NCBI GenBank assembly: GCA_024636505.1 | Contig: JAGXGY010000022.1 | Coordinates: 1-64,000, forward strand | Direction of reading: 5' to 3' | Source of the DNA: Methylobacter sp. | Lineage (GTDB): Bacteria > Pseudomonadota > Gammaproteobacteria > Methylococcales > Methylomonadaceae | Length of the DNA: 64,000 nt | Part shown: piece after piece, positions 1 to 64,000 of the stretch | Numbering within the stretch: position 1 is the first letter of the stretch | How the letters are laid out: every line of letters starts with the position of its first letter | Translations under genes and position numbers: made by a program | Notes under the pieces: model-generated | What the model saw: only the letters and a program-made list of their open reading frames with translations | Told to the model about the DNA's origin: nothing | Database searches by the model: none

Positions 1-1440
1 AACTGGACAACGGAACCGACACACAAATCGCCGGAAGACATCATAAAGACCGCCAAAGAAACAAACATCGCCGAACTGACCCGGCATATGCTACTGCAAT
101 TCTACGCACCCACCTCGGTAGTCACTGATCTCAAAGGCAATATCCTCTACATCCATGGCGATACCGGAAAATATCTGCGCCCGGCGCCAGGCCATGCCTC
201 TCTCAATATCGCCGATATGGCGCGTGAAGGTCTGCAACTGGAATTACGCACCGCTATCCTGGCCGCTAACCAGGGCAAACCGACCCTGGACCAGGAATTG
301 TCGGTCAAGACCAATGGCGATTTTCACCCGATACAATTCAGCATAAGAAACCTGTCGAATCCGAATGATCACCAAAACCTGTTGCTGGTGAGTTTTCAAG
401 ATATAAACCGCCCGGCATCGGAAAAGTCGGCGCATAGTAAACGCAAACGTACCGCCAAACCCAATGAACTGCATCATATCAAGGAACTGGAGCATGAACT
501 GGCTTACACTAAAGAGAATCTTCAAGCCACTATTGAGGAACAATATGCCTCCAACGAAGAACTGAGGTGCACCAATGAAGAAATGCAGTCCACCAATGAG
601 GAATTGCAGTCCACTAACGAAGAACTGGAAACCTCCAAAGAAGAACTGCAATCGATCAATGAAGAACTGATCACCGTAAACTCCGAACTACAAACCAAAA
701 TTGGCCAGTTGGCCGATATGCAAAACGACATGAAGAATCTGCTCGACAATATCCATGTCGGCACCATCTTCCTCGATCTAAACCTGATCATCCGGCGCTT
801 CACCCGAGATGCCACGCAAATCTACCGCCTGGTTGCCTCGGACATAGGTCGCTCACTGAGCGACATCAATCCCGAACTGGAAGACAAAGACTTGCTCGAC
901 GATGCCCGCACCGTACTCGAAAACCTGATCCCCATAGAACGCGAAGTTAAAGCGGCGAATGGCAATTGGTATCTGGCCCGCATCCAACCGTACCGGACAC
1001 TGGAAAACATGATCGACGGCGTAGTGCTGACCTTTACCGACATTACCGAACGCACCCGGGCTATAGCGGCGCAGGAAGCGCAACTGTTAGCCGAAGGTAT
1101 CGTTGATACCATACGCGAGCCGCTTATTGTACTCAATGACGAATTAAAGGTGGTCACTGCCAGTCGCTCTTTTTACCAACAATTTAAAGTGACTGCCGAA
1201 CAGACCTTAGGACGCTCGTTCTACGAACTGGGCAAAGGTCAATGGAATATCCCGGCCTTGCGCGAGCTTTTAGAAACCGTCTTGTCGCACAATCAGGCTT
1301 TTGAAAACTATCAGCTGGATTATCATTTCCCCACCATCGGTCAGCGCAAATTGCAACTCAATGCCCGCAGCATCATCAGCCGGACCGGAGAACTGCAATT
1401 GATCCTGCTGGCAATGGAAAATATCGCCGACCAGGCATAA
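1..1440 (+). CDS. CheB/CheR-PAS signalling protein, C-terminal part (partial)
   Basis: The frame is open from base 1, so the gene starts before the window; the first ATG inside (88) is internal. Seen: a PAS-like segment right after it, then a long glutamate-rich coiled coil at about residues 125-210 of the visible part with repeated NEELQSTNEELETSKEEL units, then a PAS domain ending in the usual TFTDITERTR, then a further PAS-like domain. This coil followed by PAS domains is characteristic of the large CheB-methylesterase/CheR-methyltransferase fusion proteins, whose enzyme domains would lie upstream. Many family members end in a histidine kinase; this one stops after the last PAS with no kinase, so any output must come from the upstream domains or a partner. 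It may work with the diguanylate cyclase/phosphodiesterase gene 220 bp downstream. The family call is good; ligand and partner are unknown. Confidence 0.75.
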   Translation, partial: NWTTEPTHKSPEDIIKTAKETNIAELTRHMLLQFYAPTSVVTDLKGNILYIHGDTGKYLRPAPGHASLNIADMAREGLQLELRTAILAANQGKPTLDQELSVKTNGDFHPIQFSIRNLSNPNDHQNLLLVSFQDINRPASEKSAHSKRKRTAKPNELHHIKELEHELAYTKENLQATIEEQYASNEELRCTNEEMQSTNEELQSTNEELETSKEELQSINEELITVNSELQTKIGQLADMQNDMKNLLDNIHVGTIFLDLNLIIRRFTRDATQIYRLVASDIGRSLSDINPELEDKDLLDDARTVLENLIPIEREVKAANGNWYLARIQPYRTLENMIDGVVLTFTDITERTRAIAAQEAQLLAEGIVDTIREPLIVLNDELKVVTASRSFYQQFKVTAEQTLGRSFYELGKGQWNIPALRELLETVLSHNQAFENYQLDYHFPTIGQRKLQLNARSIISRTGELQLILLAMENIADQA

Positions 1441-1660
1441 AAAATGCGTCGAGCCGTCCGCATCAACGCGGACTTTGGTCTAAAACATCTCACTTCCGGG
1501 TTTAAATATCATCCGTCCACCCCCCAAAGCCGTGATTGATCTGAACAACAGGCCTCTGCCCGTAGGTGATAGCACATATTGATTGAGGACATTAATCGCC
1601 TTATCCTAGCCACTTGAATTTTCCCTATCGAACTGTCTTCAATAACCGTGAGGAGTTTAC

Positions 1661-3841
1661 GTGGCCAATCAATCCAACCACCAGGGACAACAGCCAAGGA
1701 CCACCAGCAAGACAGAGCAAGAACTATTGCATGAATTACGGGTACACCAGATCGAACTGGAGATGCAAAATGAGGAGCTACTGCGTACTCGTGCCGTTCT
1801 GGAAACATCCCATAACCGTTACCTCAATCTCTATGAATTTGCTCCCGTAGGCTACCTTAGCCTCAACTCCGAGGGTACTATTATCGAAATCAATCTCACC
1901 GCTGCCGCGCTGCTCGGCGAAGAACGCAACTGCCTGCTAAATCGCCATTTTACCGGCTTGATCATGCCCGAAGACTGCGATCGCTGGTATCTGCTATTCA
2001 AAAACGTGCTACAGCACGAAGGTGAGAAGAAAAACTTCGAACTGATGCTGAAACGCGGCGACAGTTACTTTAATGCCCGACTGGATTGTTTACCGATAAT
2101 GAACGGCGCTCACATAATATTGCTGCGCATCACGCTGACCGATATATCCGAAAACAAGCGTGCCGAACAAGAATTACGCATTGCCGCCGTCGCCTTTGAG
2201 GCTCAAGAAGGCATTATGATCACCAATGCCGACAAGACGATTTTGCGGGTCAACCGGGCCTTCACCGACATTACCGGTTACAGTGCCGAAGAACTGATAG
2301 GCCAGACGCCCCGCCTATTCAACTCAGGACGACACCATACCGCCTTTTATGCCGATATGTGGGAATGTGTTAATCGCACCGGTTCCTGGCAGGGCGAAAT
2401 CTGGGATCGACGCAAAAACGGCGATATTTATCCCAAATGGGTCACCATCACTGCGGTTAAAGACAGCAATGGCGTTGTCACCCACTATGTGGGCCTGCAT
2501 ACCGACATTTCTGCACGCAAGGCCTCGGAGGAAAAAATAAAACAACTGGCTTACTACGACCCGTTGACCGCATTACCAAACCGAAGGCTGCTGCTCGACA
2601 GACTGAAACAAGCACTGGCAACCAGCTCACGTAATAATAAATACGGCGCCTTGCTATTCATCGACCTGGATAATTTCAAGTCTCTTAATGACAATCTGGG
2701 TCATGATATGGGGGATATATTATTACAGCAGGTTGCACAGCGTCTGATTGCCTGTGTGCGAGAGGGCGATACCGTGTCTCGCCAAGGTGGTGACGAATTT
2801 GTAGTCATGCTGGAAGAATTGGACGATCATGCTGAAGAAGCCGCAGCCAAAGCTAAAACCATAGGCGAAAAAATCATTACCTCGCTCAATCAACCCTACC
2901 AACTCAGCCATCACCAATATCAAAACACCCCGAGCATTGGCATCACCTTGTTCATCAATCATCAATACAGCATCAATACATTACTGAAACGGGCGGACAT
3001 TGCCATGTATGGAGCCAAAGCCGCAGGCCGAAACACCCTGCGTTTCTTCGACCGGGACATGCATGAGGCGGTTACGACGCGTGCAGCCCTGGAAGCGGAT
3101 TTGCATTTTGCGCTGGCGAAAAATCAATTTCAGCTTTATTTTCAGCGGCAAGCGCGCAACGATCAAACCATTGGCGCCGAAGTGCTGTTGCGCTGGAAAC
3201 ATCCTGAACGCGGCTTTATAGCGCCACTTGAATTCATTCCACTGGCCGAAGACATTGGCCTGATCATTCCGATTGGACAATGGGTACTGGAAAACGCCTG
3301 CGCTCAACTTAAACAATGGCAAGCCCATCAGCAAACGCAGCATTTACAACTTGCGGTTAACGTCAGTGCGCGCCAATTTCATCAAGCCGATTTTACCGAG
3401 AAAGTCTGCGCCATGCTAAAAAAAAATGCCGTCAAAGCCGATCGGCTTAAACTCGAATTCACCGAAACCCTGGTGTTCGACAACATCGCCGAAACCATCA
3501 TCAAAATGCACACTCTCCGAAAAATCGGCGTGAGCTTCTCAATCGATGATTTCGGCACCGGTTATTCATCACTGATCTACCTAACGCAATTGCCCTTCGA
3601 TCAGCTGAAAATCGACCAATCTTTTGTAAGCAATATCGGCATCAAGCATGCCGATACAGTGATCGTACAGACCATCATCGGCATGGCTAACAATTTAGGG
3701 ATGGACATCATTGCCGAGGGCATAGAAACCCAAGAACAGCGCACCTTTCTTGAGCTTCACGGCTGTCATACCTACCAGGGGCACTTGATAGGCAAAGCCA
3801 TGCCGCTGGCGGAGTTTGAGCGTTTTTGTGACTTGAAATAA
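1661..3841 (+). CDS. PAS-PAS-GGDEF-EAL cyclic-di-GMP signalling protein
   Basis: Protein of 726 aa that probably makes and/or degrades cyclic di-GMP. Order: a short N-terminal coil (HELRVHQIELEMQNEELL), PAS 1 at about 50-165, PAS 2 at about 170-290 (ends in GLHTDISARK), GGDEF at about 300-460, EAL at about 475-725. The cyclase signature is intact (RQGGDEF). EAL motifs are present: EVLLRW in place of EALLRW, LEFTET, DDFGTGYSSL, LKIDQSFV and AEGIE, so phosphodiesterase activity is likely retained. No membrane segment is seen, so it should be cytoplasmic. The start is GTG, chosen because a strong GTGAGGAG Shine-Dalgarno lies at 1648-1655, five bases upstream. The preceding gene also carries PAS domains, suggesting a shared signalling role. 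Confidence 0.9.
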   Translation: MANQSNHQGQQPRTTSKTEQELLHELRVHQIELEMQNEELLRTRAVLETSHNRYLNLYEFAPVGYLSLNSEGTIIEINLTAAALLGEERNCLLNRHFTGLIMPEDCDRWYLLFKNVLQHEGEKKNFELMLKRGDSYFNARLDCLPIMNGAHIILLRITLTDISENKRAEQELRIAAVAFEAQEGIMITNADKTILRVNRAFTDITGYSAEELIGQTPRLFNSGRHHTAFYADMWECVNRTGSWQGEIWDRRKNGDIYPKWVTITAVKDSNGVVTHYVGLHTDISARKASEEKIKQLAYYDPLTALPNRRLLLDRLKQALATSSRNNKYGALLFIDLDNFKSLNDNLGHDMGDILLQQVAQRLIACVREGDTVSRQGGDEFVVMLEELDDHAEEAAAKAKTIGEKIITSLNQPYQLSHHQYQNTPSIGITLFINHQYSINTLLKRADIAMYGAKAAGRNTLRFFDRDMHEAVTTRAALEADLHFALAKNQFQLYFQRQARNDQTIGAEVLLRWKHPERGFIAPLEFIPLAEDIGLIIPIGQWVLENACAQLKQWQAHQQTQHLQLAVNVSARQFHQADFTEKVCAMLKKNAVKADRLKLEFTETLVFDNIAETIIKMHTLRKIGVSFSIDDFGTGYSSLIYLTQLPFDQLKIDQSFVSNIGIKHADTVIVQTIIGMANNLGMDIIAEGIETQEQRTFLELHGCHTYQGHLIGKAMPLAEFERFCDLK

Positions 3842-3890
3842 CGTAACCCGCTATCCGTTAATCCGAAAAAACACGATAACATTCAAAAAG

Positions 3891-3922
3891 ATAATAAAAA
3901 AAGCCCACTAAAACATGGGCTT
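3891..3922 (-). terminator. Rho-independent terminator of ssb
   Basis: On the minus strand a 7-bp stem (AAGCCCA/TGGGCTT, arms 3901-3907 and 3916-3922, 8-nt loop) runs directly into a T-rich tract (complement of 3891-3900). It lies 35 bp past the ssb stop. The plus-strand side lacks a T tract, so it mainly serves ssb. Confidence 0.8.
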
Positions 3923-3956
3923 GATTACATTCTTTACAATAATTATATTATCTCAT

Positions 3957-4460
3957 TCAAAACGGAATATCATCATCAAAATCATCATAACGTGGCGGCG
4001 CAGGCGGCATGGATGAGCCAGGATCGTTGTGCGATGCCGATGGCTGAGGCTGATTGGCCGGTTTTGATGCGGATGCGGAATGTCCGGCCTGCGACTGATT
4101 ACCGCCAAAATCGGCGGTGCCGCCGCTACCGCTACGACTGTCCAGCATATTCATGCTGTCGGCTATGATTTCGGTACTATAGCGATCTTGACCGTCTTGA
4201 CCCTGCCATTTCTGTGTACGAATACGGCCTTCAACATAAGCCTGGCTGCCTTTTTTTAAATATTCCCCGGCAACCTCAGCCAAACGATTAAAAAACACTA
4301 CGCGATGCCATTCGGTTTCTTCTTTGCGCTCCCCTGTTTGCTTATCTTTCCAGCGTCTGGAAGTCGCCAGACGAATGGTGGTAACGGCACTGCCGCTAGG
4401 CAAATAACGCACCTCAGGATCGGCACCTAACCTTCCTATTAACATCACTTTATTCAGCAT
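3957..4460 (-). CDS. ssb: Single-stranded DNA-binding protein
   Basis: SSB of 167 aa binds and protects single-stranded DNA in replication, recombination and repair. Seen: the N-terminal OB fold at residues 1-110, starting [19 protein letters not shown], with the conserved [14 protein letters not shown] and the [11 protein letters not shown] strand; a disordered Gly/Ser/Pro/Gln linker; and the acidic tip DDFDDDIPF used to recruit partner proteins. AGGAGA lies about 8 bases before the ATG. It follows the MFS transporter gene by 35 bp on the same strand, divergent from uvrA. The same ssb-MFS-uvrA cluster is known from Pseudomonas. Identification is secure. Confidence 0.97.
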
Positions 4461-4495
4461 CTATGTCTCCTATTATTTTTGCGAATTCTATCAGG

Positions 4496-5887
4496 TTAAG
4501 CATTGATGTACCGTGCAATCAATCCTTGTAGTTTATCTTTATCCAACTGCTGATTATCCACTTTCAGATAAGCTAAGGCTTCGTCATAATGCAGCGTGAT
4601 TTCTTCTATACCGCTGAGTTTAGCCATGTCGGCAACAAATTCATTGGCATCAACTTCGCTGAGTTCTTCCAGTGATACCAGTAGATTTGCCACATAGCGT
4701 GGAGGCTTCATCCAAAAAGAAACCAGCAACCAGCTGAAAGCCGCAGCGGCGCAAAATAGAAATACCGCCGTAACCCCGAATGCGCCGTTAAACCAGCCGC
4801 CTACCAGTCCGCCCATAAACAACCCCAAAAACTGGGAGCTTGAATAGGCGCCCATCGCCGTGCCTTTTAAATCGGCTGGCGCGGTCTTTGATATTAAGGA
4901 AGGCAGTGTCGCTTCCAGCAGGTTAAAACCGCAAAAAAACAGCCACAAGAAGGCTATAATTCCTGTCAGGTTTTGATGTATTGCCGACAAGCCCAATTCT
5001 GCTATTATCAGCACGGCAATTGCACCGATAAACACCTGCTTCATTTTACGTTTCTTTTCCGCCAGGATCACAAACGGTACGGCAAACGCCATCGAAATAA
5101 CAAAAACCGGCAAATAAACCTGCCATTCATCCCCGGGCAATAAACCCGCATCACGCATCAACGAGGGCACAACAACAAAGATGGCCATTAAAATCATATG
5201 CAGGGTAAAAATGCCGTAATTCAGTCGCAATAAGTCCGCATTTTTCAATACATGCATGGTTTCTTCGGGAACAAACTCTGCATCCCGATGCAATTTAGAC
5301 TGACGCGGATCCGGGACGATAAAAATAATCGCTAAAATAGCCAAGGCGGTAAGCGCCGCCGTTACCGCAAAAACGCTCTGTACACCGCCGAATCCTGAAA
5401 TGATGGGGCCGGCTATAATGCCGACACCAAATGAGGCACCGATACTGATCCCGATAATCGCCATGGCTTTGGTGCGATGAGCTTCCTGAGTCAAATCGGC
5501 CACCAATGCCATGATAACAGCCGAAACTGCCCCCGCCCCCTGAAAAGCGCGCCCTACCAAAATCCCGTAAATGGTCGTCGATAGTGCCGCAATTATGCTA
5601 CCGATCATAAACAGCACCAGGCCGATAATGATCATTTTTTTGCGACCGAAACGATCCGATAACAAACCGAAAGGGATTTGCAACAGAACTTGCGGCAAAC
5701 CGTAAATACTCATCGCCAGACCGATCAGCGCAGGCGTTGAGCCTTCAAGCTGCCCGGCAAATAACGATAACACCGGCAAAATCATAAATAGCCCCAGCAT
5801 CCGCAAAGCATAAATGCCCGCCAAAGACCAGGTAGCGCGTTTTTCCGATAAAGTCATCGAACTTGTAATGTCTTGCGTTGTTGTCAA
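4496..5887 (-). CDS. YajR-type MFS transporter with C-terminal YAM domain
   Basis: Inner-membrane major facilitator protein of 463 aa. About twelve hydrophobic segments fill residues 20-395, with the MFS motif A loop GLLSDRFGRKKM after the second helix. Residues about 398-463 form a soluble tail (SLEELSEVDANEFVADMAKL then ITLHYDEALAYLKVDN) like the ferredoxin-fold YAM domain of E. coli YajR, which is 454 aa. The substrate of this family is not settled; annotation as a drug exporter would be only a guess. The gene sits upstream of ssb with a 35-bp gap and is divergent from uvrA, a linkage seen in other gammaproteobacteria. Family call strong, function unknown. Confidence 0.85.
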   Translation of the reverse strand: MTTTQDITSSMTLSEKRATWSLAGIYALRMLGLFMILPVLSLFAGQLEGSTPALIGLAMSIYGLPQVLLQIPFGLLSDRFGRKKMIIIGLVLFMIGSIIAALSTTIYGILVGRAFQGAGAVSAVIMALVADLTQEAHRTKAMAIIGISIGASFGVGIIAGPIISGFGGVQSVFAVTAALTALAILAIIFIVPDPRQSKLHRDAEFVPEETMHVLKNADLLRLNYGIFTLHMILMAIFVVVPSLMRDAGLLPGDEWQVYLPVFVISMAFAVPFVILAEKKRKMKQVFIGAIAVLIIAELGLSAIHQNLTGIIAFLWLFFCGFNLLEATLPSLISKTAPADLKGTAMGAYSSSQFLGLFMGGLVGGWFNGAFGVTAVFLFCAAAAFSWLLVSFWMKPPRYVANLLVSLEELSEVDANEFVADMAKLSGIEEITLHYDEALAYLKVDNQQLDKDKLQGLIARYINA

Positions 5888-6625
5888 AACCAGCTGCTCC
5901 TTTTTTAAATCAGGATTATCAAGAAAAATAAACCCTACCTAGCATCGACCTTATCATTACCTGTAAAGGCAGGACTAACTCAGTGGTTTATCTCATTATT
6001 TTAAGGCTGTGCCATCGTTAAATATTGACAGTAACTTAATTGTATTATGCTTAGGCAGAGCGGGAGTGCAAGCTTTGCTTGTGCTAGCAGGCGAAGTCTG
6101 CACTCCGATAGTCAGTAGCCTCGACACTTAACGATGACATAGCCTATTTTAATGGCGTCCATTATAACAAGCTTTATTTATAGGTTTGGCTCATTTGTGT
6201 TTGGGTTGCTGTTTAACTGAACCGCCCTATGGTCTGGGTTATTACATGCCGCTAGGCGATTTTAACATCAATGACTGAAATTTGACTGGCGCTAACTATT
6301 CCGACCATAATCCAGAACACGTACAGCAAGGTATAAGCACTGTCTTTCTTGAGTATCGAACATCAGAAAAGTATCAATGCATCTGTGGAATTAAAAGCCC
6401 ACATAAAAACAGAAAAGGACTTTCCTGGTCCAGTCAACTGACCAGAGAAAAGCTGAAAATGCGCATCAGCACGCCGAGCATTTCGATAAACCGAATATAT
6501 TCTGAAAACGAATGAATTTAATTTATTGATGATTATTATTTAAAGTCGGTCAGTGTCCGCGCCGTTTGTATTAAGGCGGCTTTGCTCGTATATTATACGG
6601 CTGTATAAATTGCCGGAATTACTTA
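5888..6625. other. Intergenic region yajR-like/uvrA, no convincing gene
   Basis: A 738-bp gap between divergent genes. It carries a nested inverted repeat (6004-6145, described separately). The only plus-strand ORF (6282-6515, 77 aa) resembles nothing I recognise, lacks a Shine-Dalgarno and shows no coding-like bias, so it is not annotated. Promoters for both flanking genes must lie here. A TATTAT box at about 6590 could be the uvrA -10. No clear LexA operator (CTG-N10-CAG) is seen. Confidence 0.6.
6004..6145. repeat. Nested inverted repeat with 44-bp GGAGTGCAAGC element (copy A)
   Basis: Outer arms at 6004-6021 and 6128-6145 (AGGCTGTGCCATCGTTAA and its near-complement) match at 16 of 18 positions. 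Inside lies a 44-bp palindrome-like core, 6063-6106, beginning GGAGTGCAAGCTTTGCTT and ending TGCACTCC. The core is nearly the same as the one at 12989-13032 and related to those at 36020-36062 and 41310-41337. The layout resembles a small non-autonomous mobile element. No coding capacity. Confidence 0.7.
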
Positions 6626-9442
6626 ATGGATACCATCAGCATTCGTGGAGCCAGAACGCATAACCTGAAAAATATCGATCTCGATCTGCCCAGAGATAAA
6701 CTCATTGTGATCACCGGGCTTTCCGGTTCGGGTAAATCATCGCTGGCCTTCGATACCATTTATGCCGAAGGCCAGCGACGCTATGTGGAATCCCTTTCTA
6801 CCTATGCCCGGCAGTTTCTGGCTATTATGGAAAAGCCCGATGTCGACCATATCGAAGGTCTGTCACCGGCCATTTCCATTGAACAAAAATCCACTTCGCA
6901 CAACCCGCGTTCCACGGTCGGCACCATCACCGAAATCTACGATTATTTACGACTGCTGTATGCCCGCGCCGGTACGCCGCGCTGCCCCGAGCATCAGGCT
7001 TCGCTGGAAGCGCAAACGGTCAGCCAGATGGTTGACCATGTCTTGTCGCAAGCACCCGATCAGCGCTGGATGTTGCTGGCGCCGGTGGTCAACGACCGCA
7101 AGGGCGAGCATATCCAGTTGCTCGACGACCTGCGCGCCCAGGGCTTCATCCGCGCCAGAATCAACGGCACGGTGTACGACCTGGATGAGCCGCCGGTGCT
7201 GGATTTAAAAAAGAAACATACCATTGAAGTCATTGTCGACCGTTTTAAGATTCGCGACGACATCGCCTTGCGCTTATCCGAATCCTTCGAGACCGCGCTG
7301 CGTATTGCCGACGGCATCGCCATTGCCGCCTGTATTGATAACACAACCGAACTGATGTTTTCCGAGCGCTATGCCTGCCCCCAATGCGGCTACAGTCTGA
7401 CCGAACTGGAGCCGCGCATCTTCTCGTTCAACAACCCCAAAGGCGCATGCAGCAGTTGCGACGGCCTGGGGCTGCGCCAGCATTTCGACCCCGGGCTGAT
7501 TATCCATAACCCCGACATCAGCCTTGCCGGGGGTGCGATTCGCGGCTGGGATCGACGCAATGCCTATTATTATCAGATCATCTGTTCGCTGGCCAGGCAC
7601 TATAACTTCGACCCGGAAGCGCCGTTTTCGGAATTGTCCAAAGAAATACAGGACATGATTCTTTACGGCAGCGGCCCTGAAGTTATTGAATTCAAGTTCA
7701 TGGCCGGAACCGGCTCGGTCAAAAAGAAATGCCATAGCTTTGAAGGCATTATTGCCAACATGGAGCGGCGTTATCATGAAACCGATTCGCAACTGGTGCG
7801 CGACGAATTGGCTAAATATTTATCCCAAAAACCCTGTAACGTTTGCAAGGGTGCCAGACTGAATATTTCCGCCAGAAACGTGTTTATTGAAGATTTACCG
7901 GTACATTATCTGACCCGACTCCCGATTCGTAGGTCTTTAGACTTTTTTAAGCACTTGAACCTGCCTGGAAAACGCGGCGAAGTGGCGGCAAAAATCGTCA
8001 AGGAAATCCAGGAAAGACTGGATTTTTTGGTCAATGTAGGCCTCGACTATTTAACCCTGGATCGCAGCGCCGATACGCTTTCCGGCGGCGAAGCGCAACG
8101 CATCCGGCTTGCCAGCCAAATCGGCGCTGGCTTGGTCGGGGTAATGTATGTATTGGATGAGCCGTCGATAGGCCTGCATCAACGCGACAACCAGCGCCTG
8201 CTGAACACTTTGTTCCGCCTGCGCGACCTGGGCAATACCGTGATCGTGGTCGAGCATGATGAAGATGCGATCCGTTCGGCGCAGCATATTGTCGATATAG
8301 GCCCCGGTGCCGGTGTCCATGGCGGACGCATCATTGCGCAAGGCACCCTGGAGGATATACTGAATAATGAAGACTCGTTAACCGGCCAATATTTATCGGG
8401 AAAAATCGGCATTACCATGCCCGAAACATTAACGCCGGCAGATAAAGACAAACAAATCACCATCCGCAATGCCCATGGCAATAATCTGAAAAATGTCGAT
8501 ATTGCCTTCCCTATCGGTTTGTTTACCTGCATCACCGGCGTATCCGGTTCCGGAAAATCAACGCTGATTAATGATACCTTGTACCGTCATGCGGCCCGGT
8601 TAATCAACCGGGCCGGCGTTATCCCCGCGCCCTGTGATGCGATCGAAGGCCTGGAGCATTTCGATAAAGTCGTCGATATAGACCAAAGCCCGATAGGTCG
8701 CACACCACGCTCGAATCCGGCCACCTATACCGGCCTGTTCACACCGATACGCGAATTATTTTCGGCAACGCCCGAAGCGCGTTCGCGCGGCTATACGCCA
8801 GGAAGATTCAGTTTTAACGTCAAAGGCGGCCGCTGCGAAGCCTGCAAAGGCGATGGCGTGATTAAAGTCGAAATGCATTTTTTGCCGGATATTTTCGTCC
8901 ATTGCGATTTGTGCAACGGTAAACGCTATAACCGGGAGACACTGGAGATCCGCTATAAAGGCAAAACCATCCATCAGGTGCTGGACATGACCGTAGAAGA
9001 TGCGGCCGAATTTTTCAGTCCGGTGCCAACATTAGCCCGTAAATTACAAACCCTGGTTCAGGTAGGTTTAAGTTACATCACCTTGGGACAGAATGCGACC
9101 ACCCTGTCCGGCGGCGAAGCGCAGCGGGTAAAACTCGCCAAGGAACTATCCAAACGCGATACCGGCACAACCTTATATATACTGGATGAGCCGACCACCG
9201 GCCTGCACTTCCACGACATTAAGCAATTATTGCATGTGTTGCATACTCTGCGCGATCACGGCAATACCGTTATCGTGATCGAACATAACCTGGATGTGAT
9301 CAAAACCGCAGACTGGATTATCGATATAGGACCCGAAGGCGGCGATGGCGGCGGAATGCTGGTTGCAGAAGGTACGCCTAAGCAGGTTTCTGAAAATAAA
9401 GCCTCGCATACCGGGATGTATTTGAAGCGGTTTTTTGAGTAG
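6626..9442 (+). CDS. uvrA: Excinuclease ABC subunit A
   Basis: UvrA of 938 aa, the damage-recognition ATPase of nucleotide excision repair that loads UvrB at lesions. Two ABC-type ATPase halves are seen: Walker [10 protein letters not shown] at about residue 31 and GVSGSGKST at about 640, with signature motifs [12 protein letters not shown] and [12 protein letters not shown] and Walker B strings [11 protein letters not shown] and [11 protein letters not shown]. Two zinc modules are present: CPQCGY...CSSCDG near 250 and CEACKGDG...CDLCNG near 740. Length matches the family (about 940). It starts at ATG 6626 and is divergent from yajR-like and ssb. All catalytic elements are intact. Confidence 0.98.
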
Positions 9443-9460
9443 CAGGAATATTTATAAAAT

Positions 9461-9486
9461 GTGGGCGCGAATAAATTCGCGCCCAC
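9461..9486. repeat. Perfect 26-bp palindrome of the GGGCGAAT family
   Basis: Arms GTGGGCGCGAAT and ATTCGCGCCCAC (12 bp each) enclose AA. It lies between the convergent uvrA and feoC genes and could terminate transcripts from either side, although no T tract follows. Related palindromes occur at 13112-13130 and 13992-14024, with a half copy near 56749. Confidence 0.75.
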
Positions 9487-9512
9487 GACAGTCAACCACA
9501 ACCATTTCCGGC

Positions 9513-9761
9513 CTAACTTAAATCACGTCTTGCACGCAACTCATCAACCCACTCATAAATCTCGGTCAAAGTGGTATCGCATTGACAGCAACTGGTACCG
9601 CAAGATCCGCTCAACGGCAGTTTGCGCACTTTGCCTTTGCTGATCCATTTGCCCAGCATACCTCGGAGAGCATCGGCATCCATGTCGAAATGCATAATTA
9701 AATCCGCCAACGCAACCCGGTGCTGTTCCCTTAAATAGTCTCTCAAATCAGATAAGATCAT
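9513..9761 (-). CDS. feoC: FeoC-like winged-helix protein
   Basis: Small protein of 82 aa, last gene of the feoABC operon, overlapping the end of feoB by 14 bp. The N-terminal half reads as a winged helix (MILSDLRDYLREQHRVALAD, then MDADALRGMLGKWISKGKVR). A cysteine cluster CGTSCCQC follows at residues 53-60, as in FeoC proteins proposed to bind an iron-sulphur cluster. FeoC proteins bind the cytoplasmic part of FeoB and affect its stability; whether this one binds DNA is unknown. Position and cysteine motif make the call good. Confidence 0.85.
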   Translation of the reverse strand: MILSDLRDYLREQHRVALADLIMHFDMDADALRGMLGKWISKGKVRKLPLSGSCGTSCCQCDTTLTEIYEWVDELRARRDLS

Positions 9762-12096
9762 GTAAAGATTCCTCCCGATGTTTTATCTCTGTGGTCTCAG
9801 CGTTTTTACCCAGTAACCATAGGCCGAGCAATACTGCTGAAAAGGCAATGATTAATCCGCTTATCCAGACCAACGAATAATCCGGATGCTCACTATAAGT
9901 CATCGCCTGATAAAAAATCGTGGCGGTCATGTAGGCGATACCGGTGGTCCAGAACACCACAAACACCGTCCAGTTCATGTTGGTTTCCCGGTAAATAGCA
10001 GCGGTTGCCGCAACGCAAGGGGCATACAATAAAATAAATAACAGATAGGCGAAAGCCCCGGCCTTGCCATCGAAACTTTGCTGCATGGCGGCAAAAGTAC
10101 CGGCATTGACTTCCTGTTCACCGGCTGCCGTTGTCATATCGTCGACATTGCCGATATTCAAACCCAATGGATCCAACAGATTATCGGCAACGTCGTGCAG
10201 GTTTTTAGGTACGGTCAAACAGGCATCGATTAAAGCCTGTTGAAGATTGAACGGTGCTTGATCGACGACGCTCGAGTCTGTCGCGGCAAGCTGACTGTAT
10301 AAAGCATCCAGGGTTCCGACTACCGCCTCTTTAGCTAAAACGCCGGTAAATATACCGACTGTTGCCGGCCAGTTGTCTTTTTCTATGCCCATCGGTTTAA
10401 ACGCCGGCGTCAGGCTGCGGCCGATCTCACTCAATACCGATTTATTACTGTTTTCCTGGCCGAACGAACCATCCGTACCCAGCGCATTCAGAAAATTCAA
10501 CACCAGCACCATCGGTACAATAACCTTGCCGGCATTGAACAAAAAGGACTTGAGCCGATCCCAGGTTCTGATAAAAACGCCGCGCACTGTCGGCATGTGG
10601 TAGGCGGGCAACTCCATAATAAAAGGAGATGATTCGCCTTTAAATAAGGTGTGGCGCATGATTAAACCGGTCAGCACCGCGATGGCAATACCCAACAAAT
10701 ACAAACCGAACACCAGATTTTGACCGCCGACCGGGAAAAATGCGGCGGCAAACAAGGCGTAAACCGGCAATCTGGCACCGCAGGACATGAACGGGTTCAT
10801 CAAATTGGTTAATATCCGGTCACGTTGGCTCTCCAACGTCCGTGTTGCCATAATTGCCGGGACATTACAGCCAAAACCAACAATCATTGGCACGAAGGAT
10901 TTGCCGGGCAGGCCGATCATGCGCATGAATCGGTCCATCACAAAAGCCGCCCTGGACATATACCCGGAATCTTCCAGTGCCGACAGAAACATAAACAGGA
11001 AGCCGACAATCGGAATAAAAGTAGCGACCACTTGTATACCGCCGCCTACGCCATTAGTGATTAATACGATCAGCCATTGCGGCAAGTTCAGATCCGTCAA
11101 TGCCAGACTTAGCGCATCGATCAATAAAGCCTCTGCGGCTTGATCGAAAAAATCGACGAAAGCGCTGCCGATGTTAATGGTGAACATGAACATCGCATAC
11201 ATGACTAACAGAAAAATCGGGATACCCAGAAAGCGGTTTAAAATGATGTTGTCGATTTTATCGGTGGTATGGCGGCTCACTTCATTTAGCTTGCAGACTG
11301 CGCCATGGGTTAATTCATTAACGAAGCCGTAACGGGCATCGGCGGCAAGAATGTCGATTTCATCATTGGTTTCGGTTTCTACCCGGCGCTGTAATTGTGC
11401 AACTGTCGGCAATAAGGTTGATCCGGCAATCTGTTTGGACAGGGTATCGTCTTCCAGCAAGCGAATAGCCAACCAACGCAGGTTGCAGTCATGCTGCTGT
11501 GCGGTTTCGGTTAATAATGGCGAAATTTTATCGATGGCTTGCTCTAGTGCGTCGACATAGCTGATTTTGACCGAAGGTATCGGCTTAGTGATAGCGGCGC
11601 TATTGATCGCTGCCTTTAACCTGTCGAGCCCCTCTTTTATTGAGGCAGTAATCGGGATAACCGGGCAGTCAAGAAACTGCTCAAGAAAATCAATATCAAT
11701 TTTAATGCCGCGTTGTTTAACGGCATCCATCATATTAAGCACTAAGATCATCGGCACCCGCATCTCGATCAGTTGCGAGGTTAAATACAGATTTCGTTCC
11801 AGATTGGAGGCATCGACAATATTAATGATTAGATCGGCCTGCTTGGAGGCGACATAATCACGGGCCACTTTTTCATCTAAAGAAACCTGGTCATCGGCAG
11901 CCTCTAAAGAATAGGTTCCGGGGAGATCGACCAATTCGATCAGTTTATGATCGAAGCGGTATTCACCGGTTTTTTTCTCAACCGTAACGCCGGGCCAATT
12001 GCCGACATGCTGCCTGGCACCCGTCAATGCATTAAAGAGTGTGGTCTTGCCGCAATTCGGATTACCGACTACGCCAACCGTAAAATCAGTGTTCAT
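9748..12096 (-). CDS. feoB: Ferrous iron transporter B
   Basis: FeoB of 782 aa, the inner-membrane Fe(II) importer with a cytoplasmic G domain. Seen: G1 GNPNCGKTTLFN near the N-terminus, G3 VDLPGTYSL, G4 NMMD, followed by a helical domain to about residue 270. A membrane domain of many helices follows, with the two gate repeats around GGGIQVVATFIPIVGFLF and a second core containing FTGVLAKEAVVGTLDALYSQ. The start overlaps the feoA stop as TGATG, so translation is probably coupled. Length is typical. Expected to be induced under iron limitation through the candidate Fur site upstream of feoA. Confidence 0.97.
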   Translation of the reverse strand: MNTDFTVGVVGNPNCGKTTLFNALTGARQHVGNWPGVTVEKKTGEYRFDHKLIELVDLPGTYSLEAADDQVSLDEKVARDYVASKQADLIINIVDASNLERNLYLTSQLIEMRVPMILVLNMMDAVKQRGIKIDIDFLEQFLDCPVIPITASIKEGLDRLKAAINSAAITKPIPSVKISYVDALEQAIDKISPLLTETAQQHDCNLRWLAIRLLEDDTLSKQIAGSTLLPTVAQLQRRVETETNDEIDILAADARYGFVNELTHGAVCKLNEVSRHTTDKIDNIILNRFLGIPIFLLVMYAMFMFTINIGSAFVDFFDQAAEALLIDALSLALTDLNLPQWLIVLITNGVGGGIQVVATFIPIVGFLFMFLSALEDSGYMSRAAFVMDRFMRMIGLPGKSFVPMIVGFGCNVPAIMATRTLESQRDRILTNLMNPFMSCGARLPVYALFAAAFFPVGGQNLVFGLYLLGIAIAVLTGLIMRHTLFKGESSPFIMELPAYHMPTVRGVFIRTWDRLKSFLFNAGKVIVPMVLVLNFLNALGTDGSFGQENSNKSVLSEIGRSLTPAFKPMGIEKDNWPATVGIFTGVLAKEAVVGTLDALYSQLAATDSSVVDQAPFNLQQALIDACLTVPKNLHDVADNLLDPLGLNIGNVDDMTTAAGEQEVNAGTFAAMQQSFDGKAGAFAYLLFILLYAPCVAATAAIYRETNMNWTVFVVFWTTGIAYMTATIFYQAMTYSEHPDYSLVWISGLIIAFSAVLLGLWLLGKNAETTEIKHREESLHDLI

Positions 12097-12329
12097 CAGA
12101 GTTTCTCTATCAATAATATTTCCGCTTCATCCCTGCGCAGAGTTAATGAAAAGCCACGCAATTTAATCTCAACAGGATCTCCCATCGGCGCAAAACGGGT
12201 GACATTAAACTTGGTTCCAGGTGTTAAGCCCATAGCCAGCAAGCGTTTTCGATAAGCTTTTCCCGATGATTCAAAGCCGATGATTTTACCTGAATCACCC
12301 ACTGCCAGATCTTTTAAACTTATGGCCAT
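12096..12329 (-). CDS. feoA: Ferrous iron transport protein A
   Basis: FeoA of 77 aa, a small SH3-like cytoplasmic protein needed for FeoB-dependent iron uptake. Typical features: the start MAISLKDLAVGDSGKI, the glycine-rich turn, RKRLLAMGLTPGTKF and the C-terminal strand pair PVEIKLRGFSLTLRRDEA. First gene of feoABC, translationally coupled to feoB (TGATG). The region 50-65 bp upstream of the ATG holds a candidate Fur operator. Confidence 0.95.
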   Translation of the reverse strand: MAISLKDLAVGDSGKIIGFESSGKAYRKRLLAMGLTPGTKFNVTRFAPMGDPVEIKLRGFSLTLRRDEAEILLIEKL

Positions 12330-12380
12330 AAATTAAGCATTGAAATAAAGTGCATTAAAACCAACCGCTCCCGTAGTTAT

Positions 12381-12395
12381 CAACAATCATTCTCA
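12381..12395 (-). promoter_or_regulatory. Candidate Fur box upstream of feoA
   Basis: On the minus strand the 15-mer TGAGAATGATTGTTG matches the 7-1-7 Fur consensus TGATAATNATTATCA at 10 of 14 defined positions. It lies about 52 bp before the feoA ATG in AT-rich DNA, where an iron-responsive operator is expected. The match is moderate and by eye. Confidence 0.5.
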
Positions 12396-12555
12396 TTTAA
12401 GATAACTATATCATATAACCAAATTATATAATCGGTATTTTCAATAGAGAGTAAATTGTATCCTATGGTTTTAATTTTTTGGATTAGCTTTCTTGAGTTT
12501 ATATAAGTTATTTCTCTTTATAAAGAATCTATTATCAAATAATAGTTATTTACAA

Positions 12556-12702
12556 GAGCTATATTGTCAATTTTTCGATGGAGCGAGAACGCATAAAACC
12601 GGCTATAGTCTCGGTGATATTCGCCAACGTCATAGTGGTTTTAACCGTATGAAAATAACTGGTGCCTTGCAAGCTAACCAGTTCAAAGGTATTTACCTTT
12701 GA
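12556..12702 (+). pseudogene. IS630-type transposase fragment (remnant)
   Basis: A short stretch reads GARTHKTGYSLGDIRQRH then NRMKITGALQANQF, which resembles the middle of an IS630-superfamily DDE transposase (pattern: R.HGYS..G.R, then R.nViGAL). The open frame runs 12493-12702, but only this part looks like a transposase. It ends in the palindrome at 12678-12707. No complete gene, no catalytic triad. The assignment rests on a loose remembered pattern. Confidence 0.4.
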
Positions 12703-12707
12703 ACTGG
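12678..12707. repeat. 30-bp perfect palindrome joining two transposase scraps
   Basis: Arms CCAGTTCAAAGGTA and its exact complement (14 bp each, 12678-12691 and 12694-12707) enclose TT. The plus-strand IS630-like fragment runs into it from the left and the minus-strand fragment ends in it from the right, so it may mark a recombination junction. No T tract follows on either side. Confidence 0.65.
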
Positions 12708-12846
12708 ATTATTCGCCAATAGCGCAAGCGTTTTCCGCTGGGATTGCCATGCGTAAGGGATGTAAGCATCGGCACTGAAACCGTTTTCGTCCAGAAACAA
12801 TAAATCAATCCTGCCGATAACCTCGCCAGCGTTAGCAGCGTTTCTA
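12693..12846 (-). pseudogene. IS630-family transposase fragment (remnant)
   Basis: On the minus strand one frame reads GRIDLLFLDENGFSADAYIP followed by YAWQSQRKTLALLANN. This is the diagnostic IS630 segment around the second catalytic Asp (family pattern: DESGFS..P..PYAWQ..G.T). It has no start and ends at a TAA inside the 12678-12707 palindrome; 5' of about 12846 the frame is lost. About 50 codons remain of a protein usually over 300 aa, so it is dead. Confidence 0.6.
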
Positions 12847-12988
12847 ATCCCAATAATAAGCACTTATAAATAGAGTATATTATTTGATAATAGACTTTTA
12901 TAAAAAATTCCAGCCTTTTTTTTTCCAAGGCGAGTTTCAATAACTGCTGAAAATTAAATTGACATCCTCCCCGCCCTAGTTTTCAGCA

Positions 12989-13032
12989 GGAGTGCAAGCT
13001 TTGCTTGCGCTTACAGGCGAAGCCTGCATTCC
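12989..13032. repeat. 44-bp GGAGTGCAAGC element (copy B)
   Basis: Begins GGAGTGCAAGCTTTGCTTGC and ends GAAGCCTGCATTCC; same length and nearly the same sequence as 6063-6106. Its right flank (CTATTGGCAACTTGCTC, then TTATTTTGTGC) recurs at 41320-41355, where the element core has been deleted. Confidence 0.8.
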
Positions 13033-13111
13033 AACTATTGGCAACTTGCTCACATTATTTTGTGCACGTTCCTTAGTCAAATGTGGCGCAGCATCCCGTC
13101 CGAAAGTTGTA

Positions 13112-13130
13112 GGGGCGAATTTATTCGCCA
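13112..13130. repeat. GGCGAAT..ATTCGCC palindrome
   Basis: Arms GGCGAAT (13114-13120) and ATTCGCC (13123-13129) around TT, within GGGGCGAATTTATTCGCCA. Same family as 9461-9486. It lies inside the 222-bp insert. Confidence 0.65.
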
Positions 13131-13203
13131 CGTGGCATCGTATAGATTGATTCGGACAACAACATCCGGGAATGGGCAAATAACTTGTGTAGATACTTAT
13201 GCC

Positions 13204-13674
13204 CTAAAGGACCGGGATTCCTACTGCTAGACGCTTATGCCCAAGCGCGAGAATGTTCTTTGCTGCATTCATATCTCTATCATGCATGGTGCCACACTCG
13301 GCACAAGTCCATGCTCTTATTCCAAGTCCTGCTCTACCTTTCGGACTACTGGCGCTTATACAGCCGCAGCACGAACAGGCTTGGGTAGTGTACGACTCGT
13401 TGGCTTCTATAAACACACCTTGCGTCGCTATCGACTTATATTCAAGTTGTGTTTTCAGCATCGCCCAGCCTGCATCTAAAACGGATTTCGCCATGTTAGT
13501 TTTCGCAAGGCCGGAGGCGCTGACATTGCCAACGATTATTAAACTGTTTTCACGAACAATTTTGTTACTGAATTTATGGATCGCATCCTTGCGTCGATGC
13601 TTAATCTTGGCATGAATCGCTTTGACCCGTTTTTTATCCCTGTCCCGTTGCGCTATGCAACAACTAATGCGCAC
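13204..13674 (-). pseudogene. tnpB: IS200/IS605-family TnpB (OrfB), C-terminal remnant
   Basis: 156 codons of a transposon-encoded RNA-guided nuclease, a family usually near 370-400 aa, so more than half of the N-terminus is missing. Seen: the IHAKIKHRRKDAIHKFS helix, the RuvC-II strand IIVGNVSASGLAKT, the zinc ribbon CSCCGC...CAECG and the RuvC-III Asp in HDRDMNAAKNI. RuvC-II has Gly where canonical TnpB has Glu; the Glu in EANESYTTQ may substitute, as reported for rearranged TnpB clades. An in-frame TAA lies just upstream of the GTG at 13672, so no longer protein is made. Its right-end hairpin is split by the 222-bp insert. A dead copy. Confidence 0.85.
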
Positions 13675-14069
13675 CGACGAAGCTTGAGTTTACATCGCCA
13701 TGACTCGCATCATGGTGTGATCTGATGGGGGTTAAAGAAAGTAGATTATCATCGGTTCCCGACCCTGCACATGCACCTACCTTCCTTGTGTATGCAGGAT
13801 CTAAGCCTTGGATACTCCACGGCATGAGTGAATTTCATTAATTTTGATCATACAAGTGCCGGATCGCCCCTCGGGAAAATAACTTGTAAGGAAGGGACTT
13901 TACGGACTCTTTGGTAAAGAAAAATCCTGTAACGCTCAGGCTGAATAAACACAGAACCACACTGTTATTTAAGTCAGCCGAAAATAACAGTCATTGGGCG
14001 CGAATAACGTATTCGTACCCAATGAATAAGCACAAGAAATACGTTAAATTAAGAAAGAAGAACCTAACG
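13675..14069. other. Gap between tnpB remnant and the H-NS gene
   Basis: No gene is supported. Several short hairpins are visible and a plus-strand ORF (13911-14111) is a chance frame overlapping the H-NS gene. An imperfect palindrome of the GGGCGAAT family lies at 13992-14024. No transposase or RNA gene could be recognised in 13690-13900. Confidence 0.5.
13992..14024. repeat. Imperfect palindrome related to the GGGCGAAT family
   Basis: Outer arms CATTGGG/CCCAATG (13992-13998, 14018-14024) and inner arms CGAAT/ATTCG (14001-14005, 14011-14015). It lies 46 bp past the H-NS stop and might act as a terminator on the minus strand. Confidence 0.5.
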
Positions 14070-14384
14070 CTATACTTCAAATTCAGCGCGTTGATGCCCA
14101 GCATTGAGTAATTCCTGCATCCATTTTGGCGCAACTCCGCGTCCTGTCCATGTTTTGCTGAAATCGTCAGGATGACGATATTTAATGGCAACTTTTACGC
14201 CCTTGCGAACCGACTTCTTTTCGGCCTCATGGATTTCCACAATGACATCAATAGAGGCAGCTAATTCTTTAATCTGCGCGATAACTTCCTTACGCTTGTT
14301 AGCCTGCATATTTTTTAATGCTTTTTCTGCGTTTACAATAACATCTTGTAATTCATGCTCAGAAAGATTTTGAAACTCGGTCAT
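14070..14384 (-). CDS. H-NS family nucleoid-associated protein
   Basis: Protein of 104 aa. The N-terminal 60 residues form a charged coiled coil for oligomerisation (ALKNMQANKRKEVIAQIKEL). The C-terminal part contains the H-NS DNA-binding core: YRHPDDFSKTWTGRGVAPKW, with the W-T-G-R-G loop that inserts in the minor groove of AT-rich DNA. Such proteins silence AT-rich, often foreign genes. The gene lies among mobile-element debris with AT-rich flanks. The start is supported by an AAGGGC about 7 bases upstream. Whether it is the main chromosomal H-NS or an accessory paralogue cannot be told. Confidence 0.9.
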   Translation of the reverse strand: MTEFQNLSEHELQDVIVNAEKALKNMQANKRKEVIAQIKELAASIDVIVEIHEAEKKSVRKGVKVAIKYRHPDDFSKTWTGRGVAPKWMQELLNAGHQRAEFEV

Positions 14385-14513
14385 TTTTAGCCCTTAAAAT
14401 AAATAAAATATACCTATTAATTTTATCATTAATTTTAAATAAACATATTAAATTATTCAACATCAAATATATACCTGTACGCCTTACTTTAAAAAAATAT
14501 GACGTTCTTTTAA

Positions 14514-15307
14514 TCAGTTCAAGTTAAGCTTTACAAAAACAAGCGATGCATCGTACCGCCGAAAGTAGTTATTTAACCTCAAATTTAATAACCGGTCGTT
14601 TTTATCAAACAGCCTTACCGTCCAGTTATCTTTTTCGGCATCGGAAATAACTGACGACTTAATGCACGCCATCTATTACCCGATATAGTTAATGTCTTCC
14701 CCGTAACAACAACTCCATTCTTCTATCATTCATCGATAGACCCGGCTGCCTTTCATTGCTTTCATTGAAGTAAAATAATAAATTCATATCGGCTTGTTAT
14801 TGCCAACCTTCACAGCCTCCACTATTTTATTTACCGGTTGTTTATTATTAATCCCGTAAGCTAATGCTGCTCTCATTTGATTAGCATTAACTTTTGAATG
14901 CTCCAGCTCATTGAATAATTTTCTCGTCGGCTGGTTTTTTATACACTTTTTTCCAGAATAAAAAAGGCGGTTTATTTGCTTTTATTATTCAGCTCTTTTT
15001 TCGACTTATCTAAGGGACTAGCCCAAAAATCACTTACGTCGATATATCCATTTTTTATCCCGGCGGCCTTAAGATCAGTCGGCAATGTCACCTGTTTTTC
15101 TACAGCATTAACTGTCGTTAATGTATTATTCTGCATATTTTTATTACCCGCATAAAATAACGATGCTAATATTAGAACCAGCACACTCGCCGCCAGCACT
15201 ATCCTTTTAATGTTCCACTCCGTTATCATCTTGGGCGCCAAATTTGCCGTCGGTTTTCCAGGTAGCGGATATTTAACCTGAATAACAATATTTCGTTTGT
15301 CTGTCAT
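14514..15307 (-). pseudogene. DUF2914 membrane-anchored protein, decayed
   Basis: An open N-terminal part (14972-15307, 111 codons) has a basic start, a Pro-rich stretch and one membrane helix (IKRIVLAASVLVLILASLFY). After its stop the coding signal continues in another frame with further stops: NQMRAALAYGINNKQPVNKI, stop, IYYFTSMKAMKGSRVYR, stop, MIEEWSCCYGEDINYIG, then by frameshift GNRWRALSRQ, then DNWTVRLFDKND. These pieces follow the order of the DUF2914 domain (YYFT...G..VYHRW...GDRW...W.V...D). At least three stops and several frameshifts break it. The N-terminal ORF might still make a short membrane peptide. Function of the family is unknown. Confidence 0.6.
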
Positions 15308-15465
15308 AAAATCATATTAACCCTGAGTTTAGGCAAAAACACGTGATTGCCTTTGTTAGCTTAACGCCGCATATTTTAGTCAGCGAATGCGTTAAACCTT
15401 GGTAATATACTACTTAAGCGTTCAAATAAAGACAAAATCCTTACAGAATAAATTGGATATTCAAA

Positions 15466-18291
15466 ATGAGTAAGCTGCTTAAAATTTTTCAAGATTCTTC
15501 TTCTCTTTACGGCAGCAACGCCAGCTTTGTTGAAAATTTATATGAACGATTCCTGGAAGACCCGGAATCAGTTGAACCGAGCTGGCAAAAAGAATTCAGT
15601 AAAATCCACAATCGCACTGATTTTGAGACGCCGCACAGCCCCGTTATAGAACGCTTTGCGCAACTTGCCGTTAAATCTCAAGGCAGGCTGGCCAAATTAC
15701 AAGGATTTACCGAGGAAAGCGTTAAAAAACAATCGGCTGTTGCCCGGCTTATTAATCATTACCGGGTTCGCGGACATCAAATTGCCGCCAATAATCCATT
15801 GGGGAAAACCATGCCCCCTCCCCCCGATATGGATCCTGTTTACTACGAACTGTCCGAACCCGACATGGATACCTTGTTCGATACCGGCGCACTTTATGGC
15901 ATTGACCGTTTGCCTTTACGCGATATTATTACAAGCCTGAAAGAGATTTACTGCGGCAGTATCGGCTCTGAATACATGCACATAGTCGATACTCAAATCA
16001 GGCGCTGGATTATAAACCGCCTGGAAAGTTCTAAAAGCAACTTGGAACTGAAACCTGAAAAAAAACTCTGGTTATTAAGATTACTGACCGCCGCCGAAGG
16101 CATAGAAAGCCATTTACACAACCGGTTTGTCGGGCAAAAACGTTTTTCCCTGGAAGGCGGGGAATCGCTGATCCCCATTCTGGATGAATTAGTCCAAGGG
16201 CTGGGCGAAAAAGGCGTTAATGAAATCGTACTGGGTATGGCTCACCGAGGCCGGTTAAACGTACTGGTCAACATTTTGGGAAAAAGCCCCGCCAGTCTGT
16301 TTAACGAATTTGCCGGTACCTCGCCGCTTTCGCCAGGCGTCAGTACCGGCGACGTCAAATATCATATGGGCTTTTCGTCCGACATCAGTACGCCCGGCGG
16401 TCCGGTGCATTTGACGCTGGCTTTCAACCCGTCGCATCTGGAAATCATCAACCCAGTGGTCGAAGGCTCAGTTAAGGCCCGTCAGGACAGAACAGAAAAA
16501 AACGGCAAAAATACGGTCATTCCCATTTTAATCCACGGAGACGCGGCTTTTTCCGGGCAAGGCATCATCATGGAAACCTTGAATATGTCGCAAACCCGTG
16601 CTTTCTCTACCGGCGGCACCATACATATTGTAATTAACAATCAAATCGGCTTTACCACCAGCAACCCCAAAGACGCACGCTCCACACTGTATTGCACCGA
16701 TGTCGCCAGCATGATCCAGGCACCTGTTTTCCATGTTAACGGTGATGATCCCGAGGCCGTCGTATTTGTCACCAAACTGGCCATGGACTACCGAATGACC
16801 TTTAATAAAGATGTGGTGATCGACCTTATTTGCTATCGCCGACTGGGGCATAACGAAGCCGACGAGCCATCGACCACCCAGCCCTTGATGTACAAAAAAA
16901 TCCGTAAACTCAAGTCGACCAGAAAGCTTTACGCCGAAAAGCTCATCAACGCCGGACTTATTACTGCTGAACAAGCCACAGAGTTGGAACAACATTATCA
17001 AAAACTGCTCGAAGCCGGTGAAGTCGTTTCCAGACCTATTCTGGATAACGGTCCTTACCTATACACCAATCAATGGAATAAATTCCTGAGCAGCGATTGG
17101 AAGTCAACCTGCAATACCGCAGTTTCCATGGATCATCTGCGCTTTTGTAACGATAGAATGCAGCGACTGCCAACCGGTTTTGAATTACATGCCCGAGTCG
17201 CTAAAGTGATGGATAACCGTCGTAAAATGGCGGCGGGAGCCATGCCGCTGGACTGGGGCTTTGCTGAAAACATGGCCTATGCAACACTGCTGCTGAACAA
17301 ATATAACGTGCGCTTAACCGGCCAGGATGTCAGTCGCGGCACCTTTGTGCATCGCCATGCTGTGCTGCATAATCAAATCAATAATAAAACCTATACACCG
17401 ATCAAACATTTAGACAAAGATCAGGGTAAAGCGCAGATTTTCGACTCCCTGCTTTCCGAAGCTGGCGTGTTAGGTTTTGAATACGGTTACAGCACCACCA
17501 TGCCCAATACTCTGGTTATCTGGGAAGCGCAATTCGGCGACTTTGCCAACGGCGCACAAGTCGTCATCGATCAATTTATCAGCTCCGGCGAAACCAAATG
17601 GGGACGTTTGTGCCATTTAGTCATGCTGCTTCCGCACGGCTTTGAAGGCCAGGGACCTGAACATTCCTCAGCTCGACTGGAGCGCTATCTGCAACTGTGT
17701 GCCGAGCATAACATCCAGGTTTGCAGTCCGACGACGCCTGCGCAAATATTTCACTTATTGCGTCGTCAGATGCTGCGACCCTACCGTAAGCCGTTGATAG
17801 TAATGAGCCCTAAAAGCCTGCTGCGCCATAAACTCGCAATTTCCACGCTGGAAGATTTAACCGGCGGTCAGTTTCAGCCACTGATCGGCGAGCAGGACGA
17901 CATCCCCCCCAAAAAAGTGACCCGACTGGTCATGTGTTCCGGAAAAGTCTATTACGATTTAATCGAAACCAGGCGTCAGGACGATCTCAAGCACGTCGCC
18001 ATTGCCCGCATAGAGCAACTCTACCCTTTCCCCGACGAATTGTTTAGAGCGGAAGTCGGCAAATACCCGCAACTTAAAGAATTTATCTGGTGTCAGGAAG
18101 AACCTCAAAATCAAGGTGCATGGTATCAATCCAGACACCACTTTACCGACAACTTAGACCTAAAAATCAGCATGACTTATGCCGGCAGAGAGGCCTCGGC
18201 AGCACCTGCGGTCGGTAATTTTCGCGTCCATATAGAGCAACAAAAAGCCGTCGTTCACTCGGCTCTTTACGGCAAACCTTCAGGAAAATAA
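15466..18291 (+). CDS. sucA: 2-oxoglutarate dehydrogenase E1 component
   Basis: Thiamine-diphosphate-dependent decarboxylase subunit (941 aa; E. coli 933) of the 2-oxoglutarate dehydrogenase complex, converting 2-oxoglutarate and transferring succinyl to lipoyl-E2. Seen: the N-terminal E2-binding segment ([20 protein letters not shown]), [30 protein letters not shown], the ThDP/Mg segment [20 protein letters not shown]...[19 protein letters not shown], and the pyrimidine-domain [15 protein letters not shown]. All key residues look intact. First gene of sucA-sucB-lpd; two bases separate it from sucB. Type I methanotrophs are often said to lack this activity, so an intact E1 beside an altered E3 is notable. 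Confidence 0.97.
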
Positions 18292-18293
18292 CA

Positions 18294-19547
<1,254 letters not shown>

Positions 19548-19551
19548 AGCC

Positions 19552-20982
19552 ATGTCAAAAAAACACATGCAAATATCGTTTGACGTCATCGTCATCGGCG
19601 CAGGACCCGCCGGTTATTCCAGCGCAATCAGATGCGCCCAACTAGGCTTAAAAACAGCCTGTATTGATAATTGGTCCGATGACAAAGGTCGGAGTAGCCC
19701 CGGAGGAACTTACCTTAACGCCGGCTGTGTTGCCTCTCTGGCGTTGCTGGAATCAGCGAAAATTTATCACGCACTAAACCACAACCTAAAAGCGCACGGC
19801 ATTTTGACAGAAGCGGTTTCTATCGATATTGCGCTGATGATGCAGCGAAAAAACAACATTGTCGGCGTACTCAGTCGGCAAATTGCCGATTCGTTTGCTA
19901 AGCATAATATTGACTTCATTCAGGCAGAAGCTAAGCTTCTTAACGGACAACAGATAGCAATCACACCGACTAATCAATCAACTGCCTCAATCCTTGAAGC
20001 CAAACATATTATTTTGGCTACCGGCTCCTCGCCAATTGATTTGCACGGTGCGCCAATTGATAATGAATTTATTATCGATTCCACGATGGCCTTAAATCTC
20101 GACGCCGTACCCAAGCGCTTAGCCATTATCGGTGCCGGTGTTATCGGTCTTGAATTAGCAGGAATCTGGAACAGACTCGGTTCGGAAACCATTCTTCTGG
20201 AAGCGCAGGAGTCATTTTTAAGCCTGACAGACCAGCAAATTTCACTGGAAGCCTATCGTATTTACACCGAACAGGGCTTGGATCTGCGTTTGGGCGCCCG
20301 GGTTATTTCCGCCAAAAAAGCCAATAAAAAAGTTACCGTCGAATATCAGGACAGTGACGGCACCCATACGCTCCACGTTGACAAACTGATTGTTGCATCC
20401 GGCCGCAGACCCAACACCGAAAATCTGGCCGCAGACGAAGCTGATTTACTGCTTGATGAAAACGGCTATGTTCATGTCGATGAAAACTGCCGCACCAACC
20501 TGCCCGGCGTTTACGCCATCGGCGACCTGACCCTGCTCGGCCCGATGATTGCCCATAAAGGCATGGAAGAAGGCCTATTTGTTGCCGAACAAATCGCCGG
20601 TATTCGTAACCCTATCAACTACGATCTCCTGCCCAGCGTCGTTTTTACCGACCCTGAAATTGCCTGGGTAGGCCAGACTGAGCAAGGTTTAAGGGCGATG
20701 GGCGAACCCATTAAAATCGGCACATTTTCGCTAAATGCCACGGCCCGCGCTCACGCCATTAGCCAAACCGAGGGCATGGTTAAGATCATCACTCACGCCG
20801 ATACCGATGTCATACTCGGGGTTCATATTATCGGTACACAGGCCTCAGAAATGATTGCCGAAGCCGTGCTGGCCATGGAGTTTTCCGCCAGCAGCGAAGA
20901 CCTGGCCAGAACCATACACGCCCACCCTACCCTGGCAAAAGCCCTGCATGGCGCTGCGGTTGCGCTTAAAAACCATAAGTAA
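19552..20982 (+). CDS. lpd: Dihydrolipoyl dehydrogenase-like protein (E3) with altered active site
   Basis: FAD flavoprotein of the E3 family, 476 aa, full length. FAD site VIGAGPAGYSSA (residues 14-25), NAD site AIIGAGVIGLELAG and the second FAD motif YAIGDL are intact. The redox motif is not: the family has CLNVGC with two cysteines forming the disulphide, here it reads GGTYLNAGCVASLALL, so the first cysteine is Tyr54 and only Cys59 remains. The lysine normally after the motif (PSK) is Leu. Near the C-terminus the catalytic His-Glu pair in HAHPTL.E has Lys463 instead of Glu (HAHPTLAKAL). It therefore should not oxidise dihydrolipoamide normally. It follows sucB by 4 bp. A normal E3 may be encoded elsewhere; a new role or decay is possible. 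Confidence 0.85.
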   Translation: MSKKHMQISFDVIVIGAGPAGYSSAIRCAQLGLKTACIDNWSDDKGRSSPGGTYLNAGCVASLALLESAKIYHALNHNLKAHGILTEAVSIDIALMMQRKNNIVGVLSRQIADSFAKHNIDFIQAEAKLLNGQQIAITPTNQSTASILEAKHIILATGSSPIDLHGAPIDNEFIIDSTMALNLDAVPKRLAIIGAGVIGLELAGIWNRLGSETILLEAQESFLSLTDQQISLEAYRIYTEQGLDLRLGARVISAKKANKKVTVEYQDSDGTHTLHVDKLIVASGRRPNTENLAADEADLLLDENGYVHVDENCRTNLPGVYAIGDLTLLGPMIAHKGMEEGLFVAEQIAGIRNPINYDLLPSVVFTDPEIAWVGQTEQGLRAMGEPIKIGTFSLNATARAHAISQTEGMVKIITHADTDVILGVHIIGTQASEMIAEAVLAMEFSASSEDLARTIHAHPTLAKALHGAAVALKNHK

Positions 20983-21017
20983 CATTTTATTACGATTCTT
21001 GATGCCCTGTTCGATCC

Positions 21018-21203
21018 TTACAAAATCAACCACTTGAAGCCGCCATAAAAAGCTGCTTCAGGCATATCCCGGCCAAGGTTCTGCATCTGACGGTTATCGG
21101 TCAGGTTTTCGCCGCGCACGTATAAATTTAGTGCTGCGCTGACCGGATAACTAAAACATATAGGGAATGTTTTCAGCCCTGCCGGACAATGCTTCCAAAT
21201 CAA
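21018..21203 (-). pseudogene. TonB-dependent receptor, C-terminal remnant
   Basis: About 45 codons read LNLYVRGENLTDNRQMQN then EAAFYGGFKWLIL and stop. This is the typical last two strands of a TonB-dependent outer-membrane receptor (pattern: vrGeNLTD......pG..fy.GfkW), with a terminal hydrophobic residue. No other part of the receptor is present: upstream is the response-regulator gene. A leftover of a deletion or rearrangement next to the lpd gene. Confidence 0.65.
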
Positions 21204-22591
21204 TCCGCTATTTTCAAATGATATTTCCGCACCCGATAGCGTAATGTTTCACGGGTGGCTCCAAGGTCTCTGGCTGCGGCGGTCAGGTTGTTATCCGCCC
21301 GCTCCAGGGCGGTTTTGATAATAAAGCAATCCATATCGTCCAGCGCCATAGTGCCATCCAAGGGCAACCAAATCCCCTGTTCGGTTTGCACTGCCGAAGC
21401 GGAAGGCTGTCCGGGCAATTGCAGCCATTGTCCGGGGAAAGTCGGCCCATCGGAGAATAATACACAGCGTTCGATCACGTTACGCAACTCCCTGACATTG
21501 CCCGGCCAGTAATGCGCTTTCAGTTTATCCCACACCGCATCGGGTATGTCTTTAACCTGTCGTCCAGATTTTGCGTTATATTCGGCGACAAATAGCGGCA
21601 CCAGTTCATCCAGATCTTCTAGCGCTTCGCGTAGCGGCGGCAAGATCAGCTTGAACACGCTTAAACGGTGGTATAAATCGGCACGAAAGCTGCCGTTCTC
21701 AGCCATTTTCTCCAGATTACGGTTACTCGCGGCAACAATCTGCACATCGACCTGGATTTCTTTTTCGCCGCCCAAGCGCCGGACTTTGTGATCTTCAATC
21801 ACTTTAAGCAATTTGGCCTGCAAATCCAGCGGCATTTCGCCGATTTCGTCCATGAATAAGGTGCCGCCATCGGCCTGTTCGAGCAAACCGCGATGCCGTC
21901 CTGCGGCCCCGGTAAATGCGCCGGGTTCATGACCGAATAATTCCGATTCCAGCAATTCTCTAGGTAACGCTGCACAGTTCACTTCAATCATCGGTTGCTG
22001 GGCACGGGCACTGCCGTAGTGCAAGATGCGCGCCGCCAAGCCTTTGCCGGTGCCGCTCTCGCCGCCGATAATCAGGGCGCTGAACGGTACTTGCGTCAGT
22101 CTTACCAGCAGCTGTCGTATGCCCTGTGCCTGTTGACTATGGCCAACGTAAGCCTCCGGCGAATAACGCCGATGACCTTGCTTGGTTTGATCGACAACCC
22201 GTCGCTGAATAGACGCACTACGCGCGGCGCTGGCGACGATCAAATCAAGGCGATCCAAATCGCAGGGTTTTTCTAAAAAATCATAAGCGCCCAGCCGTAA
22301 TGCTCTAACCGAATCCGGGACATTGCCGTAGCCGGTTAAGAATAACCATTCGGTGTCGTTCGCATAGCCCACCTCTTTTTTAATCTTTTCCATGAAATCC
22401 AGCCCGTTACCATCCGGCAAATTCATATCGGAAAGAATCAGTAACGGCTCTAGTTTTTTATGCCGCAATAATTCCCCGGCCTCGGCCAAATTGGTAGCGA
22501 TCACCACCTCCCAACCGGACTGCCGATAATGACGGGATAACTCGGAACCTAACAGTTTCTCGTCTTCAATGATGAGCAGGGTTTCTATCAT
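21200..22591 (-). CDS. Sigma-54-dependent response regulator (NtrC family)
   Basis: Activator of 463 aa. Receiver domain 1-120 with phospho-acceptor Asp55 in [11 protein letters not shown] and Lys108 in LEKPCD; AAA+ domain at about 148-385 with Walker A GESGTGKG (177-184), the sigma-54 contact loop GAFTGA (224-229), Walker [11 protein letters not shown] (245-254) and arginine-finger region [10 protein letters not shown]-terminal Fis-type HTH ([20 protein letters not shown]). It thus activates sigma-54 promoters after phosphorylation. Its start overlaps the end of the sensor-kinase gene (ATGA), a cognate pair. The good -24/-12 promoter before the SulP/Ehr operon is a likely target. Final gene of the same-strand block. 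Confidence 0.95.
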
Positions 22592-24039
22592 GATTTATCT
22601 CTGTCTATGCATTTATTGGGCAACAATATGGATACGCATGCCCCATGATTCGGTTGATTACTTAGGCTGATGGTACCGCCCACATCTTTGACAAAGCGTT
22701 GCACCATAGCTAATCCCAAACCGGTGCCGCGCTGACGGCTAGTGCGAAAAGGCCTGATACCATGCTTCAGCATATCCTGAGAAAAACCGATACCGTCATC
22801 CTGTACGTCGATGCGTAATCCCTGCGGGTTGGTACGCGCTTTGATTTGAATAGTCCCTGGGTTGCCTTCCAGCGCATCGGCTGCATTCAGTATCAGGTTC
22901 AACAAAGCTTGCCGTATCCCGCTCTCAGGCAAATGCACCGGCAAGGCGCAGGGGGCCTCTATTTCCAGGCAGATGGATTCGGCAATCTGATAACGGGTCA
23001 ACGCCACCAAATCCCGAATTAGCGTCCTTACATCAAAAGCGGTGGCCTCTTCCGGCGAATGACGACTCTGATCGAGCATATCGTTCAGCAGTCTCGCCAT
23101 CCGCTTGAGTTCGGCATTAATCAAATCCAGTCTTTCCAATTGGTCTTTGTCATCAATTTCGCGGCGTAAATTGCTAAACGCCATTTGAATCCCAGCCAGC
23201 GGATTACGTATTTCATGCGCTAATTCGGCGGCGACCTCGCCTATTGCCGCCAACCGGTCGGCTCTCGCTAAACTGTATTGCTGTTCAAGCAAAGCTTGCG
23301 TGGCCAATCTGACTTCGTGTTGCAGCGATTGGGCATGTAAGCGGTTGACCTCTTCCAATTCCGCGAGATACTTAACCATGTCGTTATAGCTGATAAATAC
23401 CGGCAATAGCAGCGGATCGAGATGGTCGGTAGTGATCGGGGTAAAATTTTCTTCAGTCAACCGTTGCAGCAACTCTCTCAAATCATTAAGCGGCTGCAGA
23501 ATTCTGTAGCGCAAAAATAATACTGCCACAAACAAAATCGCCGTGAATATGGCCAGAGCCATATACAATTCGGTTTGGGTATCCAGGCTGATATTTTCCA
23601 GCAATTCTTCACGTTGTAACGCTTCGCTATCCAATGTTTCGCTCATCAGTTTAAGCGCCGCTAACAGCTGATTGTGTTGCTCTTCTTTGTCTAGTATCGT
23701 CAAATCAGCCAGCATAGTTCTGACCGTTTCCAGACTTGATCGGGTCTCCGCCGACAAATAACGCTTATCCATCATCAAAACGTCCATTTTGTCCAGGGTG
23801 TTGGTGAGTACCTCGGGATGCGAATCCGACACCGTTTCGGTTAAATATTCAATCAACGATTGCTGTAATCCCACCGATACATTTTGAATACGGTGCGAAT
23901 AATTAACATAAGAAAAAACTGTTTCAAAGTGATGTACATTCCGCCAAATCATGCCGCCGAGTATGGCAAGAGCCATCAGCAATAAACCTAAAAAGGCCAA
24001 GCCACGCAACTGGACGGGACGGTAAAAAATCGGTTTCAT
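22588..24039 (-). CDS. Membrane sensor histidine kinase
   Basis: Kinase of 483 aa, partner of the overlapping sigma-54 regulator. First membrane helix at about residues 10-32, a periplasmic, mostly helical sensor region of about 120 residues, second helix at about 158-178 (ALAIFTAILFVAVLFL), a HAMP-like linker, then the phospho-acceptor histidine in AAELAHEIRNPLAGI. The ATPase domain has the N box LILNAADAL, G1 DVQDDGIGFS and G2 RGTGLGLAMV. The signal is not evident; the periplasmic domain has no family I recognise. The gene follows the DUF2490 gene by 128 bp on the same strand, which ties it to the SulP/Ehr locus. Confidence 0.93.
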   Translation of the reverse strand: MKPIFYRPVQLRGLAFLGLLLMALAILGGMIWRNVHHFETVFSYVNYSHRIQNVSVGLQQSLIEYLTETVSDSHPEVLTNTLDKMDVLMMDKRYLSAETRSSLETVRTMLADLTILDKEEQHNQLLAALKLMSETLDSEALQREELLENISLDTQTELYMALAIFTAILFVAVLFLRYRILQPLNDLRELLQRLTEENFTPITTDHLDPLLLPVFISYNDMVKYLAELEEVNRLHAQSLQHEVRLATQALLEQQYSLARADRLAAIGEVAAELAHEIRNPLAGIQMAFSNLRREIDDKDQLERLDLINAELKRMARLLNDMLDQSRHSPEEATAFDVRTLIRDLVALTRYQIAESICLEIEAPCALPVHLPESGIRQALLNLILNAADALEGNPGTIQIKARTNPQGLRIDVQDDGIGFSQDMLKHGIRPFRTSRQRGTGLGLAMVQRFVKDVGGTISLSNQPNHGACVSILLPNKCIDRDKS

Positions 24040-24167
24040 TGAGCTCTCTTTGGAACGACTTAAACTTTTTAATTATCGCATCATCTTTCAATATACGTTC
24101 TATCTTGTTAACCAAATCGAGAATCAACAAACCCATAGATTAACTATCAATAAGTTACAGGATGGCA

Positions 24168-24878
24168 TTAAAAGTTGAAAAATAACGACCCTATAACCAA
24201 GTGATTCATGGTGTTATTGGTGTGGGTGGCATCATCCAGATATTGGTTGAGATAACCCGCTTCAGCCCGGAAGCTTTTGTTAAAGGTCCAGCCCAGGCCC
24301 GCAAACGCACGATTCTGATCGAAACCGGCCTGTCCGCCGAACTTGGTTGAATTGATCCGGATGAAAAATTCGTCCCAGGTAATCAGGCTTAAACGCGGCT
24401 CGAACTCCAGAGGATGCATGAACCGCAACATCTGGCGAGGTCTAAAACGAACATCATCGCCTTGTAGGAAGTTGCTTTCGAATAGAGTTCTAAAACTGAA
24501 AGTCCCTATATCAGTGGGCAAAATATAACGAAACGCCGGCCAGACATCTTGCTGAGAAATAGTGTTCTTGCCGACATTTTGGGTAGGCACCCACGTGTAG
24601 CCAGCCCAGATAGTTGCCCGGTCGCTGAGCGAATAGCCTACCGCCGCGCGTACCACGCCTTGGTTCCAATGATTCCAGTCGTCATCGAAGCGGGATTGGC
24701 CTTCCAACCAGATACGCCCTTTTTCCAGTTTAGGGTCGATGACTTTCAAACTGCCCTCGCCTACGATTTGCAGCCAGCTACCGGCATCCTGAAGCAAGTC
24801 GTCTGCCATAGAAACCCCGCTGATAAAACCTAGACACACTGCGGTAATACCCCATAACTTCATTTTTTTCTTGATCAT
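24168..24878 (-). CDS. DUF2490 family outer-membrane beta-barrel protein
   Basis: Protein of 236 aa. Signal peptide in residues 1-25 (MKLWGITAVCLGFISGVSMA, cut before DDLL). The rest alternates polar and hydrophobic residues with many aromatic strand ends (RIWLEGQSRF, VRAAVGYSLSD, TIWAGYTWVP, PAFRYILP, LRFMHPL) and ends in LFFNF, with the terminal Phe of outer-membrane barrels. Pattern and length fit DUF2490. Function unknown. It starts 4 bp after the Ehr small-subunit gene, so it is probably co-transcribed with the complex and followed by the two-component genes. Confidence 0.75.
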   Translation of the reverse strand: MIKKKMKLWGITAVCLGFISGVSMADDLLQDAGSWLQIVGEGSLKVIDPKLEKGRIWLEGQSRFDDDWNHWNQGVVRAAVGYSLSDRATIWAGYTWVPTQNVGKNTISQQDVWPAFRYILPTDIGTFSFRTLFESNFLQGDDVRFRPRQMLRFMHPLEFEPRLSLITWDEFFIRINSTKFGGQAGFDQNRAFAGLGWTFNKSFRAEAGYLNQYLDDATHTNNTMNHLVIGSLFFNF

Positions 24879-24882
24879 ATGC

Positions 24883-25416
24883 TCACTTCTCTATATTCAT
24901 TAAACCCAACAAGCCCTGCATCAATACCAACGGCGTGGGCGGACAACCGGAAATCACCGCATCAACCGGAATGACATTAGATACTGCACCGCAACTGGCA
25001 TAAGACACGCCGAACTCGCCGCCGCAAGCCGAACAATCGCCGACGGCAACCACCCATTTCGGATTCGGCGTCGCTTCATAAGTACGAAGCAACGCTGTTT
25101 GCATGTGCCTCGACACGGGCCCGGTGACCAACAGCACATCGGCGTGCCTTGGCGATGCCACAAAATGGACGCCGAAACGCTCAATATCGTAAAAAGGGTT
25201 ATTCAAAGCATGAATTTCCAGTTCGCAGCCGTTACAGGACCCGGCATCGACGGCACGTATTGCCAAGCTTCCGGAAAACTGCCGGTCGATGTGCTGTTTT
25301 ATTTGGATGCCCAATGGCTCCAGCTCGTCCTCGTTCCCATGCTCTGCGTGGGAACGTAGGCTAAATCGTTCGGTGACGACACCCGTAGTCAGTATTTTTT
25401 TAAAGATTCTCAGCAT
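24883..25416 (-). CDS. Ehr/group 4 hydrogenase-like small subunit (NuoB/HyfI homologue)
   Basis: Peripheral electron-transfer subunit, 177 aa, carrying a single 4Fe-4S cluster (N2 equivalent). Ligands seen: Cys61 and Cys64 in GSCNGCELEIHAL, Cys128 in VGDCSACGG, Cys158 in ISGCPPTP. The conserved ERFGVHFVASPRHADVLLVTGPV matches NuoB/HyfI. The gene follows the large-subunit gene by 9 bp, with a strong AGGAAGGG ribosome site. Oddity: residues about 18-30 (FSLRSHAEHGNED) are encoded by a GTTCCCA..TGGGAAC hairpin repeat seen elsewhere in intergenic DNA, so a mobile-like palindrome has been read in frame into the N-terminus. Confidence 0.9.
   Translation of the reverse strand: MLRIFKKILTTGVVTERFSLRSHAEHGNEDELEPLGIQIKQHIDRQFSGSLAIRAVDAGSCNGCELEIHALNNPFYDIERFGVHFVASPRHADVLLVTGPVSRHMQTALLRTYEATPNPKWVVAVGDCSACGGEFGVSYASCGAVSNVIPVDAVISGCPPTPLVLMQGLLGLMNIEK
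25332..25356. repeat. GTTCCCA..TGGGAAC hairpin inside a coding region
   Basis: CGTTCCCATGC and GCGTGGGAACG enclose TCT, an 11-bp stem with one G-T pair. It lies in codons near residues 20-28 of the NuoB-like gene. A related hairpin is at 59311-59334. Confidence 0.7.
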
Positions 25417-25425
25417 GGTCCCTTC

Positions 25426-27000
25426 CTATAAATCATTGCCTGAATATGAACCATTCAGAGATTTGTTGCACACAGGAAAATCCGGCACGATATTATTCAG
25501 TACCAGTTTTTCCAACGCAGGCCAATTTATTTGGCTGGGATCGCGCGGATAAAAACGGGCGATTTTATTATCGGCATCGAAACGGATATAGCTGATGATT
25601 TCACCGCGCCAGCCTTCGACTATACCCAGCCCTTCATTACCTATCGGCGGTGTTTTCCACTCAGTGCGAATATCGCCGACTTCGAGTTGACCGATGAACT
25701 CTTCTATCAGGCGTAAAGCCGTTCTAATTTCCTTGTACCTAACCCACACTCTGGAAGCAATATCGCCTTGATTTTCCAGTGCAACCTTAACCGTTACCCG
25801 ATCATAAGGGGCATAAGGCGCATCACGGCGCACATCCTTATCTTGTCCGCTGGCACGTCCGACATAACCCAGGGTTCCAAAAGCGGAAGCTATCTCTTCA
25901 GATAAATGACCGGCCGTATACAAACGGTCTTCCAGTGATGAATTAAGATCCAGTGCAAGTATGACGTCCGCCAGTTCCACCCTTAATTCGAGTATATCTT
26001 TCTTAATCAGAGCGCAGGATTCCTCCGATAGATCGCAGGCAACGCCGCCGGGAACAATTTGATCCATTAGCAGACGATGACCGAACACCTTTGCATTCGT
26101 GCGCAACCAGAGTTCGCGCATCCGGGTAAACTGTATTTGCGCGAACACAAAAGCGACATCGTTACAGATCCCGCCTATATCGCCCATGTGATTGGCAATA
26201 CGTTCCCGTTCTGCCAGAATGCCGCGTATCAAAGCAGCGCGAGGCGGTATTTCAACATCCGCCGCTTGTTCCATAGCCATGCAGGCTGCCCAGCCGTGCC
26301 CAACTGTGGTATCGCCGGAAATGCGTCCTGCCAATCTCGCTAAAGATTCGGGAGTTCTGCCTTCGGCAATTTTCTCTATACCTTTATGTACGTAGCCCAA
26401 ACGTTCCTCCAGATTTAAGATAAGTTCGCCGACGGCCTGAAACCTGAAATGTCCCGGTTCAATAATACCGGCATGCACCGGCCCTACCGGAATTTCATAG
26501 GTACCTTGCCCATGCGATTTAATGAACGGATAATCCCTATCGGGCGGTGTGATACCGACCGGCGTACCCTGAACGGGAAAATCTTTGCGTAGCGGATAGC
26601 TGTTTTCAATCCAGGCTTGATGCCTGGTCCAACGCCTGTTATCGGGATGCCCGATAAACTTGATTCCGAACATATCCTGAGTATGACGTTCACTACGATT
26701 GGCAGCAGGATAAACCGTAGCCTGGCTTGGCAACGCTGGATTTGAAGCTTCGACAATCGTGCGCAACAGAATAGACTTCCCTTCTTTTTCAAAACAGGCA
26801 TTGACCAAAAACCGACTCTGAACTTGTTCCGCCCATCCGGCAGCCCAACGCAAGTTTTGCTGCACAGCCAATTCTGCAAAGCGTTGCCATGCGTCACTTT
26901 CGATTTGCCATAGCGTAATGGAAGCTATATCGATTTCTGAGACCCTAATATCGGCATTTAATCGACTTAAAAAATCCGCGGTCCAGTTTGAAGAATTCAT
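25426..27000 (-). CDS. Ehr/group 4 hydrogenase-like large subunit (NuoCD/HyfG homologue) without NiFe ligands
   Basis: Fused NuoC-NuoD type subunit, 524 aa. The N-terminal 160 residues resemble NuoC (AANRSERHTQDMFGI), the rest NuoD/HyfG (GPVHAGIIEPGHFRFQ, LEERLGYVHKGIEK, DQIVPGGV). In [NiFe] hydrogenases two CxxC motifs hold the metal. Here the first site reads GRISGDTTVGHGW and the second DFPVCNKSLNGSYSGNDL, so at most one cysteine remains and no NiFe centre can form. This is the hallmark described for Ehr (energy-converting hydrogenase-related) complexes. Start chosen at 27000 (MNSSNWTADF) because it overlaps the upstream stop as ATGA; an upstream in-frame start (27114) lies within the preceding gene. 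Electron donor and acceptor unknown. Confidence 0.9.
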   Translation of the reverse strand: MNSSNWTADFLSRLNADIRVSEIDIASITLWQIESDAWQRFAELAVQQNLRWAAGWAEQVQSRFLVNACFEKEGKSILLRTIVEASNPALPSQATVYPAANRSERHTQDMFGIKFIGHPDNRRWTRHQAWIENSYPLRKDFPVQGTPVGITPPDRDYPFIKSHGQGTYEIPVGPVHAGIIEPGHFRFQAVGELILNLEERLGYVHKGIEKIAEGRTPESLARLAGRISGDTTVGHGWAACMAMEQAADVEIPPRAALIRGILAERERIANHMGDIGGICNDVAFVFAQIQFTRMRELWLRTNAKVFGHRLLMDQIVPGGVACDLSEESCALIKKDILELRVELADVILALDLNSSLEDRLYTAGHLSEEIASAFGTLGYVGRASGQDKDVRRDAPYAPYDRVTVKVALENQGDIASRVWVRYKEIRTALRLIEEFIGQLEVGDIRTEWKTPPIGNEGLGIVEGWRGEIISYIRFDADNKIARFYPRDPSQINWPALEKLVLNNIVPDFPVCNKSLNGSYSGNDL

Positions 27001-28460
27001 AACGGCATACTCCCTGAAATTAACAACGTCGCCTGTGAAAACCAATTCGCCAGAAAACCGGGGATAGCCAAACCCAGCCAAAGCACCAAAGCCAGATGTA
27101 GGGTAACCGGCCATAAGTTGGCTTTAATCGCTTGCTGACCTTCGGGTTTATCGCCATACACCATCGGCTGGATATGCCTGAACAGTCCGGCAAAGGCTAT
27201 ACCAATCCCCAACAACAAGAACGGCGCTAACCACGGATAACTGCGCATGGTCGCCAGCAGCACCAGAAACTCGCTGGTAAACACACCGAACGGCGGAAAT
27301 CCGGCAATGGCAATGGTGCCGATCAACAGGCCCCAACCGATCTTGGGCTGGGTTTTTATCAAGCCGCGTATCTGGTCTATACGCTGAGTTCCGGCAAGCT
27401 GAGCCGCATGACCTACGGTCACAAAAATGGCCGATTTGGTCAGCGAATGCACAGTCATATGCAATAAGGCGGCAAATGTCGCTAGCGGACCGCCGATGCC
27501 GAACGCAAAAGTCATCAGCCCCATATGTTCGATAGATGAATAACTGAACAGCCGTTTAATATCTTTTTGTCGGTGCAACAATATTGCGGCCACCAGAAAC
27601 GACAGTAGACCGAAACCCATCATCAGGTAACCTGCCATATTGGAATCGGTCGCGCCATCCACCAGCATCTTATTACGCACTACCGCGTACAAGGCGTCGT
27701 TTAACAGCAAGCCCGACAATACCGCCGACATCGGCGTAGGGCCTTCGGAATGCGCATCGGGCAACCAGTTATGCAAAGGCACTAAGCCGATTTTTGTGCC
27801 GTAACCGATCAGTAAAAAAACAAAAGCAATCTCAAGGATTTCCGGATTGAGTTGACCGGCATTTTCATAAAGTACCGACCACAACAAGGCATTCTCGCCA
27901 TCGCCGATTTGCACCGCCGCGTAATACAGCAAAATAGTGCCGAATAGCGCTTGGGCAATGCCCACGCCGCACAATATAAAATATTTCCACGCCGCCTCAA
28001 TCGACTCAGGCGTGCGATACAAACTAACCAACAGCACAGTTGCCAGCGTCGCGCCTTCCATCGCCACCCACATGATGCCCATATTATTGGTGGTCAACAC
28101 CAGATACATGGCCAGCATAAACCCCTGAAACATCGAGTAATATAGCTTTAAGCGTCTATCGGTGAGTTTGCCTATCTCTTTTTCATGGGCCATATAGGGC
28201 GATGAAAATATCGAAGTGGTTAAGCCGACAAAAGCCGTCAACACAATCAAATAAACATTAAACGAATCGATTAAAAAAGCCTTACCCGATGAAATTATCG
28301 TGCCCTGATTGAGTACATTAATCGCCAGCCAGATAGTCGCCAAAAAGTTGGCCCCATTGAAACGAATGTTAAGTTTTCCGGTGTCTGTTCTATGTCCGGC
28401 CAGCGCAAAATAAACGATGCCGATTAACGGTATTAACAACACTAAATAAGCGGCAATCAT
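26997..28460 (-). CDS. Ehr/Hyf-like antiporter subunit (NuoN/HyfF homologue)
   Basis: Polytopic inner-membrane protein of 487 aa, related to NuoL/M/N and Mrp antiporters, likely to move protons or cations when the complex turns over. About fourteen hydrophobic segments. Characteristic strings: MGIMWVAMEGATLATVLLV (a Glu in helix 5), KIGLVPLHNWLPDAHSEGPT (the Lys/His-bearing helix and loop), RLFSYSSIEHMGLM and HSLTKSAIF, all matching HyfF/complex I antiporter signatures. Start and stop overlap the neighbours (ATGA with 28457-29134 upstream and with the large subunit downstream), indicating coupled translation. Confidence 0.9.
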   Translation of the reverse strand: MIAAYLVLLIPLIGIVYFALAGHRTDTGKLNIRFNGANFLATIWLAINVLNQGTIISSGKAFLIDSFNVYLIVLTAFVGLTTSIFSSPYMAHEKEIGKLTDRRLKLYYSMFQGFMLAMYLVLTTNNMGIMWVAMEGATLATVLLVSLYRTPESIEAAWKYFILCGVGIAQALFGTILLYYAAVQIGDGENALLWSVLYENAGQLNPEILEIAFVFLLIGYGTKIGLVPLHNWLPDAHSEGPTPMSAVLSGLLLNDALYAVVRNKMLVDGATDSNMAGYLMMGFGLLSFLVAAILLHRQKDIKRLFSYSSIEHMGLMTFAFGIGGPLATFAALLHMTVHSLTKSAIFVTVGHAAQLAGTQRIDQIRGLIKTQPKIGWGLLIGTIAIAGFPPFGVFTSEFLVLLATMRSYPWLAPFLLLGIGIAFAGLFRHIQPMVYGDKPEGQQAIKANLWPVTLHLALVLWLGLAIPGFLANWFSQATLLISGSMPL

Positions 28461-29134
28461 TGATCCACCTCGTGTAACTTGTTTAACTGATCGACATCCA
28501 GAGAATCAATACTGGTGCGGATATGTAAGAAAAAGATGCCGAATAGTACCGCTGCCACCAGTACGTCAAACGCGACCCCTAATTCAACGACCATAGGCAT
28601 ACCGTTGGTAGCGACGATAGCGGCGAAAAACAAGCCGTTTTCTATCGACATAAAACCGACCACATGAGCGATAGCTTGTCGATGCGAAATCATTAGCAAC
28701 ATGCCCAACAACACAACCGATAAGCTGACCGCCAAGGCATTCAACATGACCACCGATGAAGATTGCACGATAGGATGCAGCACGTAATAACTGAATACCA
28801 TCAGACTGGCACCGCCCAGCATCACAACCGTGTTATTTTTTAATGCTTCAATATCGCGATGCATATTCATCTGCATAACCTGCCGTCTTAACATCCACGG
28901 GATAAAAATGACTTTCAACACAAAAGTCAGTACCGCAGAAATATACAAATGATGGTTATTTAGGCTGTAGGCCGCTACCGCCGTCGTCAGAGTCAATAAA
29001 AAACCCTGCATCGCAAACACAAAAATCAGCCGAAGCAATCGCCCCTGCCCTAACATAAGAAACGAGGTCAGTCCCACCAATGCAGCCATGGATAAAATGG
29101 CTTGCGTATAAAAATCAAGTTGCCCGATATTCAT
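28457..29134 (-). CDS. Ehr/Hyf-like membrane subunit (HyfE homologue)
   Basis: Integral membrane protein of 225 aa with six to seven hydrophobic helices, resembling HyfE of hydrogenase-4 (NuoK-like core: ISHRQAIAHVVGFMSIENGL, then FAAIVATNGMPMVVELGVAFDVL, whose Glu residues are typical). The C-terminus is short and polar. It lies between the NuoH-like gene (172 bp upstream, the gap holding a repeat) and the NuoN-like gene (overlap ATGA). Its presence and order B-C-E-F-G-I match hyf operons, but HyfA, HyfD, HyfH and hydrogenase maturation genes are absent here. Confidence 0.85.
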   Translation of the reverse strand: MNIGQLDFYTQAILSMAALVGLTSFLMLGQGRLLRLIFVFAMQGFLLTLTTAVAAYSLNNHHLYISAVLTFVLKVIFIPWMLRRQVMQMNMHRDIEALKNNTVVMLGGASLMVFSYYVLHPIVQSSSVVMLNALAVSLSVVLLGMLLMISHRQAIAHVVGFMSIENGLFFAAIVATNGMPMVVELGVAFDVLVAAVLFGIFFLHIRTSIDSLDVDQLNKLHEVDQ

Positions 29135-29165
29135 AAGTAAAATCCAGAAAAGCTAAAAGAGATTT

Positions 29166-29244
29166 GTCCACGAAAAACACGAAAGACACGAACAAAAGCC
29201 GTCGAAATAATCGTGTTGCCGGTTTTTTCGTGCCTTTCGTGGAC
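29166..29244. repeat. GTCCACGAA inverted-repeat element within the Ehr operon
   Basis: A 79-bp unit with terminal arms GTCCACGAAA (29166-29175) and TTTCGTGGAC (29235-29244), and internal ACACGAAAGACACGAA. It fills much of the only sizeable gap in the Ehr operon. Single-arm relatives occur at 51791-51810 and 61922-61945. Confidence 0.65.
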
Positions 29245-29306
29245 GTTTCTTTTGCTGAATTCTTCCTTGATTATTTTCGTGCTGTGTGTGCTGTCTTTCG
29301 CCTCAA

Positions 29307-30251
29307 TCATCTCGATGCCTCCAAAATAATATGGCTTAACATCCCCAGCAAGCCTAATAGATAGGCGAAACTCAAATATTCCTGCACTCGAAACAAGCGC
29401 ATTTTTGCCACCAAAGTTTCGGACACTGCCAGAATCATCGCCAATACGGCAAGCTTGCCCATAATAGCCAGCAAGCCGTAGCCCAGAGCTTTAACAGCAA
29501 AAGTTTCTGCGATACCCCAAGGAAAAAAGATATTGGCGATCAGTACGCCATACAACATCAACTTTAACTGACTCGCCCATTCAATCAGCGCCAGATGTCG
29601 TCCGCTGTATTCGAGAATCATCGCCTCATGAATCATGGTCAGCTCCAAATGCGTCGCCGGATTGTCCACGGGAATGCGCCCGGTTTCAGCGACGGCAACC
29701 AATATCAACGCCGATAAAGCAAAGACAAACGACGGCCTTAAAACCAAGCCCTCATTCAGCACATGAGCGATGGCAAACGATAAATTGGTGGTCGAGGCGG
29801 TCATAGTTAGGGTAAAAATAGCCATCAACATTGCCGGTTCCGCCAGCGATGAAATGGTCATCTCCCTTGAAGAACCCATGCCACCGAATGCCGTGCCAAT
29901 GTCCAAACCGGCCAGCGCCAGAAAGAACCGGGCAAAAGCAAAAAAACCCACCATCACGATCACATCAGCACTGGCCGAAGTCGGTAAATCGACCGCAATC
30001 AACGGCACAACAGTTGCAGCAAGCACCGTTGCCGAAAAGATAATGTACGGCGCTTTAATAAATAACCACGAAGCCTGTTCCGACACTACCGGTTGTTTAT
30101 GCGTTAATTTAATCAAATCCCGGTAAGGCTGAAAAATAGACGGCGCTTTACGGTTCTGTAGCCGACATTTGCAGTATTTGATCCAACCTGCCAATAACGG
30201 GGCCAGTGCGACAAACAACGTGGTTTGTAAAATAGCGATTAACCAATTCAT
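29307..30251 (-). CDS. Ehr/Hyf-like membrane subunit (NuoH/HyfC homologue)
   Basis: Membrane subunit of about 314 aa, homologous to NuoH/HyfC/HycD, which connects the peripheral arm to the membrane antiporters. Seen: about eight hydrophobic helices, the cytoplasmic loop KCRLQNRKAPSIFQPYRDLI, the conserved GTAFGGMGSSREM and AETGRIPVDNPATHLELTMI segments. The start at 30251 (MNWLIAILQ) is chosen because it overlaps the upstream stop as TGATG with GGGTGATC nearby; an upstream in-frame start at 30392 lies inside the previous gene and encodes no membrane-like sequence. It follows the NuoL-like gene directly. Confidence 0.9.
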   Translation of the reverse strand: MNWLIAILQTTLFVALAPLLAGWIKYCKCRLQNRKAPSIFQPYRDLIKLTHKQPVVSEQASWLFIKAPYIIFSATVLAATVVPLIAVDLPTSASADVIVMVGFFAFARFFLALAGLDIGTAFGGMGSSREMTISSLAEPAMLMAIFTLTMTASTTNLSFAIAHVLNEGLVLRPSFVFALSALILVAVAETGRIPVDNPATHLELTMIHEAMILEYSGRHLALIEWASQLKLMLYGVLIANIFFPWGIAETFAVKALGYGLLAIMGKLAVLAMILAVSETLVAKMRLFRVQEYLSFAYLLGLLGMLSHIILEASR

Positions 30252-32377
30252 CAGCTGATCACCCATAACAAAATAATTAAGGTCACAAACGAATAGCCCA
30301 GATAAACCCGGACATTCCCCGTTTGGATGCGTCCTACGACTTTGGCAAGCGTGTTTACCCCCTGTGCGATCGGGTCGTACAAACGCGGCCAACTATGATC
30401 ATGAATCTGCAAGCGATAATGAACCGCCGCAACGTCTTGGTTCATTGCGCCTTGCATGTCTTTGTCGATCTGCTCGTCGATAATCCAGACTTTGGCAAAA
30501 ATTCGTCGAAACGGCATGGTAAAAGCGCTGCTGCTGTATTGCATGCGATGCGTTAAGCCGCCGAAACCGCAATCCCAGGTTTCAGCTGTACGTATCGCCG
30601 TTGCCGGATTACGGCGCAAATACCAAAAACTGATACAACCGGCAATCAGCGCACCGATCAGCACTAATAGCGGGGAATAAGAAGCTTGGGCCTTAGCAAC
30701 CGGCGCCAGCCACAACCAACCCAAAGCGGCATCATTGGGCAAGGTTTCGCCCAACAATTGCCCGGAAACATTGTTAATCAAACTAATGATCAGGCCGGGA
30801 AAAATACCGAACAAAAAGCATAAACCGGCTAGCAGAGACGTTCCGGCAAGCATGCCTTGGTCTTGTATCTCGCGAGCTTTCTCGCAATGATGCGACCGAG
30901 GCAAGCCCAAAAAGATCAAGCCGAATACTTTGACAAAACAGGCCGCAGCTAATGCCGCCGTCAGCGCTAATGCAGCGGCAGCGACCGGTATCAAGCTGCG
31001 CAATACACCGTTGTCCAGCACATCGACCTGCAATGCGGTTTGAAACGCCAGCCATTCGGAAACAAAGCCGTTAAACAACGGTAATGATGAAATGCTCATA
31101 CAGCCGATCAAAAATAACGCACTGGTTTTGGGCATCTTTTTAATCAACCCGCCCATCATATCGATATTCAATTCATGGGTTTGATGATGAATAATCCCCG
31201 CTCCCAAAAACAGCAAGTTCTTGAACAAAGCATGATTAAAGGCATGCAGTAACGCCGCCAACAAACCCAGCGCCGCCAATTGCGGATGACCGTTAGCCAT
31301 AAAAATCATCGACAAACCCAACACCATAAAAATAATACCGATGTTTTCGACCGAACTGTAAGCCAAAAGCCGCTTTAAATTGGTCTGCATCATCGCGTAC
31401 AAAATACCGCCCAATGCCGAGAACGTACCCAGTATCAACAACACCACGCCCCATTGCCAATGGACATCGCCTAGCAAATCAAAGCAGAAACGGATCAAAC
31501 CATAGACGGCAACTTTCAGCATCACCCCGCTCATTAACGCCGAAATATGCGAAGGCGCAACCGGATGCGCCTCCGGCAGCCAGACATGCACTGGAACGAT
31601 TCCCGCCTTCATGCCGAAACCCAGCAGCGCCAAAACAAAGGCGATGCTGGCCCAGCTAGTCGATAATTTAGCCTCGCGCAAGGCATCGAAAGTAAAGCCA
31701 TCGCTAAAACCGGCCAGTACGCCGAAGCCCAGGATAATGGCTAAAGCACCGACTTCTGCCATCAATAAGTAAATAAAAGCGGCGCGGCGATTGGCAGAAT
31801 TTTCGTGCTGGAAGGCCACCAGAAAATAACTGGCAACCGACATCAATTCCCAGGCAATCATGAAAAAGAACGCATCATCAGCCAGCAGCACCAGCAACAT
31901 CCCGGCAACAAATAGCCCGGTAAACAAGCCCAAGACCGCAAACGGATGCTGACTTTCGTCGTAACCGTTCACATAGCCCGGCCCGTAAAGACTGATCGCA
32001 CTGGTGGCAATACCGACGATTAAAAAGAAAAAACCGGACAAGCCGTCGAAACGAACATGCCAGGGCAGCCAAGGTAATCCCAAGCTAAGTTGATCGGTAA
32101 TCACCTTGTTACCGATCAATACACTCAACCCGGCCAGTATCGCAACAACACCTGACAAACCGAGTAAAACAAACACCGCCTGCCGCAACATAATCGGAAA
32201 CGGCTTTTCATCCAGATTGTCGGCAATTACCGACTGAAAACCTTCCTTGCAGCCCGGGAATTTGTTAAACCAATATTGACTAAACTCCTGCAGATGTTGG
32301 CGTTGATTCATCATCAGCGCCAACAACCCGGAAGCAAAGCTTAAAAGAACTGCGCTATAAGCGAATAAAAGAGTCAT
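30251..32377 (-). CDS. Ehr/Hyf-like antiporter subunit (NuoL/HyfB homologue)
   Basis: Large antiporter-like membrane protein, about 708 aa, related to NuoL and HyfB. About fourteen core helices plus a C-terminal extension (630-700) rich in charged residues before a last helix. Signatures: FFMIAWELMSVASYFLVAF (helix 5 Glu), MKAGIVPVHVWLPEAHPVAP, RLLAYSSVENIGIIFM and HAFNHALFKNLLFLGAG. First gene of the Ehr core, 65 bp after the SulP gene. The start 32377 (MTLLFAYSAVLL) is preferred over the upstream ATG at 32431, which adds an unrelated peptide and lies beside a hairpin. Confidence 0.9.
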   Translation of the reverse strand: MTLLFAYSAVLLSFASGLLALMMNQRQHLQEFSQYWFNKFPGCKEGFQSVIADNLDEKPFPIMLRQAVFVLLGLSGVVAILAGLSVLIGNKVITDQLSLGLPWLPWHVRFDGLSGFFFLIVGIATSAISLYGPGYVNGYDESQHPFAVLGLFTGLFVAGMLLVLLADDAFFFMIAWELMSVASYFLVAFQHENSANRRAAFIYLLMAEVGALAIILGFGVLAGFSDGFTFDALREAKLSTSWASIAFVLALLGFGMKAGIVPVHVWLPEAHPVAPSHISALMSGVMLKVAVYGLIRFCFDLLGDVHWQWGVVLLILGTFSALGGILYAMMQTNLKRLLAYSSVENIGIIFMVLGLSMIFMANGHPQLAALGLLAALLHAFNHALFKNLLFLGAGIIHHQTHELNIDMMGGLIKKMPKTSALFLIGCMSISSLPLFNGFVSEWLAFQTALQVDVLDNGVLRSLIPVAAAALALTAALAAACFVKVFGLIFLGLPRSHHCEKAREIQDQGMLAGTSLLAGLCFLFGIFPGLIISLINNVSGQLLGETLPNDAALGWLWLAPVAKAQASYSPLLVLIGALIAGCISFWYLRRNPATAIRTAETWDCGFGGLTHRMQYSSSAFTMPFRRIFAKVWIIDEQIDKDMQGAMNQDVAAVHYRLQIHDHSWPRLYDPIAQGVNTLAKVVGRIQTGNVRVYLGYSFVTLIILLWVIS

Positions 32378-32404
32378 GAAAATCTCACTATTGGAAAATA
32401 TGTA

Positions 32405-32436
32405 TATCGTTGCCACGCTTAGGCTTGGCAACGATA
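32405..32436. repeat. Hairpin between SulP and the Ehr genes
   Basis: Perfect 11-bp arms TATCGTTGCCA and TGGCAACGATA with a 10-nt loop. No T tract, so it may be an mRNA-processing or attenuator-like structure, or another small genomic repeat, rather than a full terminator. Confidence 0.6.
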
Positions 32437-32442
32437 CAAGTC

Positions 32443-34128
32443 TTACACGCCATAATGATCACTTCTACGGCGACTCATGTTGTTACGCTTCATTCTTCGT
32501 GCCGCCAAAGGGTGTTCAGAAAAGGTGTCATGATATTCCATGCCGAAAAACTGACATTGCCCACCCTGCCCTTCATAGTTATGTTGAAAATCATGAATAA
32601 ACTCCATCACGGTATGATCGATCAAATAAGCGTTATTCAGTTGAAACATAACCCTTTTGCCATTTTCCAGATTGGCAAGAGCCGTTTTTAAAGACATGAA
32701 GTTCGAGAAAATCGCAGCGCCGACTATCGATACAACAACCGTTTCGGTATCTTTCTGCTCAATAACAAAGTGAATCTTGAACAGATTATTCGGCCTGACC
32801 CCGCGTAACATATGAATAGCGAACTTGGTTAAAATTCCGATGCCGACACCGATTAATAAATCGGTTGCCAATATCCCGATAATCGTCACGACGAACATAA
32901 ATAACTGCTCTTTACCAACCCCCATGACTTTAGCGAATTCTTTAGGCGAAGCCAGACGAAAACCGGTAAAGACCAGTAGTGCAGCCAACGAAGCGAGTGG
33001 AATACTGTGTATCAAGCGCGGAAACAACACCACGAACAGCAATAATAATATGCCATGAAAAAAGTTGGCCCAACCGGTCTTTGCCCCATTGTTGACGTTG
33101 GCCGAACTCCGCACGATTTCCGCTATCATCGGCAAACCGCCAATTAAACCGGCCACCAGATTACCTGCACCCACTGCGGTTAAATCACGATCAAGATTAG
33201 AATGACGTTTATACGGGTCAAGCTTATCGACTGCCATTGCACTGAGTAAACTTTCAAGACTGCCCACCAAACAAATGCTCACCACCGCTTCCCAAAACTC
33301 AAGGGTTGCAGCTTTTGAAAAGTCGGGGAAATAAAAGCTGGACATGAAATTATCGGAAATTGCGACCAAAAATTTCGGCCCAACAGTTGCCTCGTGATGT
33401 GGCAAAAAATGGGCGTCCGGCAAAAACAAATACATGTGTTCATGTTGCAAATCGAAATACCGAGCCAACCCCATGCCAACCAGCACCACGATAAGCGGGG
33501 CCGGGATCATCTTTAAAGTTGGGTTTTTTATGACCGACCAGATTATCAATATCACCAATCCTAATCCGCCGATAATGGCAATATCCGGATTAAGATTAAC
33601 AATACTATGTGGAATCTGCGCGATAGTCGAAAACAGGCTACTGCCTTTTTCCGGCGAAGTCCCCAGTACTACGTTGATTTGCTTGGCCATGATAATAATA
33701 CCAATAGCCGCCAACATGCCGTGAACCACCGATGCCGGAAAAAACGAACTCAGCCGCCCCGCCTTAAAAAAACCCATCAGAATCTGTAACATACTGGCAA
33801 CAACAATGGCAGCCAGCGTATAGCGGTAACCAGCCATCGCATCGCCTGCGCCCAGTTCCTGCACCGCGCTCAGAATGACTACAATTAACCCGGCTGCCGG
33901 GCCGTTAATAGTAACAAATGACCCATTGACACGTGAAACCAGCACCCCACCGATAATAGCCGTGATAATACCGGCCATCGGAGGAAAGCCGGACGCCATT
34001 GCTATACCCAAACACAGTGGCAACGCAATAAGAAAAACCAAAAAACCGGATAGCAAATCGCTACGCCAGTTTTCTTTTAAACCGGCTAAGCCTAACTTCG
34101 GCAACCCAGACGGAGACGACTCGCTCAT
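32443..34128 (-). CDS. SulP family inorganic anion transporter
   Basis: Inner-membrane transporter of 561 aa (SLC26/SulP family), which takes up sulphate, bicarbonate or related anions, usually with Na+ or H+. Seen: N-terminal LKENWRSDLLSGFLVFLIALPLCLGIA, the NGPAAGLIVVILSAVQEL repeat, AGNLVAGLIGGLPMIAEIVRSSANVNNGAKT, about 12-14 helices in total, and a C-terminal STAS domain at about 440-520 (VVVSIVGAAIFSNFMSLKTA). The substrate cannot be read from sequence; bicarbonate is suggested by linkage to an NDH-1-like complex, but that is inference. First gene of the locus, directly behind the sigma-54-type promoter. Confidence 0.92.
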   Translation of the reverse strand: MSESSPSGLPKLGLAGLKENWRSDLLSGFLVFLIALPLCLGIAMASGFPPMAGIITAIIGGVLVSRVNGSFVTINGPAAGLIVVILSAVQELGAGDAMAGYRYTLAAIVVASMLQILMGFFKAGRLSSFFPASVVHGMLAAIGIIIMAKQINVVLGTSPEKGSSLFSTIAQIPHSIVNLNPDIAIIGGLGLVILIIWSVIKNPTLKMIPAPLIVVLVGMGLARYFDLQHEHMYLFLPDAHFLPHHEATVGPKFLVAISDNFMSSFYFPDFSKAATLEFWEAVVSICLVGSLESLLSAMAVDKLDPYKRHSNLDRDLTAVGAGNLVAGLIGGLPMIAEIVRSSANVNNGAKTGWANFFHGILLLLFVVLFPRLIHSIPLASLAALLVFTGFRLASPKEFAKVMGVGKEQLFMFVVTIIGILATDLLIGVGIGILTKFAIHMLRGVRPNNLFKIHFVIEQKDTETVVVSIVGAAIFSNFMSLKTALANLENGKRVMFQLNNAYLIDHTVMEFIHDFQHNYEGQGGQCQFFGMEYHDTFSEHPLAARRMKRNNMSRRRSDHYGV

Positions 34129-34165
34129 AAAAATCCTCGTAATGATAAAATTATATCGAGGACTA

Positions 34166-34181
34166 TGCGATTAGTATGCCA
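34166..34181 (-). promoter_or_regulatory. Sigma-54 (-24/-12) promoter of the SulP/Ehr locus
   Basis: The minus strand reads TGGCATACTAATCGCA: GG at -24 and GC at -12 with exact canonical spacing (consensus TGGCAC-N5-TTGCW). Transcription would start near 34155, giving a leader of about 27 nt before the SulP ATG at 34128. The locus itself encodes a sigma-54 activator. Confidence 0.7.
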
Positions 34182-34258
34182 AGCCTATTTTACTCATACA
34201 ACAAACTGATTTTATTTGTTATTTTTATTATTCACCCAAAAAAATCCGACAGCTTTAA

Positions 34259-34293
34259 GGTGCAAAACAACCGGTCGGTTGTTGTTTTGCACC
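34259..34293. promoter_or_regulatory. 35-bp palindrome, candidate activator-binding site
   Basis: Arms GGTGCAAAACAAC and GTTGTTTTGCACC (13 bp, perfect) around a 9-bp centre. It is 78 to 112 bp upstream of the -24 element, where sigma-54 activators usually bind. No T tract follows, so it is not a typical terminator. Binding of the downstream regulator is inferred. Confidence 0.5.
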
Positions 34294-34556
34294 GATGCCG
34301 AAAAAATTATTGCGGATTTAAGCGCCTATATTGGTGACGAGGCTTTATTTTATGTGAATTACCCTGTCCTTTAGGTCAAGGCGCCTACTTTTGGCTTTCG
34401 TGCTTTTTGCGGACTGACTGCGGCTTTTAGGATTACGCGAAACACATAACTGCTGATTTCTTTAAATCGTTAACCAGCCTTGGAAGCTTGCTTCGACATG
34501 TGCGTCTATCAGTGTCGGGTTACGCATTACGGCTAGCGTTTAAACCAAGCTGCACC
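34294..34556. other. Gap between the SulP promoter region and the efflux operon end
   Basis: No gene, tRNA or clear terminator recognised. Both flanking operons are on the minus strand: the efflux operon ends at 34557 and the SulP operon begins to its left. Confidence 0.4.
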
Positions 34557-35993
34557 TTATTCTGTTTTATTTAAATCAAGGTTCGATTCCCAACCGCCGC
34601 CCAAAGCCTTATACAATGTTACCAACGCAGTCGCGGTGGCGGTTTCACTCTGGGCCAGACGATCCTGATCTTGTAATAGACGCAATTCGACATCCAGTAC
34701 CGTCAGAAAGTCGCTCACGCCCTCCTCAAAACGCAGATGAGCCAGATCACGCGCTGTTTCGCTGGCCTGAGCCGCTGAGACCAGCAAATTTCGCCGGATA
34801 CGCTCCCGATTGTAATTCACCAGAGCGTTTTCCGTTTCTTCCAAAGCGCTCAACACCGTCTGTTGGTATTGGGCCAGGCTGGACTCGGCACGGGCATCTG
34901 CGGCCTTGATACGTGCATACACACGCCCCAGGTCAAATGCTGCCCAACTGATTCTTGGACCCAGGGAATAGGCATCTGAACGAGCCGCCCCTATACCGGT
35001 AAAGGTGCTGGCCTCTAATGCGATGGTGCCGACAAAGGTAACGCGCGGAAACAGGTCGGCGGTAGCAACGCCGATACGGGCAGTCGCCGCTGCCAGAGTC
35101 CGTTCGGCGATGCGGATGTCGGGGCGGCGACGCAACAATTCCGCCGGTCGACCGATATAGATGGTCTTGGGAATCTTGGGTAGCGACGCAGTCTGCGACA
35201 ATTTCTCTGTCAGAGCGCCGGGCAACTGTCCGGAGAGTACGCTGAGCCGGTGCATAGTTTGATGAATAGCGCTTTCCAGCGGCGGAATGGTCGCCAGGGT
35301 GGAATCGAGCTGAGCTATTGCCCTTGATGTATCGAGTTCGGTACCGCGCCCGCCTTCGAGTCTGACACGGGTTATTTTCAGTGTTTTAGTCTGATTTTCA
35401 GCGTTGTTTTTTGCCGTTGCCAACTGGTTTTGCAGGCCTCGCAATTCAAAATAATTTCTGGCTACTTCGGCGATCAGGCTGACGCCGAGATCCCGAAGAC
35501 TGGCTTGCTGCGCATCGACTTCATCGCTGCTCGCTTCCACGTCGCGGCGCACGCGGCCAAAAAAATCGACTTCCCAAAAAGCGTCGAAACCGATGTTGTA
35601 GAGCTTCAGTTCGCGCGGCGCGAAGTCCCTGTTGCTCATAGCGCCGAAACTGCGTTTCTGATCGATATAATTGGCGTGCGAGCTGACGATAGGCGCCAAA
35701 TTCAGCCCCGCTTCCATATACAAAGCCCGTGCCTCGCGAAGATTGGCTCGAGCGGCCTGAAGATTAAGATTATGCTGTACCGTCTGATCGACAAGTTCCG
35801 TTAGGCTCTTATCTTCAAACAGCTTCCACCATGCCACTTCAATATCCTGTTCAGAAAACTCCGGGTTATCGGCATTGACGAAAGCTGAACCGGTATCGGT
35901 TGTCGGCATCTTATAATCCGGACCTACCGCGCAGCCGCTGAGTACCGCTGTACACAGCAAGGCTAAGCCGAAAATCCGGCTACGTTCAAGCAT
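34557..35993 (-). CDS. RND efflux outer-membrane channel (OprM/NodT family)
   Basis: TolC-like outer-membrane lipoprotein, about 478 aa, exit duct of the efflux pump. Seen: lipobox LLCTAVLSGC followed by AVGPDYKMP (typical NodT/OprM mature start), two long coiled-coil repeats (DQTVQHNLNLQAARANLREA and ETENALVNYNRERI), and RRRPDIRIAERTLAAATARIG. An ORF extending to 36146 overlaps the pump gene by ATGA, but its first 51 codons contain the interspersed repeat at 36020-36062 and would bury the lipoprotein signal; the ATG at 35993 gives a normal signal peptide, although neither start has a good ribosome site. Third gene of the operon. Confidence 0.88.
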   Translation of the reverse strand: MLERSRIFGLALLCTAVLSGCAVGPDYKMPTTDTGSAFVNADNPEFSEQDIEVAWWKLFEDKSLTELVDQTVQHNLNLQAARANLREARALYMEAGLNLAPIVSSHANYIDQKRSFGAMSNRDFAPRELKLYNIGFDAFWEVDFFGRVRRDVEASSDEVDAQQASLRDLGVSLIAEVARNYFELRGLQNQLATAKNNAENQTKTLKITRVRLEGGRGTELDTSRAIAQLDSTLATIPPLESAIHQTMHRLSVLSGQLPGALTEKLSQTASLPKIPKTIYIGRPAELLRRRPDIRIAERTLAAATARIGVATADLFPRVTFVGTIALEASTFTGIGAARSDAYSLGPRISWAAFDLGRVYARIKAADARAESSLAQYQQTVLSALEETENALVNYNRERIRRNLLVSAAQASETARDLAHLRFEEGVSDFLTVLDVELRLLQDQDRLAQSETATATALVTLYKALGGGWESNLDLNKTE

Positions 35994-36019
35994 AACGACG
36001 AAAGCATTATCCACTCCAC

Positions 36020-36062
36020 GAATGCAGGCTCTGCCTGCATGTACAAGCAAAGCTTGCGCTCC
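36020..36062. repeat. GGAGTGCAAGC element (copy D, minus orientation)
   Basis: On the minus strand begins GGAGCGCAAGCTTTGCTTG and ends AGAGCCTGCATTC, clearly the same 44-bp family as copies A and B with one base less. It lies between the pump gene and the lipoprotein start of the channel gene and creates an apparent in-frame N-terminal extension. Confidence 0.75.
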
Positions 36063-36142
36063 TGCGACAACGTGTTGCCGGCTTTGCCCCAGCATGATGG
36101 GACATGCATCATCTTTCACAGTTAACGAATAATAGGGATTTT

Positions 36143-39100
36143 TCATAAATCGTGACCCGAAGACATATCATCAGACAACTTGTGCCGGGAAGCGTGCCTA
36201 CGTTGCGAAAAACCCTGGGCGATCACGTAGAACACCGGCGTTAACAGCAGACCGAATACGGTCACGCCTAACATGCCGCTAAACATCGTGGTACCCAGCA
36301 GCTGCCGCGATTCCGCCCCGGCGCCTTGAGCGATCACCAGCGGAAACACACCCATGATAAAAGCAAACGAGGTCATCAAAATGGGCCGTAGCCGAATTTT
36401 TGATGCCTCTATTACCGCATCAAAGCGATTAAGACCGGCTTCCTGGCGCCGCTTGGCAAATTCCACAATAAGGATGGCGTTCTTGCTGGCCAAGCCCACC
36501 AGCACGATGAAGCCGACTTGGGTAAAGATATTATTGTCCATGTCGCGCAACCAAACGCCGGCCAAGGCAGACAGGATGCACATGGGTACGATCAGAATCA
36601 CCGCAAATGGCAATGACCAGCTTTCATACTGGGCTGCCAAGGCCAAAAATACAAAGATGACACTCAGCGGAAAAACCAACAGGGCGACGTTTCCGGCCAA
36701 CACTTGTTGCAGACTGAGTTCAGTCCATTCAAAATCGAATCCCGGCGGCAACTCTGCGCCCATGAGTTGATTCATAATGGTGATCGCCTGACCGGAACTG
36801 ACTCCCGGTAAGGTACCGCCATTAATTTCGGCTGCAGGATACATGTTGTAGCGTGTAATTTTATCAGGTCCGGTAATTTCTTTAACCGACATAAGGGAAC
36901 CCAGCGGCACCATACCGCCTTGAAGATTCCGCGTCTTCAAAGCGGTGATGTCTACCGGTTTCATCCGAAAATCCGAATCGGCCTGCGCCACCACCTGATA
37001 GGTTCTGCCAAAACTATTGAAATCATTGACATACATCGACCCCAGATAGATCTGCAAGGTATCGAACACGTCTTTCAACGGCACGTCCATAGACATGGCT
37101 CGGGTACGATCTACGTCCAGAAAAAGTTGCGGCACTTCGGCGCGAAAAGTGGTAAACAGTCCGACCAAACCGGGTTGTTCATTACCCTTGGCGATGAGTT
37201 CGTTGACCGTGCTCTGTAGTGCGTCGACACCCGCGTTGGCGCGATCCTGAACTTGCAGTTTGAAGCCGCCGGTCGAACTCATGCCTCGGATGGGCGGCGG
37301 AGCAAATACGGCAATATGGGCGCCTTCGACCTGAGCAAGACGCTCATTGAGGCTGGTAATGACGGCTTCGGCATAAAGTTCAGGATGACCGACGCGCTGG
37401 TCAAAGTCATCCAGCAGCGTAAACATCGTTGCGACATTGGACTGACTGGAACCGCTCAGAATCGAAAAGCCGGCGTAGGCGATGACATGCTTGACGCCTT
37501 TAGTTTCCCTAATAATACGGGTAGCCTGCTGAACCACGTCCTGGGTGCGTGCTAAAGATGCCGCATCGGGTAACTGCGCATACAGAATCAGGTAACCCTG
37601 GTCCTGTTGAGGAATAAAACCGGTCGGCACTTTTTCAAAGGCCAGAAAGTTGAGTCCGTTGAGACCGACATAGACCACTAAAACCACCGCCGTCATACGA
37701 ACCAGCCTGCCGACTAAGCGCGCGTAGCCCGCACTGAATGAATCAAAGAACCGGTTAAAGGCTCTGAAAAACCAGCCGAACAGTCGATCAAGCAGCCGCG
37801 TGAACCCATCTTTATTGCCGTGCGCCCGATCCAACAGCAGCGCGCACAAAGCCGGACTCAGGGTCAGCGAGTTGAACGTCGAGATTACCGTGGAAATGGC
37901 GATAGTCAGGGCAAACTGCTTGTAGAAAGCGCCGGAAACGCCAGTGATAAAAGCGGTGGGAATGAACACCGCGACCAAAACCAGAGACGTCGCAATAATC
38001 GGACCTACGACTTCTGTCATCGCCTTTCGGGTAGCATCCCGAGCCGACAAACCCCGAGCTATATGGCGTTCCACGTTCTCTACCACCACGATGGCATCGT
38101 CCACCACAATGCCGATAGCGAGTACCAGTCCGAATAACGATAAGGTGTTCAGCGACAAACCCAATACCGACATCACCGCGAACGTGCCGATTAAAGACAC
38201 CGGTACCGCAAGCAGCGGGATAACGGTCGCGCGCCAGCTCTGCAAAAATATCACCACGACCAGAACGACCAACAGCATAGCCTCAAACAGCGTCTTGACT
38301 ACCGCGCCGATCGACTGCTGTACAAAGACAACGGTATCGTAAATAAGCAGATAATCAAGACCTTCGGGGAAACGCGGCTTCAGCTGCTCCATCGCGGCGA
38401 CCACCGCTTTTTTAGTGTCTAGCGCGTTGGAGCCGGGCAGTTGGAAGACCGCGAGACCCACGCTAGGTTCGCCGTCCAAAAGCAGTCCAGAGCTGTAATC
38501 CTTAGCGCCCAACTCAATGCGGGCGACGTCTTTGAGCTGAGTTACCTGGCCATCTTTCCCGGTTTTGATCACGATATCGGCGAACTCCTCCGCTTCCATC
38601 AGTCGTCCCGTGGTAGTGACCGTGTACTGAAAATCGGTGTTTTCCTGAGTGGGTTGCTGCCCCACCACGCCCGCAGCGACCTGAATATTCTGTTCCCGGA
38701 TAGCGTTAACCACGTCGCTGGCAGTCAGATTGCGCGCGGCAACTTTCTCCGGATTCAGCCAGATACGCATGCTGTAGTCTCGGGCGCCAAATACCAGAAT
38801 TTCACCCACACCGGGCAGTCGCGCCAGCGTATCCTTGATTTGCAACAACGCGTAATTGCTCAAATACACACTGTCATAGCGTTTATCTGGAGAAACCAGG
38901 TTGACCACCAGACTCAAGTCAGGGCTGCGCTTTTTGACGCTGATGCCTTGTCGGCTGACTTCCTGGGGTAATTTTGGCTCGGCCAAAGCGACCCGATTTT
39001 GCACCAGCACCTGAGCCTTATCCAGATTAGTGCCCGGCTTAAAGGTAATGGTTAAGGCCATGTTGCCGCTGTTGGTGGACTGAGAAGACATATATAACAT

Positions 39101-39331
39101 ATCCTCGACACCATTCACTTCCTGTTCAATAGGCGTGGCCACAGTTTCGGCCACCACCTTGGCGTTGGCACCGGGATAAACCGTGCTCACGACTACGGTG
39201 GGAGGTGCAATCTCGGGATATTGGGCAATAGGCAGGTTGATCAGCGCGAGGCTTCCGACCAGGACAATGATGATGGATAATACCGCAGCAAAAATGGGGC
39301 GGTCGATGAAAAAGTGAGTGAATCGATTCAT
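36143..39331 (-). CDS. RND multidrug efflux pump (HAE1 family, AcrB/MexB-like)
   Basis: Proton-driven inner-membrane exporter, 1062 aa (AcrB 1049). Signs of the HAE1 family: N-terminal MNRFTHFFIDRPIFAAVLSI, QYPEIAPPTVVVSTVYPGAN, the TM4 proton-relay aspartates in GIVVDDAIVVVENVERH, the large periplasmic loops, and FIVLVGLASKNAILIVEFAK in TM10-11. Twelve membrane helices are expected. Substrate range cannot be read from sequence; hydrophobic toxic compounds are usual. Four bases separate it from the membrane-fusion gene upstream. Probably repressed by the divergent TetR protein. Confidence 0.95.
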   Translation of the reverse strand: MNRFTHFFIDRPIFAAVLSIIIVLVGSLALINLPIAQYPEIAPPTVVVSTVYPGANAKVVAETVATPIEQEVNGVEDMLYMSSQSTNSGNMALTITFKPGTNLDKAQVLVQNRVALAEPKLPQEVSRQGISVKKRSPDLSLVVNLVSPDKRYDSVYLSNYALLQIKDTLARLPGVGEILVFGARDYSMRIWLNPEKVAARNLTASDVVNAIREQNIQVAAGVVGQQPTQENTDFQYTVTTTGRLMEAEEFADIVIKTGKDGQVTQLKDVARIELGAKDYSSGLLLDGEPSVGLAVFQLPGSNALDTKKAVVAAMEQLKPRFPEGLDYLLIYDTVVFVQQSIGAVVKTLFEAMLLVVLVVVIFLQSWRATVIPLLAVPVSLIGTFAVMSVLGLSLNTLSLFGLVLAIGIVVDDAIVVVENVERHIARGLSARDATRKAMTEVVGPIIATSLVLVAVFIPTAFITGVSGAFYKQFALTIAISTVISTFNSLTLSPALCALLLDRAHGNKDGFTRLLDRLFGWFFRAFNRFFDSFSAGYARLVGRLVRMTAVVLVVYVGLNGLNFLAFEKVPTGFIPQQDQGYLILYAQLPDAASLARTQDVVQQATRIIRETKGVKHVIAYAGFSILSGSSQSNVATMFTLLDDFDQRVGHPELYAEAVITSLNERLAQVEGAHIAVFAPPPIRGMSSTGGFKLQVQDRANAGVDALQSTVNELIAKGNEQPGLVGLFTTFRAEVPQLFLDVDRTRAMSMDVPLKDVFDTLQIYLGSMYVNDFNSFGRTYQVVAQADSDFRMKPVDITALKTRNLQGGMVPLGSLMSVKEITGPDKITRYNMYPAAEINGGTLPGVSSGQAITIMNQLMGAELPPGFDFEWTELSLQQVLAGNVALLVFPLSVIFVFLALAAQYESWSLPFAVILIVPMCILSALAGVWLRDMDNNIFTQVGFIVLVGLASKNAILIVEFAKRRQEAGLNRFDAVIEASKIRLRPILMTSFAFIMGVFPLVIAQGAGAESRQLLGTTMFSGMLGVTVFGLLLTPVFYVIAQGFSQRRHASRHKLSDDMSSGHDL

Positions 39332-39334
39332 AAT

Positions 39335-40528
39335 CTATTTCTCAGTCTTTTGTCCGGTGGGCGAGATGCGTTCCGGATTCACCTTGATACCCGGCTTAAG
39401 CTTCTGGATGCCTTCGATAACCGCCCATTCTTCAGGCTTCAGCCCTTCGATGATCACCCGGGACTCGCCGATATGCGCGCCGAGCGCCACCTTGCGATAT
39501 TCCACCTGATTTTCCTGATTCACTACCCAGATGAAGCGTTGCGCCATATCCGTGCCAATAGCCCGATCAGGAAGCAGAACAGCGGGGTACGGAGCGCTCG
39601 CGCGGACCCGCATCCGGGCAAAAAATCCGGGGCTTAACAATTCGTCCGGGTTGGCAAACACCCCTCGCAAGGTGATAGTACCGGTAGCCGCATCTTCACG
39701 AGGCGACATATAATCGAGACGGCCTTGGTGAGGAAAGCCCGATTCATCAGCCACCGCCAATTCCACGGGCGTCTGTTCGTCTCCCAGATTACCGCGACCT
39801 TTTTTCTGATCCTGACGCCGGTACTTCAGTACTGAACGTTCGTCCGCATTCGCGTAGACATAAACTGGATCGGTGGAAACGATAAAGGTCAACAAGGTTG
39901 CATCAGCTCCGCCACCGTTAACTAAATTGCCGGCAGTAATTAACTCACGCCCGATCCGGCCGTTTATCGGAGAACGTATCCGGGTAAACCCCAGGTTTAA
40001 GCGTGCGGTGTCAACATGGGCTTTTGCAGACTGAACTGCCGCAGCAGTTTCTCTAAGCCCCTTACTGCGGGCATCATGCTCTTCTTCGGAAATGGCTTTG
40101 GCACGAAACAAACGCTTGGCACGCGACAAGTCGTTTTTTGCCAATTCATGTTTGGACTTGGCACGCTCCAGTTCAGCTTCGGCAAAGTTGAGTTGGGCGA
40201 CGAACGGTTGCGGATCAATCTGAAATAAAAGGTCGCCTTTGCTTATCTTGTCTCCTGCCTTGAAATTCACTTTTTCCAGATAACCGCTCACCCGGGCGCG
40301 CACCTCTACCGAATTAACCGCTTCAATACGCCCTGTGTATTCGTCCCACTCGGTAACTTCTTGCAACAGGGGCTGTACGATTTTGACCTTGAGCAGCTGT
40401 TCTGGCCCAGGCCCAGTAGTCGAATCATCGTGGTTGGCACAGCCGCTCATTGCCATCAGGCTGATGACAGCTAACAAGCCGATTCGAATACGCTGGATGA
40501 CAACCGATATATGAATTTCTTTTTCCAT
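39335..40528 (-). CDS. RND efflux membrane-fusion protein (AcrA/MexA-like)
   Basis: Periplasmic adaptor, 397 aa, linking the RND pump to the outer-membrane channel. Seen: an N-terminal signal with lipobox-like LMAMSGC, barrel-sandwich (lipoyl) halves at EVRARVSGYLEKVNFKAGDK and GFTRIRSPINGRIGRELITAG, an alpha-hairpin between them (AEAELERAKSKHELAKNDLS), then beta-barrel and membrane-proximal domains (GFFARMRVRASAPY). First gene of the three-gene operon and divergent from tetR. All typical. Confidence 0.95.
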   Translation of the reverse strand: MEKEIHISVVIQRIRIGLLAVISLMAMSGCANHDDSTTGPGPEQLLKVKIVQPLLQEVTEWDEYTGRIEAVNSVEVRARVSGYLEKVNFKAGDKISKGDLLFQIDPQPFVAQLNFAEAELERAKSKHELAKNDLSRAKRLFRAKAISEEEHDARSKGLRETAAAVQSAKAHVDTARLNLGFTRIRSPINGRIGRELITAGNLVNGGGADATLLTFIVSTDPVYVYANADERSVLKYRRQDQKKGRGNLGDEQTPVELAVADESGFPHQGRLDYMSPREDAATGTITLRGVFANPDELLSPGFFARMRVRASAPYPAVLLPDRAIGTDMAQRFIWVVNQENQVEYRKVALGAHIGESRVIIEGLKPEEWAVIEGIQKLKPGIKVNPERISPTGQKTEK

Positions 40529-40562
40529 CCTGTTTACACTCTGCTCTTTAAATTAAAAAAAC

Positions 40563-40578
40563 GGTAAGACATATTACC
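40563..40578. promoter_or_regulatory. Candidate TetR-type operator
   Basis: Inverted repeat GGTAA-6-TTACC in the 107-bp gap between the divergent efflux operon and the tetR-like gene. A TATAAT box for the regulator is at 40599-40604. Short and unproven. Confidence 0.35.
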
Positions 40579-40635
40579 ATTTAACTCGAGGCATGCTTTA
40601 TAATTTAAATACATTAATTTAGTGAGCACAACACC

Positions 40636-41268
40636 ATGATTAAATGCGGACGACCTCGCAAAGGAGAGGAGCTTCTCAGTCGCGATCGATTGCTGGATAC
40701 CGCCTTCAATCTTTTCCTTGAATACGGATACGGCAATCTCAGCCTTGAAACCATCGCTCGGGATGCGCGCGTGTCAATGCGAACCATCTACAATCAGTTC
40801 GGCGGTAAGGCCGGGATATTTGGCGCAGTGATAAGACGCTGCAGCGACCAATTCGTCACAAGTCTGTTAGATGAGCACATCGTAAAGCGCTCTCCCGAGG
40901 AAGCGCTGATATCTTTTGCTAAGCAGTTCTTGTATCGCATCACCCGACCGGACGTAGTACGCATACGCGCCATACTGATTGGCGAGTCGCTACGCTTCCC
41001 CGATCTCGCCACTCAATTCTATGAACAAGGTCCGCAGCGCACCCTCAATCACCTCACACAGTTTTTCGCCCAGCATCAAAAAACCGGCTATTTTTCCGCA
41101 ATAGACCCCCGCTTTCTCGCCGACCACTTCTTAAGCGTATTGCGTAGTGAACGCTTTCAAAAGCTGCAACTCGGTTTAGAGCCCACGCCAAGCGAAGGTG
41201 AAATCGATATCTGGGTGCGACAGGCCACTGACGTGTTCCTGCATGGCAGCCTAAATATTAAGGCATGA
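40636..41268 (+). CDS. TetR/AcrR family repressor
   Basis: Regulator of 210 aa. N-terminal helix-turn-helix at residues 14-60 (RDRLLDTAFNLFLEYGYG, LETIARDARVSMRTIYNQFG) followed by an all-helical ligand/dimer domain (ISFAKQFLYRITRPDVVRIR). Divergent from the RND operon and 107 bp from it, so it very likely represses that operon and is released by a pump substrate; this is inference from arrangement. The start MIKCGRPRKGEEL has the usual basic leader. Confidence 0.92.
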   Translation: MIKCGRPRKGEELLSRDRLLDTAFNLFLEYGYGNLSLETIARDARVSMRTIYNQFGGKAGIFGAVIRRCSDQFVTSLLDEHIVKRSPEEALISFAKQFLYRITRPDVVRIRAILIGESLRFPDLATQFYEQGPQRTLNHLTQFFAQHQKTGYFSAIDPRFLADHFLSVLRSERFQKLQLGLEPTPSEGEIDIWVRQATDVFLHGSLNIKA

Positions 41269-41300
41269 GCATGAAACAATTTGAACAACTCGCGGCGTAA

Positions 41301-41356
41301 GTTTTCAGCGGGAGTGCAAGCTATTGGCAACTTGCTCCAGTTATTTTGTGCGCGTT
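41301..41356. repeat. GGAGTGCAAGC element with internal deletion (copy C)
   Basis: GTTTTCAGCGGGAGTGCAAG is followed directly by CTATTGGCAACTTGCTC and TTATTTTGTGCGCG. Both flanks are those of copy B, but the 3' part of the 44-bp core is missing. It lies 35 bp after the tetR stop. Confidence 0.75.
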
Positions 41357-41691
41357 CCTAAGGGCATTCCGGTTGAATCAAAAAAACCAATAAATCCGCA
41401 AAAACATTCAAAAAAACACCCGCCGTTGATCGCAGCCTTAGCTACAGACAATTGGGGAGCTTTTATCAGACAATTGGGGAGCTTTTATTCATCACGAACA
41501 GCATAAAAAATAACCCATCGATTGGCATTAAACAGCCAATCGTTAAACCCGGGTATTATGACAATCGGTATTTTTTTTAAAGCTGTTTTACCCTATTGTC
41601 CTGAGCCGCCTCCATTTATAAAGCATCCCGTGTTATTTCGTGTCAAAATATGTTTTACCTAACATATATTAAATTGAGAATTTAAGTCTTT
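41357..41691. other. Gap before rimK with a 22-bp tandem duplication
   Basis: No gene is supported. A perfect 22-bp tandem duplication occupies 41445-41466 and 41467-41488 (unit begins CAGACAATTGGGGAGC). AT-rich DNA before 41692 probably holds the rimK promoter. Confidence 0.6.
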
Positions 41692-42636
41692 ATGAAAATT
41701 GCTATTTTGTCCCGAAATTCAAAACTGTATTCGACTTCCCGGCTGGTTACCGCTGCAGAAGCAAGAGGTCATGAAGTACGGGTGCTGGATGTATTACGTT
41801 GTTATATGAATATTACTTCGCATAATCCATCTATCCATTATCGGGGTGAAGACTTGACCGGATTCGATGCCGTTATTCCAAGGATTGGCGCTTCCGTCAC
41901 TTTCTATGGAACTGCGGTATTAAGACAATTTGAAATGATGAATGTATTTCCTTTAAACGAGTCGGTGGCCATATCGCGCTCTCGCGATAAATTAAGGTCG
42001 ATTCAGCTACTGGCCCGAAAAGGGATTGGTCTGCCGGTAACCGGTTTTGCTAATAATCCTGACGACATTGAAGATTTGATTGCTCAAGTTGGCGGAGCGC
42101 CTCTGGTGATTAAATTGCTGGAAGGTACGCAAGGTATCGGCGTGGTTCTGGCGGAAACTCATAATGCCGCCGAGAGTGTTATTCAGGCGTTTATGGGACT
42201 CAAAGCCAATATCATGGTACAGGAGTTCATTAAGGAGGCCGGCGGCAGCGATATCCGCTGTTTTGTGGTCGGCGATAAAGTGGTTGCCGCAATGAAGCGG
42301 CAAGCGGCAACCGGCGAATTTCGTTCGAATCTGCACCGTGGCGGTTCTGCGACTTTAGTCAGATTAACGCCGGAAGAACGCTCTACTGCGGTACGCGCTG
42401 CTAAAATCATGGGACTCAATGTCTGCGGCGTCGATATACTGCGCTCCAATCACGGCCCGGTTATTATGGAGGTAAACTCATCACCCGGATTGAACGGTAT
42501 TGAAAGCGCCAGCGGTAAGGATATTGCCGAATTGATTATTAAATTCATTGAAAAACGCTTTGCGACCATGGAAATCTCTAAAGATAAATCGCCTACCAAT
42601 ACCGACACCCGAACCCGTACTCGCGGCAAAGGTTAA
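41692..42636 (+). CDS. rimK: RimK-type ATP-grasp ligase
   Basis: ATP-grasp enzyme of 314 aa (E. coli RimK 300), which adds glutamate residues to the C-terminus of ribosomal protein S6 or makes poly-glutamate. Strong resemblance over the whole length: [35 protein letters not shown], the ATP-grasp loop [43 protein letters not shown] and the metal-binding [14 protein letters not shown]. The C-terminal 20 residues are extra and polar. It stands alone; the rubredoxin gene begins 62 bp downstream. Confidence 0.93.
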
Positions 42637-42698
42637 CCGTGCGTCCGGTCTGTAAAAAAGGGTATGCTGGATTTTCAATTATCTTAAAAAAATAAACC

Positions 42699-42869
42699 AT
42701 GTCAGATTTTAAAAAATACCAGTGTTTGGAATGCGAACATATTTATGATGAAGCCAAGGGCGATCCTGATAGCGGTATCGCAGCAGGTACCCGCTGGACG
42801 GACATCCCCGCTAGTTGGGCTTGCCCGATATGCGGTGCGCCAAAAGATTTTTTCAAATTAATGGAATAA
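42699..42869 (+). CDS. Rubredoxin
   Basis: Small electron carrier of 56 aa with a single iron bound by four cysteines: CLEC at residues 9-12 and CPIC at 42-45 (YQCLECEHIYDEAKGDP; WACPICGAPKDFF). Aromatic and glycine positions match classical rubredoxins. Start ATG 42699. It could feed an oxygenase or an oxygen/peroxide reductase; no partner is adjacent. The following ORF partly overlaps it only if the longest, unlikely start is used. Confidence 0.93.
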   Translation: MSDFKKYQCLECEHIYDEAKGDPDSGIAAGTRWTDIPASWACPICGAPKDFFKLME

Positions 42870-42973
42870 TCGTTGGTTTTTATCAGTGTTCGACGCTTTT
42901 GACCCCGGGAATATCAAAAATGAAATGTCACCGTAGTTTTTGCAACGCAGGCAAGCGGCACGAGCCGGGAGCG

Positions 42974-43636
42974 ATGGATTTAAACGGCTACATGCTGTCG
43001 GCATTATTCGACAAAACCGCATCACGGTTTATTTTAGCGCTGTTGATCTTTTGTCCCATTAACGTATTCGCCGCCGACACCTGGAGCTATCATCAGGAGA
43101 TCAGACGGTTAAACAATGAAACCTATAGTTTTGCCCAATCGCCTTTACCGCCTCGCGGTCTTTATGACTACATCAGACTGGAAATCATCTGCAAGGGAAA
43201 TACCTTGCAAGTGGCTATTGACGCCAACAGCTTGATTGCCTCACAAGGCAGGACCTTTGATTTTGAATATCAAATAGACAATGCCCCCCCTTTTACGTTA
43301 CAAATGACAACTTTTAAGGACACCAAGCGTAGAGGCTATACAGAAGAATATGCCCAACGCATCGTCAATGACCTATTGACAGGGAAATCTCTGTTTATTC
43401 GCGTCACCACTATGATACGTAAGGTTCTATCTGCAAAAATACCCTTAGAAAATGCTGCCAAATCTATTAAACAGGTTGTTACCGATTGCAGCCTTGGTCT
43501 TTCCGATAACGCAACCGATGAGCCTGATTACACGCTGAGCGAATTTCAACAAGACTTTGATAAATTGCCTTCGGGGCAGCAACAGCAAGTGCTGAGAAAA
43601 CTCAAAATCATCATGGAATCTCAGAAAGCTATGTAA
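42974..43636 (+). CDS. Secreted protein of unknown function
   Basis: About 220 aa. A signal peptide is clear (SRFILALLIFCPINVFA, cut before ADTWSY). The mature part looks like a single beta-rich domain with two cysteines (LEIICKGNTLQVAID near the start, VVTDCSLGL near the end), then a polar tail rich in Asp and Gln. It loosely recalls IalB- or VasI-like periplasmic domains (strand-C-K, later a strand-C), but I do not claim homology. The start is uncertain: ATGs at 42920, 42974 and 42992 are possible; the first would place over 30 residues before the hydrophobic core. Between rubredoxin and nnrS. Confidence 0.6.
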   Translation: MDLNGYMLSALFDKTASRFILALLIFCPINVFAADTWSYHQEIRRLNNETYSFAQSPLPPRGLYDYIRLEIICKGNTLQVAIDANSLIASQGRTFDFEYQIDNAPPFTLQMTTFKDTKRRGYTEEYAQRIVNDLLTGKSLFIRVTTMIRKVLSAKIPLENAAKSIKQVVTDCSLGLSDNATDEPDYTLSEFQQDFDKLPSGQQQQVLRKLKIIMESQKAM

Positions 43637-43753
43637 AGTCACCGCCCGCTGTCATGCTATTATCAATGAGCATGGCAGCTAAATCGTTAGCAAAAATGCG
43701 TATAATTAACGACATTCTCGAACACAGAGTTAAACCGGCTGGAAAACATCGTA

Positions 43754-44929
43754 ATGAAATCACAATCTATCTTCGACTATCCCCTTTTTGCTCTAGGATT
43801 TAGAGCCTTTTTCGCCTTGGCCGGGTTCGCGGCACTGGTTCTCATCGTCTTTTGGAACGCCCTGTTCAACGGCACCTTGACTGCGGAACATTATTTTCCC
43901 GACAACTACTGGCATGCGCATGAAATGCTTCTGGGTTATGCAGTAGCCGTCATTGCAGGATTTTTATTGACGGCAGTTAAAAACTGGACCGGCAAGCCGA
44001 CAGTAACCGGCGATCAATTGGCAAGCCTGTGCCTGTTATGGTTGTATGGGCGTATTCTGCCGTTTTATGCAGGCGAATTACCCGACGCCCTGATTGCACT
44101 GGTCGATTTCGCTTTTTTGCCTGCCCTGGCTTATCAAGTCAGCAAACCGATCATGGCGGTAAAGCAATACAGAAATCTATTTTTTATCGGTCTGATACTG
44201 CTGTTGGCGCTGGGCAATGGTTTGATCCATGCTGAAATGCTGGGTTTACAAAACAACACCGCCACCACCGGCATTCAACTGGTTGTTGCGACTATCATTA
44301 TTTTGATTTTAATCATCGCCGGACGCGTATTTCCTTTCTTTACCGAACGCGGCATACCCGGAACACTGATCATCAAAAACCCGACACTGGATAACCTATC
44401 TGTAGTGTCGGCCGTTATTGTCTTTGCTCTGCAATTATTCGATATTTCAGGAAGCGGGTTAGCCTTGGCGGCTATGCTTGCCGTGGTCGTTAATATTGCC
44501 AGACTATCAGTCTGGTATGTACCGCGCATCATCTACGTACCGCTGTTATGGGTGCTTTATGCCGGATACGCTTGGATTATTTTGGGCTTTATTCTGACCG
44601 CTTTATCGGCCTATTCAATAGTATTGCCGTCGCTGGCCCTGCATGCTTTTACGCTCGGAGGTATCGGCGTATTAACCTTAGGCATGATGGCCAGGGTCTC
44701 ACTAGGCCACACCGGTCATGCGCTGAAAGCTTCCAATGCGATAGCGATTGCCTTTGCTTTACTGAATATCGCCGCTTTGTTTCGGGTTTTATTGCCAATA
44801 GCGATGCCGGACTGGTATGAAATCTTAATCTACATATCGACACTTTGCTGGCTGGCGGCATTCTCGTTATTCATCTTCGTTTATGCGCCGATATTAAGTA
44901 GCGCCAGACTCGACGGTCAGGACGGTTAA
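43754..44929 (+). CDS. nnrS: NnrS family heme/copper membrane protein
   Basis: Polytopic membrane protein of 391 aa with about twelve helices. NnrS hallmarks: LFALGFRAFF near the start, the first histidines in YWHAHEMLLGYAVAVIAGFL (His54, His56), TAVKNWTGKP, and HAFTLGGIGVLTLGMMARVSLGHTGH near the end. The family is linked to relief of nitric-oxide stress and is common in denitrifiers and methanotrophs. Overlaps the next gene's ATG by a single base (TAATG), suggesting an operon. No NO-responsive regulator is adjacent. Confidence 0.93.
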   Translation: MKSQSIFDYPLFALGFRAFFALAGFAALVLIVFWNALFNGTLTAEHYFPDNYWHAHEMLLGYAVAVIAGFLLTAVKNWTGKPTVTGDQLASLCLLWLYGRILPFYAGELPDALIALVDFAFLPALAYQVSKPIMAVKQYRNLFFIGLILLLALGNGLIHAEMLGLQNNTATTGIQLVVATIIILILIIAGRVFPFFTERGIPGTLIIKNPTLDNLSVVSAVIVFALQLFDISGSGLALAAMLAVVVNIARLSVWYVPRIIYVPLLWVLYAGYAWIILGFILTALSAYSIVLPSLALHAFTLGGIGVLTLGMMARVSLGHTGHALKASNAIAIAFALLNIAALFRVLLPIAMPDWYEILIYISTLCWLAAFSLFIFVYAPILSSARLDGQDG

Positions 44930-45354
44930 TGTTATCCAAATTTGACGGTATTGTTGAGCTGGTTACCAGCTCACTGGTTTTGTTTTCCAGCATCGGTATT
45001 TTCGTGCTGACCTTAAATGCGCGTTATACTCATGCAATAAGCCGGGTCAGAGACATTTACGATACATTAAAAGCCAGTTCGCAATCACAAAAACTGGAAA
45101 TAGAACTTAATACCATGGTGTACCGGTGTCACGTACTTAAATGGAGTTTCGGCCTACTGTTATGCAGTGCAATTAGCAGCGGCGTGTTTATGTTGGGTTC
45201 AATATCCTCACGATTCATCGGACATATCAGCGCTGATTTTTTGATTTTATTTGTTGTGCTTAGCGTGCTGTTTATCTTCAGCTCAATGGTTTGTTTGTTT
45301 ATCGATGTACTGGCTTCCTTGCGGGCAACGATGATTCATATTGAAAAAATATAA
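44929..45354 (+). CDS. DUF2721 family membrane protein
   Basis: Protein of 141 aa. Three to four hydrophobic helices: VTSSLVLFSSIGIFVLTLNA, then a charged segment ISRVRDIYDTLKAS, then WSFGLLLCSAISSGVFML and LILFVVLSVLFIFSSMVCLF. This layout (membrane helix, R.R......, long loop with paired charged residues, two helices) matches DUF2721, whose function is unknown. Coupled to nnrS by one-base overlap, so a role near NnrS is possible but unproven. Confidence 0.7.
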   Translation: MLSKFDGIVELVTSSLVLFSSIGIFVLTLNARYTHAISRVRDIYDTLKASSQSQKLEIELNTMVYRCHVLKWSFGLLLCSAISSGVFMLGSISSRFIGHISADFLILFVVLSVLFIFSSMVCLFIDVLASLRATMIHIEKI

Positions 45355-45426
45355 GCATCACCCTATCCGCATGACTTACAGCCTGATTTTTGCGCTACCT
45401 TTTAGCGCCGCCGCCAGGACAACACC

Positions 45427-46608
45427 GTGAATGGCGTGCAGCAAGGCAACACTGCAAAAACAGTCTTTTCATCAAGCGCCTATAGCTCCCCTCCCATGAT
45501 GTCCATCGACTTACTGGAAAAGCAATACAACGCCTTAGTCATCCAGGGCCATCTTCAACGAGAAGCTGCTCAAATTACGGCACTACAGCATCTGCAAACC
45601 TTACTCGACAACCTAAAGACCGCTGTTGAATACGATCGAAAATCCTCTTTGCAGAAACTATTCGTAACCAAACCCGCCAATTACCAAAGCCTGTACATTT
45701 ACGGCAACGTCGGTCGCGGCAAGTCGATGTTAATGGATTTGTTTTTTGATGCCTGCCCGATCAGCCAAAAAAGACGGGTGCATTTTCATGCGTTTATGCT
45801 GGAAGTACACGCATTCATTCACCAATGGCGCAAGCAAAATACTAGCGATGCCATTTCAGCCTTAGCAAGGCATATTCGGCAATCGGAACTGCTGCTTTGC
45901 TTTGATGAGTTTCATGTCTCTGACATCGCCGATGCAATGATTCTGCTACGACTGTTCAGCAAGCTGTTCGCATTGGGTATCGTCGTCGTAATCACCTCCA
46001 ACTGTCATCCCAATGAGCTGTATCATGACGGCTTGCAAAGAGAATTATTCCTGCCTTTTATCCGGCTGCTGCAACAAAAAACCGACGTTATCGAGTTGAT
46101 TGCAAAGCAGGATTACCGACTCAGTCATTTACACGCACTAAAGACGACTTATTATTACCCGCTGAATGAACAGGCCGAAAAATTCGTACGGGATAGTTAT
46201 AAGGAATTGACCCACTCTGCCCCGCTTAAATCGGGTATTGTGGAAGTGCTAGGCCGAAAAGTAGTGCTGTCGGCGATACACGGCAATATCGCCATCACCT
46301 CCTTTAATGAACTGTGCATACAGCCTTTAGGCCCTGCCGATTATCTGGAAATCGGCAACCGGTTCGATATTGTCATCCTGGCTGACATTCCTAAACTGAC
46401 TACCGAAAAATGCAACGAAGCCAAGCGCTTTGTAACGCTGATTGATGCGCTTTACGAGCATAAAGTAAAATTAATCTGTACTGCCGAAGTACCGGCTCAG
46501 GAACTTTACACCGACGGCGAAGGTTCATTTGAATTTGAACGGACGGTGTCGAGATTAATCGATATGCAGTCGGAAAGTTATTTGCATAGCGAGCATATCA
46601 GTCGTTAG
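45427..46608 (+). CDS. zapE: Cell division ATPase ZapE (AFG1 family)
   Basis: P-loop ATPase of 393 aa (E. coli ZapE 375), reported to bind the Z ring and help late division. Seen: Walker A YGNVGRGKSMLMDLFF (around residues 97-112), VHFHAFMLEVHAFIHQWR, Walker B LLLCFDEFHVSDIADAMIL, sensor VVVITSNCHPNELYHDGLQR and FLPFIRLLQQKTDVIEL, all family marks. The start is a GTG at 45427 with AGGA about 7 bases before; ATGs at 45496 and 45499 are possible alternatives. Convergent with the Lon-like gene. Confidence 0.93.
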   Translation: MNGVQQGNTAKTVFSSSAYSSPPMMSIDLLEKQYNALVIQGHLQREAAQITALQHLQTLLDNLKTAVEYDRKSSLQKLFVTKPANYQSLYIYGNVGRGKSMLMDLFFDACPISQKRRVHFHAFMLEVHAFIHQWRKQNTSDAISALARHIRQSELLLCFDEFHVSDIADAMILLRLFSKLFALGIVVVITSNCHPNELYHDGLQRELFLPFIRLLQQKTDVIELIAKQDYRLSHLHALKTTYYYPLNEQAEKFVRDSYKELTHSAPLKSGIVEVLGRKVVLSAIHGNIAITSFNELCIQPLGPADYLEIGNRFDIVILADIPKLTTEKCNEAKRFVTLIDALYEHKVKLICTAEVPAQELYTDGEGSFEFERTVSRLIDMQSESYLHSEHISR

Positions 46609-46650
46609 TTATACAGGCGCTTTAGCCAATGGTTTATGCTCGATTCCCTA

Positions 46651-46680
46651 GACATCGAATGCTGCTAAGCATTCGATGTC
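46651..46680. terminator. Hairpin between convergent zapE and Lon-like genes
   Basis: Perfect 13-bp stem GACATCGAATGCT/AGCATTCGATGTC with a 4-nt loop (GCTA). It is 43 bp past the zapE stop and 47 bp past the opposite gene's stop. T tracts are weak (AAGTTTAAG), so it is a likely but not textbook bidirectional terminator. Confidence 0.55.
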
Positions 46681-46726
46681 AAGTTTAAGCGGCGTCTTTT
46701 CGCAACCCTGCCCATTCAACCCCTCT

Positions 46727-49123
46727 CTAATCCTCGGATTTACTGCTAAACTCTTTTTTAATTTTAGTAAATTGCAACAACTGGGCTTCAACTTGGCCGT
46801 TAAATGATTTTGGCAGATAAGTACCTTGCTGTTCGTTGACCGCGCCTGCCTCCATTCCTGCAAGTAACTCAACCGCATCATCTACGGTTTTTACCGCATA
46901 AATACTGAATTGACCGGATTGAGCGGCATGAACCACATCCCAGCGTAGCATCAAATGTTTAATATTGGTGGCGGGAATGATAACGCCCTGAGTACCGGTC
47001 AACCCTTTTTTAGCGCAGACATCGAAGAATCCTTCAATCTTTTCATTCACTCCGCCTATCGGCTGCACATTCCCCAGTTGATTGACCGAACCGGTGATAG
47101 CAAGATCCTGCCGTAACGGAATTTGGGCAATCGACGATAAAATAGCGCAAAGCTCAGCCAATGAAGCACTGTCGCCCTCAATGTGGCCATAGGATTGTTC
47201 AAATACCAGACTGGCCGAAATCGAGAATGGCGTTTTCCGGGAATACCGGGCGGCAATGAAGCTCGATAATATCAATACGCCTTTTGAATGAATGGCACCG
47301 CCCAATTCGGTTTCACGCTCAATATCCACCACTTTTCCGCTGCCTAAACGGGTGGTTGCGGTAATTCTCGAGGGTTGCCCAAAGCTAAACTCGCCCAACT
47401 GCAATACCGAAAGACCGTTGACCTGGCCGGTGACCTTGCCTTCTGTGTCAACCAATACCGTACCCCGGTATATATGCTCGTACAGCTTTTCCCTGAGTTT
47501 ATCCAACCGGTGAATTTTATGGTCAATGGCCTGCTGCACATCGCTGTTGGCAATATGTTCGTGACCATTATTTTCCGCCCAATAATCGGATTCCGTCAAT
47601 AAGTCGGTAATACTGCGCAGGTGGGTTAACAGTTTTTCCGCATCGCCGACCATTCTGGAACTGTGTTCGATAACCCTTGAGACTGCATTTGAACTTAGCG
47701 GCCGCAACTTCTCTCGGCGGGCAATAGTCGCCAGTAACCGGGCATAGTCAGCGCTACCATCGTTTCTGGCAACCGATTCGTCAAAATCGGCTGCGATTTT
47801 AAACAGATCGTGGAACTCCGGATCATATTGGCATAACAAATAATAAATCAGCGGCTCACCCAGCAGGATGAGCTTTACATTAAGCGGTATGGGTTCAGGT
47901 TCCAGCGATGAGGCGCTGATTAGACTGAGTGCCCGTTCCAGCGATTCAATACGGATTTCGCCAGACTGCAAGGTTCTTTTTAGAGTATCCCAGGCATACG
48001 GTTGAATCAGCAGTTTTCTGGCATCAATAATTAAATAACCGCCATTGGCTTGATGCAGTGCGCCGGGTTTGATCATAGTGAAATCGGTGACCAGCGAACC
48101 CATATAAGCCTGATGATCGATACGGCCGATGAGATTGCTGTAATTCGGATGATCTTCATAAATAACCGGAGCCGATTTCTTGTTGCTAAAATCCACTATC
48201 AGGTTAACGTAATAGCGTTTAAATGGATTGGATTCCTGCGACAATTCCATAAAAGGCGATACTTTTTCGCTATGCGGCAGAAAATCCAGAACATGCTCAA
48301 TAATGTCTTTTTGAACATCATTCAGATAAGCAAGAACCGCTTCCTGTTTGGCGTATTTTTCGATCAGCTCATCGATAGAATGGTTGACAGCCAACTCGGC
48401 AATTTCACGGTTCAGCGCCTGCAGCTTGCGTTTTGTTTCCTTGCGCCAAATCGGAAAGTTTTTCAATAATTTCGCTAGGCGTACCTGCAAGTCGAAAATG
48501 GTTTTTTGAATTTCACGCTGCTTGTCTTTATCGAGCTTATTAAACTGCTCGGGACCGATCATTTCGTTATTTTCATCGGCCGGGGAAAAAGCGTAACCGG
48601 TTACCGTTTCCGTCAGAATAATATGCGCATTGGCTGCCTCTTCACGTAGCCGACTGAGCTCATTTATTTCACGCTGTCGCGACTCGCTTTCAAGTTCGCC
48701 GGTTCTGGAACGGTATTCGTCACCGTCAAACGCCGCAGGTATGGCGATACTCAATTCGTCAATCAACTGCGCCATATCCTGCTGAAAAATTTTGCCTTGC
48801 CCGGGCATCAACTTAATCGCTGTCGGTTTAGCCGGCTGACTAAAATTATTGACATAACACCAGTCGGAAGGCACATCTTGCCGATGGGCTTCGTGTTCAA
48901 CCAACTGTCGAATCGTGGTCAATTTACCGGTGCCTGAGGGAGCCATGGCGAAAATATTGTAGCCGTTCTTATGCATGCGAATGCCTAGTTTGACGGCTTC
49001 CACAGCGCGTTGTTGGCCAACCGTAATATCAATGTCTTCAAGTTCCTCGGTGGAGCTGAATTTTAATTGTTCAACATTGCATGGCTTATACAGTTGCGAA
49101 GCATCTAACGGTGCATTTTTCAT
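46727..49123 (-). CDS. Lon-like ATP-dependent protease (LonH/YcbZ type)
   Basis: Protein of 798 aa. Walker A-like loop MAPSGTGKLTT at residues 60-70, a long helical insert typical of the YcbZ-like group (AAA_32), Walker B region around NGGYLIIDARKLL, and a C-terminal S16 protease domain with the Ser-Lys dyad: serine in HIEGDSASLAELCAI and lysine in GGVNEKIEGFFDVC. No N-terminal Lon substrate domain. It probably degrades selected proteins or serves in DNA-damage/recovery, as proposed for relatives; substrates unknown. A polar C-terminal tail follows. Convergent with zapE. Confidence 0.92.
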   Translation of the reverse strand: MKNAPLDASQLYKPCNVEQLKFSSTEELEDIDITVGQQRAVEAVKLGIRMHKNGYNIFAMAPSGTGKLTTIRQLVEHEAHRQDVPSDWCYVNNFSQPAKPTAIKLMPGQGKIFQQDMAQLIDELSIAIPAAFDGDEYRSRTGELESESRQREINELSRLREEAANAHIILTETVTGYAFSPADENNEMIGPEQFNKLDKDKQREIQKTIFDLQVRLAKLLKNFPIWRKETKRKLQALNREIAELAVNHSIDELIEKYAKQEAVLAYLNDVQKDIIEHVLDFLPHSEKVSPFMELSQESNPFKRYYVNLIVDFSNKKSAPVIYEDHPNYSNLIGRIDHQAYMGSLVTDFTMIKPGALHQANGGYLIIDARKLLIQPYAWDTLKRTLQSGEIRIESLERALSLISASSLEPEPIPLNVKLILLGEPLIYYLLCQYDPEFHDLFKIAADFDESVARNDGSADYARLLATIARREKLRPLSSNAVSRVIEHSSRMVGDAEKLLTHLRSITDLLTESDYWAENNGHEHIANSDVQQAIDHKIHRLDKLREKLYEHIYRGTVLVDTEGKVTGQVNGLSVLQLGEFSFGQPSRITATTRLGSGKVVDIERETELGGAIHSKGVLILSSFIAARYSRKTPFSISASLVFEQSYGHIEGDSASLAELCAILSSIAQIPLRQDLAITGSVNQLGNVQPIGGVNEKIEGFFDVCAKKGLTGTQGVIIPATNIKHLMLRWDVVHAAQSGQFSIYAVKTVDDAVELLAGMEAGAVNEQQGTYLPKSFNGQVEAQLLQFTKIKKEFSSKSED

Positions 49124-49910
49124 GGTTATAGACCCTCATGGAAAACTCAGTTTATTAAGGGGTAGCGTTAACTATACGCACCGCGGGATGGCGAAGAGAC
49201 TAATAATAATGATATTATTTTTTGACTAACAATATAACTTTCAACCAATTGATTTTAAATTGTTATTTTTCAAGTGCGCTAAATATCGGTAAAAAATATA
49301 TTTTTAACTATCAATAGTTAAAAAGCATGACATTAAAAGAAAAAACCACATTCTAATAATAACCGTTATTAAACTGCATTTCCAGAATATTGTTATTGAT
49401 CTACTCTTTTACTAAACCAGCATCTAATGATGCTTCAACGTGTACAGTTAAAAACTGATTTATTACGGTATTTGTTAAAAAAATTATAGGTATTTGTACT
49501 AATATGCCTATACCGTTTTTTTTGTTCAAATGGCAACGGTTTAGATTTTCTATGCCTAAGCTAAAGGACTCCGGACTCATCAACTAACTTAGCCGCAGGT
49601 AGAAACGACATGGCAATGAGCGTTAAAAATATAAACAAGTCATTTACTTTTTACATGCCATAAAAAAAATATGTTGACCCGTATCAGGAATTTATTAGCT
49701 AATGTAGTAAAAATGAACGATCTAAACGTATGGTTTATAAAAACTATCAAATAATTTTTATTGGCAGGTATTCTAACTATAATATATTATAAAAAATATT
49801 CACCATCATTCAAAAAATCCATTCGATTAACTATCGAATAGATATACTTTAAACCACCAAAAAATTAAGTTATTTAATAATGACTTAATAAAAATTTAGG
49901 ATTCTTAATC
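49124..49910. other. AT-rich gap upstream of the cold-shock gene
   Basis: A 787-bp, very AT-rich stretch without a credible gene (the 60-aa minus ORF at 49401-49583 has no family resemblance). It should contain the promoters of the Lon-like gene and the cold-shock gene. TTGACC at 49674-49679 with GCTAAT 18 bp on (49698-49703) is a weak promoter candidate and would give a leader of about 200 nt, as is usual for cold-shock mRNAs. Confidence 0.4.
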
Positions 49911-50123
49911 ATGTCTACAAAAACAAACACCGGTACAGTTAAATGGTTTAACGCCAGCAAAGGATTCGGCTTCATCGAGCAGGAACAGGGGCCTGATGTT
50001 TTTGTTCATTACAGCAATATCAGCAGCACAGGATTCAAATCATTAACTGATGGACAACGAGTCCAATTTAATGTCTCGGAGGGAAAAAAGGGTCCGCAAG
50101 CTGAAGACCTCATTATCCTCTGA
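49911..50123 (+). CDS. Cold-shock protein (CspA family)
   Basis: Single-domain nucleic-acid chaperone, 70 aa. RNP1 KGFGFIEQ and RNP2 VFVHYSN are intact in the order [16 protein letters not shown] ... DVFVHY ... [16 protein letters not shown] lies about 7 bases before the ATG. Long AT-rich upstream DNA suggests a structured leader. The next locus (50177-50719) is a broken gene that also carried a cold-shock domain. Confidence 0.96.
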
Positions 50124-50176
50124 TACGGCAATAGATAATCTATTCTTGTATTTAACCTCAATAAGGTGACCAAATT

Positions 50177-50719
50177 ATGCAAATCCCATTACGAATTACG
50201 TTTCGTGGGATACCTCACTCTGATGCTGTAGAAGCTAAAATTCGTGAAAAAGCAAGAAAATTGGATAAGTTTCATTCGCATATTATGAGCTGCAGAGTGG
50301 CGGTAGAGGCCGAGCATCGCCGACCACCAAGGTAATATCGTATTGACATCACCACGCCCCGCAAAGAATTGGTCATCAGTCGGGAACATATGACAAACAG
50401 GCCTGATGAAGATGTTTATGTGGCCATGCGCGATGCCTTTAATGCAGCAATAAGGCAACCACGCACGGATTCAGCGTGGCCAAGTTAAAACGCATGACCT
50501 GGAAAGTACCGGAACCGTAATCCGTTTGTTACCGGAAAAAGATCATGGCTTTATTGCGGCAATGGATGGCCGTGAAATATATTTTCACCGAAACAGCGTG
50601 GCAGGAAGCGGATTTGATTCGTTAGAAGCGGATTTGATTCGTTAAAGGTTGATGATGAAATCCGCTATATCGAAGAAAGCGACGATCGCGGTCCGCAAGC
50701 CAGTATTGTTTATCCCTAA
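50177..50719 (+). pseudogene. HPF/RaiA-cold-shock fusion protein, broken
   Basis: Translation begins MQIPLRITFRGIPHSDAVEA and MSCRVAVEAEHRR, the ribosome-hibernation (HPF/RaiA) fold, then hits TAA at 50333. Coding signal continues in another frame: RIDITTPRKELVISREHM and DEDVYVAMRDAFNAA, then shifts to RGQVKTHD and GTVIRLLPEKDHGFIAAMD, EIYFHRNSVAGSGFDSL, a cold-shock domain, and ends DDRGPQASIVYP. HPF-CSD fusions of this order are a known family. A perfect 20-bp tandem duplication (50605-50624, 50625-50644) shifts the frame inside the cold-shock domain. Three lesions, so no full protein is possible. Confidence 0.85.
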
Positions 50720-50747
50720 GCGTACGGAGCGTCGTCGCGAGCTTGCG

Positions 50748-51770
50748 TTAACACGCAATAATTTCCCGCAATACCGAGGTGGCGTAGCTCCCTGCAGCTA
50801 AGGTGAACCCAAGCTCCAGCGTAATGTCGTCGATAAACTGCCAGTATAAATCCTGCACATTCACTCTTAATGCGCGTCTGTCGCGATCAACGGCATTGGC
50901 TATCAAACCCTGAGCCAGTGCCTGATGCGCCTGAATGACTGCTTGCTCAATAGCTAGCGCATCGGCTGACACATCGGCATCCCCCCTGCCCCATAACACC
51001 CCGGTGGGATGAATGTCTTTATCCGCCAGTCGCCGGATGATGTCGGCATCCGGCTGATCCGATTGAAAACAGCTGTGCGACAGGTCAAATTGATAGCTGT
51101 CGCCAGTCAATGACTGATTCCAATTATTTTGCGCCACCCGATCAGCCAAAATCAGGTTGAACAGATACGATCTGGCCGCCGACAAATAGATACTGCGCTG
51201 CTCCCGGCCCACTTTAGCCCCATCGAACAGCGCCAAAGCCTTATTGACATTTTGACCTTCGTTGCCAAAGCGCTGCGAGCCGAAATAATTGGCGATGCCC
51301 TTGGCTTTAATCAGCTCCAGTTGCCGAACAGTTTTCGTTCGATCCCCCTGCCAATCGCGAATAACCAGCTTAAAACTGTTGCCCGACAACACGCCACGCT
51401 TGAGTTTTCTGGCATGACGGACAGCATGCAGCACCTTGATGCTGTCCGAGTCAAACTGCGCCCAATCCGGGTCTGCCTTGCCCGGCAACCAGACGCTGAA
51501 CCATTGCGCGGTAAGCGCATACCGGTCTTTTAGACCGGCGTAACTGACATCGCGTTGCCTGACATTGGCAAATCTGGACAGCTGTCTGGCTATATATTCG
51601 GTATTTTCGCCTTGCTTTTGTATGTGCAAAAAAGCGTGTTCGCCCGCGCCAGACGGTTCAAAAGACAGGTTTTCTTTAACAATAAAGTCTTGCGCAATAC
51701 TGCGGATTTTGCCGGTGCCGGACGGCCCGCCGTAAACGTAAGGCCAGACGGGAATTTCAATGTTTTGCAT
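50748..51770 (-). CDS. truD: tRNA pseudouridine(13) synthase
   Basis: TruD, 340 aa, makes pseudouridine 13 in tRNA-Glu and others. Catalytic Asp in the family motif DVSYAGLKDRYALTAQWFSV; also ENTEYIARQLSRFANV, RGVLSGNSFKLVIRDW and NYFGSQRFGNEGQNV. Length fits (E. coli 349). Last gene of the accA-to-truD run, 137 bp after ispF; the gap contains one arm of the GTCCACGAA repeat at 51791. Convergent with the broken HPF gene. Confidence 0.96.
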   Translation of the reverse strand: MQNIEIPVWPYVYGGPSGTGKIRSIAQDFIVKENLSFEPSGAGEHAFLHIQKQGENTEYIARQLSRFANVRQRDVSYAGLKDRYALTAQWFSVWLPGKADPDWAQFDSDSIKVLHAVRHARKLKRGVLSGNSFKLVIRDWQGDRTKTVRQLELIKAKGIANYFGSQRFGNEGQNVNKALALFDGAKVGREQRSIYLSAARSYLFNLILADRVAQNNWNQSLTGDSYQFDLSHSCFQSDQPDADIIRRLADKDIHPTGVLWGRGDADVSADALAIEQAVIQAHQALAQGLIANAVDRDRRALRVNVQDLYWQFIDDITLELGFTLAAGSYATSVLREIIAC

Positions 51771-51907
51771 AAGCTTAAATGAATAATTTTGTCCACGAAC
51801 AACACGAAAACCTCCACATAGTCACTAAACTTTAGGCTAAAAAGCAGCAATGCACTGATTTATTGGGTGGACAACTGCGATGTTTAGGATTTTTAGGGAT
51901 GGCTCGG

Positions 51908-52381
51908 CTATTTTTCGATCAGAACAATCGCCTGTACGGCAATGCCTTCTTTGCGCCCTTCAAAGCCCAACTTTTCGGTGGTGGTCGCCTTGACGTTGAT
52001 GCAATCGATATCCACCTGCAAATCATCGGCGATATTACGGCACATGGCGGCGGTGTGCGGCGACATCTTCGGCGCTTGGGCGATGATGGTGATGTCGGCA
52101 TTAACCAGTTGATAACCTTTGTCCTGCACGATAGCGTAGACATGGCGCAATAACACCCGGCTGTCGGCGCCTTTAAATTCGGGATCGGTATCGGGAAAAT
52201 GCTTGCCGATGTCGCCCAAAGCCGCCGCGCCCAGTATCGCGTCACATAAGGCATGTAACACCACGTCGCCGTCGGAATGTGCTTCTAGGCCTTGTTCGTA
52301 AGGTATTTTTACGCCGCCTAGTATGACCTCGCCGCCGTCTTTAAAACGGTGTACATCGTAGCCTTGACCTACTCTAATCAT
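51908..52381 (-). CDS. ispF: 2-C-methyl-D-erythritol 2,4-cyclodiphosphate synthase
   Basis: IspF, 157 aa, fifth step of the MEP isoprenoid pathway, forming MEcPP with release of CMP. Metal ligands Asp8 and His10 in [13 protein letters not shown], then [41 protein letters not shown], and the C-terminal [18 protein letters not shown]. The start overlaps the ispD stop (ATGA), a coupled ispDF pair as in many gammaproteobacteria. Confidence 0.97.
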
Positions 52382-53070
52382 TGTTGCTCCATATAAAATT
52401 TCGCCAGCGCCAGGTCTTCCGGGCGGGTGATCTTGATATTGTCGGGGCGACCCTCGACGATTTTCGGCTGCAAACCTTGCAGTTCCAAGGCGCTGGCGTC
52501 GTCGGTGATGGCCGGATTGCCTTGCGCCTGTTCCAACGCGGCTTTCAACCTGCCATAACGGAACATCTGCGGCGTTAATGCCCGCCAGATATGGCTTCTA
52601 TCCAGCGTTCCGGTAATGCCGTTGCCTTGCACCTGTTTTAAGGTGTCCGGCGAAGCCAAGGCCAAAATCCCGCCGACGTCATCGTTAATTAAAGTATCAA
52701 TCAGATGATGAATATCGGACGCAGTGATACAGGGTCTGGCCGCATCATGCACCAATACCCAGTCGTCATCGGCCGCTTGTTCCCTGATGGTCTTTAACCC
52801 CGACAGTACCGAATCGGCCCGCTCTTTACCGCCCGGAGCGGTGATAATGTTTTTGTGTTGTGAAATAGCCAGATCAGGCCAATAAGGGTCTTCTTCAGAC
52901 ACTGCAACGGCAATGGCGGAAAAAACATCGGCCTGCAACAAGCGCAGCAAGGTATGTTCGATAACCGTTTTTCTGCCAAGTTCCAGATATTGTTTAGGCC
53001 GGTCGGCCCGCATACGTTTGCCGACACCGGCAGCGGGCACGATAGCCCAGAATTTTATTGAATGGGTCAT
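52378..53070 (-). CDS. ispD: 2-C-methyl-D-erythritol 4-phosphate cytidylyltransferase
   Basis: IspD, 230 aa, third MEP-pathway step, making CDP-ME from MEP and CTP. Nucleotide-binding loop [19 protein letters not shown], the VHDAARPCI metal/CTP segment and [16 protein letters not shown] are intact. Directly coupled to ispF. Normally ftsB precedes ispD closely; here an ATPase/DUF4276 pair lies between, with a 129-bp gap before ispD that may carry a new promoter. Confidence 0.97.
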
Positions 53071-53199
53071 TGGTAAAAAGAAATGGTGTAATATTTTCAG
53101 GCCACTCTATAAGCGCGTTGATATTTTTGTGTAAACATTTTTTCAGCACACCTTACAACAGTGGATGGCCGAATTAAAATCCGCATTAACTATGCTACA

Positions 53200-53799
53200 T
53201 CACGAAACAAGTCCTTCCAACTTTGTTAACCAATCATCAAACCCTGAACACATAGCCCGCATTTTTGTTAAACCAATCTGTTCCGCAATATTTGGCCCAT
53301 GTGTAGTCTTTCTATAATTCGTAGACGCCTCTAAACGCTTTGATGGGGCCGTTTCTGGAGAATCGTTCACTTTTTCAGGATTATTGTTAAAACTTTCCAA
53401 AATGTTGTTAGCCCAATCACTAAGTAAGTCATTCTGTAGCACCATGGCTATGGCCTCTGGAGATGAAAATAACAATCCTTCAAATTCATACATTTGAATG
53501 TAAGGTATAAGCTTTTCTCTTAATCCCTCTTTTATTGATTCCTTAATTCTGGACTCCAAAGTCGTTTTAGTTTCCCCTTCAACTTTGCGTTTGAAGCCAT
53601 AAAAATCATAGAAAGTACTGACATAATCAAAACTATAAGCTAGATTTTCTAGCTCACGCTTTACACGGTCAACGCTTACATTTCCATGGATTGAAACCGG
53701 AGTAACATATATTCCTTTTTGAGATAAATAGGGCACCAGTAAAGTTTTGACGAAGCGTTCTTCAGTCGTCCCCTCTACGGAAATTCCTATCCTTACCAT
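53200..53799 (-). CDS. DUF4276 (TOPRIM-like) protein, candidate defence effector
   Basis: Protein of 199 aa. N-terminal ISVEGTTEERFVKTLLVPYL has the Glu of a TOPRIM-like nuclease fold; STFYDFYGFK carries the acidic second motif and YIQMYEFEGLLFSSP the third. The C-terminal part KRLEASTNYRKTTHGPNIAE is typical of DUF4276. The family is usually found next to AAA ATPases, as here (7-bp overlap with the ATPase gene). By analogy with OLD-like and PARIS-type systems it may be a nuclease controlled by the ATPase during phage infection; that role is inferred. The DNA is more AT-rich than the flanking housekeeping genes. Confidence 0.75.
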   Translation of the reverse strand: MVRIGISVEGTTEERFVKTLLVPYLSQKGIYVTPVSIHGNVSVDRVKRELENLAYSFDYVSTFYDFYGFKRKVEGETKTTLESRIKESIKEGLREKLIPYIQMYEFEGLLFSSPEAIAMVLQNDLLSDWANNILESFNNNPEKVNDSPETAPSKRLEASTNYRKTTHGPNIAEQIGLTKMRAMCSGFDDWLTKLEGLVS

Positions 53800-54902
53800 T
53801 CAGGCCGACCTCCGATCAGATTTTTCGACCAAATATCACCCATTCCATAATCTTCAAGCCAATGTACGAGAGCCTTTTTATCTGGTCTTTTAAACGTAGA
53901 CACCCCTTTTTGTTGATCAACTACAATAAAATCTTCGGGTTCAAATTGATTTGCAAAGGCTACAGATTGCGTCGAACAAATGACTTGGTTTTTCTTTGAT
54001 GCTGTTTTGACCATTTCAGCAAGTACATTCAAAGCAGCAGGATGCAAACCAAGCTCCGGTTCATCAAGCACAATAGTTTTTGGTCGAGACCATTCAGGCT
54101 GAAGAAATAATACAGCCATACAAATGAAACGAGCCGTACCATCCGAAAGCTGATTCGCTGAAAAGGGCGTGTCATGATCACGATGAATCCACCTCAATAA
54201 CAGGGATTCATCGCCTTTCTCGCCTCTTGGCTCAAGGTAGAAGTCGTGAAAAAAAGGAGCTACAGTTTTGATAGTTGAAACGATCTCTTGATAATTAGAC
54301 GGGTAATGTTTTCTCAGATACAGGAGGAATGGTGCTAGATTACTGGCATCAGAATCAAGAAATGCACTTGAACTCAGTCGTTGAGCCTGTTTAAATCCAG
54401 CAGTGGGACTGGTATCGTGAAAATGATAAACCCTGCATCCTTGCATAAACTCGCGGGTATATTTTCGTACATAGTCGCTAGCTGACTCCGATCCAGGAAG
54501 CAGACCACTTTCTCCTAATTTGCCTTTAATTTGCGATACTCTGGGCGATGAATAAACGGTGCAATATTCCGTATCAAATACCAGTGTGTCGTTGGCTTCA
54601 CCATGAACAAATTCTACGTGATAACCATTATTTCCTATATCAATGTCAATGATAATTTTTGGAGTAGTTTTTGAGCCAAAGTGGAAGAACGTATTTGCAA
54701 AACCTTGTTTCTCAGTGTAGGTCTGCAATTTCCCTTCAGATAAATTTCTTAAAAAAGTAAACAGCGAAATAAAATTAGACTTGCCAGCTCCATTTGCGCC
54801 AATAAGTATATTTATTGGATTCATCTTCAAATCAAGATTTTTTATTGATTTAAACCCTTTAAGTTTAATTTGATGAAGATGTGTATTCTGCGGTTCAGAC
54901 AT
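53793..54902 (-). CDS. AAA family ATPase (AAA_21/SMC-like), defence-associated
   Basis: ABC/SMC-type ATPase, about 369 aa. Walker A IGANGAGKSNFISLF near residue 33, signature NQLSDGTARFICMAVLFLQP, Walker B KTIVLDEPELGLHPAALNVL, and H-loop-like VICSTQSVAFANQFEPEDF; no long coiled coil. The start at 54902 (MSEPQNTHLHQIKLKGFKSI) is preferred over 54971, which adds a tail with no domain sense and abuts the ftsB stop. It forms a two-gene unit with the DUF4276 gene. Such pairs are typical of anti-phage or toxin-like systems; no direct evidence here beyond family and context. Confidence 0.8.
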   Translation of the reverse strand: MSEPQNTHLHQIKLKGFKSIKNLDLKMNPINILIGANGAGKSNFISLFTFLRNLSEGKLQTYTEKQGFANTFFHFGSKTTPKIIIDIDIGNNGYHVEFVHGEANDTLVFDTEYCTVYSSPRVSQIKGKLGESGLLPGSESASDYVRKYTREFMQGCRVYHFHDTSPTAGFKQAQRLSSSAFLDSDASNLAPFLLYLRKHYPSNYQEIVSTIKTVAPFFHDFYLEPRGEKGDESLLLRWIHRDHDTPFSANQLSDGTARFICMAVLFLQPEWSRPKTIVLDEPELGLHPAALNVLAEMVKTASKKNQVICSTQSVAFANQFEPEDFIVVDQQKGVSTFKRPDKKALVHWLEDYGMGDIWSKNLIGGRPEW

Positions 54903-54971
54903 TGGTTTTATAATAATTAACGCGCTTTCAGGAAGGATTGATGCTTTTTTCGTTCTTAGCCTTTCGTCCAA

Positions 54972-55241
54972 TCACTCAAGCACATGAAAAAACGTCTCAT
55001 CTTCCTTAATCATGCCTAATTCATCCCGAGCACGCTCCTCGATCGCTTCCTGTCCTTTCCGCAAATCCAGCACTTCGGCGTAAAGCGCTTCGTTGCGCTC
55101 TCTTTTCTCCTCAGTCTGTTTTTTCAGGTCATCGAGACGCTGTTGATAAGCATTAATCTGGTTAATACTGCCATCGCCAATCCATATCCGGTATTGAAAA
55201 TGGATGATTAACAGAATAATAAGTGCAATAAAGATTTTCAT
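54972..55241 (-). CDS. ftsB: Cell division protein FtsB
   Basis: Bitopic division protein of 89 aa; with FtsL and FtsQ it links early and late divisome proteins. One membrane helix (IFIALIILLIIHFQYRIWIG) is followed by a coiled coil (YQQRLDDLKKQTEEKRERNE) and the family motif DLRKGQEAIEERARDELGMI, then EDETFFHVLE. The start MKIFIAL at 55241 matches E. coli FtsB; an upstream ATG at 55268 is less likely. Eno lies 75 bp upstream. The usual ftsB-ispD contact is broken by the inserted cassette. Confidence 0.93.
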   Translation of the reverse strand: MKIFIALIILLIIHFQYRIWIGDGSINQINAYQQRLDDLKKQTEEKRERNEALYAEVLDLRKGQEAIEERARDELGMIKEDETFFHVLE

Positions 55242-55315
55242 AGACGACATAAAAAAGGCGAAGGACAAAAGGCAAAAGATTGCTATTTATCACCCTTCAC
55301 CTTTCTCCTGCTTTT

Positions 55316-56617
<1,302 letters not shown>

Positions 56618-56795
56618 TTAAAAAAATAAAAAAGGTTCAAGATTAAAGGTTCAAGGCAAAAAACACACACCCGCTTTACCTTCATCCTTGAACCTCAACT
56701 ACACATCTTTACATAGCGTCGGTTAAATAATCCGACTAGCTATAGTTGGGGCGAATAAATCAAGTTGCGATAACCGGATAATGCGACTCATACGC

Positions 56796-57628
56796 TTATA
56801 AAGTCGTTTCGATGAAGGCCTGTTTTTTAACGGCATTATCTATAACTGCCAAGGTTTCCAACAATTCCCGCATCCGGTGTAAAGGCCAGGAGTTGGGGCC
56901 GTCGCTTTTTGCGTCCTCAGGATTCGGATGGGTTTCCATAAACAATCCTGCAATACCAACTGCAACAGCGGCTCTGGCTAACACCGGTACAAATTCGCGT
57001 TGACCGCCCGATACCGTACCTTGTCCGCCGGGCAATTGCACCGAATGCGTCGCGTCAAAAACCACCGGACAATCGGTGTCGCGCATGACCGCTAACGAGC
57101 GCATATCGGAAACCAAGTTGTTATAACCGAAAGATACGCCGCGCTCGCAGACCATAATCTGCCGGTTTCCGGTTGCCTTGGCTTTATTGGCGACATGCAC
57201 CATATCCCAAGGCGCCAAAAACTGGCCTTTTTTAATATTAACCGGAATGCCTTGAGAAGCGACTTGCTGAATAAAATTGGTTTGCCGACATAAAAATGCC
57301 GGCGTTTGCATCACATCAACGACCGAGGCGACTTCAGCCAGCGGCGTATCTTCATGCACATCGGTTAACACCGGCACGCCGATTTGTTGTTTCACTTTTT
57401 CCAGGATTTTAAGCCCCTGTTCTACGCCGGGACCGCGATAACTCTCATGTGATGAGCGATTGGCTTTATCGAACGACGATTTGTAAATAAAGGGAATATT
57501 TAACTGTGTTGTTAACTCTTTAAGGTAACCTGCGGTATCCAGCGCCATTTGTTCGCTTTCAATAACGCAAGGACCGGCTATCAAAAAAAACGGCTGATCT
57601 AAACCGGCTTCAAAACCACATAACTTCA

Positions 57629-57629
<1 letters not shown>
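56796..57629 (-). CDS. kdsA: 3-deoxy-D-manno-octulosonate 8-phosphate synthase
   Basis: KdsA, 277 aa, condenses arabinose 5-phosphate with phosphoenolpyruvate to Kdo-8-phosphate for lipopolysaccharide. Seen: [17 protein letters not shown], the substrate loop [63 protein letters not shown] and HSVQLPGG. It indicates a Gram-negative cell with Kdo. The ATG overlaps the pyrG stop (TAATG), so translation is coupled. Confidence 0.97.
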
Positions 57630-59359
<1,730 letters not shown>

Positions 59360-59420
59360 CTAAAACTGTGATATTTTAATCGACAATGCCCTTGTCGTCA
59401 TTGTCTTTTGGGTTTAATTG

Positions 59421-60836
59421 TTAACTTTGCAGTAACAGACTGACGCAACCCTGTGTTTGCTCATGATAAAATGCCGCGCTGATCCATTTATCACCGACGG
59501 CAGCAAGCCTGTCATCCAGATAAATCAAAGGAATCCTATCCCGTTCCCACGGCGGGACACCTGCTTCCTGAAACAGGTTTTTCAGCGAATGATGTCCTTG
59601 CCGGCCCGGCAAACAGATTTTTTCACTGCCCCGGCGAAACCTTATTTCGACCTTGGCACACATCCATCGTTCACGAAGTATTCCCTTTGATGCCGGGACA
59701 CAAGATAAAATCTGGTTATAAGCGGTTTTTATAGACGCTTGCCGGACCGGCCAAAAAGTATCCTGAGGCATTGCCGACGGCGCTTGGATCACGTCAGGCT
59801 TTCCTGCCTGACGCCCTACAGATAAATGCAACGCTGTTCCCGGCAAATTGGTCAAACAATACAACTTATTCCGATAACGGCGAATGCTGTAGCCCTGCGC
59901 CGACAATACCGGATCACGCTGTGCGGCGGCCGCAACCACCTCGCTTAGAATCCGTTTACCCAATGCTTGTGTCGGCATTTTCAGCCCCAAGCGCCTGAAC
60001 CAATGCCTAATAATGAGTTGCTGTTGCTGTAAATGATGCGCCGTTAACCGACTGATACACAATGTCGTGTCTGCCGGATTAAAAACCTCAACGAATAACG
60101 CCTCGGCGACTTCCTCAACCAACAGCTGCGCATCCGCACAATGCTTTGCCGAACGCGACACGGTTTTATCGATGGCAGGCCAACGCTGCTTGAGTAACGG
60201 CAGCACTGCATTACGCAGAAAATTGCGATCATAATCATTGCGTTGATTGCTGGGATCTTCAACCCAGCGTAATTGATGCATCTGGGCGTAATCGCTAATC
60301 GTCTGTTTGGGCGTATTCAACAAAGGCCTTAGCATAACACCGACCCCGAAAGCCATAGTTTCCGGCATTCCGGACAATCCGGGCAAACCGCTGCCGCGAA
60401 ACAACTGTAACAGCACCGTTTCCAACTGATCTTCCCGGTGCTGGGCAAGCAACAACACCGCATCAACTTTCATTAACGATTTTAACGCCGCATAGCGGGC
60501 GTTTCTGGCCGCCTCTTCGGGGCTTTCGCCCTGCAGTGCTTGCGCATTAACCCGCAGCGTTAAAAATTCAACCCCCAGATCATTAGCCGTTTGCTCGCAA
60601 TGCCCGGCCCAGGATTCGGCTTCCGCCTGCAGGCCGTGATCGACATAAACCGCGCTTAGCTTGTCTTTGAATTGAGGGATTAACGCGCACAAATGCAGCA
60701 AAACATGAGAATCTACGCCGCCGCTGTAGGCGACATAAATCCTTTGCCGCTGCCCCCCAAGATTGAACCTGGCAATATTATCGTAGAAATCCTGATAAAA
60801 CCGCGAATCTTTCGCCTTTCGCCTTTCGCCTTTCAC
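59421..60836 (-). CDS. tilS: tRNA(Ile)-lysidine synthase
   Basis: TilS, 471 aa, attaches lysine to C34 of the CAU-anticodon tRNA-Ile so that it reads AUA. PP-loop YVAYSGGVDSHVLLHL near residue 40, YVDHGLQ, LLAQHREDQLETVLLQLFRGSG and YAQMHQLRWVEDPSNQ; C-terminal domains follow. The GTG start sits at the beginning of a 7-bp GGCGAAA tandem run, so the first nine residues (KGERRKAK) come from repeat sequence; TAAGG lies about 6 bases upstream. It starts 7 bp after accA. Confidence 0.95.
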   Translation of the reverse strand: MKGERRKAKDSRFYQDFYDNIARFNLGGQRQRIYVAYSGGVDSHVLLHLCALIPQFKDKLSAVYVDHGLQAEAESWAGHCEQTANDLGVEFLTLRVNAQALQGESPEEAARNARYAALKSLMKVDAVLLLAQHREDQLETVLLQLFRGSGLPGLSGMPETMAFGVGVMLRPLLNTPKQTISDYAQMHQLRWVEDPSNQRNDYDRNFLRNAVLPLLKQRWPAIDKTVSRSAKHCADAQLLVEEVAEALFVEVFNPADTTLCISRLTAHHLQQQQLIIRHWFRRLGLKMPTQALGKRILSEVVAAAAQRDPVLSAQGYSIRRYRNKLYCLTNLPGTALHLSVGRQAGKPDVIQAPSAMPQDTFWPVRQASIKTAYNQILSCVPASKGILRERWMCAKVEIRFRRGSEKICLPGRQGHHSLKNLFQEAGVPPWERDRIPLIYLDDRLAAVGDKWISAAFYHEQTQGCVSLLLQS

Positions 60837-60843
60837 CTAAGCC

Positions 60844-61812
60844 TTACTTCCCGCCTTCGTCAGTAAAAACCCCAAAGCTCATGATCCGCTGATAGCGATT
60901 TTCCATTAAGGCATCAATAGATTGCCGCTTCAACTCATTCATGTGCCGAACCAGCGTTTCCTTTAAATTCAAGGCCGTTATTTTAAAATCTCTATGTCCG
61001 CCGCCTAAAGGCTCCCTGACCACTTCATCCAGAAAACCCTGTTCACGAATACGATCCGAAGTAATGCCCATCGCCTCGGCCGCCAATTGCGATTTATCGG
61101 CGCTTTTCCACAGAATGGATGCACAGCCTTCCGGAGAAATAACCGAATAAGTACTGTATTCCAGCATAATTAAACGGTCGCCAACACCGATGGCCAACGC
61201 GCCGCCGGAACCGCCTTCGCCGATAATCGTACAGATAATCGGGGTTTTCAGCCTAGCCATTTCAAACAGGTTTTTGGCAATAGCTTCGCTCTGACCGCGT
61301 TCTTCCGCACCAATGCCCGGATAGGCCCCCGGTGTGTCGATCAGGCAAATAACCGGCATGTTGAATCGCTCCGCCATTTTCATCATACGCAAGGCCTTGC
61401 GGTAACCTTCCGGACGCGGCATACCGAAGTTGCGGTAAATTTTTTCCTTGGTGTCCCGGCCTTTTTGATGACCGATCACCATGACCGGCTGCCCCTCAAG
61501 GCGCGCTAGGCCGCAAATAATCGCAGGATCGTCGGCATAAGCCCGGTCACCGTGCAGTTCATGGAAATCGGTAAAAACATGCTCCACATAATCCAGCGTA
61601 TAAGGTCGCCCCGGATGCCGGGATAACTGGGAAATCTGCCAATCGGAAAGATCGGTGAAAATAGATTCGGTCAGCGCCTGACTTCGCTCTTCCAGTTGTT
61701 TCAGCGCATCGGAAATATTAATATTGTTGTCGAACTGCACATTGCGAAGCTCTTCAATTTTCGCTTCCAGTTCAGCGATGGGTTGTTCGAAATCGAGAAA
61801 TTTTAGGTCCAT
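60844..61812 (-). CDS. accA: Acetyl-CoA carboxylase carboxyltransferase subunit alpha
   Basis: AccA, 322 aa, half of the carboxyltransferase that makes malonyl-CoA for fatty-acid synthesis. Seen: [95 protein letters not shown] and [15 protein letters not shown]. The start at 61812 matches E. coli AccA; the ORF's upstream ATG at 61869 adds an unrelated 19 residues. First gene of the accA-tilS-pyrG-kdsA-eno-ftsB run. Confidence 0.97.
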
Positions 61813-61921
61813 ATCGTCTTGATCTGAATAATGATTACAGTAATAGCTGATTTTATAGAAATTCAACAATTTTTTCTAAATAAATTACTGACTCCAATGC
61901 AAACCTAAAAACCGCAGTTCA

Positions 61922-61945
61922 TCCACGAAAGACGCAAAAGACACC
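61922..61945. repeat. GTCCACGAA-type repeat arm
   Basis: TCCACGAAAGACGCAAAAGA resembles the arm of the 29166-29244 element and the copy at 51791. It lies between the divergent accA and the small gene at 62095. Confidence 0.45.
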
Positions 61946-62094
61946 AAAGGCATCTAACAAATCAGTACCTTGTAGTTAACTGACTATTCCCCCGCTCCCT
62001 TTTCATGCCCACTGCATTCATTGCTATTAAGCACGATCAAGAAGAACTGAGTACAATTACAGCCAACCGTCCCCACTAACCAACAGGATAAAAA

Positions 62095-62412
62095 ATGACT
62101 GAAAACCTACCGGAAACAAACAAAGTTACCTACTGGCAACCGTCGGCAGGCGAAACCATCAGCGGCGTCATTCAAGGCAGCGACACCTTTAAAAATTCGC
62201 TCTATGACGAACAGAAAACCCTGCTTTTACAGCAGGATAACGGCCCGGTTGTCAATGTTGCCCTCAATCGTTATTTGATACACAGCTTGAAACGAAATAA
62301 CGCCGCATTAGGGGATTTAGTCACGGTGACTTTTCACGGCAAAGAGCAGAAAAACAACGGACGCTCTTTCAATCGGTACACCTTGCTAATTAATAAATTG
62401 ACCACTCTATGA
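62095..62412 (+). CDS. Small hypothetical protein, OB-fold-like
   Basis: Protein of 105 aa, not a family I can name. Its layout GETISGVIQGSDTF ... KTLLLQQDNGPVVNVALNRY ... LGDLVTVTFHGKEQ ... FNRYTLLINKL resembles a five-strand OB fold such as those of small single-strand-binding proteins, but this is only a pattern. It has no signal peptide or membrane helix. AGGATAAAA precedes the ATG. The stop overlaps the next start as ATGA, so it is an operon with the ferredoxin-like gene. Confidence 0.65.
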   Translation: MTENLPETNKVTYWQPSAGETISGVIQGSDTFKNSLYDEQKTLLLQQDNGPVVNVALNRYLIHSLKRNNAALGDLVTVTFHGKEQKNNGRSFNRYTLLINKLTTL

Positions 62413-62597
62413 CGAATACAAAAGACGATGTTATTTGCTACTGTACCGGCACAACCAAAGAAAAAATCAAGGAGCTTATCGCTCAGGGAATACATGATCT
62501 TGATAGGATTTCAAGGGAAACGGGGGCTTGTTCTGGGTGCGGGTCTTGCGATGCGGAAATAAACAATTTTTTAGCTGAACATAGTTCCGGCGCATAA
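62409..62597 (+). CDS. BFD-like [2Fe-2S] protein
   Basis: Protein of 62 aa. Four cysteines in the pattern CYC (residues 10-12) then CSGC (41-44) with a further Cys47, helical in between (KEKIKELIAQGIHDLDRISR): the BFD-like [2Fe-2S] fold of bacterioferritin-associated ferredoxin and of NifU/nitrite-reductase modules. It may help release iron from bacterioferritin or regulate a partner. Coupled to the OB-like gene. Confidence 0.8.
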   Translation: MTNTKDDVICYCTGTTKEKIKELIAQGIHDLDRISRETGACSGCGSCDAEINNFLAEHSSGA

Positions 62598-63032
62598 TTG
62601 GTGAGTCGACCGGTCGCGGCTTAAAGGTCTATGTCGGTCCATAATGTAACCTGATCCCTTTTCTCCCTTTTCTCGTGAACCCGAATTTCAGTTATTTTAA
62701 AAATACGCAGGCAAGCCTGCAGAGATATTGACATGTAAGCGAAAAGTATTAGTTGAGTAAATAAGTAGGTAGTTACTACAATAATCCCTCAATTACTGTA
62801 GTAATAATCCCTCCATTACTGTAGCAATAATCCCTCCATTACTGTAGCAATAATCCCTCAATTACTGTAGTAATAATCCCTCAATTACTGTAGTAATAAT
62901 CCCTCCATTACTGTAGCAATAATCCCTCAATTACTGTAGTATGGAGATTCGCGTGAGTTTTTAGCGATTTCCGATTTTGGGATCGTTAGCAAAAGGTTTT
63001 GGCGCGACGATGCCTTTTATCAGGAAAATATT
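62598..63032. other. Gap containing the 23-bp tandem array
   Basis: No gene. After about 180 bp of unremarkable DNA the seven-unit repeat array occupies 62780-62940, then 92 bp lead to the SmbP-like ATG. The region could include the promoter of that gene. Confidence 0.6.
62780..62940. repeat. Seven-copy 23-bp tandem repeat array
   Basis: Seven contiguous 23-bp units (161 bp exactly), each starting AATAATCCCTC. Only two positions vary: base 12 (A or C) and base 23 (T or C). They vary together: A with T (type 1), C with C (type 2), in the order 1-2-2-1-1-2-1. Each junction contains ATTACTGTAGTAAT, a 6-bp inverted repeat, perfect after type 1 units only. No unique spacers, so not CRISPR. Upstream of the SmbP-like gene. 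Confidence 0.9.
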
Positions 63033-63389
63033 ATGAAAAAAATGATTACTTTATTGGCCACGTTAATACTAGTGTGTTTCTCACAAATGGGATATTCCGC
63101 AGGCGGTCCAATGAACGAAGACTTGACACCTCTCATCCCGATGGCGCAAAAAGCGGTAGACGCCGGTAAGCAAGGTGACGTAGATACCTTCATCAAAGAG
63201 GCAACTAAAACGTATAATGCGACTGAAACCCATCCCATGTCCGCAAGTCAGCAACGGGTTCTTACTAGAATGAGAAAATCACTGAAGCGTGCAAATTCCG
63301 GTAAGCTTGATAAAGCCGTTAAACTGGTTGAAGATGCTATGACGCATATGGGAAAAAGCGAAGGTCCAAGTTTCGGCGGTGGGTCATAA
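63033..63389 (+). CDS. Small secreted helical protein, SmbP-like
   Basis: Protein of 118 aa. Signal peptide MITLLATLILVCFSQMGYSA (residues 4-23), then an all-helical mature part with a repeated pattern (MAQKAVDAGKQGDVDTFIKE; SLKRANSGKLDKAVKLVEDA) of the kind seen in the SmbP small metal-binding proteins of nitrifiers and methanotrophs. Unlike SmbP it has few histidines (TETHPM, MTHM), so metal binding is doubtful. AGGAAAA precedes the ATG. Located just after the tandem array. Confidence 0.55.
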   Translation: MKKMITLLATLILVCFSQMGYSAGGPMNEDLTPLIPMAQKAVDAGKQGDVDTFIKEATKTYNATETHPMSASQQRVLTRMRKSLKRANSGKLDKAVKLVEDAMTHMGKSEGPSFGGGS

Positions 63390-63792
63390 TTAAATCAGAT
63401 ACAAAAGATATAACACGATAAGATGTTCTAATAACGAGGCTCATCAACCGAGTTTCGAGTCATGTAGATTCATTCAAAGTCTCTTGACAAATCTTTTGAC
63501 AAATCGGCGCACTGCTGGAATAGCTTAAAATGCGTGCACTGAAAAATGACCAAAAAAGGGTCAAGGTCAAAAAAGCATGCACTGGTTAAGCCTGAGACGG
63601 GGGGATTGAAAAATATGTCCTGACTGGTGGACTTAGCTAGCGCATGTAGGAGGACAGGCGTATTCATCCAATCGGACATACAGTTTATGCCTAACATCAA
63701 TACTGGGCTTGTGCCTAATGGGTAATGGGTAATGGGTAATGGGTAATATGCATCCGTGACTTCATCTTCCCAGTCACCGAATAGTCATTCAC
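63390..63792. other. Gap before rarA with short repeats
   Basis: No gene is supported. It holds a 12-bp direct repeat (CTTTTGACAAAT-like, about 63482-63506) and a 7-bp tandem run TAATGGG of about four and a half copies at 63716-63747. A minus ORF (63470-63700) is probably chance. Confidence 0.5.
63716..63747. repeat. 7-bp tandem repeat TAATGGG
   Basis: Four full copies of TAATGGG plus TAAT, with no substitutions. A simple-sequence run likely to vary in length. Confidence 0.8.
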
Positions 63793-64000
63793 TTAAATTG
63801 CGCCCTTATCCAATGCTTTTAAATGCTTTAATTTTTCCTTGATCTTGATTTCCAGGCCCCGGTCTACCGGCTGGTAATAGTGCCTGCCCACCAATTCATC
63901 GGGAAAATAATTTTCCCCGGCGGCATAGGCTTCCGGCTCGTTGTGGGCATAACGGTATTCCTTGCCGTAATCCAGCGATTTCATCAACTTGGTCGGCGCA
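63793..64000 (-). CDS. rarA: Replication-associated recombination protein A (C-terminal part)
   Basis: The minus frame is open to the window edge and reads APTKLMKSLDYGKEYRYAHN, then YAAGENYFPDELVGRHYYQP, then a basic helical tail to the stop at 63793. This is the conserved C-terminus of RarA/MgsA, the AAA+ clamp-loader-like protein acting at stalled forks. The ATPase domain is outside the window. Identification is firm for the fragment seen. Confidence 0.85.
   Translation of the reverse strand, partial: APTKLMKSLDYGKEYRYAHNEPEAYAAGENYFPDELVGRHYYQPVDRGLEIKIKEKLKHLKALDKGAI

Follow-up and report, generated by a model that had tools for sequence, protein, structure and literature searches.

In Escherichia coli, the hyf operon is controlled by HyfR, an FhlA-like sigma-54 activator without a receiver domain. 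The locus described here resembles this system in that Hyf-type genes would stand under a sigma-54 activator encoded at the operon end, but it differs in having a two-component regulator, in having a SulP gene in first place and in having lost the nickel ligands. It could also be likened to the NtrC/ZraSR-type activators, with which it shares the receiver, the AAA+ domain with GAFTGA, the Fis-type helix-turn-helix (HTH), what appear to be paired dimer sites, an IHF-like site and a -24/-12 promoter, whereas its site is of the form GGT-N8-ACC, and we know of no published regulator with such a site.

Two further systems concern inorganic carbon. DAB2 (DabA-DabB) is an inorganic-carbon pump in which a complex-I-family subunit is linked to the uptake of CO2 (PMC13144422). 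Two relatives of our locus (L025, G034) have dabA and dabB-like genes next to the same clusters, whereas the operon studied here lacks DabA and combines SulP with a complete Hyf-like complex. In the M. capsulatus beta-CA3-SulP operon, which resembles our locus in containing a methanotroph SulP, that protein has been proposed as a bicarbonate importer, but it pairs with a beta-carbonic anhydrase, and the available part of that paper mentions neither sigma-54 control nor a Hyf complex (PMC11423575). Among the literature matches listed (titles and starts of abstracts, mostly without subscription journals), there was no paper on the operon, the regulator or the site, and no described role for the gene set was found. 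The architecture of the sigma-54 module is of a known kind, and the regulator most likely binds it, as judged by comparison of related loci; none of the listed matches dealt with the site, the regulon or the composition of the operon.

Gene content of the locus

The window, as we call the whole stretch of DNA analysed (64,000 nucleotides), has its closest named relatives among contigs of Methylobacter (Methylococcales), and its Hyf-like large subunit is 95% identical to that of Methylobacter sp. BS150m-G31. The genome from which it comes (G000) amounts to 2.83 Mb in 69 contigs, is 86.7% complete, and contains one match to rpoN as well as open reading frames (ORFs) that we take to encode IHF-alpha-like and IHF-beta-like proteins. 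The genes of the cluster are the following, in the order from the first to the last:

32443..34128, minus strand, SulP family anion transporter, first gene (Pfam PF00916, E 3.4e-62)
30251..32431, minus strand, HyfB-like proton-pumping subunit; opens with TTG at 32431, with an internal ATG as a possible true start (Pfam PF00361)
29307..30392, minus strand, HyfC-like (NADHdh) subunit; the true start is probably internal (Pfam PF00146)
28457..29134, minus strand, HyfE-like subunit, a name that we presume from position and recall (no Pfam match)
26997..28460, minus strand, HyfF-like proton-pumping subunit (Pfam PF00361, PF00662)
25426..27114, minus strand, HyfG-like large subunit with all four nickel-ligand cysteines replaced (Pfam; alignment to 7z0s_E)
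24883..25416, minus strand, HyfI-like small subunit (Pfam PF01058)
24168..24878, minus strand, DUF2490 protein (Pfam PF10677, E 1e-47)
22588..24039, minus strand, histidine kinase (Pfam HisKA, HATPase_c)
21200..22591, minus strand, NtrC-type response regulator (Pfam; motif inspection)

The initial annotation had placed a GAFTGA-bearing activator at this locus, and the gene at 22591-21200 does combine a receiver, a sigma-54 AAA+ domain with GAFTGA and a Fis-type HTH; the histidine kinase and the DUF2490 gene are also part of the cluster. When the large subunit is aligned with HycE of formate hydrogenlyase (7z0s_E), RVCGICGFAH corresponds to RISGDTTVGH and CYSCTD to SYSGND. We take the cysteines of the two CxxC motifs of HycE to be those that bind nickel, and the large subunit of the window does not have these nickel-holding CxxC pairs, which mark the [NiFe] hydrogenases of group 4 (Hyf). 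Since all four nickel cysteines are lost, the Hyf-like complex should not be a hydrogenase, and it may instead work like a complex-I-type pump.

Promoter and paired sites upstream of SulP

Four regulatory features were delineated ahead of the SulP gene:

34280..34293, minus strand, predicted activator dimer site 1, 14 bp, GGTGCAAAACAACA, GGT-N8-ACC type with the last base degenerate (aligned among relatives)
34259..34272, minus strand, predicted activator dimer site 2, 14 bp, GGTTGTTTTGCACC (aligned among relatives)
34199..34211, minus strand, IHF-like site AATCAGTTTGTTG, between activator sites and promoter (recurs in same-genus promoters)
34166..34182, minus strand, -24/-12 (sigma-54) promoter TTGGCATACTAATCGCA (conserved in relatives, rpoN present)

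Read on the minus strand toward SulP, the palindrome formed by the two activator sites (34293-34259) is followed by the IHF-like site (34211-34199), the promoter (34182-34166) and the ATG of SulP at 34128. The -24/-12 element lies where the initial annotation had put it and has the exact spacing claimed, with GG and GC 10 bp apart. It is of the TGGCAC-N5-TTGC type and fits YTGGCACGNNNTTTGCW, which we take as the sigma-54 consensus, at 10 of the 14 specified positions and departs from it at four. Sigma-54 starts lie about 12 bp past the GC, and transcription is expected to start near 34155. Matches to TTGGCAYNNNNNTNGCW number three in the window against a mean of 0.4 in 10 shuffles, and the other two are located at 4644-4660 (+) and 33479-33463 (-), one of them within sulP.

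A perfect 35-bp palindrome with 13-bp arms, 78 bp upstream of the -24 element, had been proposed as the enhancer. The sequence GGTGCAAAACAACAACCGACCGGTTGTTTTGCACC is indeed present at 34293-34259 (minus), with a 9-bp centre and the 78-bp gap to the GG, but instead of a single element it is best read as two 14-bp GGT-N8-ACC dimer sites, which lie 21 bp apart from centre to centre and jointly make up the palindrome. Its form alone is weak proof, because the window has four perfect inverted repeats of this kind including this one (arms of at least 13 bp, loops of up to 15; mean 0.05 in 20 shuffles). The idea that the palindrome is unique in the window was ruled out by the other three, which have arms of 13-14 bp and lie at 6740-6778, 12678-12707 and 46651-46680. 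Within its own genome the 13-bp arm, with at most one mismatch, occurs at ten places, two of which are the arms themselves, and the inner core with 10-bp arms occurs at one place only.

The division into two sites is best seen in relatives. In a distant family (G040, G029, G035), whose large subunit is 58-61% identical to that of the window, the 14-bp units have 9 bp between them, for example GGTTGAAATCCACC-N9-GGTGGATTTCAACC. Units in reversed orientation occur in L145 and L146, which fits two quasi-palindromic GGT-N8-ACC sites over one large palindrome, and Methylomonas loci carry plain tandem sites, for example GGTTTAAACCAGCC-N7-GGTTTAAACCAACC in L030. A single 35-bp dimer site was rejected because the 32- and 37-bp forms, together with these plain tandem 14-mers, favour two sites. 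Changes that preserve the dyad were also observed, namely GGTTC...GAACC in L147 and GGGGCAAATCAACC...GGTTGATTTGCCCC in L024. The centre-to-centre spacing in 39 strict modules is 21 bp in 25, 23 bp in 10 and 18 bp in 4.

A module was counted as strict when both 14-mers had at least five of the six end bases, their summed score was at least 14, and TGGC[AC]-N8-GC followed 40-100 bp further. By this rule 38 modules were found in 911,559 bp of related loci (a figure that includes a few stretches twice), against none in 10 dinucleotide shuffles, so that the site stands above chance because it is conserved. One of the 38 is that of the window, 28 come from protein-query loci (two of these, in L030, overlap and share one promoter) and nine from motif-chosen loci (L150-L154, L228, L233-L235); as the genomes are related and some loci were chosen by the motif, these counts are not independent. 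Of the 29 modules from the window and the protein-query loci, 27 precede SulP, hyf, carbonic-anhydrase, dabA or kinase-regulator genes, with a small gene intervening between module and kinase in L236, and the other two (L231, L240) lie ahead of a different gene near the kinase-regulator pair. At L231 10297 and L240 8579, the pair GGTTGAAAAAAACC-N9-GGTTTTTTTCAACC occurs with GTGGCATGGAAATGGCT, and the downstream gene has, by eye, no evident carbon role. A site pair with TTGGCCTTATAATTGC at 77-78 bp was also noticed at L151 6749-6783 and L233 2932-2898 in the Methylobacter-group genomes G011 and G014, between genes that we presume to be arnB-like and arnC-like, and this arn-like cluster is a possible further target.

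Orthologues of the window genes have the module ahead of them in several families of Methylococcales, and it is also present in locus L010 of M. tundripaludum SV96. Methylobacter contigs share the palindrome, an AT-rich stretch and the -24/-12 element ahead of SulP, but not the flanks. Mean column conservation in 15 aligned promoters was 0.91 for the pair, 0.86 for the promoter and 0.81 for both the IHF-like site and the leader, and the less conserved parts were the rest between sites and promoter (0.66) and the upstream DNA (0.57); this alignment took 15 of 24 upstream regions and left out L018, L021, L024, L026, L027, L028, L144, L145, L146 and L149, partly as too distant. L149 is a same-genus promoter without the IHF-like site, and it is covered by the count that follows, which includes all same-genus promoters: 19 of 21 have [AT]ATCA-N5-TT[AG] at a distance of 29-31 bp ahead of the GG, and it was not found in L149 and L234, nor in most loci of other families. 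The window site has one mismatch to a consensus like WATCAANNNNTTR, which we take to be that of IHF. Matches with at most one mismatch lie between enhancer and promoter in 21 of 39 modules, which are related sequences, against a mean of 4.4 and a maximum of 9 in base shuffles. This is likely a DNA-bending (IHF) site.

A perfect hairpin could form at the palindrome, and with three other such inverted repeats in the window one might read it as an RNA or terminator hairpin, or as the site of an unrelated repressor, next to a -24/-12 element that is incidental. This is highly improbable, since the palindrome lies upstream of the promoter, the second site ends 53-100 bp from the first G of the -24 element (73-89 bp in 33 of the 39 strict modules) and the flanks differ between relatives, and since other families (L030, L143) have two sites that do not form one large palindrome. 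The RNA hairpin or terminator in particular was rejected on the scan of 34100-34600, which gave no terminator and no sigma-70-like promoter, and on the lack of any Rfam match in the window. What the comparative evidence supports is an activator element lying upstream of a sigma-54 promoter.

Association of the module with the NtrC-type regulator

Among 41 genomes, matches to the regulator (E up to 1e-90) were found in 28 and to the kinase (E up to 1e-40) in 30. The large subunit (E up to 1e-190) and the regulator occur together in 24 of them, the large subunit only in three, the regulator only in four and neither in 10 (Fisher 1.7e-4, not corrected for kinship). Two of the three genomes with the large subunit only (G003, G018, G035) have the kinase, and G035 has regulator fragments; among those with the regulator only (G002, G004, G005, G009), G002 and G004 carry SulP with the module. 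In G004 only a fragment of the hyf large subunit was found, and its SulP, module and kinase-regulator genes adjoin, which suggests that this genome has lost the hyf genes. The stretch concerned (L155 7243-12434) shows SulP and module beside the large-subunit remnant, with convergent kinase-regulator genes. Ten of 12 more genomes, chosen by the large subunit, have a regulator at least 58% identical, and no module was found upstream of SulP or hyfB in Crenothrix sp. D3 (L028) and a Methylicorpusculum metagenome-assembled genome (L029), both without the regulator.

SulP was searched for in 17 genomes, nine of which had matches. The regulator-positive ones (G005, G042, G045, G051) have the module in three of nine SulP loci (G042, G045 and G051, strict only in G051), and the regulator-negative ones (G021, G024, G038, G048, G049) in none of seven, where close SulP/hyf orthologues are limited to G048 and G049 and the SulP of G021, G024 and G038, 39-58% identical and scanned over about 4.6 kb each, may be paralogues. 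Over all DNA scanned, 29 of 38 regulator-positive and none of five regulator-negative genomes contain the strict module (Fisher 0.002), in a comparison between related genomes with unequal amounts of DNA and with some motif-chosen loci; all three genomes with a kinase or large subunit but no regulator by the threshold used contain it as well. The nine regulator-positive genomes in which it was not found gave relaxed matches (G039, G042, G045), a half-site (G001) or no match (G005, G009, G026, G043, G052); G009 yielded no close SulP or hyf gene, and the DNA scanned from G026 did not cover the region upstream of SulP or hyf. The HTH core RETLRY is found in all rows of the regulator alignment, and the following R is K in G026. 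In regulator-positive genomes, SulP genes apart from the hyf operon also carry the module.

Orthologues of the regulator (57-66% identical) were found outside the order in 14 of 367 other genomes, from a class sample of 369 that included G000 and one more genome of the order with a match. A slightly looser rule gave two modules in the 252,088 bp around them and none in 20 shuffles. In L279 the module immediately precedes the kinase gene, in L288 it lies ahead of a small gene that comes before the kinase, and no module lies near the regulator in the remaining 12 of 14 loci. Within 10-20 kb around each of the 14 orthologues there was no close relative of this SulP, of the hyf genes or of the Dab genes; L279 and L280 have no more than a distant SulP (21-23% identity). 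These modules tie the site to the regulator where no adjoining SulP-hyf operon is seen, and suggest that self-regulation recurs.

The initial annotation had read a closed loop from the DNA, with the activator as the last gene. The window lineage has the gene order that such a loop would need, with kinase and regulator after the operon (G000 and G014), but the loop is not general, because 14 of the 16 same-genus genomes with both operon and regulator have the regulator on another contig or, in G012, more than 30 kb away. The order operon-kinase-regulator recurs in G040, G029 and G035 (the G035 regulator matching in part), and the SulP-kinase-regulator cluster of G027 and G039 carries sites. For four kinase genes away from the operon (L139, L155, L156, L157), no site pair was found in the upstream DNA read, which was 183 bp only in L156. 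Autoregulation would accordingly be recurrent and not universal, and in the window it would depend on presumed read-through of the 128-bp gap between DUF2490 and the kinase.

The distance between operon and regulator in most same-genus genomes, together with the several NtrC-type proteins that relatives encode per genome, would also suit a sigma-54-dependent promoter at which another NtrC-type activator binds the pair and the regulator of this locus acts elsewhere. We regard that as unlikely, since the module is found in none of the five genomes without this regulator, yet G048 and G049 encode other NtrC-type proteins, and since the same sites precede the kinase-regulator genes outside the order and the clusters of G027 and G039. 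Paired dyad sites upstream of the promoter track the presence of the regulator, and the element is tied to it by their co-occurrence, by SulP modules away from hyf, by absence in regulator-negative genomes and, beyond the order, by sites that precede the genes of the regulator itself. It is very probable that this is a sigma-54 module with the locus-encoded regulator as its likely activator, with two-site geometry and looped activation.

The mechanism that we infer would begin with a two-component system, in which the kinase (24039-22588) and the regulator (22591-21200) would respond to a signal, presumably through phosphorylation. Dimers of the regulator would occupy the two 14-bp GGT-N8-ACC sites, which are separated by about two helical turns, and would give rise to an AAA+ oligomer, IHF would bend the intervening DNA at 34211-34199, and the GAFTGA loop would remodel sigma-54 RNA polymerase at 34182-34166. 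The transcript would start near 34155 and cover SulP, the genes of the Hyf-like complex and DUF2490; in the window lineage it probably extends into kinase and regulator, which would create a positive loop.

Possible functions of the operon

Carbonic anhydrase or DabAB genes replace SulP or stand alongside it in some relatives, which points to inorganic-carbon uptake. An alpha-carbonic anhydrase takes the first position in G023, where SulP is a remnant. The hyf genes of Methylovulum miyakonense (L025) are directly followed by genes for DabA and a DabB-like protein, which have a site pair to themselves and a weaker -24/-12 element. In G034, dabA and dabB come after the series DUF2490, kinase and regulator; they have a module and lie next to a divergent SulP. 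A second SulP is found in five loci (L011, L013, L014, L021, L024), and biotin-dependent carboxylase genes come after DUF2490 in G028. In L139, the carbonic-anhydrase ORF has its first ATG ahead of the -24/-12 element, so that a later start must be assumed. The common long DabA was considered as a regulon member and rejected, as only two of the 30 DabA loci scanned (L224, L227) have a module; the DabA of L227 is a shorter form, and so is that of L224 as far as its truncated gene shows. The L224 module points toward the divergent neighbour SulP, and no module was found at the short-form DabA locus L226.

Some observations speak against a pure carbon role. In three loci beyond the order (L284, L289, L290), CydD is the neighbour of the kinase-regulator pair, cytochrome-bd subunit I-like genes (below the curated cut-off) are found in L284 and L290, and a weak CydB-like gene lies near the pair in L280, neighbours which suggest that the signal may be respiratory. 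The want of close SulP, hyf or Dab relatives around the 14 orthologues, and the modules that precede other genes in L231, L240, L151 and L233, likewise count against the carbon reading. It is conceivable, though the less favoured possibility, that SulP carries another anion and that the Hyf-like complex serves respiration or redox balance under such a signal; the alpha-carbonic anhydrase in first position in G023 speaks against it, as do the DabA and DabB-like genes, which in L025 lie directly downstream and are served by a separate site pair, and which in G034 adjoin the kinase-regulator genes and have a module. On balance we lean toward the operon serving energised uptake of inorganic carbon.

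Our results raise the broader possibility, put forward tentatively, that Methylococcales have a dedicated sigma-54 two-component inorganic-carbon regulon, in which tandem GGT-N8-ACC sites would govern SulP, a nickel-free complex-I-like pump and in some cases carbonic anhydrase or DabAB, and which would be switched on when CO2/bicarbonate or the respiratory state demands. With this analysis, a gene set recurring in methane-oxidising bacteria, in which a hydrogenase-derived complex without its nickel site and a transporter would be joined under one switch, can be assigned a named regulator and a DNA signature by which to search for it. If the operon is a carbon pump, it would bear on how methanotrophs get CO2 for several carboxylations.
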